From Arenicola marina (lineage: Eukaryota > Annelida > Polychaeta > Arenicolidae), in contig OZ025248.1 in NCBI GenBank assembly GCA_964019135.1, positions 72,174,119 to 72,238,118 of the forward strand: DNA of 64,000 bases, written 5' to 3'. Every line of letters begins with the position of its first letter. Position 1 is the first letter of the stretch. Below, in pieces: positions 1-64,000 of the stretch. Position numbers and translations under genes: made by a program. Below the pieces are notes generated by a model. That model searched no databases. It worked only from the letters and a program-made list of their open reading frames with translations, and was not told the origin of the DNA.

Positions 1-1742
1 GAGAAACCAGCACCAGTAGAGACCGGGGTTGGGAGGTACAATTACAGAGGACGCGGTGAGAAACCAGCACTAGTGGAGACAGGTTGGGAGGAACAATTAC
101 AGAGGACGGGGTGAGAAACCAGCACCAGTGGAGACCGGGGTTGGGAGGTACAATGACAGATGATGGGGTGAGAAACCAGCACTAGTAGAGACAGGGGTTG
201 GGAGGTACAATGACAGAGGACGGGGTGAGAAACCAGCACCAGTAGAGACAGAGGTTGGGAGATACAATTACAGAGGACTGGGTGAGAAACCAGCACTAGT
301 AGAGACAGGTTAGAAGGTACAATTACAGAGGACGGGGTGAGAAATCAGCACTAGTAGAGACAGGGGTTGGAAGGTACAATTACAGAGGACGGGGTGAGAA
401 ACCAGCACTAGTAGAGACAGGGGTTGGAAGGTACAATGACAGAGGACGGGGTGAGAAACCAGCACCAGTAGAGACAGGTTGGGAGGTACAATGACAGAGG
501 ACGGGGTGAGAAACCAGCACCAGTGGAGACCGGGGTTGGGAGGTACAATTACAGAGGACGGGGTGAGAAACCAGCACCAGTGGAGACCGGGGTTGGGAGG
601 TACAATTACAGAGGACTGGGTGAGAAACCAGCACCAGTAGAGACAGGGGTTAGAAGGTACAATGACAGAGGACGGGGTGAGAAACCAGCACCAGTGGAGA
701 CAGGTTGGGAGGTACAATTACAGAGGACGGGGTGAGAAACCAGCACTAGTAGAGACAGGGGTTGGGAGGTACAATTACAGAGGACTGGGTGAGAAACCAG
801 CACCAATGGAGACCGGGGGTGGGAGGTACAATTACAGAGGACGGGGTGAGAAACCAGCACCAGTGGAGACCGGGGTTGGGAGGTACAATTACAGAGGACG
901 GGGTGAGAAACCAGCACCAGTAGAGACGGGTTGGAAGGTACAATTACAGAGGACGGGGTGAGAAACCAGCACCAGTAGAGACCGGGGTTGGGAGGTACAA
1001 TGACAGAGGACGGGGTGAAAAACCAGCACTACTAGAGACAGGGGTTGGGAGGTACAATTACAGAGGACGGGGTGAGAAACCAGCACCAGTAGAGACAGGT
1101 TGGGAGGTACAATTACAGAGGACGGGGTGAGAAACCAGCACCAGTAGTGACAGGTTGGAAGGTACAATTACAGAGGACTGAGTGAGAAACCAGCACCAGT
1201 GGAGACAGGGGTTGGGAGGTACCATTACAGAGGACGGGGTGAGAAACCAGCACCAGTAGAGACAGGTTGGAAGGTACAATTACAGAGGACTGGGTGAGAA
1301 ACCAGCACCAGTAGTGACAGGTTGGAAGGTACAATTACAGAGGACTGGGTGAGAAACCAGCACCAGTGGAGACAGGGGTTGGGAGATACAATTACAGAGG
1401 ACGGGGTGAGAAACCAGCACCAGTAGAGACAGGTTGGAAGGTACAATTACAGATGACTGGGTGAGAAACCAGCACCAGTGGAGACAGGGGTTGGGAGGTA
1501 CAATTACAGAGGACGGGGTGAGAAACCAGCACCAGTGGAGACAGGGGTTAGGAGGTACAATTACAGAGGACGGAGTAAGAAACCAACACCAGTGGAGACA
1601 GGTTGGGAGGTACAATGACAGAGGACGGGGTGAGAAACCAGCACTAGTAAATATGGTAAAAGACCAGTAGAGACAGGGGTTGGGAGGTACAATTACAGAG
1701 GAAGGGGTGAGAAATCAGCACTAGTAGAGACAGGAGTTGGAA
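1..1742. repeat. 55-57-bp minisatellite, about 31 copies, cut by window edge
   Basis: Head-to-tail units beginning GAGAAACCAGCACCAGT and containing GGTACAATTACAGAGGAC. Two length classes, 57 and 55 bp, differ by presence of GGGGTT or only GGTT. The array runs off the left edge and degenerates at about 1740. It lies in the intron upstream of exon 1. Short open frames on both strands are repeat translations, not genes. Confidence 0.95.
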
Positions 1743-1757
1743 GAATTACACGAGAAT

Positions 1758-4035
1758 TCTGACCACGTGTTTTCTTTCGAAGCTAGTCAAGCAGACTGGT
1801 TGATAATTCTGACGACGTGTTTTGTTTCGACGCTAGTCGAGCAGACTGGTTGATAATTCTGACGACGTGTTTTGTTTCGAAGCTAGTAGAGCAGACTGGT
1901 TGATAATTCTGACGACGTATTTTGTTTTGAGGCTAGTCTAGCAGACTGGTTGATAATTCTGACGACATGTTTCGTTTCGAAGCTAGTCTAGCAGACTGGT
2001 TGATAATGCTGACGACGTGTTTTGTTTTGAAGCTAGTCGAGCAGACTGGTTGATAATTTTGACGACGTGTTTTGTTTCGAAGCTTGTCGAGCAGACTGGT
2101 TCATAATTCTGACGACGTGTTTTTTATTTCGAAGCTAGTCGAGCAGACTGGTTGATAATTCTGACGACGTGTTTTGTTTTGAAGCTAGTCTAGCAGACTG
2201 GTTGATAATTCTGACGACGTGTTTTGTTTCGACGCTAGTCGAGCAGACTGGTTCATAATTCTGACGACGTGTTTTGTTTCGAAGCTAGTCGAGCAGACTG
2301 GTTGATAATTCTGACGACGTGTTTTGTTTTGAGGCTAGTCTAGCAGACTGGTTGATAATTCTGACGACGTGTTTTGTTTCGAAGCTAGTCGAGCAGACTG
2401 GTTGTTAATTCTGACGACGTGTTTTGTTTCGAAGCTAGTCGAGCAGACTGGTTGATAATTCTGACGACGTGTTTTGTTTTGAAGCTAGTCCAGCAGACTG
2501 GTATATAATTCTGACGACGTGTTTTGTTTTGAAGCTAGTCGAGCAGACTGGTTGCTAATTCTGGCGACGTGTTTTGTTTCGAAGCTAGTCGAGCAGACTG
2601 GTTGATAATTCTGACGACGTGTTTTGTTTCGAAGCTTGTCGAGCAGACTGGTTCATAATTCTGACGACGTGTTTTTTATTTCGAAGCTAGTCGAGCAGAC
2701 TGGTTGATAATTCTGACGACGTGTTTTGTTTCGAAGCTAGTCGAGCAGACTGGTTGATAATTCTGACGACGTGTTTTGTTTTGAGGCTAGTCTAGCTGGC
2801 TGGTTGATAATTCTGGCGACGTGTTTTGTTTCGAAGCTATTCGAGCAGACTGGTTGGTAATTCTGACGACGTGTTTTGTTTCGAAGCTAGTCGAGCAGAC
2901 TGGTTGATAATTCTGACGACGTGTTTTGTTTTGAAGCTAGTCCAGCAGACTGGTATATAATTCTGACGACGTGTTTTGTTTCGAAGCTAGTCGAGCAGAC
3001 TGGTTGATAATTCTGACGACGTGTTTTGTTTCGAAGCTAGTCGAGCAGACTGGTTGATAATTCTGATGACGTGTTTTGTTTCGAAGCTAGTCGAGCAGAC
3101 TGGTTGATAATTCTGACGACGTGTTTTGTTTCGAAGCTAGTCGAGCAGACTGGTTGATAATTCTGACGACGTGTTTTGTTTCGAAGCTTGTCGAGCAGAC
3201 TGGTTGTTAATTCTGACGACGTGTTTTTTATTTCGAAGCTAGTCGAGCAGACTGGTTGATAATTCTGACGACGTGTTTTGTTTTGAAGCTAGTCTAGCAG
3301 ACTGGTTGATAATTCTGACGACGTGTTTTGTTTTGAAGCTAGTCGAGCAGACTGGTTGATAATTCTGATGACGTGTTTTGTTTCGAAGCTAGTCGAGCAG
3401 ACTGGTTGATAATTCTGACGACGTGTTTTGTTTCGAAGGTAATCCAGCAGACTGGTTGATAATTCTGACGACGTGTTTTGTTTCGAAGCTAGTCGAGCAG
3501 ACTGGTTGATAATTCTGACGACGTGTTTTGTTTCGAAGCTAGTCTAGCAGACTGGTTGATAATTCTGACGACGTGTTTTGTTTTGAAGCTAGTCTAGCAG
3601 ACTGGTTGATAATTCTGACGACGTGTTTTGTTTCGAAGCTAGTCGAGCAGACTGGTTGATAATTCTGACGACGTGTTTTGTTTCGAAGCTAGTCGAGCAG
3701 ACTGGTTGATAATTCTGACGACGTGTTTTGTTTCGAAGCTAGTCTAGCAGACTGGTTGATAATTCTGACGACGTGTTTTGTTTCGAAGCTAGTCGAGCAG
3801 ACTGGTTGATAATTCTGACGACGTGTGTTGTTTCGAAGCTAGTCAAGCAGATTGGTTGATAGTTCTGACGACGTGTTTTGTTTCGAAGCTAGTCGAGCAG
3901 ACTGGTTGATAATTCTGACGACGTGTTTTGTTTTGAAACTAGTCGAGCAGACTGGTTGATAATTCTGACCACGTGTTTTTTTTTGAAGCTAGTCTAGCAG
4001 ACTGGTTAATAATTCTGACGATGTGTTTCGCGTGT
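1758..4035. repeat. 50-bp minisatellite, about 45 copies, abutting exon 1 acceptor
   Basis: Units of 50 bp with core ATTCTGACGACGTGTTTTG followed by TTTCGAAGCTAGTCGAGCAG. Variants include TTTTGAAG, GTCTAGCAG and a TTTTTATT insertion form. Every unit holds a CTGAC branch-point-like pentamer followed by a T-rich stretch. The last unit runs into the splice acceptor of exon 1, so the array forms the 3' end of the intron. Confidence 0.95.
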
Positions 4036-4042
4036 TTTGCAG
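4015..4042 (+). promoter_or_regulatory. Predicted branch point and 3' splice site of exon 1
   Basis: CTGAC at 4015-4019 belongs to the final satellite unit, and its A (4018) is 24 nt before the acceptor AG at 4041-4042. That is within normal metazoan branch-point spacing. The tract between them is GATGTGTTTCGCGTGTTTTG. This is a sequence prediction only. Confidence 0.55.
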
Positions 4043-4106
4043 GACGAGAAGAACACATCCGGGTCCCGTGGTGCACATCAGCGACAACCCTGTGGACAGC
4101 AATAAG
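4043..4106 (+). CDS. STXBP5: Tomosyn exon 1 (first in window)
   Basis: Encodes (x)TRRTHPGPVVHISDNPVDSNK. The first base completes a codon begun in an upstream exon outside the window, and the exon ends on a full codon (AAG). Acceptor TTTTGCAG, donor GTGAGC. THPGPVVHISDNP is a hallmark stretch of tomosyn between the early blades of propeller 1, just before the LLIGFES strand supplied by the next exon. The coding match and both splice sites make this exon secure, although it is only 64 bp. Confidence 0.92.
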
Positions 4107-7100
4107 GTGAGCGCGCCACATACATGGCTCCCCCTCCAGCGTCCTCACCCCCTCACCCTCCTCCGTCCTCACCCCCCCCCCCCCTCCTCCGTCCTCACCC
4201 CCTCCTCCGTCCTCACCCCCCCTCCTTCGTCTTCACCCCCCTCCTTTGCCTTCACCCCCCCCCTCCTTCGCCCTCAGCACCCTCCTCCGCCCTCAGCCCC
4301 CCTCCTTCGCCCTCAGCCCCCCTCCTTCGCCCTCAGCCCCCCTCCTTCGCCCTCAGCCCCCCTCCTATGCATCTGGCCATGTTGTACAACTAACACCTGA
4401 CCATTGAAAACACGAACTGACCATTGGAAACACGAATTGACCATTGGAAACACGAATTGACCATTAGAAACACGAATTGGCCATTATAAACACGACCTGC
4501 CCATTCCAAACAAGGTTTGGCCATTGCATATTATTTCGCACAACTCTCTTTCACGAGCGCTGTGGTCACTTTAGTTAGGTAATTAACACGGCCACGTGAT
4601 ACCGATCCGTCCATTCCTCGCCTGCAGCCATTGACACAGAATGACCTTGACCGTCGGGGCGTCCGACGTCGGTGTTTATCACTTCATTCATTACTCGCGG
4701 GTCGTCTCCATTGGACACACTGCTGCCCAGCCTCGTTCTGGCGAGCCGCTCCCATCTTGAAGCTTCAAAAGAAAAGCAAACCCGAGCCGCGCTGAACCTA
4801 AAGGGAATAGCCCGCATGAGTAATTGGCATAAAGGCTTCAGCTTTGATCAAAGGTGACGACAGTGTCCCAGTGTATATTACGTCGGAAGAATCGAAGAAA
4901 GAGAAGGGCCTGTTACAGTAGTATCCCCCGGAGACAGAGTAATCGGGGGAGGGGAGATGGGGGAGGCGGCCGGGGGTGGAGGGGGTGAAACCTTGGCGGC
5001 AACACATGGCCGGGACAACGACTATATATATATGTATATATAGCTAGCAACTTTTCTAAAGGACATCTAGTGGTTAGCAAGGGAGGCTAGCAGGCTGGTA
5101 GGCTGTCTGCTTGGCCGGCTGGCTGGCTGGCTGGCTGGGGCTGGCTGGGGACATGGCTTTCGCTGTTAGCCATGTCGGAGGGAGGGAGAAGTAGCAGCCA
5201 GCTAGGGAGACTCCCATCACGACGCTGCCGTCATATTTAATAGAGCAACTGTCCCGCTCGATCAGAGCCGAATGACTGATTCCCCCGCTGTGGACGACTG
5301 TAACACGAGCAGCGGGGTCACCGTGGTGGGGGCGGGATTGGATTTGGGTGGAGATTCTGGTCCGGGAGGACGAGTAGGTGGGGTGCCGTGGAGGGGGGTG
5401 GGGGGGGGGGCAACAGTGGGGTGATGGGAGTAGGTCCTTACAGTCGGAAAAGACTTGCGGCAAGAATATTTGTGGTTTTCTTGAGGTGGCGACGGGAAGC
5501 CAGGACCCTAGCGGCCCAGATATTTTTTGTGCCATTGGTCGAGGCTTCTACGGCTCACGGAGCAGACGACACCGTTGTTTGCTTTTGGCGGGAAAACGCC
5601 GTTTCTCCATTTCCCGCTGACGTCTGTGGTCAGTCGTAGCTTCCAGTCTCAGTAGGATATCGTAGCATTCACTGACTTTAGATTTTATGAAAGTTTAGCT
5701 TCGTCAAGTCTAAAATAGAGGGGAAAATTATTCATAGCTTGATGCAAACAAATTACTTGACAATGGTTATGTTGATATTGTTAGGAAATATGTTCCTCAT
5801 CATATTTATCTTTCCTATGTACATGTACATGTATATCTTCCAAATATACTGTTACATCAAATCAACCTGACATTTTTTTTGCAATTTATTTATTTAATAA
5901 TTAACACACATATCAACCTGAAATGGTCGATAAAGAACGACTCTCCGTTGTCGCAAGAGATGCCCTGGCCTTGTTAAGCCCCTTAGTGCACAAATGTGGC
6001 TGGCAATAGAAATTTAGTTTTTCGTTCGGAACGATATGAAGGGTGGAGGGGGTGTGTGGGGGGGGGGGGGGTATGCGGCAATTGTCGTTTTTGGTTGCCC
6101 GTGTAACTTCCAAGACGTAGCCATTACGCCAGCTTCTATTCTACTTAACAGCTATCTTCTGTCTCATCTTTTAGCATGGAGTGGGTGACTGAATAGTAGG
6201 AGAGGCTTATCACCTCGAATGCCTCGGGTAAAATGTTTTCAAATCACTGGTCTAGATTTATTCCCTTGTCTGATTCTAAACGATAAACCTTTTTTACCCC
6301 TGAAACATAAAAAGATCAATTTCTCAAAAGCACGTTTTTTGTTAACCATTTTGGAACCCCGGTGCAGATAGGGATCCAGCCCGATAAGTGGGTGTGGAGT
6401 GGGCGGGGTGGAGGGAGGGTGGTGGCGGGGTGTGGGGGGGTGTCAGGTAGGATCTGCGCGGTGAGGGAGGGGTGCCGGGGAGGGGTAGAAGGTGTGAGAG
6501 ACGCCTCCTGAGATGTTGGCTGTAAGGGTGATGGGCCTGCCACCGGTTGCCCTTTCGTACCTCGTGGTTCCGCCTTGCCCTTACACCAATAACTTATGGC
6601 TTTAGCCAGCCAGCTAGCCGGCGCTGGCTCCCTGCCACTATGCCTGTAATAAGAGAACCAGCCTCGTGTCTGCGGACCAGCTATCAGAGTAACAAATGCG
6701 TCTGCCTTCCCGGGTTAGCAGTATATCTAAAGGACTCCAATTCCCGTATACATTCTGGCACTCTCTGGCGGCCCTTCACTGGCCTTTTTCGCCAATGCGG
6801 CTTTTGCTCTCGTGTCTAAAACGACCAACCTCTGAATATTTCTTCTTTTTCCGAGGCCTCATCCAGAGCAAAATGACGTTGGAGGAGTGTGCATAACAAT
6901 CTGGAATTGTTCTTTTACCTTCTCAATGCGGAATTGTCACGGGATGTTTGTCCACACCTGTCCAATAAATATGCTGCACTGTATTGTAACGGCTCAGCAT
7001 AATTCTTTAGGGTCGTTAAATTTAATTTGACTTTTTGATTGTGACCTTCGATAGCTTTGACAGCCATAAAATGGATGGGGATTGTTGCTAATTATATCGT

Positions 7101-10100
7101 GATGTTGAATTATGATGCGTAAGTTTAAGTGAAATTTTACTGATGCAAAACAAAGTGACACTTTTAAAGTTGGCCTGACGGAATTCTGCCGATGGCCTAT
7201 GGGAGGAAGAGTTGGCTGCACCTCCTAAGGCTGGACCTCCTAAGGCGGGACCGCCTAAGGCTGGACCTCCTAAGGCTGGACCTCCTAAGGCTGGACCTCC
7301 TAAGGCGGGACCTCCTAAGGCTGGACCACCTAAGGCTGGACCTCCTAAGGCGGGACCTCCTAAGGCTGGACCTCCTAAGGCGGGACCTCCTAAGGCGGGA
7401 CCTCCTAAGGCTGGACCGCCTAAGGCTGGACCGCCTAAGGCTGGACCTCCTAAGGCTGGACCTCCTAAGGCGGGACCTCCTAAGGCTGGACCACCTAAGG
7501 CTGGACCGCCTAAGGCTGGACCTCCTAAGGCTGGACCTCCTAAGGCTGGACCTCCTAAGGCGGGACCTTCTAAGGCTGGACCTCCTAAGGCGGGACCGCC
7601 TAAGGCTGGACCTCCTAAGGCGGGACCGCCTAAGGCTGGACCTTCTAAGGCTAGACCTCCTAAGGCGGGACCGCCTAAGGCTGGACCTCCTAAGGCGGGA
7701 CCTCCTAAGGCTGGACCACCTAAGGCTGGACCTCCTAAGGCGGGACCTCCTAAGGCTGGACCACCTAAGGCTGGACCGCCTAAGGCTGGACCTCCTAAGG
7801 CTGGACCTCCTAAGGCTGGACCTCCTAAGGCGGGACCTTCTAAGGCTGGACCTCCTAAGGCGGGACCGCCTAAGGCTGGACCTCCTAAGGCGGGACCGCC
7901 TAAGGCTGGACCTTCTAAGGCTAGACCTCCTAAGGCGGGACCGCCTAAGGCGGGACCGCCTAAGGCGGGACCGCCTAAGGCTGGACCGCCTAAGGCTGGA
8001 CCGCCTAAGGCGGGACCGCCTAAGGCGGGACCGCCTAAGGCGGGACCGCCTAAGGCTGGACCGCCTAAGGCTGGACCGCCTAAGGCTGGACCTCCTAAGG
8101 CGGGACCGCCTCATCGGTTACGTCCTGCCTTTTCTCGGCCCTTGTCCGTGAGGCTTCCACACGTTATTTAGGAGTTCTTTGTAGTTTATTCAGATGTGTA
8201 AATGTACATGTAAACTCTGCAGCCCAGTATAACATGTCTCAGATTGTGCAATGGCTGCCAGTGCAAAGATTACTGCGGTCCGTATTATAATAACTGTACG
8301 ACTGTCACGTCCGTATTATAGCTGTATTATCCTCACGTCCGTATTATAGCTGTATTACCCTCACGTCCGTATTATAGCTGTATTACCCTCACGTCCGTAT
8401 TATAGCTGTATTACCCTCACGTCCGTATTATAGTTGTACTACTCTCACTTCCGTATTATTACTGTACTACCCTCACGTCCGTATTATAGCTGTACTACCC
8501 TCCCGTCCGTATTATAGCTGTACCACCCTTACGTCCGTATTATTGCTGTACTAACCTCACGTCCGTATTATAGCTGTACCACCCTCACGTCCGTAGTATT
8601 GCTGTACTAGCCTCACGTCCGTATTATAACTGTATTACCCTCACGTCTGTATTTTAGCTGTACCACCCTCACGTCCGTATTATAACTGTATTACCCTCAG
8701 GTCCGTATTATAGCTGTACCACCCTCACGTCCGTATTATGACTGTACTACCATCAGGTCCGTATTATAGCTGTACCACCCTCACGTCCGTATTATGACTG
8801 TACTACCCTCAAGTCCGTATTATAATTGTACCACCCTCACGTCCGTATTATAGCTGTACTACCCTCACGTCCGTATTATAGCTGTACTACCCTCACTCAC
8901 TTTTTTTTCCAGTTGCTGATAGGATTTGAATCTGATGCCATAGTACTCTGGGACCTGAAGAGCAAGACTGCGGAGGCCAGGTTCACATGTTCCGAGGTAA
9001 GTGCTCGCTGAAGGAAGACTAACCACTGTCGGGCAAACACCGCCATCTGCCACCCCCCGCCCTCGTCCTTCTCTCGGGCTTCCCCTCCCTCACTCCCATC
9101 CCCCACTCCAATCCCCCAATCCAACGCCAGCCCTCCGTGCCATCCTGCGCTGCCCCCCGCCCTCCTCCCTCTCTCGGGTTCCTCCCTCCCCCACTCCCAT
9201 CCCCCACTCCAATCCCCCAATCCAACGCCAGCCCCCCGTGCCATCCTGCGCTGCCCCCCGCCCTCTTCCCTCTCTCGGGCTTTCCTCTTCCTCACTCCCA
9301 TCCCCCACTCCAATCCCCCAATCCAACGCCAGCCCCCCGTGCCATCCTGGGCTGCCCCCCGCCCTCCTCCCTCTCTCGGGCTTTCCCCTCCCTCACTCCC
9401 ATCCCCCACTCCAATCCCCCAATCCAACGCCAGCCCCCCGTGCCATCCTGCGCTGCCCCCCGCCCTCCTCCCTGTCTCGGGCTTTCCCCTACCTCACTCC
9501 CATCCCCCACTCCAATCCCCCAATCCAACGCCAGCCCCCCGTGCCATCCTGCGCTGCCCCCCGCCCTCCTCCCTGTCTCGGGCTTTCCCCTACCTCACTC
9601 CCATCCCCCACTCCAATCCCCCAATCCAACGCCAGCCCCCCGTGCCATCCTGCGCTGCCCCCCGCCCTCCTCCCTGTCTCGGGCTTTCCCCTACCTCACT
9701 CCCATCCCCCACTCCAATCCCCCAATCCAACGCCAGCCCCCCGTGCCATCCTGCGCTGCCCCCCGCCCTCCTCCCTGTCTCGGGCTTTCCCCTACCTCAC
9801 TCCCATCCCCCACTCCAATCCCCCAATCCAACGCCAGCCACCCGTGCCATCCTGCGCTGCCCCCCGCCCTCCTTCCTCTCTCGGGCTTTCCCCTCCCTCA
9901 CTCCCATCCCCCACTCCAATCCCCCAATCCAACACCAGCCACCCGTGCCAACCTGCGCTGCCCCCCCCCCGCCCTCCTTCCTCTCTCGGGCTTTCCCCTC
10001 CCTCACTCCCATCCCCCACTCCAATCCCCCAATCCAACACCAGCCACCCGTGCCATCCTGCGCTGCCCCCCGCCCTCCTCCCTCTCTCGGGTTCCTCCCT

Positions 10101-13100
10101 CCCCCACTCCCATCCCCCACTCCAATCCCCCAATCCAACGCCAGCCCCCCGTGCCATCCTGCGCTGCCCCGTCCTCCTCCCTCTCTTGGGTTACCCCCTC
10201 CCCCACTCCCATCCCCCATTCCAATCCCCCAATCTAACGCCAGCCTTCCGCCACAGCCCCCCCGCCCCAGCCCCCCGCCACCACAACCCCCCCCCCCCGC
10301 GCCAGCCCTCCGCGCCATCCTGCGCTGCCAGCGGCCAGTCTCCAGGTAGTTTCCCCTTTCCGCTCACGCGCTCCCGGGTCCCCTAGTACACCCCTTGCAA
10401 GTTGTCCCCCAGCGCCCATCAAGCAGCCACCAGTGTAACATGATCTCGCGTATCAATATCCCCTCTCTCAGTTGATAAATCGAATAAAGCGTGGGGTTCC
10501 CAGGGAGACGACGGCCCCGGCTAAGGAGGGCGAGTACAATAACCCTCAGCGCCCCCCCCCCCACCTCCCTCCCACTCCGTCCACCCCACCCCACCCCACC
10601 CCACCCCACTCTTACACCCACTCTGCATGCGCCGCCATCTTCCCCCCACTTCCTCAATATACCTGCCACAACCGCATCTGTGGAGCCGCTACACGACGCC
10701 ATTTTTAATCGATGATTGACACCACATCCGCTGCCTAGGTTCCCTGGCTCCCCTGGTTCTCCGGCGTCCTCAGCTGGGAGAATGGTTTCCGACTCAGACT
10801 GACTGGGTCATGCCACTGTTTGGTGACTGTTATTGTTTCCTCGATGGACCTTCGTCCCGACCAGCGTGGTCCATGTTTGGTGTTGTTATCTGGCAGATAT
10901 CAGGTGCTGTACACGCGCGTCCGGGGCGACTGCCAAGGGGGACCGCTCGGGGAATGGCAGAACCGATGTATGCGATACACGTCCATGTTATGACCTCTAG
11001 GACGCACTGTTGGAGCTCACACACCCGAGCTGGTGACGTTTAAGTTGGGACTCGACAGCTGGACCCAGAGAGTCGTGACTTTATTTATTTAACACATATT
11101 GGAACACATATTAAACTGCACTGTTTAGGAAGACAGGGTATATTAGACAGAGACTGTTTGGGTTGACAGGGGTATATTATATAGTGACTGTTTGGGATGA
11201 CAGGGTATATTAGACAGAGACTGTTTGGGTTGACAGGGGTATATTATATAGTGACTGTTTGGGATGACAGGGTATATTAGACAGAGACTGTTTGGGTTGA
11301 CAGGGGTATATTATATAGTGACTGTTTGGGATGACCGGGTATATTAGACAGAGACTGTTTGGGTTGACAGGGGTATATTATATAGTGACTGTTTGGGATG
11401 ACAGGGTATATTAGACAGAGACTGTTTGGGTTGACAGGGGTATATTATATAGTGACTGTTTGGGATGACAGGGTATATTAGACAGAGACTGTTTGGGTTG
11501 ACAGGGGTATATTATATAGTGACTGTTTGGGATGACAGGGTATATTAGACAGACTGTTTGGGTTGACAGGGGTGTATTATATAGTGACTGTTTGGGATGA
11601 CAGGGTATCTTAGACAGAGACTGTTTGGGTTGACAGGGGTATATTATATAGTGACTGTTTGGGATGACAGGGTATATTAGACAGAGACTGTTTGGGTTGA
11701 CAGGGGTATATTATATAGTGACTGTTTGGGATGGCAGGGTATATTAGGCAGAGACTGTTTGGGTTGACAGGGGTATATTATATAGTGACTGTTTGGGATG
11801 ACAGGGTATATTAGAGAATGTTTGGGTTGACAGGAGTATATTATATAGTGACTGTTTGGGATGACAGGGTATATTAGACAGATACTGTTGGGGATGACAG
11901 GGTATATTATATAGTGACTGTTTGGGATAACAGGGTATATTATATAGTGACTGTTTGGGATGACAGGGTATATTAGACAGAGACTGTTTGGGATGACAGG
12001 GTATATTAGACAGAGACTGTTTGGGTTGACAGCGTATATTATATAGTGACTGTTTGGGATGACAGGGTATATTATATAGTGACTGTTTGGGATGACAGGG
12101 TATATTAGAAAGAGACTGTTTGGGATGACAGGGTATATTATATAGTGAGTGTTTGGGATGAGAGGGTATATTAGACAGAGACTGTTTGGGTTGACAGGGT
12201 ATATTATATAGTGACTGTTTGGGATGGCAGGGTATATTAGACAGAGACTGTTTGGGTTGACAGGGGTATATTATATAGTGACTGTTTGGGATGACAGGGT
12301 ATATTATATAGTGACTGTTTGGGATGACATGGTATATTAGACAGAGACTGTTGGGGATGACAGCGTATATTATATAGTGACTGTTCGGGATGACAGGGTA
12401 TGTTAGACAGAGACTGTTTGGGTTGACAGGGTATATTATATAGTTACTCTTTAGGATGACAGGGTATATTAGACAGAGACTGTTGGGGATGACAGGGTAT
12501 ATTTAAGCCAGTGACTAGTGTTGACAAGGGTATATTAAACACTTTTGTGTTAACCAGTGTGATTTTTTGTAGAAGAGAGTGTCATTGAGTTACTTTGGAA
12601 TCCGAAAGATATAAGTTAGACTTGACCATTAACCTACATGTACGACAGCTAATGGGGAACTGCGGACATCTCAGTATAAATGGGGCAATTTAGTGCGTAG
12701 GTGACATCGCTTCCTTTACGTTGTTCTGTGTTCTTGCGTGGTGACCACAACGGCAAATCCTGACAGTATCATGACAGTACCCTGACAGTATCATGACAAC
12801 ATCATGACAGCATCCTGACAGTATACTGACAACATCCTGACAGCATCATGACAGTATACTGACAACATTCTGACAGTATACTGACGGTCCTGACAGTATC
12901 CTGACAGTATATGATTTGTGTGATAAGATGTCTCACAATCAAACAGCCACAACGGGACAGCATTGTACCATATAAGGACTTGATACTGCCAGGGCCTTTA
13001 ACGTTATCCAAATATTGTCGTGGGAGGTTTACTTGATGATCCGGAATAATTTGACCGGTAATACACGCGATCTGACTTTGTTAATGAGACTGCCCCCCAC

Positions 13101-16100
13101 CCCGCCTGCCCCCCACCCCCGCCTGCCCCGCCACCTTCACATCTCCACCTCACATCTCCCTCTCCTCTCGGGCTGTGGGACCTGGATAGATATTCTTGGT
13201 GGGTGCCTAGCTGTTTTACCCGTGCTCCGTCCGTTTGCGTCCTCGGGCCCTGTCCCTGGGAGTATGCGACAGCCAAGCTGGGAGAGGAGGAGCGCCGAGG
13301 GCTGGGATGGGCCCACAGGATGGGTAGGCTCACTAGCGCCCTCGTCAGGCGAGCCGGCCGGCTGGATGGCTGGCTCCCTGCTCCCCCGGCTGGCTGGCTG
13401 ACGGCCTGACAGAGGTTATCGGACAGGGAACCAGTCAATCGATAGATAAGGCGGACCGGTGCAAGGCTGGGTCGCCGTGCCTCCGGAGCTGATGGTGTGA
13501 GCAGGGTAACTGTGACGGTGATGAACTATACGGGGGCAAGGGGTGGGGGGCAAGGGGTGGTGGGAGGGGTTGGGGGTGGCGCGGGTGATGGTGTTTCAGC
13601 GAGCAGTGATGGGTGGGGGGGGGGGGTCGTTGGGAGGGACGGTGATTTATGAGACGACTCTTGGGGGGATCCTTATTGTGCTGCTCAATATCACCCCCTG
13701 CCCCTCACCCCCCCCCACCCCACCCCCAAACCCGACCCGACCCGGCACCCACCCCCCAGCCTAACCCGCTCCGAGCACCCACCCCCCCTCCGCCTCCAAC
13801 CTCTCCATGTGACTGCACAGACGGGAATTATCATATGTTAGCCCAAAAGGCGGGACAGCCAATCGGGGGTCTTCGGGACCGTACGAAACTGTCCGGTAGT
13901 TGGCTGTGTAGGGTCTCCGTGTACTGCATTGTTCCCAGCGCCGGGGTGTGTGCTGCTTTCAGTATACCGCATTGTTCCCAGCGCCGGGGTGTGTGCTGCT
14001 TTCAGTATACCGCATTGTTCCCAGCGCCGGGGTGTGTGCTGCTTTCAGTATACTGCATTGTTCCCAGCGCCGGGGTGTGTGCTGCTTTCAGTATACCGCA
14101 TTGTTCCCAGCGCCGGGGTGTGTGCTGCTTTCAGTATACTGCATTGTTCCCAGCGCCGGGGTGTGTGCTGCTTTCAGTATACCGCATTGTTCCCAGCGCC
14201 GGGGTGTGTGCTGCTTTCAGTATACTGCATTGTTCCCAGCGCCGGGGTGTGTGCTGCTTTCAGTATACTGCATTGTTCCCAGCGCCGGGGTGTGTGCTGC
14301 TTTCAGTATACTGCATTGTTCCCAGCGCCGGGGTGTGTGCTGCTTTCAGTATACTGCATTGTTCCCAGCGCCGGGGTGTGTGCTGCTTTCAGTATACCGC
14401 ATTGTTCCCAGCGCCGGGGTGTGTGCTGCTTTCAGTATACTGCATTGTTCCCAGCGCCGGGGTGTGTGCTGCTTTCAGTATACTGCATTGTTCCCAGCGC
14501 CGGGGTGTGTGCTGCTTTCAGTATACTGCATTGTTCCCAGCGCCGGGGTGTGTGCTGCTTTCAGTGTGCTGCTTTCAGTATACTGCATTGTTCCCAGCGC
14601 CGGGGTGTGTGCTGCTTTCAGTATACTGCATTGTTCCCAGCGCCGGGGTGTGTGCTGCTTTCAGTATACTGCATTGTTCCCAGCGCCGGGGTGTGTGCTG
14701 CTTTCAGTATACCGCATTGTTCCCAGCGCCGGGGTGTGTGCTGCTTTCAGTATACTGCATTGTTCCCAGCGCCGGGGTGTGTGCTGCTTTCAGTATACTG
14801 CATTGTTCCCAGCGCCGGGGTGTGTGCTGCTTTCAGTATACTGCATTGTTCCCAGCGCCGGGGTGTGTGCTGCTTTCAGTATACCGCATTGTTCCCAGCG
14901 CCGGGGTGTGTGCTGCTTTCAGTATACCGCATTGTTCCCAGCGCCGGGGTGTGTGCTGCTTTCAGTATACTGCATTGTTCCCAGCGCCGGGGTGTACAGC
15001 CACAGAACACATGTGCCGGTTGTCTCAGGCTGACCCTCCTATAGACGCCATGCTCAAAATACGCGTTTACCGTATTGCACAACAAAACCGGTTCATCTTG
15101 TCACGAATCAATGAAAAAATTGCCCCTGTTTATCTTTTACTTTTGTTGGTAGGTCTGTGATAAAATGGCTCATATTATTAATATTTGTAGCGAATAAATT
15201 GTATCGTTAATGTAGTGCAAATGGATCGAACATTTGCAAAATAAAATAAGACCTAAGAGACTTTAAACGAAAGAAACAAGGAGACATGTTAACTCCCAGC
15301 ATATGTGTAAGCTCAACTTGAATTTAAATTGGACTCGTAATGATAATAATAGCGCGAGTTTTGCATGGCGTTAGGCATTTTATTGACCGTTCATCAATCT
15401 GTAGCATCCTTTCATTTTCATTATCCGCGGCCGTCTACAGCGAGATGTCAGGCCAATCATTGTCTGACACCCTGATAACTCGCGCTATTGTTATATTAAT
15501 ATTTTATCTCATATTTTTCTATTTTCTTCATTCGTTGACTACAATCTTGTTGTTGAAATGCACATTTATATATATTTGATTGAATTATTGCATCCCTTTT
15601 CCGTGGTTTGTTCCAGTCGTTGACGTCCATCAGCTGGCACCACGAGGGGAAGCAGTTCGTCTGTAGTCATGGCGACGGCAGTCTCAGCTTCTGGAATACG
15701 AAAACTCCGCTTAAACCTCAAAACGTGCTCATGCCACACTGTAAGTACTATTGCCCCGCCCCGCCCCGCCCCGCCCCGCCCCGCCCTGCCCCGCGAGGAG
15801 TAGGTCATGGCCTGTCACCAGGTGGCGCAGTGAGGAGAGGTCACGAGGATTAGGTCATGGCCGGTCACCAGGTGGCGCTGTGAGGAGAGGTCACGAGGTG
15901 TAGAACATGGCCGGTCACCAGGTGGCGCTGCGAGGAGAGGTCACGAGGATTAGGTCATGGCCGGTCACCAGGTGGCGCTGTGAGGAGGGGTTACGAGGAT
16001 TAGGTCATGGCCGGTCACCAGGTGGCGCTGTGAGGCGAGGTCACGAGGTGTAGGCCATGGCCGGTAACCAGGTGGCGCTGCGAGGAGCGGTCATGAGAAG

Positions 16101-19100
16101 TAAGTCATGGCCGGTCACCAGGTGGCGCTGCGAGGAGAGGTCATGAGGAGTAAGTCATGGCCGGTCACCAGGTGGCGCTGCGAGGCCATGCCAGCCGGCT
16201 TTACGCTATCCTTTGCATTCCGCTCTGTGTGGTGAAAACTCGCGTGATCTAGAGAGCGGATTAGTGCGTCTCAGACTGTGGGTGAGTCTCTGCGATACGG
16301 GATATTGAAGGGCGGGGGTGGAGGGTTGGGGGGGTGGGGGGGTGGGTGGATGGTGGTAAGGGGGGATGTAAAGAGAAGTCGGGAGTGGCTGGCTTGGACG
16401 GTGGGTGAGGTTAGGGACGGCCCAGGCCAGGAGACCAGGTCGCTTTACCCACTCAGTCCTCCTTTAATGTCACCGTCAATGGATGGCCTGAAATATCCCT
16501 TCCCCCGAACCAACCCGCTATAAGACCCTCCCCCCGCCCACCCCGCTCACCTCTCAACCTGGGTCGAGCCATGGGGCTTTAAGGGGAGTGGCGGGATTTT
16601 CAGGACGAATTAGTAAAGTCTGAGGGGGGGAAATTTCCTTTGGGTTTGCAAGCAAAGGCAGCGCAAACGAGAAAATCTGGGGGCTTAATTAATGGCGAAA
16701 AAACACTTGGCATTTATTATAATATATGGAGGGGATTTACATCCCGGCGACTGGTCTGGTGCATCGGAGTTAACCATATGAACAAGATCAATGGGTGTGC
16801 TTGCTTCTTGGAAGAGCTTTTGTCTAAAACCGGTGCCTGGAGATATTCGGAGCCTCGTGCCTTGTGTGACGTCATTGCTGTTTACCGGTGAGGGCGACGC
16901 CGGCGGTGATCACCATTGGCTACAGAATGACGCGCGGGAATGAGCTGAACGCCCAGTGAACCGATACAGTAGAACATGCTTGCCTCTACCAAGGTGAACC
17001 GACACAGTAGAACATGCTTGCCTCTACCAAGGGGAACCGACACAGTAGAACATGCTTGCCTCTACCAAGGGGAACCGATACAGTAGAACATGCTTGCCTC
17101 TACCAAGGGGAACCGACACAGTAGAACATGCTTGCCTCTACCAAGGTGAACCGATACAGTAGAACATGCTTGCCTCTACCAAGGTGAACCGACACAGTAG
17201 AACATGCTTGCCTCTACCAAGGGGAACCGACACAGTAGAACATGCTTGCTTCTACCAAGGGGAACCGATACAGTAGAACATGCTTGCCTCTACCAAGGGT
17301 AACCGACACAGTAGAACATGCTTGCCTCTACCAAGGGGAACCGACACAGTAGAACATGCTTGCCTCTACCAAGGGGAACCGACACAGTAGAACATGCTTG
17401 CCTCTACCAAGGGGAACCGACACAGTAGAACATGCTTGCCTCTACCAAGGGGAACCGACACAGTAGAACATGCTTGCCTCTACCAAGGGGAACCGACACA
17501 GTAGAACATGCTTGCCTCTACCAAGGGGAACCGACACAGTAGAACATGCTTGCCTCTACCAAGGGGAACCGACACAGTAGAACATGCTTGCCTCTACCAA
17601 GGGGAACCGACACAGTAGAACATGCTTGCCTCTACCAAGGGGAACCGACACAGTAGAACATGCTTGCCTCTACCAAGGGGAACCGATGTCACATCCCTGC
17701 TGCATGCCTCTACTAACGTTTCGTGAACAGATACACCTCTACTAACGTGAACAGATACAGTAGAACACCCTAAGCCCGTACCTCTACTGATGTGAACAGA
17801 TACAGTTGGACACCCTAGGCCCATACCTCTACAAACGTTAACAGATACAGTGGAGCATCCTAGGCCCGCACCTCTACAGATGTAGATGTAAACACAGTGA
17901 AACACCCTAGGCCCGTACCTCTACTAACGTGAACAGATACAGTGGGATTCCCTAGGCCCGTCCCTCTTCTAACGTGAACAGATACTGTGGGACACCGTAG
18001 GCCCATACCTCTACTAACGTGGACAGATACGGTGGAACATCCTAGACCCATACCTCTACTAACGTGAACAGATACGAGCGTGAGCAGATACAGTGAAACA
18101 CCCTAGGCACGCACCTCTACTAATATGAACAGATACAGTGGAACACAATAGGCCCGTCCCTCTACTAACGTGAACAGGTACAGGGGAACACCCTAGACCC
18201 ATACCTCTACTAACGTTATCAGATACAGTGAAACATCCTAGGCCCATACCTCTACTAACGTGAACAGATACGAGCGTGAGCAGATACAGTGAAACACCCT
18301 AGACCCATACCTCTACTAACGTTAACAGATAAAGTGGAACACCCTAAGCCCTTACCTCTACTAACGTTAACAGATACAGTGGAACACCCTAGGCCCGTCC
18401 TTCTACTAACGTAAACAGATACAGTGGGACACCCTAGGCCCGTCCTTCTACTAACGTAAACAGATACAATGGGACACCCTAGGCCCGCACCTCTACTAAC
18501 GTGAACAGATACAGTGGGACACCCTAGGCCCGTACCTCTACTAACGTGAACAGATACAGTGGGACACCTTAGGCCCGCACCTCTACTAACGTGAACAGAT
18601 ACAGTGGGACACCCTAGGCCCGCACCTCTACTAACGTGAACAGATACAGTGGGACACCCTAGGCCCGTACCTCTACTAACGTGAACAGATACAGTGGGAC
18701 ACCTTAGGCCCGCACCTCTACTAACGTGAACAGATACAGTGGAACACCCTAGGCTCGCACCTCAACTAACGTGAACAGATACAGTGGGACACCCTAGGCC
18801 CGTACCTCTACTAACGTGAACAGATACAGTGGGACACCTTAGGCCCGTACCTCTACTAACGTGAACAGATACAGTGGGACACCCTAGGCCCGCACCTCTA
18901 CTAACGTGAACAGATACAGTGGGACACCCTAGGCCTGTCCTTCTACTAACGTGAACAGATACAGTGGGACACCCTAGGCCCGTCCTTCTACTAACGTGAA
19001 CAGATACAATGGGACACCCTAGGCCCGCACCTCTACTAACGTGAACAGATACAGTGGGACACCCTAGGCCCGTACCTCTACTAACGTGAACAGATACAGT

Positions 19101-22100
19101 GGGACACCCTAGGCCCGTCCTTCTACTAACGTAAACAGATACAGTGGGACACCCTGGGCCCGCACCTCTACTAACGTGAACAGATACAATGGAACATCTT
19201 TGGTCCGCACCTCTACTAACGTGAACAGATACAGTGGGACACCCTGGGCCCGCACCTCTACTAACGTAAACAGATACAGTGGGACACCTTAGGCCCGTAC
19301 CTCTACTAACGTGAACAGATACAGTGGGACACCCTAGGCCCGTCCTTCTACTAACGTAAACAGATACAGTGGGACACCCTGGGCCCGCACCGCTACTAAC
19401 GTGAACAGATACAGTGGGACACCTTAGGCCCGTACCTCTACTAACGTTAACAGGTACAGTGGAACACCCTAGGCCCGTCCTTCTACTAACGTGAACAGAT
19501 ACAATGGGACACCCTAGGCCCGTCCTTCTACTAACGTGAACAGATACAGTGGGACACCCTAGGCCCGTCCTTCTACTAACGTGAACAGATACAGTGGGAC
19601 ACCCTAGGCCCGTCCTTCTACTAACGTAAACAGATACAATGGGACACCCTAGGCCCGCACCTCTACTAACGTGAACAGATACAGTGGGACATCCTAGGCC
19701 CGTACCTCTACTAACGTGAACAGATACAGTGGGACACCCTAGGCCCGTCCTTCTACTAACGTAAACAGATACAGTGGGACACCCTAGGCCCGCACCTCTA
19801 CTAACGTGAACAGATACAATGGAACATCTTTGGTCCGCACCTCTACTAACGTGAACAGATACAGTGGGACACCCTAGGCCCGTCCTTCTACTAACGTAAA
19901 CAGATACAGTGGGACACCCTGGGCCCGCACCTCTACTAACGTGAACAGATACAGTGGGACACCCTAGGCCCGTCCTTCTACTAACGTAAACAGATACAGT
20001 GGGACACCCTGGGCCCGCACCTCTACTAACGTGAACAGATACAATGGAACATCTTTGGTCCGCATCTCTACTAACGTAAACAGATACAGTGGGACACCCT
20101 GGGCCGGCACCTCTACTAACGTGAACAGATACAATGGAACATCTTTGGTCCGCACCTCTACTAACGTGAACAGATACAGTGGGACACCCTAGGCCCGTAC
20201 CTCTACTAACGTGAACAGATACAGTGGGACACCCTAGGCCCGTACCTCTACTAACGTGAACAGATACAGTGGGACACCCTAGGCCCGTACCTCTACTAAC
20301 GTGAACAGATACAGTGGGACACCCTAGGCCCGTACCTCTACTAACGTGAACAGATACAGTGGGACACCCTAGGCCCGTCCTTCTACTAACGTAAACAGAT
20401 ACAGTGGGACACCTTAGGCCCGTACCTCTACTAACGTGAACAGATACAGTGGGACACCCTAGGCCCGTCCTTCTACTAACGTAAACAGATACAGTGGGAC
20501 ACCCTAGGCCCGTCCTTCTACTAACGTGAACAGATACAATGGGACACCCTAGGCCCGCACCTCTACTAACGTGAACAGATACAGTGGGACACCCTAGGCC
20601 CGTACCTCTACTAACGTGAACAGATACAGTGGGACACCCTAGGCCCGTCCTTCTACTAACGTAAACAGATACAGTGGGACACCCTAGGCCCGTACCTCTA
20701 CTAACGTGAACAGATACAGTGGGACACCCTAGGCCCGTCCTTCTACTAACGTAAACAGATACAGTGGGACACCCTAGGCCCGTCCTTCTACTAACGTGAA
20801 CAGATACAATGGGACACCCTAGGCCCGCACCTCTACTAACGTGAACAGATACAGTGGGACTCCCTAAGCCCTTACCTCTACTAACGTTAACAGGTACAGT
20901 GGAACACCCTAGGCCCGTCCTTCTACTAACGTGAACAGATACAATGGGACACCCTAGGCCCGCACCTCTACTAACGTGAACAGATACAGTGGGACTCCCT
21001 AAGCCCTTACCTCTACTAACGTGAACAGATACAGTGGGACACCCTAGGCCCGTACCTCTACTAACGTGAACAGATACAGTGGGACACCCTAGGCCCGTCC
21101 TTCTACTAACGTAAACAGATACAGTGGGACACCCTAGGCCCGTACCTCTACTAACGTGAACAGATACAGTGGGACACCCTAGGCCCGTCCTTCTACTAAC
21201 GTAAACAGATACAGTGGGACACCCTAGGCCCGTCCTTCTACTAACGTGAACAGATACAATGGGACACCCTAGGCCCGCACCTCTACTAACGTGAACAGAT
21301 ACAGTGGGACATCCTAGGCCCGTACCTCTACTAACGTAAACAGATACAGTGGGACACCCTAGGCCCGTCCTTCTACTAACGTAAACAGATACAGTGGGAC
21401 ACCCTGGGCCCGTACCTCTACTAACGTGAACAGATACAATGGAACATCCTTGGTCCGCACCTCTACTAGTGTGAACAGATACTGATTTACAGAGGGTTTT
21501 TGAGTGACCAAAACCAAAAAAATGGCAAAACGCTAGCGGTACTGGACGAGACACGGTCCATCAGCTCGGCATCTCAAAGGGCACGCCGGGTCGGGATGTC
21601 GCTTGTCCCTCGGGGATATGACTTCCACACGAGAGACAAGTCAGTGGTGGCGGCCGCTGGCAGGGGGTAGGGGTGGGCAAGCTGGGCAGGGTGCATAGAC
21701 AGGTGGCAGTCGCGACGCGTCAGCGCTTAACATTCGAAATCCGATTGGTCTGTCGGTAACCTCCAGTATATAGGGTCGGCTACGGCGACCTCCGGTATAT
21801 AGGGTCGGCTACAACGACCTCCAGTATATAGGATCGGCTATTACGACCTCCAGTATATAGGGTCGGCTAGCACGACCTCCAGTATATAGGGTCGGCTACT
21901 ACGACATCCAGTATATAGGGTCGGCTACTACGACCTCCAGTATATAGGGTCGGCTACAACGACCTCCAGTATGTAGGGTCGGCTACCACGACCTCCAGTA
22001 TATAGGGTCGGCTACAACGACCTCCTGTATATAGGGTCGGCTACAACGACCACCAGTATATAGGGTCGGCTACCACGACCTCCAGTATATGGGGTCGGCT

Positions 22101-25100
22101 ACAACGACCTCCAGTATATAGGGTCGGCTACTACGACCTCCAGTATATAGGGTCGGCTACTACGACCTTCAGTATATAGGGTCGGCTACTACGACCTCCA
22201 GTATATAGGGTCGGCTACAACGACCTCCAGTATATAGGGTCGGCTACTACGACGACCTCCAGTATATATGGTCGGCTACTACGACCTCCAGTATATAGGG
22301 TCGGCTACCACGACCTCCAGTATATAGGGTCGGCTACAACGACCTCCAGTATATAGGGTCGGCTACAACGACCTCCAGTATATAGGGTCGGCTACAACGA
22401 CCTCCAGTATACAGGGTCGGCTACTACGACCTCCAGTATATAGGGTCGGCTACGGCGACCTCCACTATATATAGGGTCGGTTACTACGACCTCCAGTATA
22501 TAGGGTCGGCTACAACGACCTCCAGTATATAGGGTCGGCTACTACGACCTCCAGTAAATAGGGTCGGCTACAACGACCTCCAGTATATAGGGTCGGCTAC
22601 AACGACCTCCAGTATATAGGGTCGGCTACTACGACGACCTCCAGTATATAGGGTCGGCTACTACCACCTCCAGTATATAGGGTCGGCTACGACGACCTCC
22701 AGTATATAGGGTCGGCTACGACGACCTCCAGTATATAGGGTCGGCTACTACGACCTCCAGTATATAGGGTCGGCTACGACGACCTGCAGTATATAGGGTC
22801 GGCCACGGCGACCTCCAGTATATAGGGTCGGCTACAACGACCTCCAGTATATAGGGTCGGCTACTGCGAAGACATTGCAGTCTTTATGGGTATCTGTAGT
22901 GATGGGTTTGTAGTTTGTAGCTGTTTCGATTGTATTTTGGGGGTCGGGTAAGGAGTGAGGCGCGGGGGGGGGGGATTTCGTGTTCACTTTTTTGGGTATA
23001 GGCCATTGAGGGGAGGGGAGACTGGGGTCAAGGCCATTGAGGGGAGGGGAGACTGGGGTCAAGTTGGTGTTCACCAACCTTTAAATTGACCCATGATCTA
23101 GGTCAGACGACTAAGTGTGTGGACGTTACACGGACTGTCAGTAGACATCTGTTGAATAGCGAGGCTGCATCCTGTAGCCTCTTCACGTAGCCATGTTGGC
23201 GGCTGTGGGTTCTCATCATCTCAACAACCTATCTCTCTATCCGGGACCGTTTCATGACGTCATCACGTTGTCCCAGGAGTTTCTTGGTCCGGTTAATTTA
23301 GTCCATGGGTACGCAAAGGGGTGTACCAAACATCGGTGCTAGCAACCGTCATGCTTAGGCCAGGCCGTCTAGGCTGTTTGCACCATTTGAGTTGACAGAT
23401 ATATTATTGGTTCAAAGTCTAGGGGGGGCTGCAGAGTCAGGGCTTGACTAATAACAATGAGATTGGATACTTAAGTCCTACACTATAAGCTCTGGACCAA
23501 CACGAACCAGGTTATATGTAATGTGCTCTCGGGGTGGAGAGACAGAGGGAGAGAGAGCGGATGAGAGTGGGTGGTGGGTAGGGGTGAGGAGGAAGACGGT
23601 GGGGGGGGGGGGGGTGTTGTAAATGCTGTTTGTGGCTGTCGATATATTGAGTGTTCATCTGTCCATCACCCTGTCTATTTCCCTCCCTCTACCGTGTGGT
23701 ATTGTCTCTGCCCCGACCAGTAAGCAGTCGGGTTTGCGGTGCCGCGATGTGACTATTTGTCAGTGGAGTCTAGTTTTGAGATTGCATCGCCCCGTGCAAA
23801 CAATACTTGCCCGCTCCCCCATCCCCTACACCGCCATTAAGTCGCCGCCTTGGACGTGCCCCGGACAGTTGCTAGGAGGGACTGACTTCCCTCTCCCCGA
23901 TTTTGTCATCGGTGCGATTTTTATCCACGTGGTGTTCCGCCTATTGCCTCATTACCCCCACCCCCGCCGCCTACCCCCGCCCCTCTCTCTCCTACCCGCC
24001 CCACCCCACCACTCTCTTTAATCTCCCCCTGCTCATGACCGCCACGTCTCCCTTCCCCACCNNNNNNNNNNNNNNNNNNNNNNNNNNNNNNNNNNNNNNN
24101 NNNNNNNNNNNNNNNNNNNNNNNNNNNNNNNNNNNNNNNNNNNNNNNNNNNNNNNNNNNNNNNNNNNNNNNNNNNNNNNNNNNNNNNNNNNNNNNNNNNN
24201 NNNNNNNNNNNNNNNNNNNNNNNNNNNNNNNNNNNNNNNNNNNNNNNNNNNNNNNNNNNNNACTCCTTCGCGCACGCCCGATTAACCAAATTTAGGAAAT
24301 GGGCGAAAGAAAAGTGATTCTATTTGCCGAAAACGCCATTTGTACCCGAAAAGTACTTCTTTACGAAACTAAAAAAGCCTACTTCTCCTCCAAATCGACC
24401 AATTTTGCATAAATAACATCGTGGACTCTTTCGCGCATGCCCGATTAACCAAATTTAGGAAATGGGCGAAAGAAAAGTGATTCTATTTGCCGAAAACGCC
24501 ATTTGTACCCGAAAAGTACTTCTTTACGAAACTAAAAAAGCCTACTTCTCCTCCAAATCGACAAACTTTGCATAAATAACATCATGGACCACTTCGCGCA
24601 TGCCCGATTAACCAAATTTTCGAAATGGGCGAAACAAAAGTGATTCTATTTGCCGAAAACGCCATTTTTACCCGAAAAGTACTTCTTTACGAAACTAAAG
24701 AAGCCTACTTCTCCTCCAAATCGACAAATTTTGCATAAATAACATCATGGACTCCTTCGCGCATGCCCGATTAACCAAATTTAGGAAATGGGCGAAACAA
24801 AAGTCATTCTATTTGCCGAAAACGCCATTTGTACCCGAAAAGTACTTTTTTACGAAACTAAAATAGCCTACTTCTCCTCTAAATCGACCAATTTTGCATA
24901 AATAACATCGTGGACTCCTTTGCGCATGCCCGATTAACCAAATTTAGGAAATGGGCGAAAGAAAAGTGATTCTATTTGCCGAAAACGCCATTTGTACCCG
25001 AAAAGTACTTTTTTACGAAACTGAAAAAGCCTACTTCTCCTCCAAATCGACAAACTTTGCATAAATAACATCGTGGACTCTTTCGCGCATGCCCGATTAA

Positions 25101-28100
25101 CCAAATTTAGGAAATGGGCGAAACAAAAGTGATTCTATTTGCCGAAAACGCCATTTGTACCCGAAAAGTACTTCTTTACGAAACTAAAAAAGCCTACTTC
25201 TCCTCCAAATCGACAAACTTTGCATAAATAACATCATGGACTCCTTCGCGTACCCCCGATTAACCAAATTTAGGAAATGGGCGAAAGAAAAGTGATTCTA
25301 TTTGCCGAAAACGCCATTTGTACCCGAAAAGTACTTCTTTACGAAACTAAAAAAGCCTACTTCTCCTCCAAATCGACAAACTTTGCATAAATAACACCAT
25401 GGACCACTTCGCGCATGCCCGATTAACCAAATTTTGGAAATAGCGCCGGGGTGTGTGCTGCTTTCAGTATACCGCATTGTTCCCAGCGCCGGGGTGTGTG
25501 CTGCTTTCAGTATACTGCATTGTTCCCAGCGCCGGGGTGTGTGCTGCTTTCAGTATACTGCATTGTTCCCAGCGCCGGGGTGTGTGCTGCTTTCAGTATA
25601 CCGCATTGTTCCCAGCGCCGGGGTGTGTGCTGCTTTCAGTATACTGCATTGTTCCCAGCGCCGGGGTGTGTGCTGCTTTCAGTATACTGCATTGTTCCCA
25701 GCGCCGGGGTGTGTGCTGCTTTCAGTATACTGCATTGTTCCCAGCGCCGGGGTGTGTGCTGCTTTCAGTATACTGCATTGTTCTCAGCGCCGGGGTGTGT
25801 GCTGCTTTCAGTATACTGCATTGTTCCCAGCGCCGGGGTGTGTGCTGCTTTCAGTATACTGCATTGTTCCCAGCGCCGGGGTGTGTGCTGCTTTCAGTAT
25901 ACTGCATTGTTCCCAGCGCCGGGTGTGTGCTGCTTTCAGTATACTGCACTGCATTGTTCCCAGCGCCGGGGTGTGTGCTGCTTTCAGTATACCGTATTGT
26001 TCCCAGCGCCGGGGTGTGTGCTGCTTTCAGTATACCGCATTGTTCCCAGCGCCGGGGTGTGTGCTGCTTTGAGTATACTGCATTGTTCCCAGCGCCGGGG
26101 TGTGTGCTGCTTTCAGTATACTGCATTGTTCCCAGCGCCGGGGTGTGTGCTGCTTTCAGTATACTGCATTGTTCCCAGCGCCGGGGTGTGTGCTGCTTTC
26201 AGTATACCGCATTGTTCCCAGCGCCGGGGTGTGTGCTGCTTTCAGTATACTGCATTGTTCCCAGCGCCGGGGTGTGTGCTGCTTTCAGTATACCGTATTG
26301 TTCCCAGCGCCGGGGTGTGTGCTGCTTTCAGTATACCGCATTGTTCCCAGCGCCGGGGTGTGTGCTGCTTTCAGTATACCGCATTGTTCCCAGCGCCGGG
26401 GTGTGTGCTGCTTTCAGTATACCGCATTGTTCCCAGCGCCGGGGTGTGTGCTGCTTTCAGTATACCGCATTGTTCCCAGCGCCGGGGTGTGTGCTGCTTT
26501 CAGTATACTGCATTGTTCCCAGCGCCGGGGTGTGTGCTGCTTTCAGTATACCGCATTGTTCCCAGCGCCGGGGTGTGTGCTGCTTTCAGTATACCGTATT
26601 GTTCCCAGCGCCGGGGTGTGTGCTGCTTTCAGTATTCCGCATTGTTCCCAGCGCCGGGGTGTGTGCTGCTTTCAGTATACTGCATTGTTCCCAGCGCCGG
26701 GGTGTGTGCTGCTTTCAGTATACTGCATTGTTCCCAGCGCCGGGGTGTGTGCTGCTTTCAGTATACTGCATTGTTCCCAGCGCCGGGGTGTGTGCTGCTT
26801 TCAGTATACTGCATTGTTCCCAGCGCCGGGGTGTGTGCTGCTTTCAGTATACCGCATTGTTCCTAGCGCCGGGGTGTGTGCTGCTTTCAGTATACCGCAT
26901 TGTTCCCAGCGCCGGGGTTTGTGCTGCTTTCAGTATACCGCATTGTTCCCAGCGCCGGGGTGTGTGCTGCTTTCAGTATACTGCATTGTTCCCAGCGCCG
27001 GGGTGTGTGCTGCTTTCAGTATACTGCATTGTTCCCAGCGCCGGGGTGTGTGCTGCTTTCAGTATACCGCATTGTTCCCAGCGCCGGGGTGTGTGCTGCT
27101 TTCAGTATACTGCATTGTTCCCAGCGCCGGGGTGTGTGCTGCTTTCAGTATACTGCATTGTTCCCAGCGCCGGGGTGTGTGCTGCTTTCAGTATACCGCA
27201 TTGTTCCCAGCGCCGGGGTGTGTGCTGCTTTCAGTATACTGCATTGTTCCCAGCGCCGGGGTGTGTGCTGCTTTCAGTATACCGCATTGTTCCCAGCGCC
27301 GGGGTGTGTGCTGCTTTCTGTATACTGCATTGTTCCCAGCGCCGGGGTGTGTGCTGCTTTCAGTATACCGCATTGTTCCTAGCGCCGGGGTGTGTGCTGC
27401 TTTCAGTATACCGCATTGTTCCCAGCGCCGGGGTGTGTGCTGCTTTCAGTATACCGTATTGTTCCCAGCGCCGGGGTGTGTGCTGCTTTCAGTATACCGC
27501 ATTGTTCCCAGCGCCGGGGTGTGTGCTGCTTTCAGTATACTGCATTGTTCCCAGCGCCGGGGTGTGTGCTGCTTTCAGTATACTGCATTGTTCCCAGCGC
27601 CGGGGTGTGTGCTGCTTTCAGTATACTGCATTGTTCCCAGCGCCGGGGTGTGTGCTGCTTTCAGTATACCGCATTGTTCCCAGCGCCGGGGTGTGTGCTG
27701 CTTTCAGTATACTGCATTGTTCCCAGCGCCGGGGTGTGTGCTGCTTTCAGTATACTGCATTGTTCCCAGCGCCGGGGTGTGTGCTGCTTTCAGTATACTG
27801 CATTGTTCCCAGCGCCGGGGTGTGTGCTGCTTTCAGTATACTGCATTGTTCCCAGCCCCGGGGTGTGTGCTGCTTTCAGTATACTGCATTGTTGCCAGCG
27901 CCGGGGTGTGTGCTGCTTTCAGTATACCGTATTGTTCCCAGCGCCGGGGTGTGTGCTGCTTTCAGTATACCGCATTGTTCCCAGCGCCGGGGTGTGTGCT
28001 GCTTTCAGTATACTGCATTGTTCCCAGCGCCGGGGTGTGTGCTGCTTTCAGTATACTGCATTGTTCACAGCGCCGGGGTGTGTGCTGCTTTCAGTATACT

Positions 28101-31100
28101 GCATTGTTCCCAGCGCCGGGGTGTGTGCTGCTTTCAGTATACCGCATTGTTCCCAGCGCCGGGGTGTGTGCTGCTTTGAGTATACTGCATTGTTCCCAGC
28201 GCCGGGGTGTGTGCTGCTTTCAGTATACTGCATTGTTCCCAGCGCCGGGGTGTGTGCTGCTTTCAGTATACTGCATTGTTCCCAGCGCCGGGGTGTGTGC
28301 TGCTTTCAGTATACCGCATTGTTCCCAGCGCCGGGGTGTGTGCTGCTTTCAGTATACCGCATTGTTCCCAGCGCCGGGGTGTGTGCTGCTTTCAGTATAC
28401 CGCATTGTTCCCAGCGCCGGGGTGTGTGCTGCTTTGAGTATACTGCATTGTTCCCAGCGCCGGGGTGTGTGCTGCTTTCAGTATACTGCATTGTTCCCAG
28501 CGCCGGGGTGTGTGCTGCTTTCAGTATACTGCATTGTTCCCAGCGCCGGGGTGTGTGCTGCTTTCAGTATACCGCATTGTTCCCAGCGCCGGGGTGTGTG
28601 CTGCTTTCAGTATACTGCATTGTTCCCAGCGCCTGGGTGTGTGCTGCTTTCAGTATACTGCATTGTTCCCAGCGCCGGGGTGTGTGCTGCTTTCAGTATA
28701 CTGCATTGTTCCCAGCGCCGGGGTGTGTGCTGCTTTCAGTATACTGCATTGTTCCCAGCGCCGGGGTGTGTGCTGCTTTCAGTATACTGCATTGTTCCCA
28801 GCGCCGGGGTGTGTGCTGCTTTCAGTATACTGCATTGTTCCCAGCGCCGGGGTGTGTGCTGCTTTCAGTATACCGCATTGTTCCCAGCGCCGGGGTGTGT
28901 GCTGCTTTCAGTATACTGCATTGTTCCCAGCGCCGGGGTGTGTGCTGCTTTCAGTATACTGCATTGTTCCCAGCGCCGGGGTGTGTGCTGCTTTCAGTAT
29001 ACCGCATTGTTCCCAGCGCCGGGGTGTGTGCTGCTTTCAGTATACTGCATTGTTCCCAGCGCCGGGGTGTGTGCTGCTTTCAGTATACCGCATTGTTCCC
29101 AGCGCCGGGGTGTGTGCTGCTTTCAGTATACTGCATTGTTCCCAGCGCCGGGGTGTGTGCTGCTTTCAGTATACCGCATTGTTCCCAGCGCCGGGGTGTA
29201 CAGCCACAGAACACATGTGCCGGTTGTCTCAGGCTGACCCTCCTATAGACGCCACGCTCAAAATACGCGTTTACCGTATTGCACAACAAAACCGGTTCAT
29301 CTTGTCACGAATCAATGAAAAAATTGCCCCTGTTTATCTTTTACTTTTGTTGGTAGGTCTGTGATAAAATGGCTCATATTATTAATATTTGTAGCGAATA
29401 AATTGTATCGTTAATGTAGTGCAAATGGATCGAACATTTGCAAAATAAAATAAGACCTAAGAGACTTTAAACGAAAGAAACAAGGAGACATGTTAACTCC
29501 CAGCATATGTGTAAGCTCAACTTGAATTTAAATTGGACTCGTAATGATAATAATAGCGCGAGTTTTGCATGGCGTTAGGCATTTTATTGACCGTTCATCA
29601 ATCTGTAGCATCCCTTCATTTTCATTATCCGCGGCCGTCTACAGCGAGATGTCAGGCCAATCATTGTCTGGCACCCCGATAACTCGCGCTATTGTTATAT
29701 TAATATTTTATCTCATATTTTTCTATTTTCTTCATTCGTTGACTACAATCTTGTTGTTGAAATGCACATTTATATATATTTGATTGAATTATTGCATCCC
29801 TTTTCCGTGGTTTGTTCCAGTCGTTGACGTCCATCAGCTGGCACCACGAGGGGAAGCAGTTCGTCTGTAGTCATGGCGACGGCAGTCTCAGCTTCTGGAA
29901 TACGAAAACTCCGCTTAAACCTCAAAACGTGCTCATGCCACACTGTAAGTACTATTGCCCCGCCCCGCCCCGCCCCGCCCCGCCCCGCCCCGCGAGGAGT
30001 AGGTCATGGCCTGTCACCAGGTGGCGCAGTGAGGAGAGGTCACGAGGATTAGGTCATGGCCGGTCACCAGGTGGCGCTGTGAGGAGGGGTTACGAGGATT
30101 AGGTCATGGCCGGTCACCAGGTGGCGCTGTTAGGCGAGGTCACGAGGTGTAGGCCATGGCCGGTAACCAGGTGGCGCTGCGAGGAGCGGTCATGAGAAGT
30201 AAGTCATGGCCGGTCACCAGGTGGCGCTGCGAGGAGAGGTCATGAGGAGTAAGTCATGGCCGGTCACCAGGTGGCGCTGCGAGGCCATGCCAGCCGGCTT
30301 TACGCTATCCTTTGCATTCCGCTCTGTGTGGTGAAAACTCGCGTGATCTAGAGAGCGGATTAGTGCGTCTCAGACTGTGGGTGAGTCTCTGCGATACGGG
30401 ATATTGAAGGGCGGGGGTGGAGGGTTGGGGGGGTGGGGGGGTGGGTGGATGGTGGTAAGGGGGGATGTAAAAAGAAGTCGGGAGTGGCTGGCTTGGACGG
30501 TGGGTGAGGTTAGGGACGACCCAGGCCAGGAGACCAGGTCGCTTTACCCACTCAGTCCTCCTTTAATGTCACCGTCAATGGATGGCCTGAAATATCCCTT
30601 CCCCCGAACCAACCCGCTATAAGACCCTCCCCCCGCCCACCCCGCTCACCTCTCAACCTGGGTCGAGCCATGGGGCTTTAAGGGGAGTGGCGGGATTTTC
30701 AGGACGAATTAGTAAAGTCTGAGTGGGGGGGGAAATTTCCTTTGGGTTTGCAAGCAAAGGCAGCGCAAACGAGAAAATCTGGGGGCTTAATTAATGGCGA
30801 AAAAACACTTGGCATTTATTATAATATATGGAGGGGATTTACATCCCGTCGACTGGTCTGGTGCATCGGAGTTAACCATATGAACAAGATCAATGGGTGT
30901 GCTTGCTTCTTGGAAGAGCTTTTGTCTAAAACCGGTGCCTGGAGATATTCGGAGCCTCGTGCCTTGTGTGACGTCATTGCTGTTTACCGGTGAGGGCGAC
31001 GCCGGCGGTGATCACCATTGGCTACAGAATGACGCGCGGGAATGAGCTGAACGCCCAGTGAACCGATACAGTAGAACATGCTTGCCTCTACCAAGGGGAA

Positions 31101-34100
31101 CCGACACAGTAGAACATGCTTGCCTCTACCAAGGGGAACCGACACAGTAGAACATGCTTGCCTCTACCAAGGGGAACCGATACAGTAGAACATGCTTGCC
31201 TCTACCAAGGGGAACCGACACAGTAGAACATGCTTGCCTCTACCAAGGGGAACCGATACAGTAGAACATGCTTGCCTCTACCAAGGGGAACCGACACAGT
31301 AGAACATGCTTGCTTCTACCAAGGGGAACCGATACAGTAGAACATGCTTGCCTCTACCAAGGGGAACCGACACAGTAGAACATGCTTGCCTCTACCAAGG
31401 GGAACCGACACAGTAGAACATGCTTGCCTCTACCAAGGGGAACCGACACAGTAGAACATGCTTGCCTCTACCAAGGGGAACCGACACAGTAGAACATGCT
31501 TGCCTCTACCAAGGGGAACCGACACAGTAGAACATGCTTGCCTCTACCAAGGGGAACCGATGTCACATCCTTGCTGCATGCCTCTACTAACGTTTCGTGA
31601 ACAGATACAGTAGAACACCCTAAGCCCGTACCTCTACTGATTTGAACAGATACAGTTGGACACCCTAGGCCCATACCTCTACAAACGTTAACAGATACAG
31701 TGGAGCATCCTAGGCCTGCACCTCTACAGATGTAGATGTAAACACAGTGGAACACCCTAGGCCCGTACCTCTACTAACGTGAACAGATACAGTGGGACTC
31801 CCTAGGCCCGTCCCTCTTCTAACGTGAACAGATACTGTGGGACACCGTAGGCCCATACCTCTACTAACGTGGACAGATACGGTGGAACATCCTAGACCCA
31901 TACCTCTACTAACGTGAACAGATACGAGCGTGAGCAGATACAGTGAAACACCCTAAGCACGCACCTCTACTAACGTTAACAGATAAAGTGGAACACCCTA
32001 AGCCCTTACCTCTACTAACGTGAACAGATACAGTGGAACACCCTAGGCCCGTCCTTCTACTAACGTTAACAGATACAGTGGAACACCCTAGGCCCGTCCT
32101 TCTACTAACGTTAACAGATACAGTGGAACACCCTAGGCTCGCACCTCTACTAACGTGAACAGATACAGTGGAACACCCTAAGCCCTTACCTCTACTAACG
32201 TTAACAGATACAGTGGAACACCCTAGGCCCGTCCTTCTACTAACGTGAACAGATACAGTGGGACACCCTAGGCTCGCACCTCTACTAACGTTAACAGATA
32301 AAGTGGAACACCCTAAGCCCTTACCTCTACTAACGTTAACAGATACAGTGGAACACCCTAGGCCCGTCCTTCTACTAACGTGAACAGATACAGTGGGACA
32401 CCCTAGGCCCACAGCTCAACTAACGTGAACAGATACAGTGGGACACCCTAGGCCCGCACCTCTACTAACGTGAACAGATACAGTGGAACACCCTAGGCCC
32501 GTACCTCTACTAACGTTAACAGATACAGTGGAACACCCTAGGCCCGTCCTTCTACTAACGTGAACAGATACAGTGGGACACCCTAGGCCCGCACCTCTAC
32601 TAACGTAAACAGATACAGTGGGACACCCTAGGCCCGCACCTCTACTAACGTGAACAGATACAGTGGAACACCCTAGGCCCGTACCTCTACTAACGTTAAC
32701 AGATACAGTGGAACACCCTAGGCCCGTCCTTCTACTAACGTGAACAGATACAGTGGGACACCCTAGGCCCGCACCTCTACTAACGTAAACAGATACAGTG
32801 GAACACCCTAGGCCTGTCCTTCTACTAACGTGAACAGATAAAGTGGGACACCCTAGGCCCGCACCTCTACTAACGTGAACAGATACAGTGGGACACCTTA
32901 GGCCCGTCCTTCTACTAACGTGAACAGATAAAGTGGGACACCTTAGGCCCGTACCTCTACTAACGTGAACAGATACAGTGGGACACCTTAGGCCCGCACC
33001 TCTACTAACGTTAACAGATACAGTGGGACACCTTAGGCCCGTCCTTCTACTAACGTAAACAGATACAGTGGGACACCCTAGGCCCGTACCTCTACTAACG
33101 TGAACAGATACAGTGGGACACCTTAGGCCCGCACCTCTACTAACGTGAACAGATACAGTGGGACACCCTAGGCCCGTACCTCTACTAACGTGAACAGATA
33201 CAGTGGGACACCTTAGGCCCGCACCTCTACTAACGTGAACAGATACAGTGGAACACCCTAGGCTCGCACCTCAACTAACGTGAACAGATACAGTGGGACA
33301 CCCTAGGCCCGTCCTTCTACTAACGTGAACAGATACAGTGGGACACCCTAGGCCCGTACCTCTACTAACGTGAACAGATACAGTGGGACACCCTAGGCCC
33401 GCACCTCTACTAACGTGAACAGATACAGTGGGACACCCTAGGCCTGTCCTTCTACTAACGTGAACAGATACAGTGGGACACCCTAGGCCCGTACCTCTAC
33501 TAACGTGAACAGATACAGTGGGACACCCTAGGCCCGTCCATCTACTAACGTAAACAGATACAATGGAACATCCTTGGTCCGCACCTCTACTAGTGTGAAC
33601 AGATACAGTGGGACACCTTAGGCCCGCACCTCTACTAGTGTGAACAGATACAGTGGGACACCCTAGGCCCGTACCTCTACTAACGTAAACAGATACAGTG
33701 GGACACCTTAGGCCCGCACCTCTACTAACGTGAACAGATACAGTGGGACACCCTAGGCCCGTACCTCTACTAACGTGAACAGATACAATGGAACATCCTT
33801 GGTCCGCACCTCTACTAACGTGAACAGATACAATGGAACATCCTTGGTCCGCACCTCTACTAGTGTGAACAGATACTGATTTACAGAGGGTTTTTGAGTG
33901 ACCAAAACCAAAAAAATGGCAAAACGCTAGCGGTACTGGACGAGACACGGTCCATCAGCTCGGCATCTCAAAGGGCACGCCGGGTCGGGATGTCGCTTGT
34001 CCCTCGGGGATATGACTTCCACACGAGAGACAAGTCAGTGGTGGCGGCCGCTGGCAGGGGGTAGGGGTGGGCAAGCTGGGCAGGGTGCATAGACAGGTGG

Positions 34101-37100
34101 CAGTCACGACGCGTCAGCGCTTAACATTCGAAATCCGATTGGTCTGTCGGTAACCTCCAGTATATAGGGTCGGCTACGGCGACCTCCGGTATATAGGGTC
34201 GGCTACAACGACCTCCAGTATATAGGATCGGCTATTACGACCTCTAGTATATAGGGTCGGCTACAACGACCTCCAGTATATAGGGTCGGCTACAACGACC
34301 TCCAGTATATAGGGTCGGCTACTACGACCTCCAGTATATAGGGTCGGCTACGGCAACCTCCACTATATATAGGGTCGGTTACTACGACCTCCAGTATATA
34401 GGGTCGGCTACAACGACCTCCAGTATATAGGGTCGGCTACTACGACCTCCAGTATATAGGGTCGGCTACAACGACCTCCAGTATATAGGGTCGGCTACAA
34501 CGACCTCCAGTATATAGGGTCGGCTACTACGACGACCTCCAGTATATAGGGTCGGCTACTACCACCTCCAGTATATAGGGTCGGCTACAACGACCTCCAG
34601 TATATAGGGTCGGCTACGACGACCTCCAGTATATAGGGTCGGCTACTACGACCTCCAGTATATAGGGTCGGCTACTGCGAAGACATTGCAGTCTTTATGG
34701 GTATCTGTAGTGATGGGTTTGTAGTTTGTAGCTGTTTCGATTGTATTTTGGGGGTCGGGTAAGGAGTGAGGCGCCGGGGGGGGGGGGGGGATTTCGTGTT
34801 CACTTTTTTGGGTATAGGCCATTGAGGGGAGGGGAGACTGGGGTCAAGGCCATTGAGGGGAGGGGAGACTGGGGTCAAGTTGGTGTTCACCAACCTTTAA
34901 ATTGACCCATGATCTAGGTCAGACGACTAAGTGTGTGGACGTTACACGGACTGTCAGTAGACATCTGTTGAATAGCGAGGCTGCATCCTGTAGCCTCTTC
35001 ACGTAGCCATGTTGGCGGCTGTGGGTTCTCATCATCTCAACAACCTATCTCTCTATCCGGGACCGTTTCATGACGTCATCACGTTGTCCCAGGAGTTTCT
35101 TGGTCCGGTTAATTTAGTCCATGGGTACGCAAAGGGGAGTACCAAACATCGGTGCTAGCAACCGTCATGCTTAGGCCAGGCCGTCTAGGCTGTTTGCACC
35201 ATTTGAGTTGACAGATATAGTATTGGTTCAAAGTCTAGGGGGGGCTGCAGAGTCAGGGCTTGACTAATAACAATGAGATTGGATACTTAAGTCCTACACT
35301 ATAAGCTCTGGACCAACACGAACCAGGTTATATGTAATGTGCTCTCGGGGTGGAGAGACAGAGGGAGAGAGAGCGGATGAGAGTGGGTGGTGGGTAGGGG
35401 TGAGGAGGAAGACGGTGGGGGGGGGGGTGTTGTAAATGCTGTTTGTGGCTGTCGATATATTGAGTGTTCATCTGTCCATCACCCTGTCTATTTCCCTCCC
35501 TCTACCGTGTGGTATTGTCTCTGCCCCGACCAGTAAGCAGTCGGGTTTGCGGTGCCGCGATGTGACTATTTGTCAGTGGAGTCTAGTTTTGAGATTGCAT
35601 CGCCCCGTGCAAACAATACTTGCCCGCTCCCCCATCCCCTACACCGCCATTAAGTCGCCGCCTTGGACGTGCCCCGGACAGTTGCTAGGAGGGACTGACT
35701 TCCCTCTCCCCGATTTTGTCATCGGTGCGATTTTTATCCACGTGGTGTTCCGCCTATTGCCTCATTACCCCCACCCCCGCCGCCTACCCCCGCCCCTCTC
35801 TCTCCTACCCGCCCCACCCCACCACTCTCTTTAATCTCCCCCTGCTCATGACCGCCACGTCTCCCTTCCCCACCCTACGGTCCTTTTATTGTGGAAATAA
35901 CGAGAACTTTTTCTGGCGGCGCGTTGCTGTGGCGACATGGACATGGCGCGAGAACAAATCAGGGTGGGGTGACCAGAATGAAATAGAGGGGGAGGGGTAG
36001 GTGGGGGGTGAGGGAGGGAGGGGAGGGGAGGGGGGGTGGTCGCGGGGTTATGGGGATGGATTTGGGATTTTCTCTAGTTAACACGCAGCCAATTTTCGTG
36101 GCAGACTGCGTTGAAGGTTTCAGTGATTGGCACTTTGGAAAAGGTTCTCTGTTTTTTTTGGGTTACGAGTCGCATGGCTGCGGCTGTTGGAAGCAGACGG
36201 CTTGTCGCACCGTGGGCGGGAAAGCACGCACGCCGATGAGGGGAAAAAATGGTCCCTCTTCTGCACGTATTGATGCGCTATTAGGTAATTCGACACCGGC
36301 TCACGGTTAGACCACTTTAAACCCCGCCGCATTTAATAGATCTACTCCTGTACCGCGTAATGGGAAAGACATTGTAAGATTAACGACACTTAACTGGACT
36401 CACATGGATATCGACCGAACCGTCGCCGTTTAAACCTTTAATGTGGCTAAAACGTCAACACAAAATACCGGCGGAAGCACTTTGAGACCGACAACCGATA
36501 AGCTCTTACTGTGCTGTAATCTTGTTAACTAAATTGCAAGTTCATCCAACTTGTCTAATGGTGATATTAAAGGGTCTGCCGGTAAACAGCGGCAGAGGAA
36601 CAAAGAATTGGACAAGCGATTGACACATACTTGTATTATGTCTAGGTCCTGGACCTCCAGGTGTCCGTTCATTGTCCCACATCCGTCTCTCGCTATTGAT
36701 CCAGTACGTAGCATTTTAAAGCGATGTGGTGCGAACCAGCAGTAGTTTTATCTTATACATTGTATTAGGAGTTGATGTGCGGCTGTAGTACTCAATACTA
36801 GACGTGAAGGCTATATTAATGTTGAGTTGTTTTCGATAGCACCCACCTGGCGCATAGGAATGCATGGTTGTGAGCAAAGACATAGACATTTGGGCACCCA
36901 GCAAATACATATACTTTCATGGTTTTAAATGTGAATATACTGCTATTGTTTTAGTCATATTGGTTAGCGTTTTACTCATTTATCATCATAATCTAGTGTA
37001 ACAAGGAGGCTAACATTGGAGATCCTTGGATGGTGTCACGATGGTACGAGCAACAATACAAGTACACAATCCCCTCCCATCCCCTGCCCCTTCCCATGCC

Positions 37101-40100
37101 CCTTCCCCCAGTACCCCCCCCCCCCCCGCTCCTTCCCCCTGTACCCGTGTCAATTTATTCGGATAACTTCTGTGTGGAATGTGTTTGACTGCATCTTACT
37201 TTCCAGCCGTACACGGCAATCCAAGACATGGCAATGTGCCACAATTGTTTCCGTTGAAGCAATTTTCTCTTTGATATATATAGCACGGTATATACAGACG
37301 TACAGACTGCCGTTAATGTCCAATGAAATCAACGTATAGAATGTTACAAAATAGACATAAAGGTACCTAGAAATATCATGCATCATGGCATGTGTCTGGT
37401 AACAGTTTGGAACCAAATTAATGAAAGTAAAATAACGATCTTATCTCATGTTATCTTATCTTATCTTCCTTGACAGTACGGATAGGGAAGGACGGGAAGC
37501 AGGAACCATGTCGGCCCATCCAGAAAGTCGACTGGAAAACCGTCAGAAACGGGTGGGTACCAGTTAGCCTAACGGCTTCATCCTTGTATATTATAGACTG
37601 CCTAACGGTTTCATTTTAATTGTAGATCGTGGACTGTCCAACGGGTTACCGTAATTAATCTTACATGATCCCTTCACATTTTGTTGTCTCCAGCTCAGTT
37701 GGTAAGCTCAGTTGGTAAGCTTAGTTGGTAAGCTGGCGGTGTTGTATATCAAACGATCGCTACAAACCCTGACGTGTTTCGTTTCTGTTTGTCTGAGTTC
37801 GTGTCTTAGTGCTACAGCGGGGGAGCGGGGATTTGTTTCCTGCTGATTAATTTCCTTTGTTTCATTCTCCGGCGCTGCCAGGCGACTGCTAGGAATGGGG
37901 TTCGTGCCGCTCCCGTCGCACAGTGCCGGCGCCACTGTCGCCCAAAAGCAATCCCTTCATTAGACCTATTTTGTCGCCGCCTACGCCTCTCGTCTTTTCT
38001 CAATCATTCAAAACATAAGGCACCCCACCAAGTAAGAATTATACCGCCGACTGGCGCCGCCAACTATCGCCCTCCCACTACCCCTACCCCTGTGCACCTA
38101 GACCTCTCTCTGACCTTCCCTTTGGTCGATCTGATGATCCAACCCCACACATCTAGCCCCCCCCCTTCTCACTCCATGTGATCATAACACAATGCGCGTC
38201 AAGCCCCCCCCCCCTTCCCCTCGCCTTAGTCCATCTGATCACCCCACCCCACGCACCAAACCATCTCCTCCCCCTCCCCTAGTCCCCTCCCTCGCAGCCC
38301 ACCTGATCCCTCGACTCCACTTTAAAGCACCCCCTCCTCCTTTCCCTTCTCTTTCCCTCGTCCCCTCCCCTCCCCTACCCTCCTCTTCTCTCCTACTCCC
38401 CTTAGTCCATCTGATGATTCCACCCCATGCAACAAACAATCTCCTCCCCCCCTCCCCCCCATCTCCCCCTCTCAGTTAATCTGATCCCCCTCCCCTCCTC
38501 CCTTCCCCTCTCTTCCCCTTCCCCTTCCCCTCCCCTCTCCATGTCCCCCTTCCCCTCCCGCTAATAGCCACCCCCCACACCCGCACCCCCCCCCCCCTGA
38601 CTCTCAGCCCCCCCCCCTCCACCCCCCACCCCCGCCCCCTCGCGCCACATACTACTGCCGTATGTCTAATTAACAAAATGGCCGTCGTTAATGTCAGTTG
38701 TCGTTGATCGATAACAGGGGGCGTGTTAATAATTCACTCTCCCGGCGGTTCATGGTTCATTATGTGCGAGCTACGAGCAGCCAAGCCACATATGAAGACA
38801 CGACCCCAAGACTTAAGATTTATGGCCAATGGCGAGACACGCGGTGTGCCTCCTTAGTAGCGTGGACAAATGAACCATACCATTGGCCTCGAGCTCGCCC
38901 CCCATTATGAAATATTTAGCTAAAAAATATCGCTTTGGTGGGATAGATTTTTCCACGTGCGGGAAAATATATATTATGCTATTTTATTATGTTATATATA
39001 TTATAGAAATATAGTTGTTTACAACGATAAAGGCGTGAGAGTTCTTTTGTGGAACATAGGATCGCGCATGCTTTGAACGGATGCTATTGGGAGTGTAAGG
39101 CTCTAGTGAGGTGTGGTGTACGAGGAGGTTCTCGCCAGCTATGTTCCCCGTCGGGTCATTATATTCATTGGCGAACTTTAAAGGCTCAGCATTGACTTTT
39201 GGAAATCTTGAATTTGCCTGTTGTTCTGTACCCGCTGATATTCTAATGAGGAAACAAAAAAACAAAACCGAAAAAAAAATCTTAATTCGCTTATCCTTAA
39301 AATTGTCATCATATCTGAAGTTCACTTAATTGGCAGTTTGGAAATGGTCTCAGCTACGCTTGGTATTGCTTCGATCGGTTCCCACACCGTGGTTCCATCA
39401 GGCTGTTCTTCACTTTATTTGCTTAAACATATAACTTCAAGAGTCGATCTGACACGTCACACTACCTCTTGGCTGGGTCAATACCTCTCACTGCCAGTTA
39501 TAATAGTCCGCTAGCGTAGTCTTGTTATCGTTCTTTGTCATTTGCCGTCCCTTTGTGTACCTTGAACCTCTTCGGCAGGCAGGGTCATGGGCTGCGGGTC
39601 TCTAGTCGCCGGGGTGAACCCCACTTTAAAGCCATTTGGGAACAAAGTCTGAAAAGCAGCTCAGAATAGGACGTGAGTTTGGTTCTCTGTGAAAGGGGAG
39701 ACTTGAGGGGGGATATGGTGGTTGGGGGGTTGGGGTGGTGGTAGGGAACAGCGCGGTTGGGGGGTGGAGGTAGGGAGCAGCGGGGTGGAGGGCGGGGGTG
39801 GGGGGTGCGGAGGCAATGTATGTGGGGTGGCAGAGGAGAGATGGGTGATGTAGCGTGGGTAGGAGTGGGGAGCAGATGGCCATGTAGGGAGAGAAGCAGA
39901 GGAAACGTGGATGGTGCGGCGGTGGGGGGGGGGGGGTGGGGTGCTCGCAGAGGGAAATATGGGGAGCGGGGGTTAGAGAAGATGTTTGTGGTGTGAGGTT
40001 GGCATAGGGGATAGGCTGGGCGGCGGAGAGGGGGAGTAGAGGAGACATGGGTGGAGGGGGGGGGGTGGAGCGTGTGCAATGTGAGGCAAGGGGGGGGGGT

Positions 40101-43100
40101 GGCCAGGGAAAAGCCATCGTGACCTGAACGTCGCGGGGAGCCGGTTTAGTGGCACAGCCAACTGGATCACAGGCGCGGAGACGAGCTCTACTTATCAGTG
40201 GAAATTTAGATGACCCGTTATAGGTCGTTGCCAACCTCTCTCAGCCTCCATGGCCTTTAGAAAGCAAAGATTACAGCGACGGATCGCGATAATAACTGGT
40301 CGTCGAATAGCCTTCAGTTTTATATTTTGAAAATCGTTTAGTTTTTTTTTGTCTTTTGCTAGGGGGTTGAGGACTGGGGGGTGGTGGATGGGGTGGGGGA
40401 TGGTGGATGCATCACCTAGCTGCGCTCCCCATGAACGACTTTGACTAGCCAATCACTGGAGAGCGCCGAAGCCCCGTGAAAAACGTTGTCGGTGCGTGAT
40501 AAGATTTCCAAAGGGCCTCTAGCTGTGTATAAGACGGATACCCTATGCAACGTCAGGCTTTAAATTGTGAATCATCAGTCTGGGCGTCTTTGTGCCTTGC
40601 CCTATAGCTCTGTCCATCTGCATTGTGTATGAATCACCAGTCTTACTTCCTTACTGCCCACGGGGTGCCTCCCTAGGGTTGTGCTTAGACCGCAGATCAA
40701 TATGTTCGAGTCCGGACCCGTGAGCCTAATCTGGAGCATATTTAATTCATTCCGCCCGGGAGGTTTCTGGGCCCCGTTTAAGCCTTGTTAAGCCTTGTTA
40801 AGCCTTGTGAACACAACAGTGGGCTAAGATCTCAATTCTTTTCATGTCCTTACTGCCTATGTCACCATGTATTCATATCTTCTGTGAACAGTCTTACGTT
40901 AAAACAAAATGAAAATATTGCGTCGACTTTAGAATTCGATTTAGAATTTCAGCGAAATATACAGAGAAACGAACGTAAAGACCCTTTCCGGTGTGACCCC
41001 TCATCACAATCCCCTCATCACAGTCCCCTCATCACAGTCCCCTCATCACAATCCCCTCATCACAGTCCCCTCATCACAATCCCCTTATCACAGTCCCCTC
41101 ATCACAGTCCCCTCATCACAATCCCCTCATCACAGTCCCCTCATCACAGTCACCTCATCGCAGTCCCCTCATCACAGTCACCCCATCACAGTCCCCTCAT
41201 CACAGTCACCTCATCACAGTCACCTCATCACGGTCCTCTCATCACAGTCCCCTCATCACAGTCCCCTCATCACAGTCCCCTCATCGCAGTCCCCTCATCA
41301 CAGTCAGCCCATCACAGTCCCCTCATCCCAGTGACCTCATCACAATCACCTCATCACAGTCCCCTCATCACAGTCCCCTCATCACAGTCCCCTCATCAGT
41401 CACCTCATCACAGTCCCCTCATCACAGTCCTTCATCACAGTCCCCTCACCACAGTCACCTCATCACAGTCCCCTCATCACAGTCACCTCTTCACAGTCCC
41501 CTCACCACAGTCCTCTCATCACCGTCCCCTCATCACAGTCCTTCATCACAGTTCCCTCACCACAGTCACCTCATCGCAATCCCCTCATCACAGTCACCCC
41601 ATCACAGTCCCCTTACACAGTCACCTTACCACAGTTCCCCAAACGCAGTCCCCCCACCACAGTCCTTCATCACAGTCCCCTCACCACAGTCCCCTCATCA
41701 CAGTCCCCTCATCACAGTCACCCCGTCACAGTCCCTCATCCAAGTGACCTCAACACAGTCACCTTACCACAGTCCCCTCACCACTGTCCCCTCACCACAG
41801 TCCCCTCATCACAGTCCTTCATCACAGTCACCTCATCACAGTCACCTCATCACAGTCCTTCATCACAGTCCCCTCACCACAGTCACCTCACCACAGTCAC
41901 CTCATCACAGTCCCCTCACCACAGTCCCCTCATCACAGTCTTTCATCACAGTCACCTCATCACAGTCACCTCATCAAAGACATCTCATCACAGTCCTTCA
42001 TCACAGTCCCTCACCACAGTCACCTCACCACAGTCACCTCATCACAGTCCCCTCACCACAGTCCCCTCATCACAGTCCTTCATCACAGTCCCCTCACCAC
42101 AGTCACCTCATCACAGTCCCCTCACCACAGTCCCCTCATCACAGTCCTTCATCACAGTCACCTCATCACAGTCACCTCATCACAGTCACCTTATCACAGT
42201 CCTTCATCACAGTCCCCTCACCACAGTCACCTCATCACAGTCCCCTCATCACAGTCACCTCTTCACAGTCCCCTCACCACAGTCCCCTCATCACAGTCCC
42301 CTCATCACAGTCCCCTCACCACAGTCACCTCACCACAGTCACCTCATCACAGTCCCCTCACCACAGTCCCCTCATCACAGTCCTTCATCACAGTCCCCTC
42401 ACCAGTCACCTCATCACAGTCCCCTCACCACAGTCCCCTCATCACAGTCCTTCATCACAGTCACCTCATCACAGTCACCTCATCACAGTCATCTTATCAC
42501 AGTCCTTCATCACAGTCCCCTCACCACAGTCACCTCATCACAGTCCCCTCATCACAGTCACCTCTTCACAGTCCCCTCACCACAGTCCCCTCATCACAGT
42601 CCCCTCATCACAGTTCTTCATTAAAGTTCCCTCACCACAGTCACCTCATCGCAATCCTCTCATCACAGTCACCCCATCACAGTCCCCCTTACACAGTCAC
42701 CTACCACAGTGCCCTAAACGCAGTCCCCCCATCACAGTCTTTCATCACAGTCCCTCACCCCAGTCCCCTCACCACAGTCCCCTCATCACAGTCCCCTCAC
42801 CACAGTCCCCTCATCACAGTCCTTCATCACAGTCACCTCATCACAGTCCTTCATCACAGTCCCCTCACCACAGTCACCTCACCACAGTCACCTCATCACA
42901 GTCCCTCACCACAGTCCCCTCATCACAGTCCTTCACCACAGTTCCCTCACCACAGTCACCTCATCGCAATCCCCTCATCACAGTCACCCCATCACAGTCC
43001 CCTTACATAGTCACCTTACCACAGTCCCCTAACCGCAGTCCCCCCATCACAGTTCCCTCATCCCAGTCCCCTCATCACAGTCCCCTCATCACAGTCCCCT

Positions 43101-46100
43101 CATCACAGTAACCCCATCACAGTTCCCTCATCACGGGTTTCGGGCTTTCTATGAGCCCAAAGGACTTGTATGGTTTCAAACTGTCCACAGTGTAATGCTG
43201 TGCCGTGTCTGGGTCTTCTTCCCTTCGTGGGCGTAGCTCCCTGCTATTTCTGATACTTCCAATTGACGCGTTATGGGCTTCCAAAGTGTATGTGTCCTCC
43301 TACAACCACACAAGGGAGGCGTATCACAATGTACAGCGGGCAGGAGTACTGTCTGGGGTCTTGAAGTGAGGCATTCCCAATCCTCAGTGGTAGACTCTCA
43401 TAATTGGTATTAACCTTGAGGCACAATCGTTATGTTGCGTCTTGCTTTTGCAGTGATGGTTACATCATCATTAACGGCTAGAGGCTACCATGCCTTTATT
43501 TTCTGGTACAATTGTTATGTTCATAGTTTCTTTGCAGTGATGCATCCAAAATCGTCACTGATGAACTCTCATGGTGGGCTACCTTTAGTTTCTCGTTTAA
43601 ATGATTATACTATTCTTGTCATAGTACCTGTATTTTCTTGCATAAATTATTCTGCTGGTCTTGTTATTGCAGGGAGACGAACATAACCTTCACTGATGGA
43701 TTCCCATAGTACCTTTATTTTCTTGCATACATTATTATCTTGGTCTTGTTATTGCAGGGAGGCGTACATAATCTTCAGTGGTGGACTCCCATACGACAAA
43801 GCGACGCGGACGCCCAGCCTGACTGTGATGCAAGCCAAAAACACGACCGTGCTGGAGATGGAACATAACGTCATCGACTTCCTGGCGCTCTGCCCGTCGC
43901 CATGGAACAATGGTCAGTATTACGTCATTTCCGGTTGGGCAGGTTTCAGCAATGGCGATCCAGCGGGAAGCGAGCTGCGTAAATGGCTAGTCGGCAGCAA
44001 ATAAAAACTGTACAATAATTCATGTTTAATTGTTTTTGTAACTGCTGTACAAACCTATGCGCAAAACGTTTGGTTCGCACTTTAGTAATCATGCGAAGAG
44101 CGTATGCGTGAAACGTTTCTATAATATTACAATTATATCGATTATACCTCCTTGTTTTTGGAGTTATATGATGCCATTATCGCTGTCACTATTATCACTG
44201 TATTGCCACTGCATCTTGCGAGTGTCATATCCGCACCAGCAGCCGAAAACGTGATTAAGACCCAATGCCTTATTCATTGATACCAAATGAGATGCCATGT
44301 CCTAAAAGCATTTCGGATAACGTGCAAAACGTCATGTGATATTTATGTCTGCCGGGCTGTGGATAGCCAGGAAGGCCTTCAATAATGGACAATGCCGTTG
44401 TGGTGTGCATGCAACTAGACGTCGTTCCACTGTTCTATGTACAGCTTTGCCTGTTTTCACCCGCAGACTTCCAAGATCCGTACGGCATCGTGGTCTTGTT
44501 ACAAAACGACCTCGTCGTAGTTGACCTTACGTCACCAGGGTGAGTACATAGCCTTCCCTTCCCTTCCCTTCCCTTCCCTTCCCTTCCCTTCCCTTCCCTT
44601 CCATTCTCTTCCCTTCCCTTCCTTCCCTTCCCTTCCCTTCCCTTCCCTTCCCTTCCCTTCCCTTCCCTTCCCTTCCCTTCCCTTCCCTTCCCTTCCCTTC
44701 CCTTCCCTTCCCTTCCCTTCCCTTCCCTTCCCTTCCCTTCCCTTCCCTTCCCTTCCCTTCCCTTCCCTTCCCTTCCCTTCCCTTCCCTTCCCTTCCCTTC
44801 CCTTCCCTTCCCTTCCCTTCCCTTCCCTTCCCTTCCCTTCCCTTCCCTTCCCTTCCCTTCCCTTCCCTTCCCTTCCCTTCCCTTCCCTTCCCTTCCCTTC
44901 CCTTCCCTTCCCTTCCCTTCCCTTCCCTTCCCTTCCCTTCCCTTCCCTTCCCTTCCCTTCCCTTCCCTTCCCTTCCCTTCCCTTCCCTTCCCTTCCCTTC
45001 CCTTCCCTTCCCTTCCCTTCCCTTCCCTTCCCTTCCCTTCCCTTCCCTTCCCTTCCCTTCCCTTCCCTTCCCTTCCCTTCCCTTCCCTTCCCTTCCCTTC
45101 CCTTCCCTTCCCTTCCCTTCCCTTCCCTTCCCTTCCCTTCCCTTCCCTTCCCTTCCCTTCCCTTCCCTTCCCTTCCCTTCCCTTCCCTTCCCTTCCCTTC
45201 CCTTCCCTTCCCTTCCCTTCCCTTCCCTTCCCTTCCCTTCCCTTCCCTTCCCTTCCCTTCCCTTCCCTTCCCTTCCCTTCCCTTCCCTTCCCTTCCCTTC
45301 CCTTCCCTTCCCTTCCCTTCAGGACCCTCCTATAGATGTATGTTATAGCGTACGATACATGGTAATAGCGTTGACAGGTCCTTCTATGTATATTATGACG
45401 TACGATACATGGTAATAGCGTTGACAGGTCCCCATATGTATGTTATGGCGTACGATACATGGTAATAGCGTTGACAGGTCCCCATATGTATGTTATGGCG
45501 TACGATACATGGTTAAAGCGTTGACAGGTCCTTCTATGTATATTATGGCGTACGATACATGGTAATAGCGTTGACAGGTCCCCCTATGTATATTAGCGTA
45601 CAATACATGGGAATAGCGTTGACAGGTCCCCCTATGTATATTAGCGTACAATACATGGGAATAGCGTTGACAGGTTCCCCTATGTATATTATAGCGTACG
45701 ATACATGGTAATAGCATTGACAGGTTTCCCTATGTATATTATGGCGTACGATACATCGTAATAGCGTTGACAGGTTCCTCTATGTATATTATAGCGTACG
45801 ATACATGGTAATAGCGTTGACAGGTCCCCATATGTATGTTATGGCGTACGATACATGGTGATAGCGTTGACAGGTCCTTCTATGTATATTATAGCGTACG
45901 ATACATGGGAACAGCGTTGACAGGTTCCCCTATGTATATTATAGCGTACGATACATGGTAATAGCATTGACAGGTTCCCCTATGTATATTATACCGTACG
46001 ATACATGGTAATAGTATTGACAGGTCCCTCTATGTATATTATGGCGTACGATACATGGTAATAGCGTTGACAGGTCCTTCTATGTATATTATGGCGTACG

Positions 46101-49100
46101 ATACATGGTAATAGCGTTAACAGGTCCCTCTATGTATATTATGGCGTACGATATATCGTAATAGCGTTAACAGGTCCCTCTATGTATTTTATGGCGTACG
46201 ATACATGGTAATAGCGTTAACAGGTCCCTCTATGTATATTATGGCGTACGATACATGGTAATAGCATTGACAGGTCCCCATATGTATATTATGGCGTACG
46301 ATACATGGTTAAAGCGTTGACAGGTCCCTCTATGTATAATATGGCGTACGATACATCGTAATAGCATTGACAGGTCCCCATATGTATATTATGGCGTACG
46401 ATACATGGTTAAAGCGTTGACAGGTCCCTCTATGTATATTATGGCGTACGATACATGGTAATAGCGTTGACAGGTCCCCATATGTATGTTATGGCGTACG
46501 ATACATGGTTAAAGCGTTGACAGGTCCCTCTATGTATATTATGGCGTACGATACATGGTAATAGCGTTGACAGGTCCCTCTATGTATATTATACCGTACG
46601 ATACATGGTGATAGCGTTGACAGGTCCCCCTATGTATATTATGGCGTACGATACATGGTAATAGCGTTGACAGGTCCCTCTATGTATATTATACCGTACG
46701 ATACATGGTAATAGCGTTGACATGTCACCTATGTATATTATGGCGTACGATACATGGTAATAGCATTGACAGGTCCCCCTATGTATATTATGGCGTACGA
46801 TACATGGTAATAGCGTTGACAGGTCCCTCTATGTATATTATGGCGTACGATACATGGTAATAGCGTTGACAGGTCCCTCTATGTATATTATAGCGTACGA
46901 TACATGGTAATAGCGTTGACAGGTCCCTCTATGTATATTATGGCGTACGATACATGGTAATAGCGTTGACAGGTCCCCATATGTATGTTATGGCGTACGA
47001 TACATGGTTAAAGCGTTGACAGGTCCCTCTATGTATATTATGGCGTACGATACATGGTAATAGCGTTGACAGGTCCCTCTATGTATATTATACCGTACGA
47101 TACATGGTGATAGCGTTGACATGTCACCTATGTATATTATGGCGTACGATACATGGTAATAGCATTGACAGGTCCCCCTATGTATATTATGGCGTACGAT
47201 ACATGGTAATAGCGTTGACAGGTCCCTCTATGTATATTATACCGTACGATACATGGTAATAGCGTTGACATGTCACCTATGTATATTATGGCGTACGATA
47301 CATGGTAATAGCGTTGACAGGTCCTTCTATGTATATTATGGCGTACGATACATGGTAATAGCGTTAACAGGTCCCTCTATGTATATTATGGCGTACGATA
47401 TATCGTAATAGCGTTAACAGGTCCCTCTATGTATTTTATGGCGTACGATACATGGTAATAGCGTTAACAGGTCCCTCTATGTATATTATGGCGTACGATA
47501 CATGGTAATAGCATTGACAGGTCCCCATATGTATATTATGGCGTACGATACATGGTTAAAGCGTTGACAGGTCCCTCTATGTATAATATGGCGTACGATA
47601 CATCGTAATAGCATTGACAGGTCCCCATATGTATATTATGGCGTACGATACATGGTTAAAGCGTTGACAGGTCCCTCTATGTATATTATGGCGTACGATA
47701 CATGGTAATAGCGTTGACAGGTCCCCATATGTATGTTATGGCGTACGATACATGGTTAAAGCGTTGACAGGTCCCTCTATGTATATTATGGCGTACGATA
47801 CATGGTAATAGCGTTGACAGGTCCCTCTATGTATATTATACCGTACGATACATGGTGATAGCGTTGACATGTCACCTATGTATATTATGGCGTACGATAC
47901 ATGGTAATAGCATTGACAGGTCCCCCTATGTATATTATGGCGTACGATACATGGTAATAGCGTTGACAGGTCCCTCTATGTATATTATACCGTACGATAC
48001 ATGGTAATAGCGTTGACATGTCACCTATGTATATTATGGCGTACGATACATGGTAATAGCATTGACAGGTCCCCCTATGTATATTATGGCGTACGATACA
48101 TGGTAATAGCGTTGACAGGTCCCTCTATGTATATTATGGCGTACGATACATGGTAATAGCGTTGACAGGTCCCTCTATGTATATTATAGCGTACGATACA
48201 TGGTAATAGCGTTGACAGGTCCCTCTATGTATATTATGGCGTACGATACATGGTAATAGCGTTGACAGGTCCCCATATGTATGTTATGGCGTACGATACA
48301 TGGTTAAAGCGTTGACAGGTCCCTCTATGTATATTATGGCGTACGATACATGGTAATAGCGTTGACAGGTCCCTCTATGTATATTATACCGTACGATACA
48401 TGGTGATAGCGTTGACATGTCACCTATGTATATTATGGCGTACGATACATGGTAATAGCATTGACAGGTCCCCCTATGTATATTATGGCGTACGATACAT
48501 GGTAATAGCGTTGACAGGTCCCTCTATGTATATTATACCGTACGATACATGGTAATAGCGTTGACATGTCACCTATGTATATTATGGCGTACGATACATG
48601 GTAATAGCATTGACAGGTCCCCCTATGTATATTATGGCGTACGATACATGGTAATAGAGTTGACAGGTCCCCCTGTGTATACTGTGGCGTAAGATGCATA
48701 GTTATAGCGTTGACAGGTCCCCCTATGTATATTATAGCGTACGATACATGGTAATAGCGTTGACGGGTCCCCCTATGTATATTATGGCGTACGATACATG
48801 GTAATAGCGTTGACGGCTTGGCTTACAGGCACCAGAGGAGGTCTCTCTGGTGTATTGATTTGCGCACAAGACCGCAGATCAGTAGGTCCTGGGTTCGAAT
48901 GCAGACCTCTGGACACCTCATCTAGGGCATGGTTCGTCCATGCATCATTCATCTTCCCGGAAGATTCCTTAGCCCAGTGTAGCCCTTGTGTACACAAACG
49001 CACCAATTCACTGCCTTTGGTGTTGCAGGTACCCGTGCTTTGAGAACCCCTACCCGATGGACATCCACGAGTCGCCTGTGACCGCCTGCATGTACCTGGC

Positions 49101-52100
49101 GGACTCTCCGCCAGGTCTCATCCGGGCATTCTACTCCGTCGGTTCCAAGCAGAAGAAATCCGGCTTCAGTGAAAAGGTAAATTAAACACTTAAATCACGA
49201 TATGGTCCAATTTATGGTCTGTTATTCGGTGCGCGATGCACTTGTTTCGGAATAGCTCACAAGGAACTCACGCTTAGCATGTATACCCATAGCTAATTTC
49301 GTGGCGACTACTGAAATGATGACTACTGGAAGATGTAAGTTTCGGATCAATTATAAAAATATGACATATAGGGGTGGGGGACGGGGTGGGATTTATGGCG
49401 GTGTTGTTATGGTTGATATTTATACGATGACATTTTTTTTTATAAATATTTCGCATGGTCTGTTTAATGTTATGTAATTTTTTTATTAACCAATCTAGAT
49501 ATAAGCATGATCGCTTTGACTTTGTGTAATGGTATTGTTAACATACGTTACAATGAAAACGTGGTGTATAGTTTAGCGTTGTGCGCTGAAGTCGCGCGGC
49601 GGTCTGACCATAAGGAGAGGCTTAACGTTGGTGGTTTCTGTCACAGGAATGGCCCATTAAGGGGGGTGTATGGGGCACCCCGACCTGCAGCTACTCCGAA
49701 ATCATCCTCACGGGGTAGGCGCTCTCCACAACAATGTCTCTGTGAATTGGCCTTAACGTTTGTAAGATGCTATGTCGCACGTCCATGCGCATATTTACGT
49801 TAAATATAGATAGATTCAAATATGAACGACACGCCACATAAAGGCTTATGTTTTATTAAAACCATGGGTCACAGCCAGATATTACGAAGCAATAAGCCTG
49901 TATAGTTTTAGTTCAACGAATTAAACGCGGCCCGCTCCCAACTTGGATATGTCGCGCACCCACGTGGCTACACGGAGTCTAGTGTGGCCGGACTAGTATA
50001 TTGTATGCGTAGCTACTTCCGGTGACTGACCTGTTTGTCTTTGCCACAGTCACGCGGATGGATCGTTGAAGTTCTGGGACGCATCAGCAGGTATGTACCT
50101 ATCCGGTGCCTCGCTGCCCCTGACATCCAGTGTTGTCTTCATATTATAATATAGATCTATATGTATAAACAGCAGTAATGAATTGGATACGCAATTTTGT
50201 AATCTTGAGGCTCAATAAGATAGGTATCAATTTATTTTTCTGTCAGCTTACTTTTTTCTGCATACAGCCACGCAGTTGGTTCGGGGTGTGAAATTGTAGA
50301 TACCATGTTGATTTAAGGTAAATTTTAAAGATAAATATTTAAGGTGAAGTATAAATTTGAGCTCAGCGAAGGTAATTCGCGATCACTCCTTGATCACCGT
50401 TATAACGATATATACATCACGGGTTGTTCATAGGCTTAACGTTAAAACAATTTCCATTGAAGTGACTGACTGTATTTCTTCTGATTGTTACTTTGACGTA
50501 TTGGCGTTCTGCAATCCACCTGCTGATCTAAGTGTCTAAATATGGCTTTATACTCTTTTCTTTCCAGTGACCCTTCAAGTATTGTACAAATTTAAAACTG
50601 CCAAACTGTTCGACAAAAGCAAATGTAAAAACCCGGACCCGGATGATGACCCCTTCGCCATCCAGCGCATCTGCTTCTGTCCCGACAGCCGTCTGCTCTG
50701 CATATCCGGTCTGACGCACGTGGCACTCTTCAAGTACTGCCGCCAGGAGGCAGCAGTGGAATGCCCGGTAGGAGGAGCCACCAGTAGCGATACAGAAATG
50801 ATGACGTGTTCGGTTGTTTTTGTCGTTTCTTTTATTGGAGTTTTAGGTAGCAACACAAAAAATGATGACGTGATATGGGTTTTTTCTCGATTTTTTTTAA
50901 TGGACTTTTAGGCCATGTATATGCACATGTTAAGGGTAAAGTAGCCTAGGAAATGTTCCGGGCAATGGCGTGTGGCAGTGTGAACAGACTTCGTGATACA
51001 CGTTCGCCAGTCGACTGTGGGTGGGTGGGGTCCTGGAATGGAGGGCATTTGTCTTAACGTTGGTGCAATTATGTATGTGATATCTTTTTATAAGCATGGC
51101 TGTTATTACGTATAAATAATTATGAGCTTTATTGTGATATAGTATAATTTTTATGATGAGTTAATATGACGTTTATCAGATATATGTAGCATTTGTGCCC
51201 TAACCTAACCCTAACCCTAGCTATTATGCTCCAAAATGACAACCGGTTTTTGTTAAAGTGACAGTTTTTTCCCTTTCTCGTAATTTCATTGCAATGCATG
51301 TTTCAATGGCTGAATAAATATAATAACACACCCAGTGATTCGCCAAATCATGTGTTACTATAATGTAATGAACAGCAACGGCATTGCGAGTAGACATGAC
51401 GTCAACCTTTATTTAATTTCATTTTTGTCTTTTTTTCCTTTACCAGCCGCTGGAGATTTCCATAGTGTATGAAATCTACGACGAGCTGGACTCCCCTGAG
51501 CTGGAGTACCCCCCGGTGCCGCCCCCCAAGTCGGGCCTGAGCTCCACACAGCACAGCAGTAGTGTAGGTTCTTACTCCAGTACTGCCTCCGAAGGAAAGG
51601 TACTAAAAACCACACACACCCCCCCCCCCCCCCACACACACACGTCCCACGCTGCCACGTGGCTTCGCGAGGCGCCTTCCTGTGGCCTGTGTGTTGTGCG
51701 CCTGTGTCGCTAGATGGCGCTTGATGGCTCTTCCTGACGCTCTTCCACGGCGCTGACGGTGCTGCCAATGGCGATCGGCGTCTTGATGTTTGGAATGTGA
51801 CTTGTGTCGCTCAGATTACTGCCGCTCTCCGACGCTTGTTCTACAGTATATGTGGCGCTCTGCAGCTATAGATTATATATCACGTGCTTTGTGAAACTAT
51901 GAACTACTTGTGAATCAATCGTCGTCTACCTTCAGTGACTGCATTAATTGTCTCCTTTGGGTGGATGACTTCTGCCATTGGATCAAAACCGCCTGGTTTT
52001 CTCTTCAGTGCACTTTAGTGTCCATGCATGCCAGCTTCAACCCTCTGTCTCACCACCACCCCCCACGTTATCGGTCACCGTTACCATAGGTCACCATTTA

Positions 52101-55100
52101 CTCTAGTCATATGGCAACATATATACCAGTTTGACCCTTTTCGACTTAGGGAGCTACCCTCGTGGCGTGGCTCCCTCCTGAACGGATTACCTGGAAGACA
52201 CTGAATATCACGTCACTGCTATAGGCGATATTATATGACCCCCGCCCCCCCCCCCCCCTTCTTTCTGCATCTGCAAGCTTTAGATATAGACCAGGTACAG
52301 CTTCCAAACATTGTCAGGCGAGGCATTTTCGTCGGAAGACCATCGCTAGTTAGTGGCCTCCCGATTGGTCTGGTGGTTAGCGCCCGGTATGAGGTTCGTG
52401 CCCCAAATGGGGCAAATATCCATATTCGTGCCGCTTAAAGAACTCGTCCTCAATCGAAAAGAGTTTGAGGGTAACCCCAGTGCTCCACTCTACCATTGAT
52501 TTCCCCATTAAGTTCGCACTGCGGTGTGATACTACGGGTTGAAGTGTTACCTTCTCAACTCATTCTAAGCCAGGTCCGGGCTGACCCGTCTGTGTACAAT
52601 AATGCCTGAAACAATGTACTTTCTAGTCGACACAGGTTTGTCGTTATATAACCGTGACGTGCACTAGCAAACCAACGACCCAGCCATCCACCACTCCACC
52701 AGGGGGCCGGCGCGATAGCTCAGTGGGCTAGAGCGCTCGCATTGAGTGCTCCGGTCAACTGAGAGCCTAACGGCACGTGGATCGGTGGTTCGCGCCCCGC
52801 TGTGACCATGTCTGTGTGGTCGCAGGATAAAGATCCCATGTCTTTCTTCGTAGGGGGTTATCCCCGGAGACATGGCTCCACTCTCCCTTCCTTCTCCCAT
52901 TGACGCGATATGAGCGAACAGTGGTTAAAGCGTCCTGAATAACCAACCAACCACTCCACCACTCCACTCCATCAAACCACCAGCCACCGCACCCTAATAT
53001 TTTGGCAATTAAAAGAACGCCTGAAGTAATCAATACTGTCCTCTGTTGTACGCTATGAGAGGTCTATGGCAAGCCATTTATTAATGTTTGAAAACTATAG
53101 AAAACGGTAGAAACAAAACCTGTTGTTTCAATTATGATACGAACGGCTTGCCATTGACCTACATGTTGATGTTTTTGGCCTAACCGTTGGTTTTCGTGCA
53201 GCTTGCGTGTAGCGCCACCATGCGGCCGAGTTTGCATCTGGATGTATTTGTGTTTCCGAGGCGCATGGTACAGATGCACTTATGTTCATGTTCGAGGTGG
53301 CATCTTCACAACCTTCTAATCAGTAGATCTATACCATTTGTGGCTTACATCGTTTGTCTTCTGGTGTTGTCGTGTTCGTTTTATGAATTTTATGAATCAA
53401 CTATTTAATTGGCCGTTATGGCTACTGTTATAATGATTTCAATACCGGTGAACTGTATTTTGTAATTTGTCGCATTAAAGGGATTTTTTGTCTTATATCC
53501 TATATCATATATATAGTATGTGTGACGATGTGTTGACAATAGTTTCATTATTATAGTAGATTGACAGTGTGATGTCGGAACTAACTCTCGTAGTGGTATA
53601 TTGTGGAATAACAAGACATATTTTGCTTTGAGGTTTAGTTTGGTATAGGGTCTGTAAGTGACATCATAGACAGCGCGCGCTCACCTCCAGCGAATCCGGT
53701 TTTGGGTACATGACGCTTCACCGCCCCATATACAAAGCATAAGGAGCTCTTTGTAATGGCGTGAAACGCACAGAAAACCAGCGTCTTGCGATTTAAAACT
53801 AGTACGAGTATGAAGGTACACCCCAAACATTTATTCCATATGGTTTTCAAATCTAACATTGCATTCATATCTCAAACATCAGTGAGTCTAGTTTGAGGCC
53901 CATAGTAAAGTATAGCGACCCGCTGACGCGTTGTACCCAGAATGGTTGTTTCTAGAGGTGAGCGCGCGCTGTCTGTGACGTCACTTACAGACCCTATTGG
54001 TTATATTCCATTGACTGTACGGTTATATTTGTGCACGATTTGTAAATCCGTTTATTTCGTGGTGAGGATTTTGTAGAGTATAGCACTTGTGACGTTAAAA
54101 TAGTCCGTCGGATGTGTAGTGTGCGGCCATCTCGCAGGTCCAAGAAATTTAAAGCTTGAGGAGTTGCTCTCTTCGAACTTTCAAATGTGGAGGTCGTTTC
54201 CTATGTCAACATTCGATTCTTTACACTGCTGAAGGTCTTCAGGCTCCTGGCACCGTGCGGTGTGTTATTGCATTGCCGGCTCCGTGCATTCCTCGTGGTC
54301 CAGCTTCAAAAGACCTCTATTATCGCCCACCTTGTGTTTTTTCTCTCCTTTTTGTCATGTCCCCGCCACGTGGTTTAAAAAGACGACTTTATCCATCTTC
54401 ACCGCGCTGAATATGTCTCTGACGGATATATCTGTAATTGCAGGACAATACGACCAGCGTCAAGGTGAAAAACGGCTGTCGGAAATGGGCGGCGGGGTAC
54501 CAGCCTGAACTCTGCTGTACCTTGGCCTGGATCGACGGCGAGCCGCCTCCGCCCGTCACCAGTCTGGCCGTCAATTCTATGTTTGGCCTGTAAGGAACCA
54601 GTGCGCTTGTTATTATCACGGCCCCGCCTTCCATATATTGGCGGCCATTACCTGTGCATTATCTTTCCACAAATCTGTTTCCCTTCAAACACTCTTAATA
54701 TTTCTGATATAATATTTGGTTATAGTTATGTGAAATCGTATGCATGTATACATTTATATGATGTGTGGATTTGTATATATGTTACCATGAACATGCGGTC
54801 TATAGTATCTGTATATAAATATATTTATTTATATATTTTACACTCTTTCAGCTTGGCGTTCGGAAACGAGTGTGGCATTGCTATTGTAGATTTCATCCAG
54901 AAGACCTGCCTCTTTAACATGGGAACACCAGACCTATACGGTAATATCAATGTAGATTTCATCCACAAGACCTGCCTCTTTAACATGGGGATATAATACA
55001 TGGGAACAGTAATACCAAAATATAGATTTCATCATGTCCTTTTTGTATAAACATGGGGACAATGCCATTTGTAGATTCATTTATACGCACCCTTTGTGAC

Positions 55101-58100
55101 GTGGATACACCAGACACTGTAATCCTACCGCAGTGGGCCTACTCGTGGAATGGTCTGATGGTCTGTCAGACCTCTTGTCGCCCTTCTGAGCGAATTGTCG
55201 ATTTCTATACAGGATTAAAATACCTTTTCCTTCTGTGAAAGGAATATGACGTTACCCTTGAGGACAACATCCCATCTCATCTTAATCCTCCCATTGACTC
55301 GATATGGCGTATTGAGATATTGTAGATGTCTCGGAGAAGCCCCCCCCCTAACCCCCCATCTAACTCTGACATCAAAATGACGTGCTTCATCTTCCATGTT
55401 GGCAAAAACCATTGCATCAGTGCTGGTCTTGACTCGTCCTTGGCGATTAATGCAGTAATCGATTTGGGAATTCTCAACATGGAACTGTCAAGTAGCATGT
55501 AGCATTGGCGTGCCCCAGTTTTGATCTGTTTGATCACGACCCATTGTGCAGGAAGAATACTGACATATAGTTTTGCACCTTATGTGGATGGCCTGATGGG
55601 AAAATCATAGAACTTGGTCGAGATTTGTCAAGGCTGCAGTTCTCATCTTTGTTTACTGCAAGGTCGTTGACCTTAAAATAACTTGTTGTTGAGTTGCTGG
55701 TCAGGGAGGACCATATTCGGGAAGCTTTGTAGGAGACCAGTTGCGGAATGGTGGCATTATTATCGCTTAGTCACCGTAACCGGAGATAATGCGCCTAACG
55801 GCTTACCTCACTTGGCTTCTCACAGTCTCAGGCTACCACTAGTTAGACCGTTATTCGAGTTTGTTAGAAAGTGCTTTGTGTTGTATTTCGACCTGTAATA
55901 ACATGGGGATTATTCTTAATATATCAAAATATTACACATTTGGAGTTCTTAATTTAAGACCTGAAGTTCCAGCAATGCACGGTAAATGGGAGAAATGTTG
56001 CCTTCCTGTCCATAGAATCTGTCCATTGTCCATGTTAGAGCCGACGAAATGAATTATTCTATGAAATGGTAGGCGCGAGTAACATGTGAGTTATTTAGAA
56101 ACAATGGTTTGCCCTAACATGGAAGAACGCACATGGAATCAAGTTGTATCGTGTACTTGTCTTCTCACGCACTGCGCAAGTTTTACCCGAAAGGAGCAAA
56201 TTATTATTATTACGCATGTTAGAATAGTTGAAATTAGTTTACCGTCTTTTAAACGCAAACAGATGTGCATGTAGGTCTATATCTGGCTTCACACATCTAC
56301 TTGGCTGGTTTCTATTGGCTAAGGTTATTTTTTAATGATGCGAATGAAGAAAGGTGTTAACATTTGCAGAAATCCTCAAGGCCATGGCTGAACTGGATTC
56401 AGCCCCCACCCCCCCTAAGCCTAAGGGTCGCCACCGCTTTGGTATGGCCGACATCGTTGTGGTATCGGGTGGATGGGGTGCGAGGTCAAATCGATTCTCC
56501 TTGGGAGGCGGCAGCAGGCGATGCATGGGGTGGCTTTCACTTCACTGGTGTTTCGTTTGTTACGTTTTTGAAATTCCTCCCCTAGTTTAATACCGATGAC
56601 TATACTTGTGCCATAATAATGATAATAATAATAGATATATTTGCCTCATCAATGCTGGCCGCGAGTTCTGTCGCTTTCATCATGATGCCATTCTCATGAT
56701 TTCGGTGTTTAGACTAATAGGACGTTACTTGGCAGTTACTTGACTTAGTACAGTCGTAAAGGTCAAGTTCTGTTTTGTTGTGTTTTTTTCTTTCTCTTAT
56801 TGTAGTTAGGTTTTTTGTTAGAAGTTCTATCAACACTTGTTTATACTTCTTTTTGTTCTTTCTATGTGTTAGTCTGCCTGTTGTATCTCTGTAACTTTTG
56901 TTTCTTTTTTTACGGTTTAGTATGGCTGTCGTTATGTTGACTGTATGCTTTGACCGTATAAGCTTGATGGGCTTTTAGTATGTACAAGGTAAACGTCACC
57001 TAGGCTAGAGGTATTCGCTACCCGTACGCCTATAAGTGCATGTTGCGATATATTGTCAGGCTGTACACGTTGTATGCGTTAAATAGATCCCGGCTAAATT
57101 TGTTTACTTTATGTAAAATCACTGACATTTATTTACGCGTTGACCCTTAGTAGTTCTACTCACTGTTCTTGATAGTTATAACATTAGACCCGGCGATTAA
57201 CCATACATTTCTCAGGTGCTTCCTGTCATAATTCATTGTTTCTTAAAGTATTTGTCTCATATACGTTGTGCCTTAACACGTAGATTGAAAATTGCTTTGG
57301 TCTTTATATTAGTGCAGACTTCTAGTTGTTACTGTATATTTTATATCCCTTTAATAGTGTAGAATATCCTGTGAATGCGTGGAATGAGTCATTTAGGTAG
57401 TCCTTCTACTGATGGATCGGCGGTAGGCGCACATTCCGGGTTGCCCGTAGCAACCGTGCTTACGTCCATCGCACCTGGGTTCTAATCTCACCTGTCATGC
57501 CTGTGGGCTCCATTTCACCTGTCTTGTCTGTAAGGTCCATTTCACCTGTCATGCCTGTGGGCTCCATTTTACCTGTCATGCCCGGGGGCTCCATTTTACC
57601 TGTCATGCCTGTGGGTTCCATTTCTCCTGTCTTGTCTGTAAGGTCCATTTCACCTGTCATGCCTGTGGGCTCCATTTCACCTGTCATGCCTGTGGGCTCC
57701 ATTTTACCTGTCATGCCCGGGGGCTCCATTTCACCTGTCTTGTCTGTAAGGTCCATTTCACCTGTCATGCCTGTAGGCTCCAGTTCACCTGTCGTGCTTG
57801 TGGGTTGATTTCACCTGTCATGCCTGTAAGGTCCATTTCACCTGTCATGCCTGTAAGGTCCATTTCACCTGCCATGCCTGTGGGCTTTCTTTCATCTGTC
57901 GTGCCTATGGGTTGATTTCACCTGTCGTGCCCGCGGGCGCCATTTCACCTGTCATGCCCGTGGGCGCCATTTCATCTGTCATGCCTGCGGGTTTCATCTC
58001 ACCTGTCGTTCCTATGTGGTCGATTTCACCTGTCATGCCAGTGGGGTCGATTTCACCTGTCATGCCAGTGGGGTCGATTTCACCTGTCATGCCAGTAGGG

Positions 58101-61100
58101 TCGATTTCACCTGTCATGCCAGTGGGGTCGATTTCACCTGTCATGCCAGTGGGGTCGATTTTACCTGTCATGCCAGTGGGGTCTATTTCACCTGGCGTGC
58201 CAGTGGGGTCGATTTCACCTGTCATGCCAGTGGGGTCGATTTCACCTGTCATGCCAGTGGGGTCGATTTCACCTGTCATGCCAGTAGGGTCGATTTCACC
58301 TGTCATGCCAGTAGGGTCGATTTCACCTGTCATGCCAGTGGGGTCGATTTTACCTGTCATGCCAGTGGGGTCTATTTTACCTGTCATGCCAGTGGGGTCT
58401 ATTTTACCTGTCATGCCAGTGGGGTCTATTTCACCTGGCGTGCCTGTGGGTTGATTTCACCTGTCATGCCCGCGGGCGCCATTTCACCTGTCATGCCCCT
58501 GGGCGCCATTTTACCTGTCATGTCTGTGAGCTGCATCTCACCTGTCATTCAGCTGAGATGCAGTGAGCTCCATCTCACCTGTCGTTCCTGTGGCGTCCAG
58601 TTCACCTGTCATGCCAGTGGGGTCTATTTCACCTGTCGTGCCTGTGAGGTTCATTCCACCCGTGTGACCAACCAGGTGTATTTTAACCCTCTGCCATACC
58701 CGATGTAATTCACCCGTCTGACCTGATGAGGTGTGTATGACCTTGCCGCCATGACTCACGTGGCGTTGCCCCCTCCCCACTCGTTGCAGGCTCCATGGAC
58801 CCCTACTCGCGGGCGCCTCGCTCACCCAAGTCCCGCAACCAGACCCGACCCCAGGGCCTGGAGGGTCTGACACAGACCTACGCCACGGAGGACTCCAAGT
58901 CACCCACAACAGATCAGGTAAGTCCTCCCGTCGTGCCTCCCCTGTGTGCGCACCAAGGTGGCAGAAAACACTGATCCCTTCATCCGTCCTGCCATCTCTC
59001 CATCGTGCACCGCGCGAAAGGGCGGAGGACGATGAGAGAGGCCGGGACCGGGGTGGGGAGAGGCCGGGACAGGGGCGGAGAGAGGCCGGGACAGGGGTGG
59101 AGAGAGGCCGGGACAGGGGAGGAGAGAGGCCGGGACAGGGGGGTGGAAGAGGCCGGGACAGGGGTGGAGAGAAGCCGGGACAGGGGTGGGGAGAGGCCGG
59201 GACAGGGGTGGGGAGAGGCCGGGACAGGGGCGGAGAGAGGCCGGGACAGGGGTGGGGAGAGGCCGGGACAGGGGTGGGGAGAGGCCGGGACAGGGGCGGA
59301 GAGAGGCCGGGACAGGGGTGGGGAGAGGCCGGGACAGGGGAGGAGAGAGGCCGGGACAGGGGTGGGGAGAGGCCGGGACAGGGGCGGAGAGAGGCCGGGA
59401 CAGGGGTGGGGAGAGGCCGGGACAGGGGAGGAGAGAGGCCGGGACAGGGGGGTGGAAGAGGCCGGGACAGGGGTGGAGAGAAGCCGGGACAGGGGTGGGG
59501 AGAGGCCGGGACAGGGGTGGGGAGAGGCCGGGACAGGGGTGGAGAGAGGTCGGGACAGGGGTGGAGAGAGGCCGGGACAGGGGCGGAGAGAGGCCGGGAC
59601 AGGGGTGGGGAGAGGCCGGGACAGGGGTGGGGAGAGGCCGGGACAGGGGTGGGGAGAGGCCGGGACAGGGGTGGGGAGAGGCCGGGACAGGGGTGGAGAG
59701 AGGCCGGGACAGGGGGGTGGAAGAGGCCGGGACAGGGGAGGAGAGAGGCCGGGACAGGGGCGGAGAGAGGCCGGGACAGGGGTGGAGAGAAGCCGGGACA
59801 GGGGTGGAGAGAGGCCGGGACAGGGGTGGGGAGAGGCCGGGACAGGGGTGGAGAGAGGTCGGGACAGGGGTGGAGAGAAGCCGGGACAGGGCTGGAGAGA
59901 GGCCGGGACTGGGGTGGGGAGAGGCCGGGACAGGGGTGGAGAGAGGCCGGGACAGGGGTGGAGAGAGGCCGGGACAGGGGTGGAGAGAGGCCGGGACTGA
60001 GGTGGAGAGAGGCCGGGACAGGGGTGGAGAGAGGCCGAGACCGGGGTGGAGAGAGGCCGGGACAGGTGTGGAGAGAGGCCGGGACAGGGGTGGAGAGAGG
60101 CCGGGACAGGGGTGGAGAGAGGCCGGGACAGGGGGGTGGAAAAGGCCGGGACAGGGGTGGAGAGAGGCCGGGACAGGGGTGGAGAGAGGCCGGGACAGGG
60201 GTGGAGAAAGGCCGGGACAGGGGTGGGGAGAGGCCGGGACAGGGGTGGGGAGAGGCGGGACAGGGGTGGAGAAAGGCCGGGACAGGGGTGGAGAGAGGCC
60301 GGGACAGGGGCGGAGAGAGGCCGGGACAGGGGTGGAGAGAGGCCGGGACGGGGGTGGGGAGAGGCCGGGACGGGGGTGGAGAGAGGCCGGGACTGAGGTG
60401 GAGAGAGGCCGGGACAGGGGTGGAGAGAGGCCGAGACCGGGGTGGAGAGAGGCCGGGACAGGTGTAGAGAGAGGCCGGGACAGGGGTGGAGAGAGGCCGG
60501 GACAGGGGTGGAGAGAGGCCGGGACAGGGGGGTGGAAAAGGCCGGGACAGGGGTGGAGAGAGGCCGGGACAGGGGTGGAGAGAGGCCGGGACAGGGGTGG
60601 AGAAAGGCCGGGACAGGGGTGGGGAGAGGCCGGGACAGGGGTGGGGAGAGGCGGGACAGGGGTGGAGAAAGGCCGGGACAGGGGTGGGGAGAGGCCGGGA
60701 CAGGGGCGGAGAGAGGCCGGGACAGGGGTGCAGAGAGGCCGGGACAGGAGTGGAGAGAGGCCGGGACAGGGGTGGAGAGAGGCCGGGACAGGGGTGGAGA
60801 GAGGCCGGGACAGGAGTGGAGAGAGACCGGGACAGGGGTGGGGAGAGGCCGGGATAGGGGTGCAGAGAGGCCGGGACAGGAGTGGAGAGAGGCCGGGACA
60901 GGGGTGGAGAGAGGCCGGGACAGGGGTGGAGAGAGGCCGGGACAGGAGTGGAGAGAGACCGGGACAGGGGTGGGGAGAGGCAGGGACAGGGAGGGAAGAT
61001 AAATACCTTTTCTACCAGTTGTGTCTACCTCAACACGCATCCGACGATTGATCTATTACATATCGTGCGATATAACTATTTAATAGTTATTCCAGGTTAA

Positions 61101-63573
61101 AGTAATTAAATGAGTATCATGATCTTCAATAATGTATGCTTAATTGATCGATTTATCTATAACTTGAAATATCGTTGAAAGATTTAATAAAAAACATTAA
61201 TTATGAACCCGGAAACGTGTGAAACATCTAGAATTCCCTTCCAGCTAAAACAGTTTCTTTGCAGCGCACGGCTTTGTCGTTCCTCTAATCGTTCTTACCT
61301 GTGCATTCATACATGTATTATGTTAATTTCCTCCCTGGGAGAGGCGAACCACTAAGCCACCGAAGGAGTGCCCCAGATATCCCATTATTACTATATGTAG
61401 AACGCCGCACCATGGCTTAGATGCCGTGCTATAGTGATCGCCGTAATCCAGCGATTTGTGTGCACGATGAATGTGTAGATATTAATGTATAGCGCCCCAC
61501 TCTGGTTATCCGTATCTGGTTTGTTTTATTTATTTTTTACAAATGGTTGGTGGTTTTTAAGTGTTGTTGTTGGTAGAGTGATTGTTTTGTTCAAAGACGC
61601 CACTCCGGATAACACTGTTTAAGTTGCTTACAACGAGGAGATGTCCATATGACCACTAGTTCAACCACCGCTATATGTGAAGAGAATGTCAAAAAACGTA
61701 CAATATCGGGTGCATTGTTTATCAGTAGTACGTGGGTATAACGTTTTGCGACTTAAAATTGCAAATACCGCTGCAATAGACCGATCCAGGCTGTCAATCA
61801 TTAACTGACGTCACTGTTGCTTTATCCAATCATGTGGTGAAAATAGGTCTTCCACGTGCGTTATGTCGGACAAACAAGTCGGTCAAACACTCGCTTTGTT
61901 GTCAGTTTCAGAGATGAGTACTTCTCACAATATCTACCATAAGCTATGATTGTCCATTTCATACTCACGAGTAAAGAAAAATGGCTCAAGCGTGGGCGGG
62001 GCTTAGTGTCGGAGCCTGGATCGGTCTATTATAACCTATTTATGCGTTGAGTTTAGAAAATACGGATGTTCGCACGAATCGCGGATTAATAATGACAAAC
62101 ATTATTAAAATGGATTGATTTGACGCTCAGGGGGGTGACTAGTCAGGCAAGAGATCCGCGAGTGGCAGTCTTTTGGTCGTTTCCTTTGGTTGGTGTCGGC
62201 GCGGTATAGTGTGTCTTTACGTTTTCGGTGTTGTGTATTTCAGGCGGCGGAGTATCGCTCCGTGTTCACGTCCCCTTTACACAGTCCCCTGACCGTACAG
62301 TCCCCCGATAGTACACACGGCGCCCCCGTCAGGGTGTCCCCGCGGGCCACCGGCCGCAGACCCCACCCCCCGGCCAGGAAGACCCGCTCCAACGGGGACG
62401 ATCGCGGCAGCCTGGAGGTGGTCAAGGTCGATTACCCGGATGCGGGTGAGGCATGTGAGGATGACGCGGAGGAGCGAGAGATCTCTCTGGATCTGGGTAT
62501 GCAGCTGGCGGATCCAGACTTCCGGCCGCCGCCCGTTCAGTCCTCCGACAAGACGAAGCGATTGCGACTGCCTTCCGACAACCAGTTTTTGACGTCCTCC
62601 TACTCCGCCTCCTCCCCACCCCCGTCTCCGGTCCACCACGCGTCGCTGGGTCCCATCCTGGAGCAGTGCCTCAGCAAGCCCCACGTGCTGATCCAGACAT
62701 GCCGGGACGAGAACAATTGCGTCGAGGAGAACCTGGATCACCCACCCGCCGAGGCGCCATCTGTCGACGACAATGGGAACAAGACGGACGGCGGCTATTG
62801 GCACAAGAAGCGGAAAGACTCCATCCTGAGGAAGATACTTCGCTGGAAGGAGAAGAACAAGGATCCGCCGGGCGGACAGGAGTCCGAGCCTGGCGTTGAC
62901 GGTCCGGATCAACAGGATCATCCCCACCCGGCGGATGAAGTCAGCTTCTTCCCGGCCCAGGACGCCCCTAGCGGCGGGCGGGCGATGGGGCTCCAGAAGA
63001 GCGTGAGCTACATGCCGCAGGCTGAGCTGCTGCCCGTGCAGGCCCAGCGCAAGGCCAAGTCCGAGAGCGACTTGCTGGAGGCCAGTCAGCCCCCAGGCGA
63101 CCGGGGGGACTCCAAGACACGGGACCCCCGCGCCACGGCCCCCTACCCCGGGGCGCCGGCCGGTGGGGACGCCGGTCCGGGCCAGGCCGGGGAAGAGCTC
63201 ATCTGTAGGACATCCACGGCTTCTGTCTCGTCGTCCGGATCGTCACCGCGGAGAGAGAAGGACAAGGACCGGGAGCGGGACCGGGACCGGGAGCGGGACC
63301 GGGACCGGGAGCGGGACCGGGAGCGGGAAAAGGACAAAGACAAAGATAAGGAGAAAGGCAAAGACAAGGAGCATACGACCACCAATTTCATGCGCAAGAT
63401 GAGCCGGAAAGTGCGTCACTCGCTGAACCTAGCCAAGGCCCCGCGAGGCGCCGCTGACGAGACGGACGCGTTTGTGAAGAAGAAACCCCCCAAGTTTGAG
63501 GTCATCGACTTGTCGACAGAAGACGACAAGGAACATGTCAAGAAGTTCACCTATCGGGACTACTGTGTGCTTG
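4043..63573 (+). CDS. STXBP5: Tomosyn (syntaxin-binding protein 5-like), partial gene, 15 internal exons
   Basis: Tomosyn is a cytosolic Lgl-family protein with two WD40-type beta-propellers and a C-terminal R-SNARE motif. It binds syntaxin/SNAP-25 and restrains vesicle priming and exocytosis. The joined exons encode about 960 residues. In order they are late blades of propeller 1 (exons 1-3), the LLGL-domain region (exons 4-7), propeller 2 blades with HADGSLKFWDAS (exons 8-13), and the variable linker ending in FMRKMSRK (exons 14-15). All junctions are GT-AG and the phases are consistent if exon 3 is used once. The start, the C-terminal blades and the SNARE tail are outside the window. Identity rests on recognised tomosyn motifs such as THPGPVVHISDNP, ENPYPMDIHESPVT and KMSRK. 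The paralogue (STXBP5 versus STXBP5L) cannot be assigned; invertebrates usually have one gene. The exon set is firm; the span includes a probable assembly duplication. Confidence 0.93.
4131..4370. repeat. C/T-rich low-complexity tract
   Basis: Irregular repeats of CCTCCTCCGTCCTCACCCC and CCTCCTTCGCCCTCAGCC beginning about 25 bp after the exon 1 donor. Proline/serine-rich open frames here are products of composition. Confidence 0.85.
4399..4527. repeat. 20-bp minisatellite, about 6-7 copies
   Basis: Units GACCATTGGAAACACGAATT, increasingly diverged towards the right (GGCCATTATAAACACGACCT, then GCCCATTCCAAACAAGG). It is a small intronic array. Confidence 0.8.
4528..7217. other. Intron 1, mostly unique sequence
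   Basis: No exon-like coding with splice sites and tomosyn similarity was found. The stretch holds a TA-rich palindrome-like tract at about 5023-5045, GGCT repeats at about 5110-5145, a G-run at 5396-5410 and another at 6056-6072, and a G-rich stretch at 6390-6500. Open frames of 60-150 codons on both strands look random. Confidence 0.6.
7218..8109. repeat. 15-bp minisatellite, about 60 copies, with 270-bp higher-order period
   Basis: Unit CCTCCTAAGGCTGGA with variants CCGCCTAAGGCGGGA and CCTTCTAAGGCTGGA. Because 15 is a multiple of 3, a proline/lysine/glycine frame (PPKAG repeated) and two other frames stay open across it. The variant order at 7561-7680 recurs at 7831-7950. It is intronic, with no splice sites tying it to the gene, so I do not call it coding. 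Confidence 0.92.
8279..8898. repeat. 28-bp minisatellite, about 22 copies, abutting exon 2 acceptor
   Basis: Units of 28 bp with core CACGTCCGTATTATAGCTG followed by TACTACCCT. The final unit runs directly into the polypyrimidine tract of exon 2. Unit text TACTACC at 8885-8891 places an A 23 nt before the acceptor AG, so the branch point may be repeat-derived here too. Confidence 0.93.
8913..8996 (+). CDS. STXBP5: Tomosyn exon 2
   Basis: Encodes 28 whole codons starting LLIGFESDAIVLWDLKSK and ending FTCSE, phase 0 at both ends. Acceptor is eight Ts then CCAG; donor is GTAAGT. It is a propeller 1 blade with a VLWDLKSK WD-type strand and follows exon 1 without a break in the family alignment. 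Strong match to tomosyn. Confidence 0.95.
9046..10260. repeat. 101-bp C-rich minisatellite, about 12 copies
   Basis: Units of about 101 bp marked by CATCCTGCGCTGCCCCCCGCC and CTCCAATCCCCCAATCCAA, starting about 50 bp after the exon 2 donor. One unit has a longer C-run near 9961-9971. Proline-rich open frames on the plus strand (up to about 460 codons) and glycine/tryptophan-rich ones on the minus strand come from the array. Confidence 0.93.
10261..11119. other. Intron 2 spacer
   Basis: C-rich tail of the preceding array to about 10330, a (CCCCA)n-like tract at 10580-10610, then ordinary unique DNA. No exon or RNA gene recognised. Confidence 0.6.
11120..12540. repeat. 67-bp dimeric minisatellite
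   Basis: Alternating half-units of about 33-34 bp. One is GACTGTTTGGGATGACAGGG then TATATTAGACAGA; the other is GACTGTTTGGGTTGACAGGGG then TATATTATATAGT. The left part is regular dimers; to the right of about 11870 the order becomes irregular, with same-type neighbours and point variants. Confidence 0.92.
12758..12912. repeat. Short CTGACAG repeats, 11-12 bp
   Basis: Units such as CCTGACAGTAT and CATGACAGTAC, with ACTGACAACAT variants, about a dozen in all. Confidence 0.85.
12913..13921. other. Intron 2 unique stretch with C- and G-rich tracts
   Basis: No convincing exon. Holds C-rich tracts at 13091-13130 and 13690-13800 and a G-rich tract at 13531-13640. Open frames here are compositional. 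Confidence 0.6.
13922..14996. repeat. 43-bp minisatellite, copy A, about 25 units
   Basis: Units of 43 bp: CAGCGCCGGGGTGTGTG, then CTGCTTTCAGTATACTG, then CATTGTTCC, with T/C alternation in TATACTG/TATACCG. A 14-bp slip duplication sits at about 14563-14577. All three plus frames stay open because the unit has no stop and 43 is not a multiple of 3. This gives long cysteine-rich frames that are not genes. Confidence 0.95.
14997..15616. other. Unique intron sequence before exon 3, copy A
   Basis: AT-rich unique DNA that ends in the exon 3 acceptor TTTGTTCCAG. Matches 29201-29820 with a few substitutions. Confidence 0.8.
15617..15740 (+). CDS. STXBP5: Tomosyn exon 3 (copy A)
   Basis: Encodes SLTSISWHHEGKQFVCSH, then GDGSLSFWNTK and LKPQNVLMPH, plus one base of the next codon. 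Phase 0 start, phase 1 end, 124 bp. Acceptor TTTGTTCCAG, donor GTAAGT. It forms a propeller 1 blade; WHHEGKQF and DGSLSFW match tomosyn blade strands. An identical exon lies at 29821-29944. Only one of the two can be in the mRNA, since using both shifts the frame and reaches TAG after 16 codons. Confidence 0.94.
15751..15792. repeat. (CCCCG)n run after exon 3 donor, copy A
   Basis: About eight CCCCG units starting 10 bp downstream of the donor. Slightly longer than in copy B (about 29954-29990). Confidence 0.9.
15794..16185. repeat. 50-bp minisatellite, copy A, about 8 units
   Basis: Units contain GGCCGGTCACCAGGTGGCGC and GAGGAGAGGTCACGAGGA. Copy B has about six units, so the array differs in length between copies. 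Confidence 0.92.
16186..16958. other. Unique intron 3 sequence, copy A
   Basis: Includes a G-rich tract at 16310-16360. No exon found. Repeated at 30290-31060 with scattered substitutions (GGACGGCCC against GGACGACCC; CCCGGCGAC against CCCGTCGAC). Confidence 0.75.
16959..17688. repeat. 38-bp minisatellite, copy A, about 19 units
   Basis: Units AACCGACACAGTAGAACATG followed by CTTGCCTCTACCAAGGGG. Very homogeneous, with a few GATACAG and AAGGTG variants. Confidence 0.95.
17695..21486. repeat. 45-bp minisatellite, copy A, about 84 units
   Basis: Units ACCTCTACTAACGTGAACAG then ATACAGTGGGACACCCTAGG then CCCGT. Most units carry TACTAAC on the gene's sense strand. The length is a multiple of 3 with no minus-strand stop, which creates a minus frame of about 930 codons with no coding support. 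Confidence 0.95.
21487..21756. other. Unique spacer between arrays, copy A
   Basis: Short unique sequence, essentially identical to 33881-34151. No gene seen. Confidence 0.75.
21757..22865. repeat. 29-bp minisatellite, copy A, about 38 units
   Basis: Units GACCTCCAGTATATAGGGTC followed by GGCTACAAC, alternating CAAC/CTAC/CCAC. Some units carry an extra GAC. Confidence 0.95.
22866..24061. other. Unique intron 3 sequence, copy A, ending at gap
   Basis: Unique DNA with two adjacent copies of a 35-bp unit around 23000-23060 (GCCATTGAGGGGAGGGGAGA), a G-run at about 23600-23614 and a C-rich end. Matches 34677-35874. No exon recognised. Confidence 0.7.
24062..24261. other. Assembly gap of exactly 200 N
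   Basis: A run of 200 unresolved bases. The round length looks like a fixed-size scaffolding gap, not a measured distance. It lies exactly at the end of duplicated copy A. Confidence 0.98.
24262..25440. repeat. 163-bp satellite, about 7 units
   Basis: Units start ACTCCTTCGCGCATGCCCG and contain GCCGAAAACGCCATTTGTAC and CATAAATAACATC. Measured period is 163 bp between starts at 24262, 24425, 24588 and 24751. It begins at the gap edge and switches mid-unit to the 43-bp array at about 25441. Not seen in copy A. Confidence 0.93.
25441..29200. repeat. 43-bp minisatellite, copy B, about 87 units
   Basis: Same unit as at 13922-14996 but more than three times as long. Contains occasional base variants (TTTGAG for TTTCAG, TTCTCAG, CAGCCCCG) and an irregular unit near 25918-25955. 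Long plus-strand open frames (up to about 1045 codons) are repeat artefacts. Confidence 0.95.
29201..29820. other. Unique intron sequence before exon 3, copy B
   Basis: Counterpart of 14997-15616 with scattered substitutions (GCATCCCTT for GCATCCTTT; GGCACCCCG for GACACCCTG). Confidence 0.8.
29821..29944 (+). CDS. STXBP5: Tomosyn exon 3 (copy B, identical)
   Basis: All 124 bases equal exon 3 copy A, with the same acceptor (TTTGTTCCAG) and donor (GTAAGT). If both were joined, the codon split at the end of copy A would push copy B into another frame with TAG after 16 codons. Exon-for-exon exclusion between identical exons would have no protein effect. Most likely the same exon from a second haplotype. 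Its sequence is valid tomosyn coding sequence; its status as a separate exon is doubtful. Confidence 0.85.
29954..30289. repeat. (CCCCG)n run and 50-bp minisatellite, copy B, about 6 units
   Basis: Counterpart of 15751-16185 with a shorter CCCCG run and about two fewer 50-bp units. Confidence 0.9.
30290..31060. other. Unique intron 3 sequence, copy B
   Basis: Counterpart of 16186-16958. No exon found. Confidence 0.75.
31061..31562. repeat. 38-bp minisatellite, copy B, about 13 units
   Basis: Same unit as 16959-17688, about six units shorter. Confidence 0.95.
31572..33880. repeat. 45-bp minisatellite, copy B, about 51 units
   Basis: Same TACTAAC-bearing unit as 17695-21486, but about 33 units shorter and with a different internal order of variants. 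Confidence 0.95.
33881..34151. other. Unique spacer between arrays, copy B
   Basis: Counterpart of 21487-21756, nearly identical. Confidence 0.75.
34152..34676. repeat. 29-bp minisatellite, copy B, about 18 units
   Basis: Same unit as 21757-22865 with about half as many copies. Confidence 0.95.
34677..35874. other. Unique intron 3 sequence, copy B
   Basis: Counterpart of 22866-24061 with a few substitutions (GGGTGTACC against GGGAGTACC; ATATTATTGG against ATAGTATTGG) and homopolymer length changes. Confidence 0.75.
35875..37476. other. Intron 3, unique 3' part
   Basis: Ordinary unique DNA with a G-rich tract at 35998-36045 and C-rich CCCCTTCCC repeats at 37070-37145. It ends with TTATC repeats (37440-37468) and the exon 4 acceptor TTGACAG. 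Confidence 0.7.
37477..37552 (+). CDS. STXBP5: Tomosyn exon 4
   Basis: Joined to exon 3 it reads LRIGKDGKQEPCRPIQKV followed by DWKTVRNG. The first two bases complete the split codon, and the last two begin the glycine codon finished by exon 5. Acceptor TTGACAG, donor GTGGGT. The DGK.EPC.PI.KV..KT.R.G pattern is the tomosyn/Lgl linker into the LLGL domain. The 76-bp length gives consistent phase on both sides. Confidence 0.92.
37553..38170. other. Intron 4, 5' unique part
   Basis: Contains three copies of a 15-bp unit, CTCAGTTGGTAAG, at about 37690-37735. Otherwise unique; no gene seen. Confidence 0.65.
38171..38650. repeat. C/T-rich low-complexity region
   Basis: Degenerate blocks with CCATCTGATCACCCCACCCC-like text and long CCCCT runs. 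Not regular enough to give a unit length. Confidence 0.8.
38651..39690. other. Intron 4, unique AT-richer part
   Basis: No coding, RNA or mobile element signature recognised. Confidence 0.55.
39691..40120. repeat. G-rich low-complexity region
   Basis: Irregular GGGG runs with GGGGTGGAG, GGGAGCAG and long G homopolymers at 39925-39940 and 40055-40066. It is potentially G-quadruplex forming on the sense strand. Confidence 0.8.
40121..40654. other. Intron 4, unique stretch
   Basis: Nothing recognised beyond short T- and G-runs. Confidence 0.5.
40655..40815 (+). mobile_element. tRNA-derived SINE remnant
   Basis: Contains GTGCTTAGACCGCAGATCA followed by a B-box-like GTTCGAGTCC and, further on, GAGCCTAATCTGGAGCAT and CCGCCCGGGAGGTTTC. 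The 48814-49020 element shares GACCGCAGATCA, the B-box region, GGAGATT/GGAGGTT text and an AGCCTTGTG..ACACAA tail. The tail AAGCCTTGTT is repeated three times. Confidence 0.6.
40997..43134. repeat. 14-bp minisatellite, about 150 units
   Basis: Units CAGTCCCCTCATCA with frequent CAGTCACCTCATCA, CAGTCCTTCATCA (13 bp) and CCTCACCA variants. Longer blocks recur within it, for example text around 41560-41680 returns near 42620-42760 and 42940-43060, showing segmental duplication inside the array. Histidine/serine/proline-rich frames are artefacts. Confidence 0.94.
43135..43300 (+). mobile_element. Possible SINE tail remnant
   Basis: CTTCCAATTGACGCGTTATG at 43255-43274 resembles CCCATTGACGCGATATG at 52897-52913 and CCCATTGACTCGATATGG at 55290-55307. 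The three likely share a SINE 3' end. No A/B boxes visible here. Confidence 0.4.
43370..43757 (+). repeat. Degenerate tandem copies of exon 5 acceptor and exon start
   Basis: The real acceptor TTGTTATTGCAG and the first 35 or so exon bases are copied 85 bp upstream (AG at 43671-43672, pseudo-exon from 43673). More decayed TTTGCAG copies end at 43537 and 43453, and an exon-start-like CAATCCTCAGTGGTAGAC lies near 43380. The 43673 copy reads GETNITFTDGFP and then TAG in the gene's phase. Confidence 0.8.
43758..43912 (+). CDS. STXBP5: Tomosyn exon 5
   Basis: Reads (G)EAYIIFSGGLPYDKATR, then SLTVMQAKNTTVLEMEH, NVIDFLALCPSPWNN and one base more. Acceptor TTATTGCAG, donor GTCAGT. It corresponds to the LLGL-domain region of tomosyn, where SGGL.YD, LTVM..K.T.VLEM and VDFL.LC are family-conserved. 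The 155-bp length fits the phases of exons 4 and 6. The start was chosen over the copy 85 bp upstream because that copy stops after 12 codons. Confidence 0.95.
43913..44466. other. Intron 5, unique
   Basis: Short unique intron ending in CACCCGCAG. No other feature seen. Confidence 0.65.
44467..44539 (+). CDS. STXBP5: Tomosyn exon 6
   Basis: Completes (D)FQDPYGIVVLLQNDLVVV then DLTSP and two bases of a glycine codon. Acceptor CACCCGCAG, donor GTGAGT. FQ.PY..VVLL..DLV.ID is the family-conserved continuation of the LLGL region. The 73-bp length keeps phase with exon 7. Confidence 0.94.
44552..45320. repeat. (CCCTT)n microsatellite, about 154 pentamers
   Basis: Begins 13 bp after the exon 6 donor and is almost perfect apart from a disturbed patch at about 44602-44622. 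The antisense strand is (AAGGG)n. It ends CCCTTCAG, which has the form of a 3' splice site. Confidence 0.97.
45321..48813. repeat. 50-bp minisatellite, about 70 units, with 1247-bp higher-order repeat
   Basis: Units TATGTATATTATGGCGTACG then ATACATGGTAATAGCGTTGA then CAGGTCCCTC. Rare variants recur at fixed distance: GATATATCG at 46150 and 47397, and TATGTATAATATGG at 46331 and 47578, both 1247 bp apart. CATGTCACC units are one base shorter (49 bp). Confidence 0.95.
48814..49020 (+). mobile_element. tRNA-derived SINE between array and exon 7
   Basis: Starts GCTTGGCTTACAGGCACCAG; carries GACCGCAGATCAGTAGG and a B-box-like GGGTTCGAATGC, then CATCTTCCCGGAAGATTCC and AGCCCTTGTGTACACAAACG. Shares several blocks with 40655-40815. 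Its 3' end lies a few tens of bases from the exon 7 acceptor. Confidence 0.65.
49029..49176 (+). CDS. STXBP5: Tomosyn exon 7
   Basis: Finishes the split glycine, then YPCFENPYPMDIHESPVT, ACMYLADSPPGLIRAF and YSVGSKQKKSGFSEK. 148 bp, ends phase 0. Acceptor TGTTGCAG, donor GTAAAT. ENPYP..IHESPVT and YSVG..QK..G.S.K are diagnostic tomosyn text. Confidence 0.96.
49177..49646. other. Intron 7, unique AT-rich
   Basis: No feature recognised; ends in TTTCTGTCACAG. Confidence 0.65.
49647..49714 (+). CDS. STXBP5: Tomosyn exon 8
   Basis: Encodes EWPIKGGVWGTPTC then SYSEIILT and two bases of glycine. 68 bp; phase 0 in, phase 2 out. Acceptor CTGTCACAG, donor GTAGGC. EWPI.GG.WG and EIIITG are conserved in tomosyn and lead into HADGS in the next exon. 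Confidence 0.94.
49715..50049. other. Intron 8, unique
   Basis: 335 bp of unique sequence ending TTTGCCACAG; nothing else seen. Confidence 0.65.
50050..50090 (+). CDS. STXBP5: Tomosyn exon 9 (micro-exon, 41 bp)
   Basis: Encodes (G)HADGSLKFWDASA plus one base. Acceptor TTTGCCACAG, donor GTATGT. ITGHADGS.KFWDAS is the best WD40 repeat signature in tomosyn propeller 2. It is short enough to be missed by automated prediction, but phase on both sides and the motif are exact. Confidence 0.95.
50091..50567. other. Intron 9, unique AT-rich
   Basis: No feature recognised; ends CTTTTCTTTCCAG. Confidence 0.65.
50568..50767 (+). CDS. STXBP5: Tomosyn exon 10
   Basis: Reads (V)TLQVLYKFKTAKLFDKSK, then KNPDPDDDPFAIQRICFC, PDSRLLCISGLTHVALFK and YCRQEAAVECP. 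200 bp, ends phase 0. Acceptor TTTCCAG, donor GTAGGA. TLQVLYKLKT, DP.AIQ and CP.SR.LCI.G are conserved propeller 2 blade segments of tomosyn. Confidence 0.95.
50797..50915. repeat. 64-bp imperfect tandem duplication after exon 10
   Basis: AATGATGACGTG at 50797 and 50861, each followed by a T-rich stretch and TGGA(G/C)TTTTAGG. Two diverged copies starting 30 bp after the donor. Confidence 0.7.
50916..51446. other. Intron 10, unique, with short interstitial telomere-like repeat
   Basis: At 51198-51220 there is CCCTAACCTAACCCTAACCC-type text, about three and a half (CCCTAA) units. The rest is AT-rich unique sequence ending TTTACCAG. Confidence 0.7.
51447..51599 (+). CDS. STXBP5: Tomosyn exon 11
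   Basis: Encodes PLEISIVYEIYDELDSPE, LEYPPVPPPKSGLSSTQH and SSSVGSYSSTASEGK, 51 codons, phase 0 both ends. Acceptor CCTTTACCAG, donor GTACTA. It corresponds to the proline/serine-rich loop after VRLLYEI in tomosyn. A second in-phase donor, GTAGGT at 51564, would drop the last 12 codons; its match to consensus is at least as good, so either or both may be used. The C/A-rich tract after the donor is a CA/C microsatellite. Confidence 0.9.
51600..52351. other. Intron 11, 5' part
   Basis: CA and C-run microsatellite at about 51608-51645 and a C-run at 52241-52258. Otherwise unique. Confidence 0.6.
52352..52575 (+). mobile_element. tRNA-derived SINE-like element
   Basis: Head GGCCTCCCGATTGGTCTGG with A-box-like TGGTGGTTAGCGCCCGG and GGTTCGTGCCCC. 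The body includes CTCCACTCTACCATTGATTT and CATTAAGTTCGCACTGCGG. The region matches no exon. Family unknown. Confidence 0.5.
52706..52935 (+). mobile_element. tRNA-derived SINE with intact A and B boxes
   Basis: GCGCGATAGCTCAGTGGGCT holds a good RNA polymerase III A box (TAGCTCAGTGG), and GTGGTTCGCGCCCCG resembles a B box. The body has GGGGGTTATCCCCGGAGACA, and the tail has CCCATTGACGCGATATGAG and GGTTAAAGCGTCCTGAATAA, ending in AACCAACCAACC. Too long between boxes and without a cloverleaf, so it is not a functional tRNA gene. Confidence 0.72.
52936..53640. other. Intron 11, unique
   Basis: Nothing recognised. Confidence 0.5.
53645..53997. mobile_element. 353-bp MITE with long terminal inverted repeats
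   Basis: Left end ATAGGGTCTGTAAGTGACAT is matched by the reverse complement of the right end (ATGTCACTTACAGACCCTAT-like; actual CGTCACTTACAGACCCTAT). The match continues through GACAGCGCGCGCTCACCTC to about 43 bp with two or three mismatches. TGGT flanks both sides (53641-53644 and 53998-54001) as a likely 4-bp target duplication. No transposase. Confidence 0.82.
53998..54443. other. Intron 11, 3' part
   Basis: Unique sequence ending in TCTGTAATTGCAG. Confidence 0.6.
54444..54589 (+). CDS. STXBP5: Tomosyn exon 12
   Basis: Encodes DNTTSVKVKNGCRKWAAG, YQPELCCTLAWIDGEPPP and PVTSLAVNSMFG plus two bases. Phase 0 in, phase 2 out. Acceptor TAATTGCAG, donor GTAAGG. GYQ.EL...L.W..GEPP..ITSLAVN..YGL is conserved in tomosyn propeller 2. 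Confidence 0.95.
54590..54851. other. Intron 12, unique AT-rich
   Basis: 262 bp, ends TTACACTCTTTCAG. No feature. Confidence 0.65.
54852..54940 (+). CDS. STXBP5: Tomosyn exon 13
   Basis: Reads (L)LAFGNECGIAIVDFIQKT, CLFNMGTPDLY and one base of glycine. 89 bp. Acceptor CTCTTTCAG, donor GTAATA. FGN.NGIA.VD..QK..L.N.GT.ELYG is the conserved tomosyn blade that precedes the variable linker. Its 3' half is copied in the following intron. Confidence 0.94.
54951..55100 (+). repeat. Degenerate tandem copies of exon 13 3' end
   Basis: TGTAGATTTCATCCA..AAGACCTGCC, TCTTTAACATGGG inside exon 13 (from 54885) recurs at 54951, exactly 66 bp later, with few changes. Weaker copies follow: TATAGATTTCATCATG near 55021 and TTTGTAGATTCATTTA near 55071. 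The donor is not preserved in the copies. Confidence 0.85.
55240..55335 (+). mobile_element. SINE tail remnant
   Basis: CCCATTGACTCGATATGGCG at 55290-55309 resembles the 3' part of the 52706-52935 SINE, preceded by similar CCCATCTCATCTTAATCCT text. The head is not recognisable. Confidence 0.45.
55336..57485. other. Intron 13, unique AT-rich
   Basis: An ATAATAATG-type run at about 56616-56632. Near 57421-57500 there is tRNA-like text with a B-box-like CTGGGTTCTAATCTC. No exon or gene recognised in this 2.1 kb. Confidence 0.55.
57486..58660. repeat. 27-bp minisatellite, about 43 units
   Basis: Units TTTCACCTGTCATGCC then TGTGGGCTCCA or AGTGGGGTCGA. Left part is mixed; the middle (58020-58440) is homogeneous. 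The unit is a multiple of 3, so hydrophobic repeat frames on both strands stay open. They are not supported as genes. Confidence 0.94.
58790..58917 (+). CDS. STXBP5: Tomosyn exon 14
   Basis: Reads (G)SMDPYSRAPRSPKSRNQT, RPQGLEGLTQTYATED and SKSPTTDQ. 128 bp, ends phase 0. Acceptor CTCGTTGCAG, donor GTAAGT. DPY.R.PRSP.KSR and ED..KSPT match the beginning of the tomosyn hypervariable linker, the region subject to alternative splicing in vertebrates. Confidence 0.93.
59036..60992. repeat. 22-bp G-rich minisatellite, about 89 units
   Basis: Units GAGAGGCCGGGACAGGGGTG plus GA, with GGGGAG, GCGGAG and AGGAGTG variants, starting about 115 bp after the exon 14 donor. Blocks such as 59950-60290 recur at about 60380-60700, about 422 bp later. 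Arginine/glycine frames on plus and proline frames on minus (up to 686 codons) are artefacts of a stop-free unit. Confidence 0.95.
60993..61774. other. Intron 14, unique, with possible SINE head on minus strand
   Basis: On the minus strand, 61334-61371 reads CTTCGGTGGCTTAGTGGTTC, which contains a perfect A box (TGGCTTAGTGG). No B box found. The rest is AT-rich unique DNA. Confidence 0.45.
61775..62030. mobile_element. 256-bp MITE with 18-bp perfect inverted repeats
   Basis: Left AATAGACCGATCCAGGCT (61775-61792) is the exact reverse complement of AGCCTGGATCGGTCTATT (62013-62030). A TA dinucleotide lies near each end (61777-61778 and 62027-62028), so a TA target site is possible. No coding capacity. 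Confidence 0.78.
62031..62243. other. Intron 14, 3' end
   Basis: Unique sequence ending GTGTTGTGTATTTCAG. Confidence 0.6.
62244..63573 (+). CDS. STXBP5: Tomosyn exon 15, large hypervariable-linker exon
   Basis: A single open frame of 443 codons plus one base. Acceptor TGTATTTCAG, donor GTATGT. Residues (exon numbering): AAEYRSVFTSPLHSPL at 1-16; acidic EEREISLDLGMQL from about 75; basic KKRKDSILRKILRWKEK around 188-205; QKSVSYMP and RKAKSESD in the 250-275 area; mixed-charge (RD/RE) repeats about 338-370; FMRKMSRKVRHSLN about 383-396, which matches the KMSRKLS stretch of tomosyn; then FEVIDLSTEDDKEH and KKFTYRDYCVL. Vertebrate linkers here are much shorter and split into alternative exons. 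An internal unrecognised intron is possible (GTGAGG at 62443), but GC-rich third positions run throughout. Confidence 0.88.
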
Positions 63574-64000
63574 GTATGTGTCTCAGGGCTCTTTCAGTTC
63601 GCCTTTTGTATTCAGTTTTTGTTTGGTATGTTTTCTTTAGTATTTCTACTGTGTCCTTCCTATTTAATTGTTGTTAATGTTTGACATTTTAGATGTTCAG
63701 ACTCAATGGCATCTATGTCAACTTTCTATGTGATACGTGTTTCTCGCATGTTTTTCTCCATTGCAGCGTGCGTGCTCCTTGAAGAGCTGATACTGGCTTG
63801 TCACCTATTATCGACCATTCTCTCATGGCCGATTTTCTTTATTAAATTATGCCTCCTGTTCGTTCCATTTTTGTTTCTATCCATCTCTCAACCAGCTCAC
63901 TTGCGGCAAACGCAGACTTTTACCACTGCGGCAAGGCAATCATGTCATTCAACGTTACATGTGAATGTTTCTTGATGAACATGATCAACTGACGAATAAT
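63574..64000. other. Start of intron 15
   Basis: T-rich unique sequence. An acceptor-like TCTCCATTGCAG ends near 63766, but what follows reads ACVLLEELILACHLL in phase and is not like tomosyn. The next exon is probably beyond the window. Confidence 0.5.

Follow-up and report, generated by a model that had tools for sequence, protein, structure and literature searches.

Does the second copy of a coding exon and its surrounding intron at this locus reflect a true duplication within the gene, or have two alleles of the same stretch been set end to end in the assembly? We addressed this question in a 64-kb window (C1:72174119-72238118, numbered below from its first base) of C1, which measures 77.0 Mb; genome-wide searches covered 867 Mb in 762 contigs. 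The doubled stretch consists of two copies, here A and B, in the same orientation, and the layout found with TRF is identical in both: a 43-bp array is followed by a spacer that holds the coding exon, then by a GCCCC run and by the 50-, 38-, 45- and 29-bp arrays, and a 1.2-kb terminal spacer closes the stretch. This is the common order of at least five arrays, 'exon 3' and spacers that a sequence-only reading of the window had described, where 'exon 3' is a relative number since the protein start was outside our query. The limits which that reading gave for copy A (13922-24061) held exactly, while its start for copy B (25441) is one base early, being the last base of the satellite at 24262-25441, and homology begins at 25442. 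The window has a single gap, exactly 200 N long, which lies between the copies, and the homology between A and B reaches 24061, the last base before it, so that copy A does end at a round gap as had been proposed.

Coordinates of the doubled stretch, the gap and the neighboring exon pieces within the window
Feature	Position	Strand	Description	Method
Preceding tomosyn-like exon piece	8910..8996	+	single copy; ends in phase 0 before GTAAGT	
Copy A	13922..24061	+	right end of left contig	TRF, alignment
Tomosyn-like coding exon, copy A	15617..15740	+	124 nt, phase 0 to 1	
Scaffolding gap	24062..24261	.	200 N	
163-bp satellite, 7.2 copies	24262..25441	+	start of right contig	TRF
Copy B	25442..35874	+	right contig, after satellite; probable allelic counterpart of copy A	TRF, alignment
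Tomosyn-like coding exon, copy B	29821..29944	+	identical to copy A exon	
Following tomosyn-like exon piece	37477..37550	+	single copy; weak match alone, E 0.069	

By blastn at E 1e-6, the flanks (1-13921 and 35875-64000) matched neither each other nor the interval 13922-35874, and the last 30 bases of copy A occur twice in the window while the 31 bases just to its left occur once. Across the genome, the terminal spacer of copy A was found at two places, both at this locus, and the left flank at one full-length place, its six other matches being short and 74-81% identical. The 43-bp array matched copies A and B alone in a search that passes over simple repeats and highly frequent words.

Outside the arrays, the two copies are nearly alike. 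The five spacers differ at 4/757, 3/772, 1/35, 1/276 and 2/1,194 aligned bases, for a sum of 11/3,034, and three short indels separate them as well, one of 3 bp in the second spacer and two, of 5 bp and 3 bp, at G runs in the fifth; an extra 13-bp difference in the third spacer hinges on where TRF places the edge of the 45-bp array. With the 35-base piece left out, the rate is 10/2,999, or 0.33% (exact 95% interval 0.16-0.61%), and it is even over the remaining four segments (p 0.59). The unique parts thus differ by scattered substitutions, in agreement with the earlier description. The arrays account for the chief difference between the copies, as also claimed, with wrap-around alignment giving 25 and 88 units in A and B for the 43-bp array, 8 and 6 for the 50-bp array, 20 and 14 for the 38-bp array, 83 and 51 for the 45-bp array, and 38 and 18 for the 29-bp array, a difference of up to 3.5-fold.

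We compared the order of units between corresponding arrays with that in 15 shuffles. When scored by alignment, unit order went beyond all 15 shuffles in five of five arrays, and the number of identical unit pairs did so in three of them (5 against a shuffle maximum of 4 in the 50-bp array, 15 against 8 in the 45-bp array and 13 against 9 in the 29-bp array). Identical pairs gave no support for a shared order in the 43-bp array, where 20 were counted against a shuffle mean of 20.3 and a maximum of 22, or in the 38-bp array, with 10 against a maximum of 11. In the 45-bp arrays, 15 unit types are held in common, out of 41 and 38, a change that far exceeds the one in the spacers. From the matches in unit order, the arrays of A and B appear to go back to common ancestral arrays that have since gained and lost large blocks.

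The exon that lies in both copies belongs to a gene that, by its homology, is tomosyn (STXBP5)-like. Our query was a stretch of human STXBP5 (tomosyn); it lacked the protein start and was run in tblastn at E up to 0.1 with the full list of matches kept. The window gave 14 matches, 13 of them exon pieces (12 distinct, in order on the + strand), with match starts at 4050, 8910, 15614 (again at 29818), 37497, 43744, 44373, 49030, 49635, 50030, 50567, 54441 and 54853. The remaining match, on the minus strand at 34800-34645 (E 0.04), was dropped as it has an internal stop. The 10 kb upstream of the window had no match to the STXBP5 query at E 0.5. Among the 174 ORFs listed, seven were run against Pfam and yielded only weak matches below the cut-off: seven for the ORF of the doubled exon (best, the RIG second propeller at E 0.00053 and WD40 at E 0.0029), one each for two other ORFs (E 0.65 and 0.043) and none for the remaining four. 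A PDB sequence search with the ORF of one later exon returned 0 matches, and since these results are weak or empty, the naming of the gene depends on tblastn with the human STXBP5 stretch. ARAGORN, run with the bacterial code, found no tRNA in the window.

Two further features of the gene were seen. Its introns are rich in minisatellites across 1-64000, with periods of 14-101 bp and up to ~155 copies, and in the 10 kb just upstream, matches to the 57-bp array at the left edge of the window occur from about base 1837 up to the end. At 43620-43793 there are two copies of an 85-bp unit (87% matches) that seems to include a splice acceptor and the beginning of a tomosyn-like exon (GREAYIIFSGG), with a stop a few codons into the upstream one of the two.

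Among the 12 distinct exon pieces, the 124-nt exon is the only one that is doubled, and its neighbors are each present once and on the expected sides, the left contig leading to exon 2 and the right contig to exon 4, as the sequence-only reading had it. What a transcript would encode with one or two copies of this exon can be followed from its phase. After the exon whose last base is 8996, the 124-nt exon begins in phase 0. With one copy included, the tomosyn-like frame (…KQEPCRPIQKVDWK…) is kept when the acceptor AG is that at 37476 or 37485, whereas the AG at 37490 leads to a stop and that at 37499 to a different frame. With two copies in one mRNA, a stop falls at the 17th codon past the exon-exon junction with all four acceptor AGs, so a length of 124 nt does not allow an in-frame duplication. 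Since double inclusion shifts the frame, a real duplication would need one exon copy to be ignored in splicing, and the non-symmetric length of the exon argues, as far as predicted splicing is a guide, against a functional real duplication.

At the right edge of the copies, the homology between A and B ends where the left contig ends (24061), and copy B continues uninterrupted to the next exon. On the left side, copy A begins at the first base of its 43-bp array, after non-satellite sequence that occurs once, while copy B begins in the middle of a unit of the 43-bp array, directly after the 163-bp satellite. A duplication breakpoint in unique sequence was not seen on either side of the copies. 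A G-rich run lies at 35988-36038, ~115 bp past the point where contig A stops, and a local loss of coverage there is a possible cause of the contig end.

The right contig opens with 1,180 bp of the 163-bp satellite, and the junction of satellite and array, 25441|25442, lies inside one contig and has no partner in A. Genome-wide, this satellite has at least 171 matches, on several large and small contigs, many of them on C267, a contig of 77 kb; C5, C6 and C20 hold arrays of it. We examined 18 satellite regions, of which one has a gap (C6:34952821-34953020), also of 200 N and followed at once by the same satellite; the 6.8 kb on either side of that site show no overlap. On C6 the satellite is seen again up to ~34978230, where it passes into non-satellite sequence, and on C267 a 28-base poly-G run, perhaps a sequencing artefact, lies inside a satellite unit near the contig end (77099-77126). 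Since contigs naturally tend to break off in satellite sequence, its presence at the start of the contig of copy B is unsurprising; its junction with the 43-bp array is the surprising part. Three origins are conceivable for the satellite at this position: an insertion specific to haplotype B, a chimeric end of the contig, or the true junction of a real duplication.

An assembly artefact is favored by the frame argument together with the gap, the lack of breakpoints and the flanking exons, each present once and in order. We consider the locus most probably (roughly 0.85) a heterotype, or haplotypic, false duplication with 'false exon gain', in which two allelic contigs, the maternal and paternal versions, were scaffolded end to end; this figure and the weights given in words to the two rival readings below are judgements and were not computed. 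The sequence-only reading had reached the same explanation, and it gains support that stops short of proof from the gap, the homology up to the contig end, the lack of a visible breakpoint in unique sequence, the low and even divergence, the array-length differences and the sides on which the exons lie. We infer the allelic status of the copies, the history of the scaffold and the reason that the overlap stayed unmerged as follows. The left contig would carry one allele of the intron-exon-intron stretch of the tomosyn-like gene and end inside it at 24061, and the right contig would carry the other allele, which begins inside the 43-bp array and is preceded by some satellite. The alleles would be nearly alike in unique sequence and strongly unlike in minisatellite length, and due to these length differences the assembler and any purging step would have missed the overlap, after which scaffolding would have ordered the contigs correctly and joined them by a nominal gap of 200 N. 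Gaps of 200 N occur in published assemblies built by scaffolding, of which PMC12134992 gives one example, and YaHS in general is described in its paper (PMC9848053) as assuming contigs from one haplotype, with haplotypic duplications to be removed first.

Some observations count against an artefact. A simple allelic overlap would not lead one to expect the satellite at the head of the right contig, and the pair counts in the 43- and 38-bp arrays, the strong change in the 45-bp array and the lack of overlap at the C6 site also speak against it. One rival reading is a true tandem duplication inside the gene, at least 10 kb long, in which satellite lies at the junction and the repeats broke the assembly. 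The satellite between the copies could then be part of that junction; near-identical copies and a satellite can break an assembly, and arrays would differ between paralogues too. We nevertheless judge a duplication of this kind unlikely, because no breakpoint is seen in unique sequence, the right limit of homology coincides with a contig end and inclusion of both 124-nt exons leads to a stop, so that splicing would have to leave one copy out to avoid a frameshifted transcript; the exon copies are also identical, though at 0.33% divergence this says little. Still less probable, and in our estimate very improbable, is a tandem duplication on one haplotype, that is, a copy-number polymorphism represented correctly apart from the gap size. 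There is precedent for such an event, as Ko et al. 2022 (PMC9516828) cite one true allele-specific tandem duplication at haploid depth, but that case lay within one contig whereas a gap separates the copies here, and the edge of the duplication would have to coincide with the contig end by chance. The satellite could also be accommodated by alleles that are not a simple overlap: we tentatively suggest, as a possibility that we would not bet on, that on haplotype B a genuine block of the 163-bp satellite has dispersed into the intron and sits within the 43-bp minisatellite of the tomosyn-like gene, a polymorphic insertion that would also be the cause of the assembly break.

If the false duplication that we favor were left in place, the tomosyn-like gene could be annotated with one exon too many, with a frameshift or as a split model, and counts of minisatellites and of exon duplications would be inflated. 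The locus suggests that allelic overlap can escape notice where alleles differ mainly in the length of tandem arrays. Biologically it is otherwise ordinary, with the edge of the satellite the sole part of interest.

Tandem intragenic exon duplication is a general class of event, and the locus resembles it in having same-orientation exon copies with flanking intron. Unlike members of that class, however, it has no breakpoint visible in unique sequence and its exon is not frame-symmetric. A closer comparison is with the false duplications of Ko et al. 2022 (Genome Biol., PMC9516828), which are recognized there by half depth, by gaps that separate duplicates on the same scaffold, by linked reads that are discordant and by 1-copy k-mers; the term 'false exon gain' denotes an exon gained within the same gene. 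In contrast to the false duplications described there, the right contig here opens with a genome-wide satellite, and the divergence is mostly one of minisatellite length. The gap between duplicates is found here as the 200 N at 24062-24261, and as in the heterotype false duplications set out there (PMC9516828), the duplicate is adjacent on one scaffold with a gap between the copies. As in their false exon gain, one whole exon of the same gene is gained (15617-15740 / 29821-29944), its coding status being assigned by homology rather than from transcripts.
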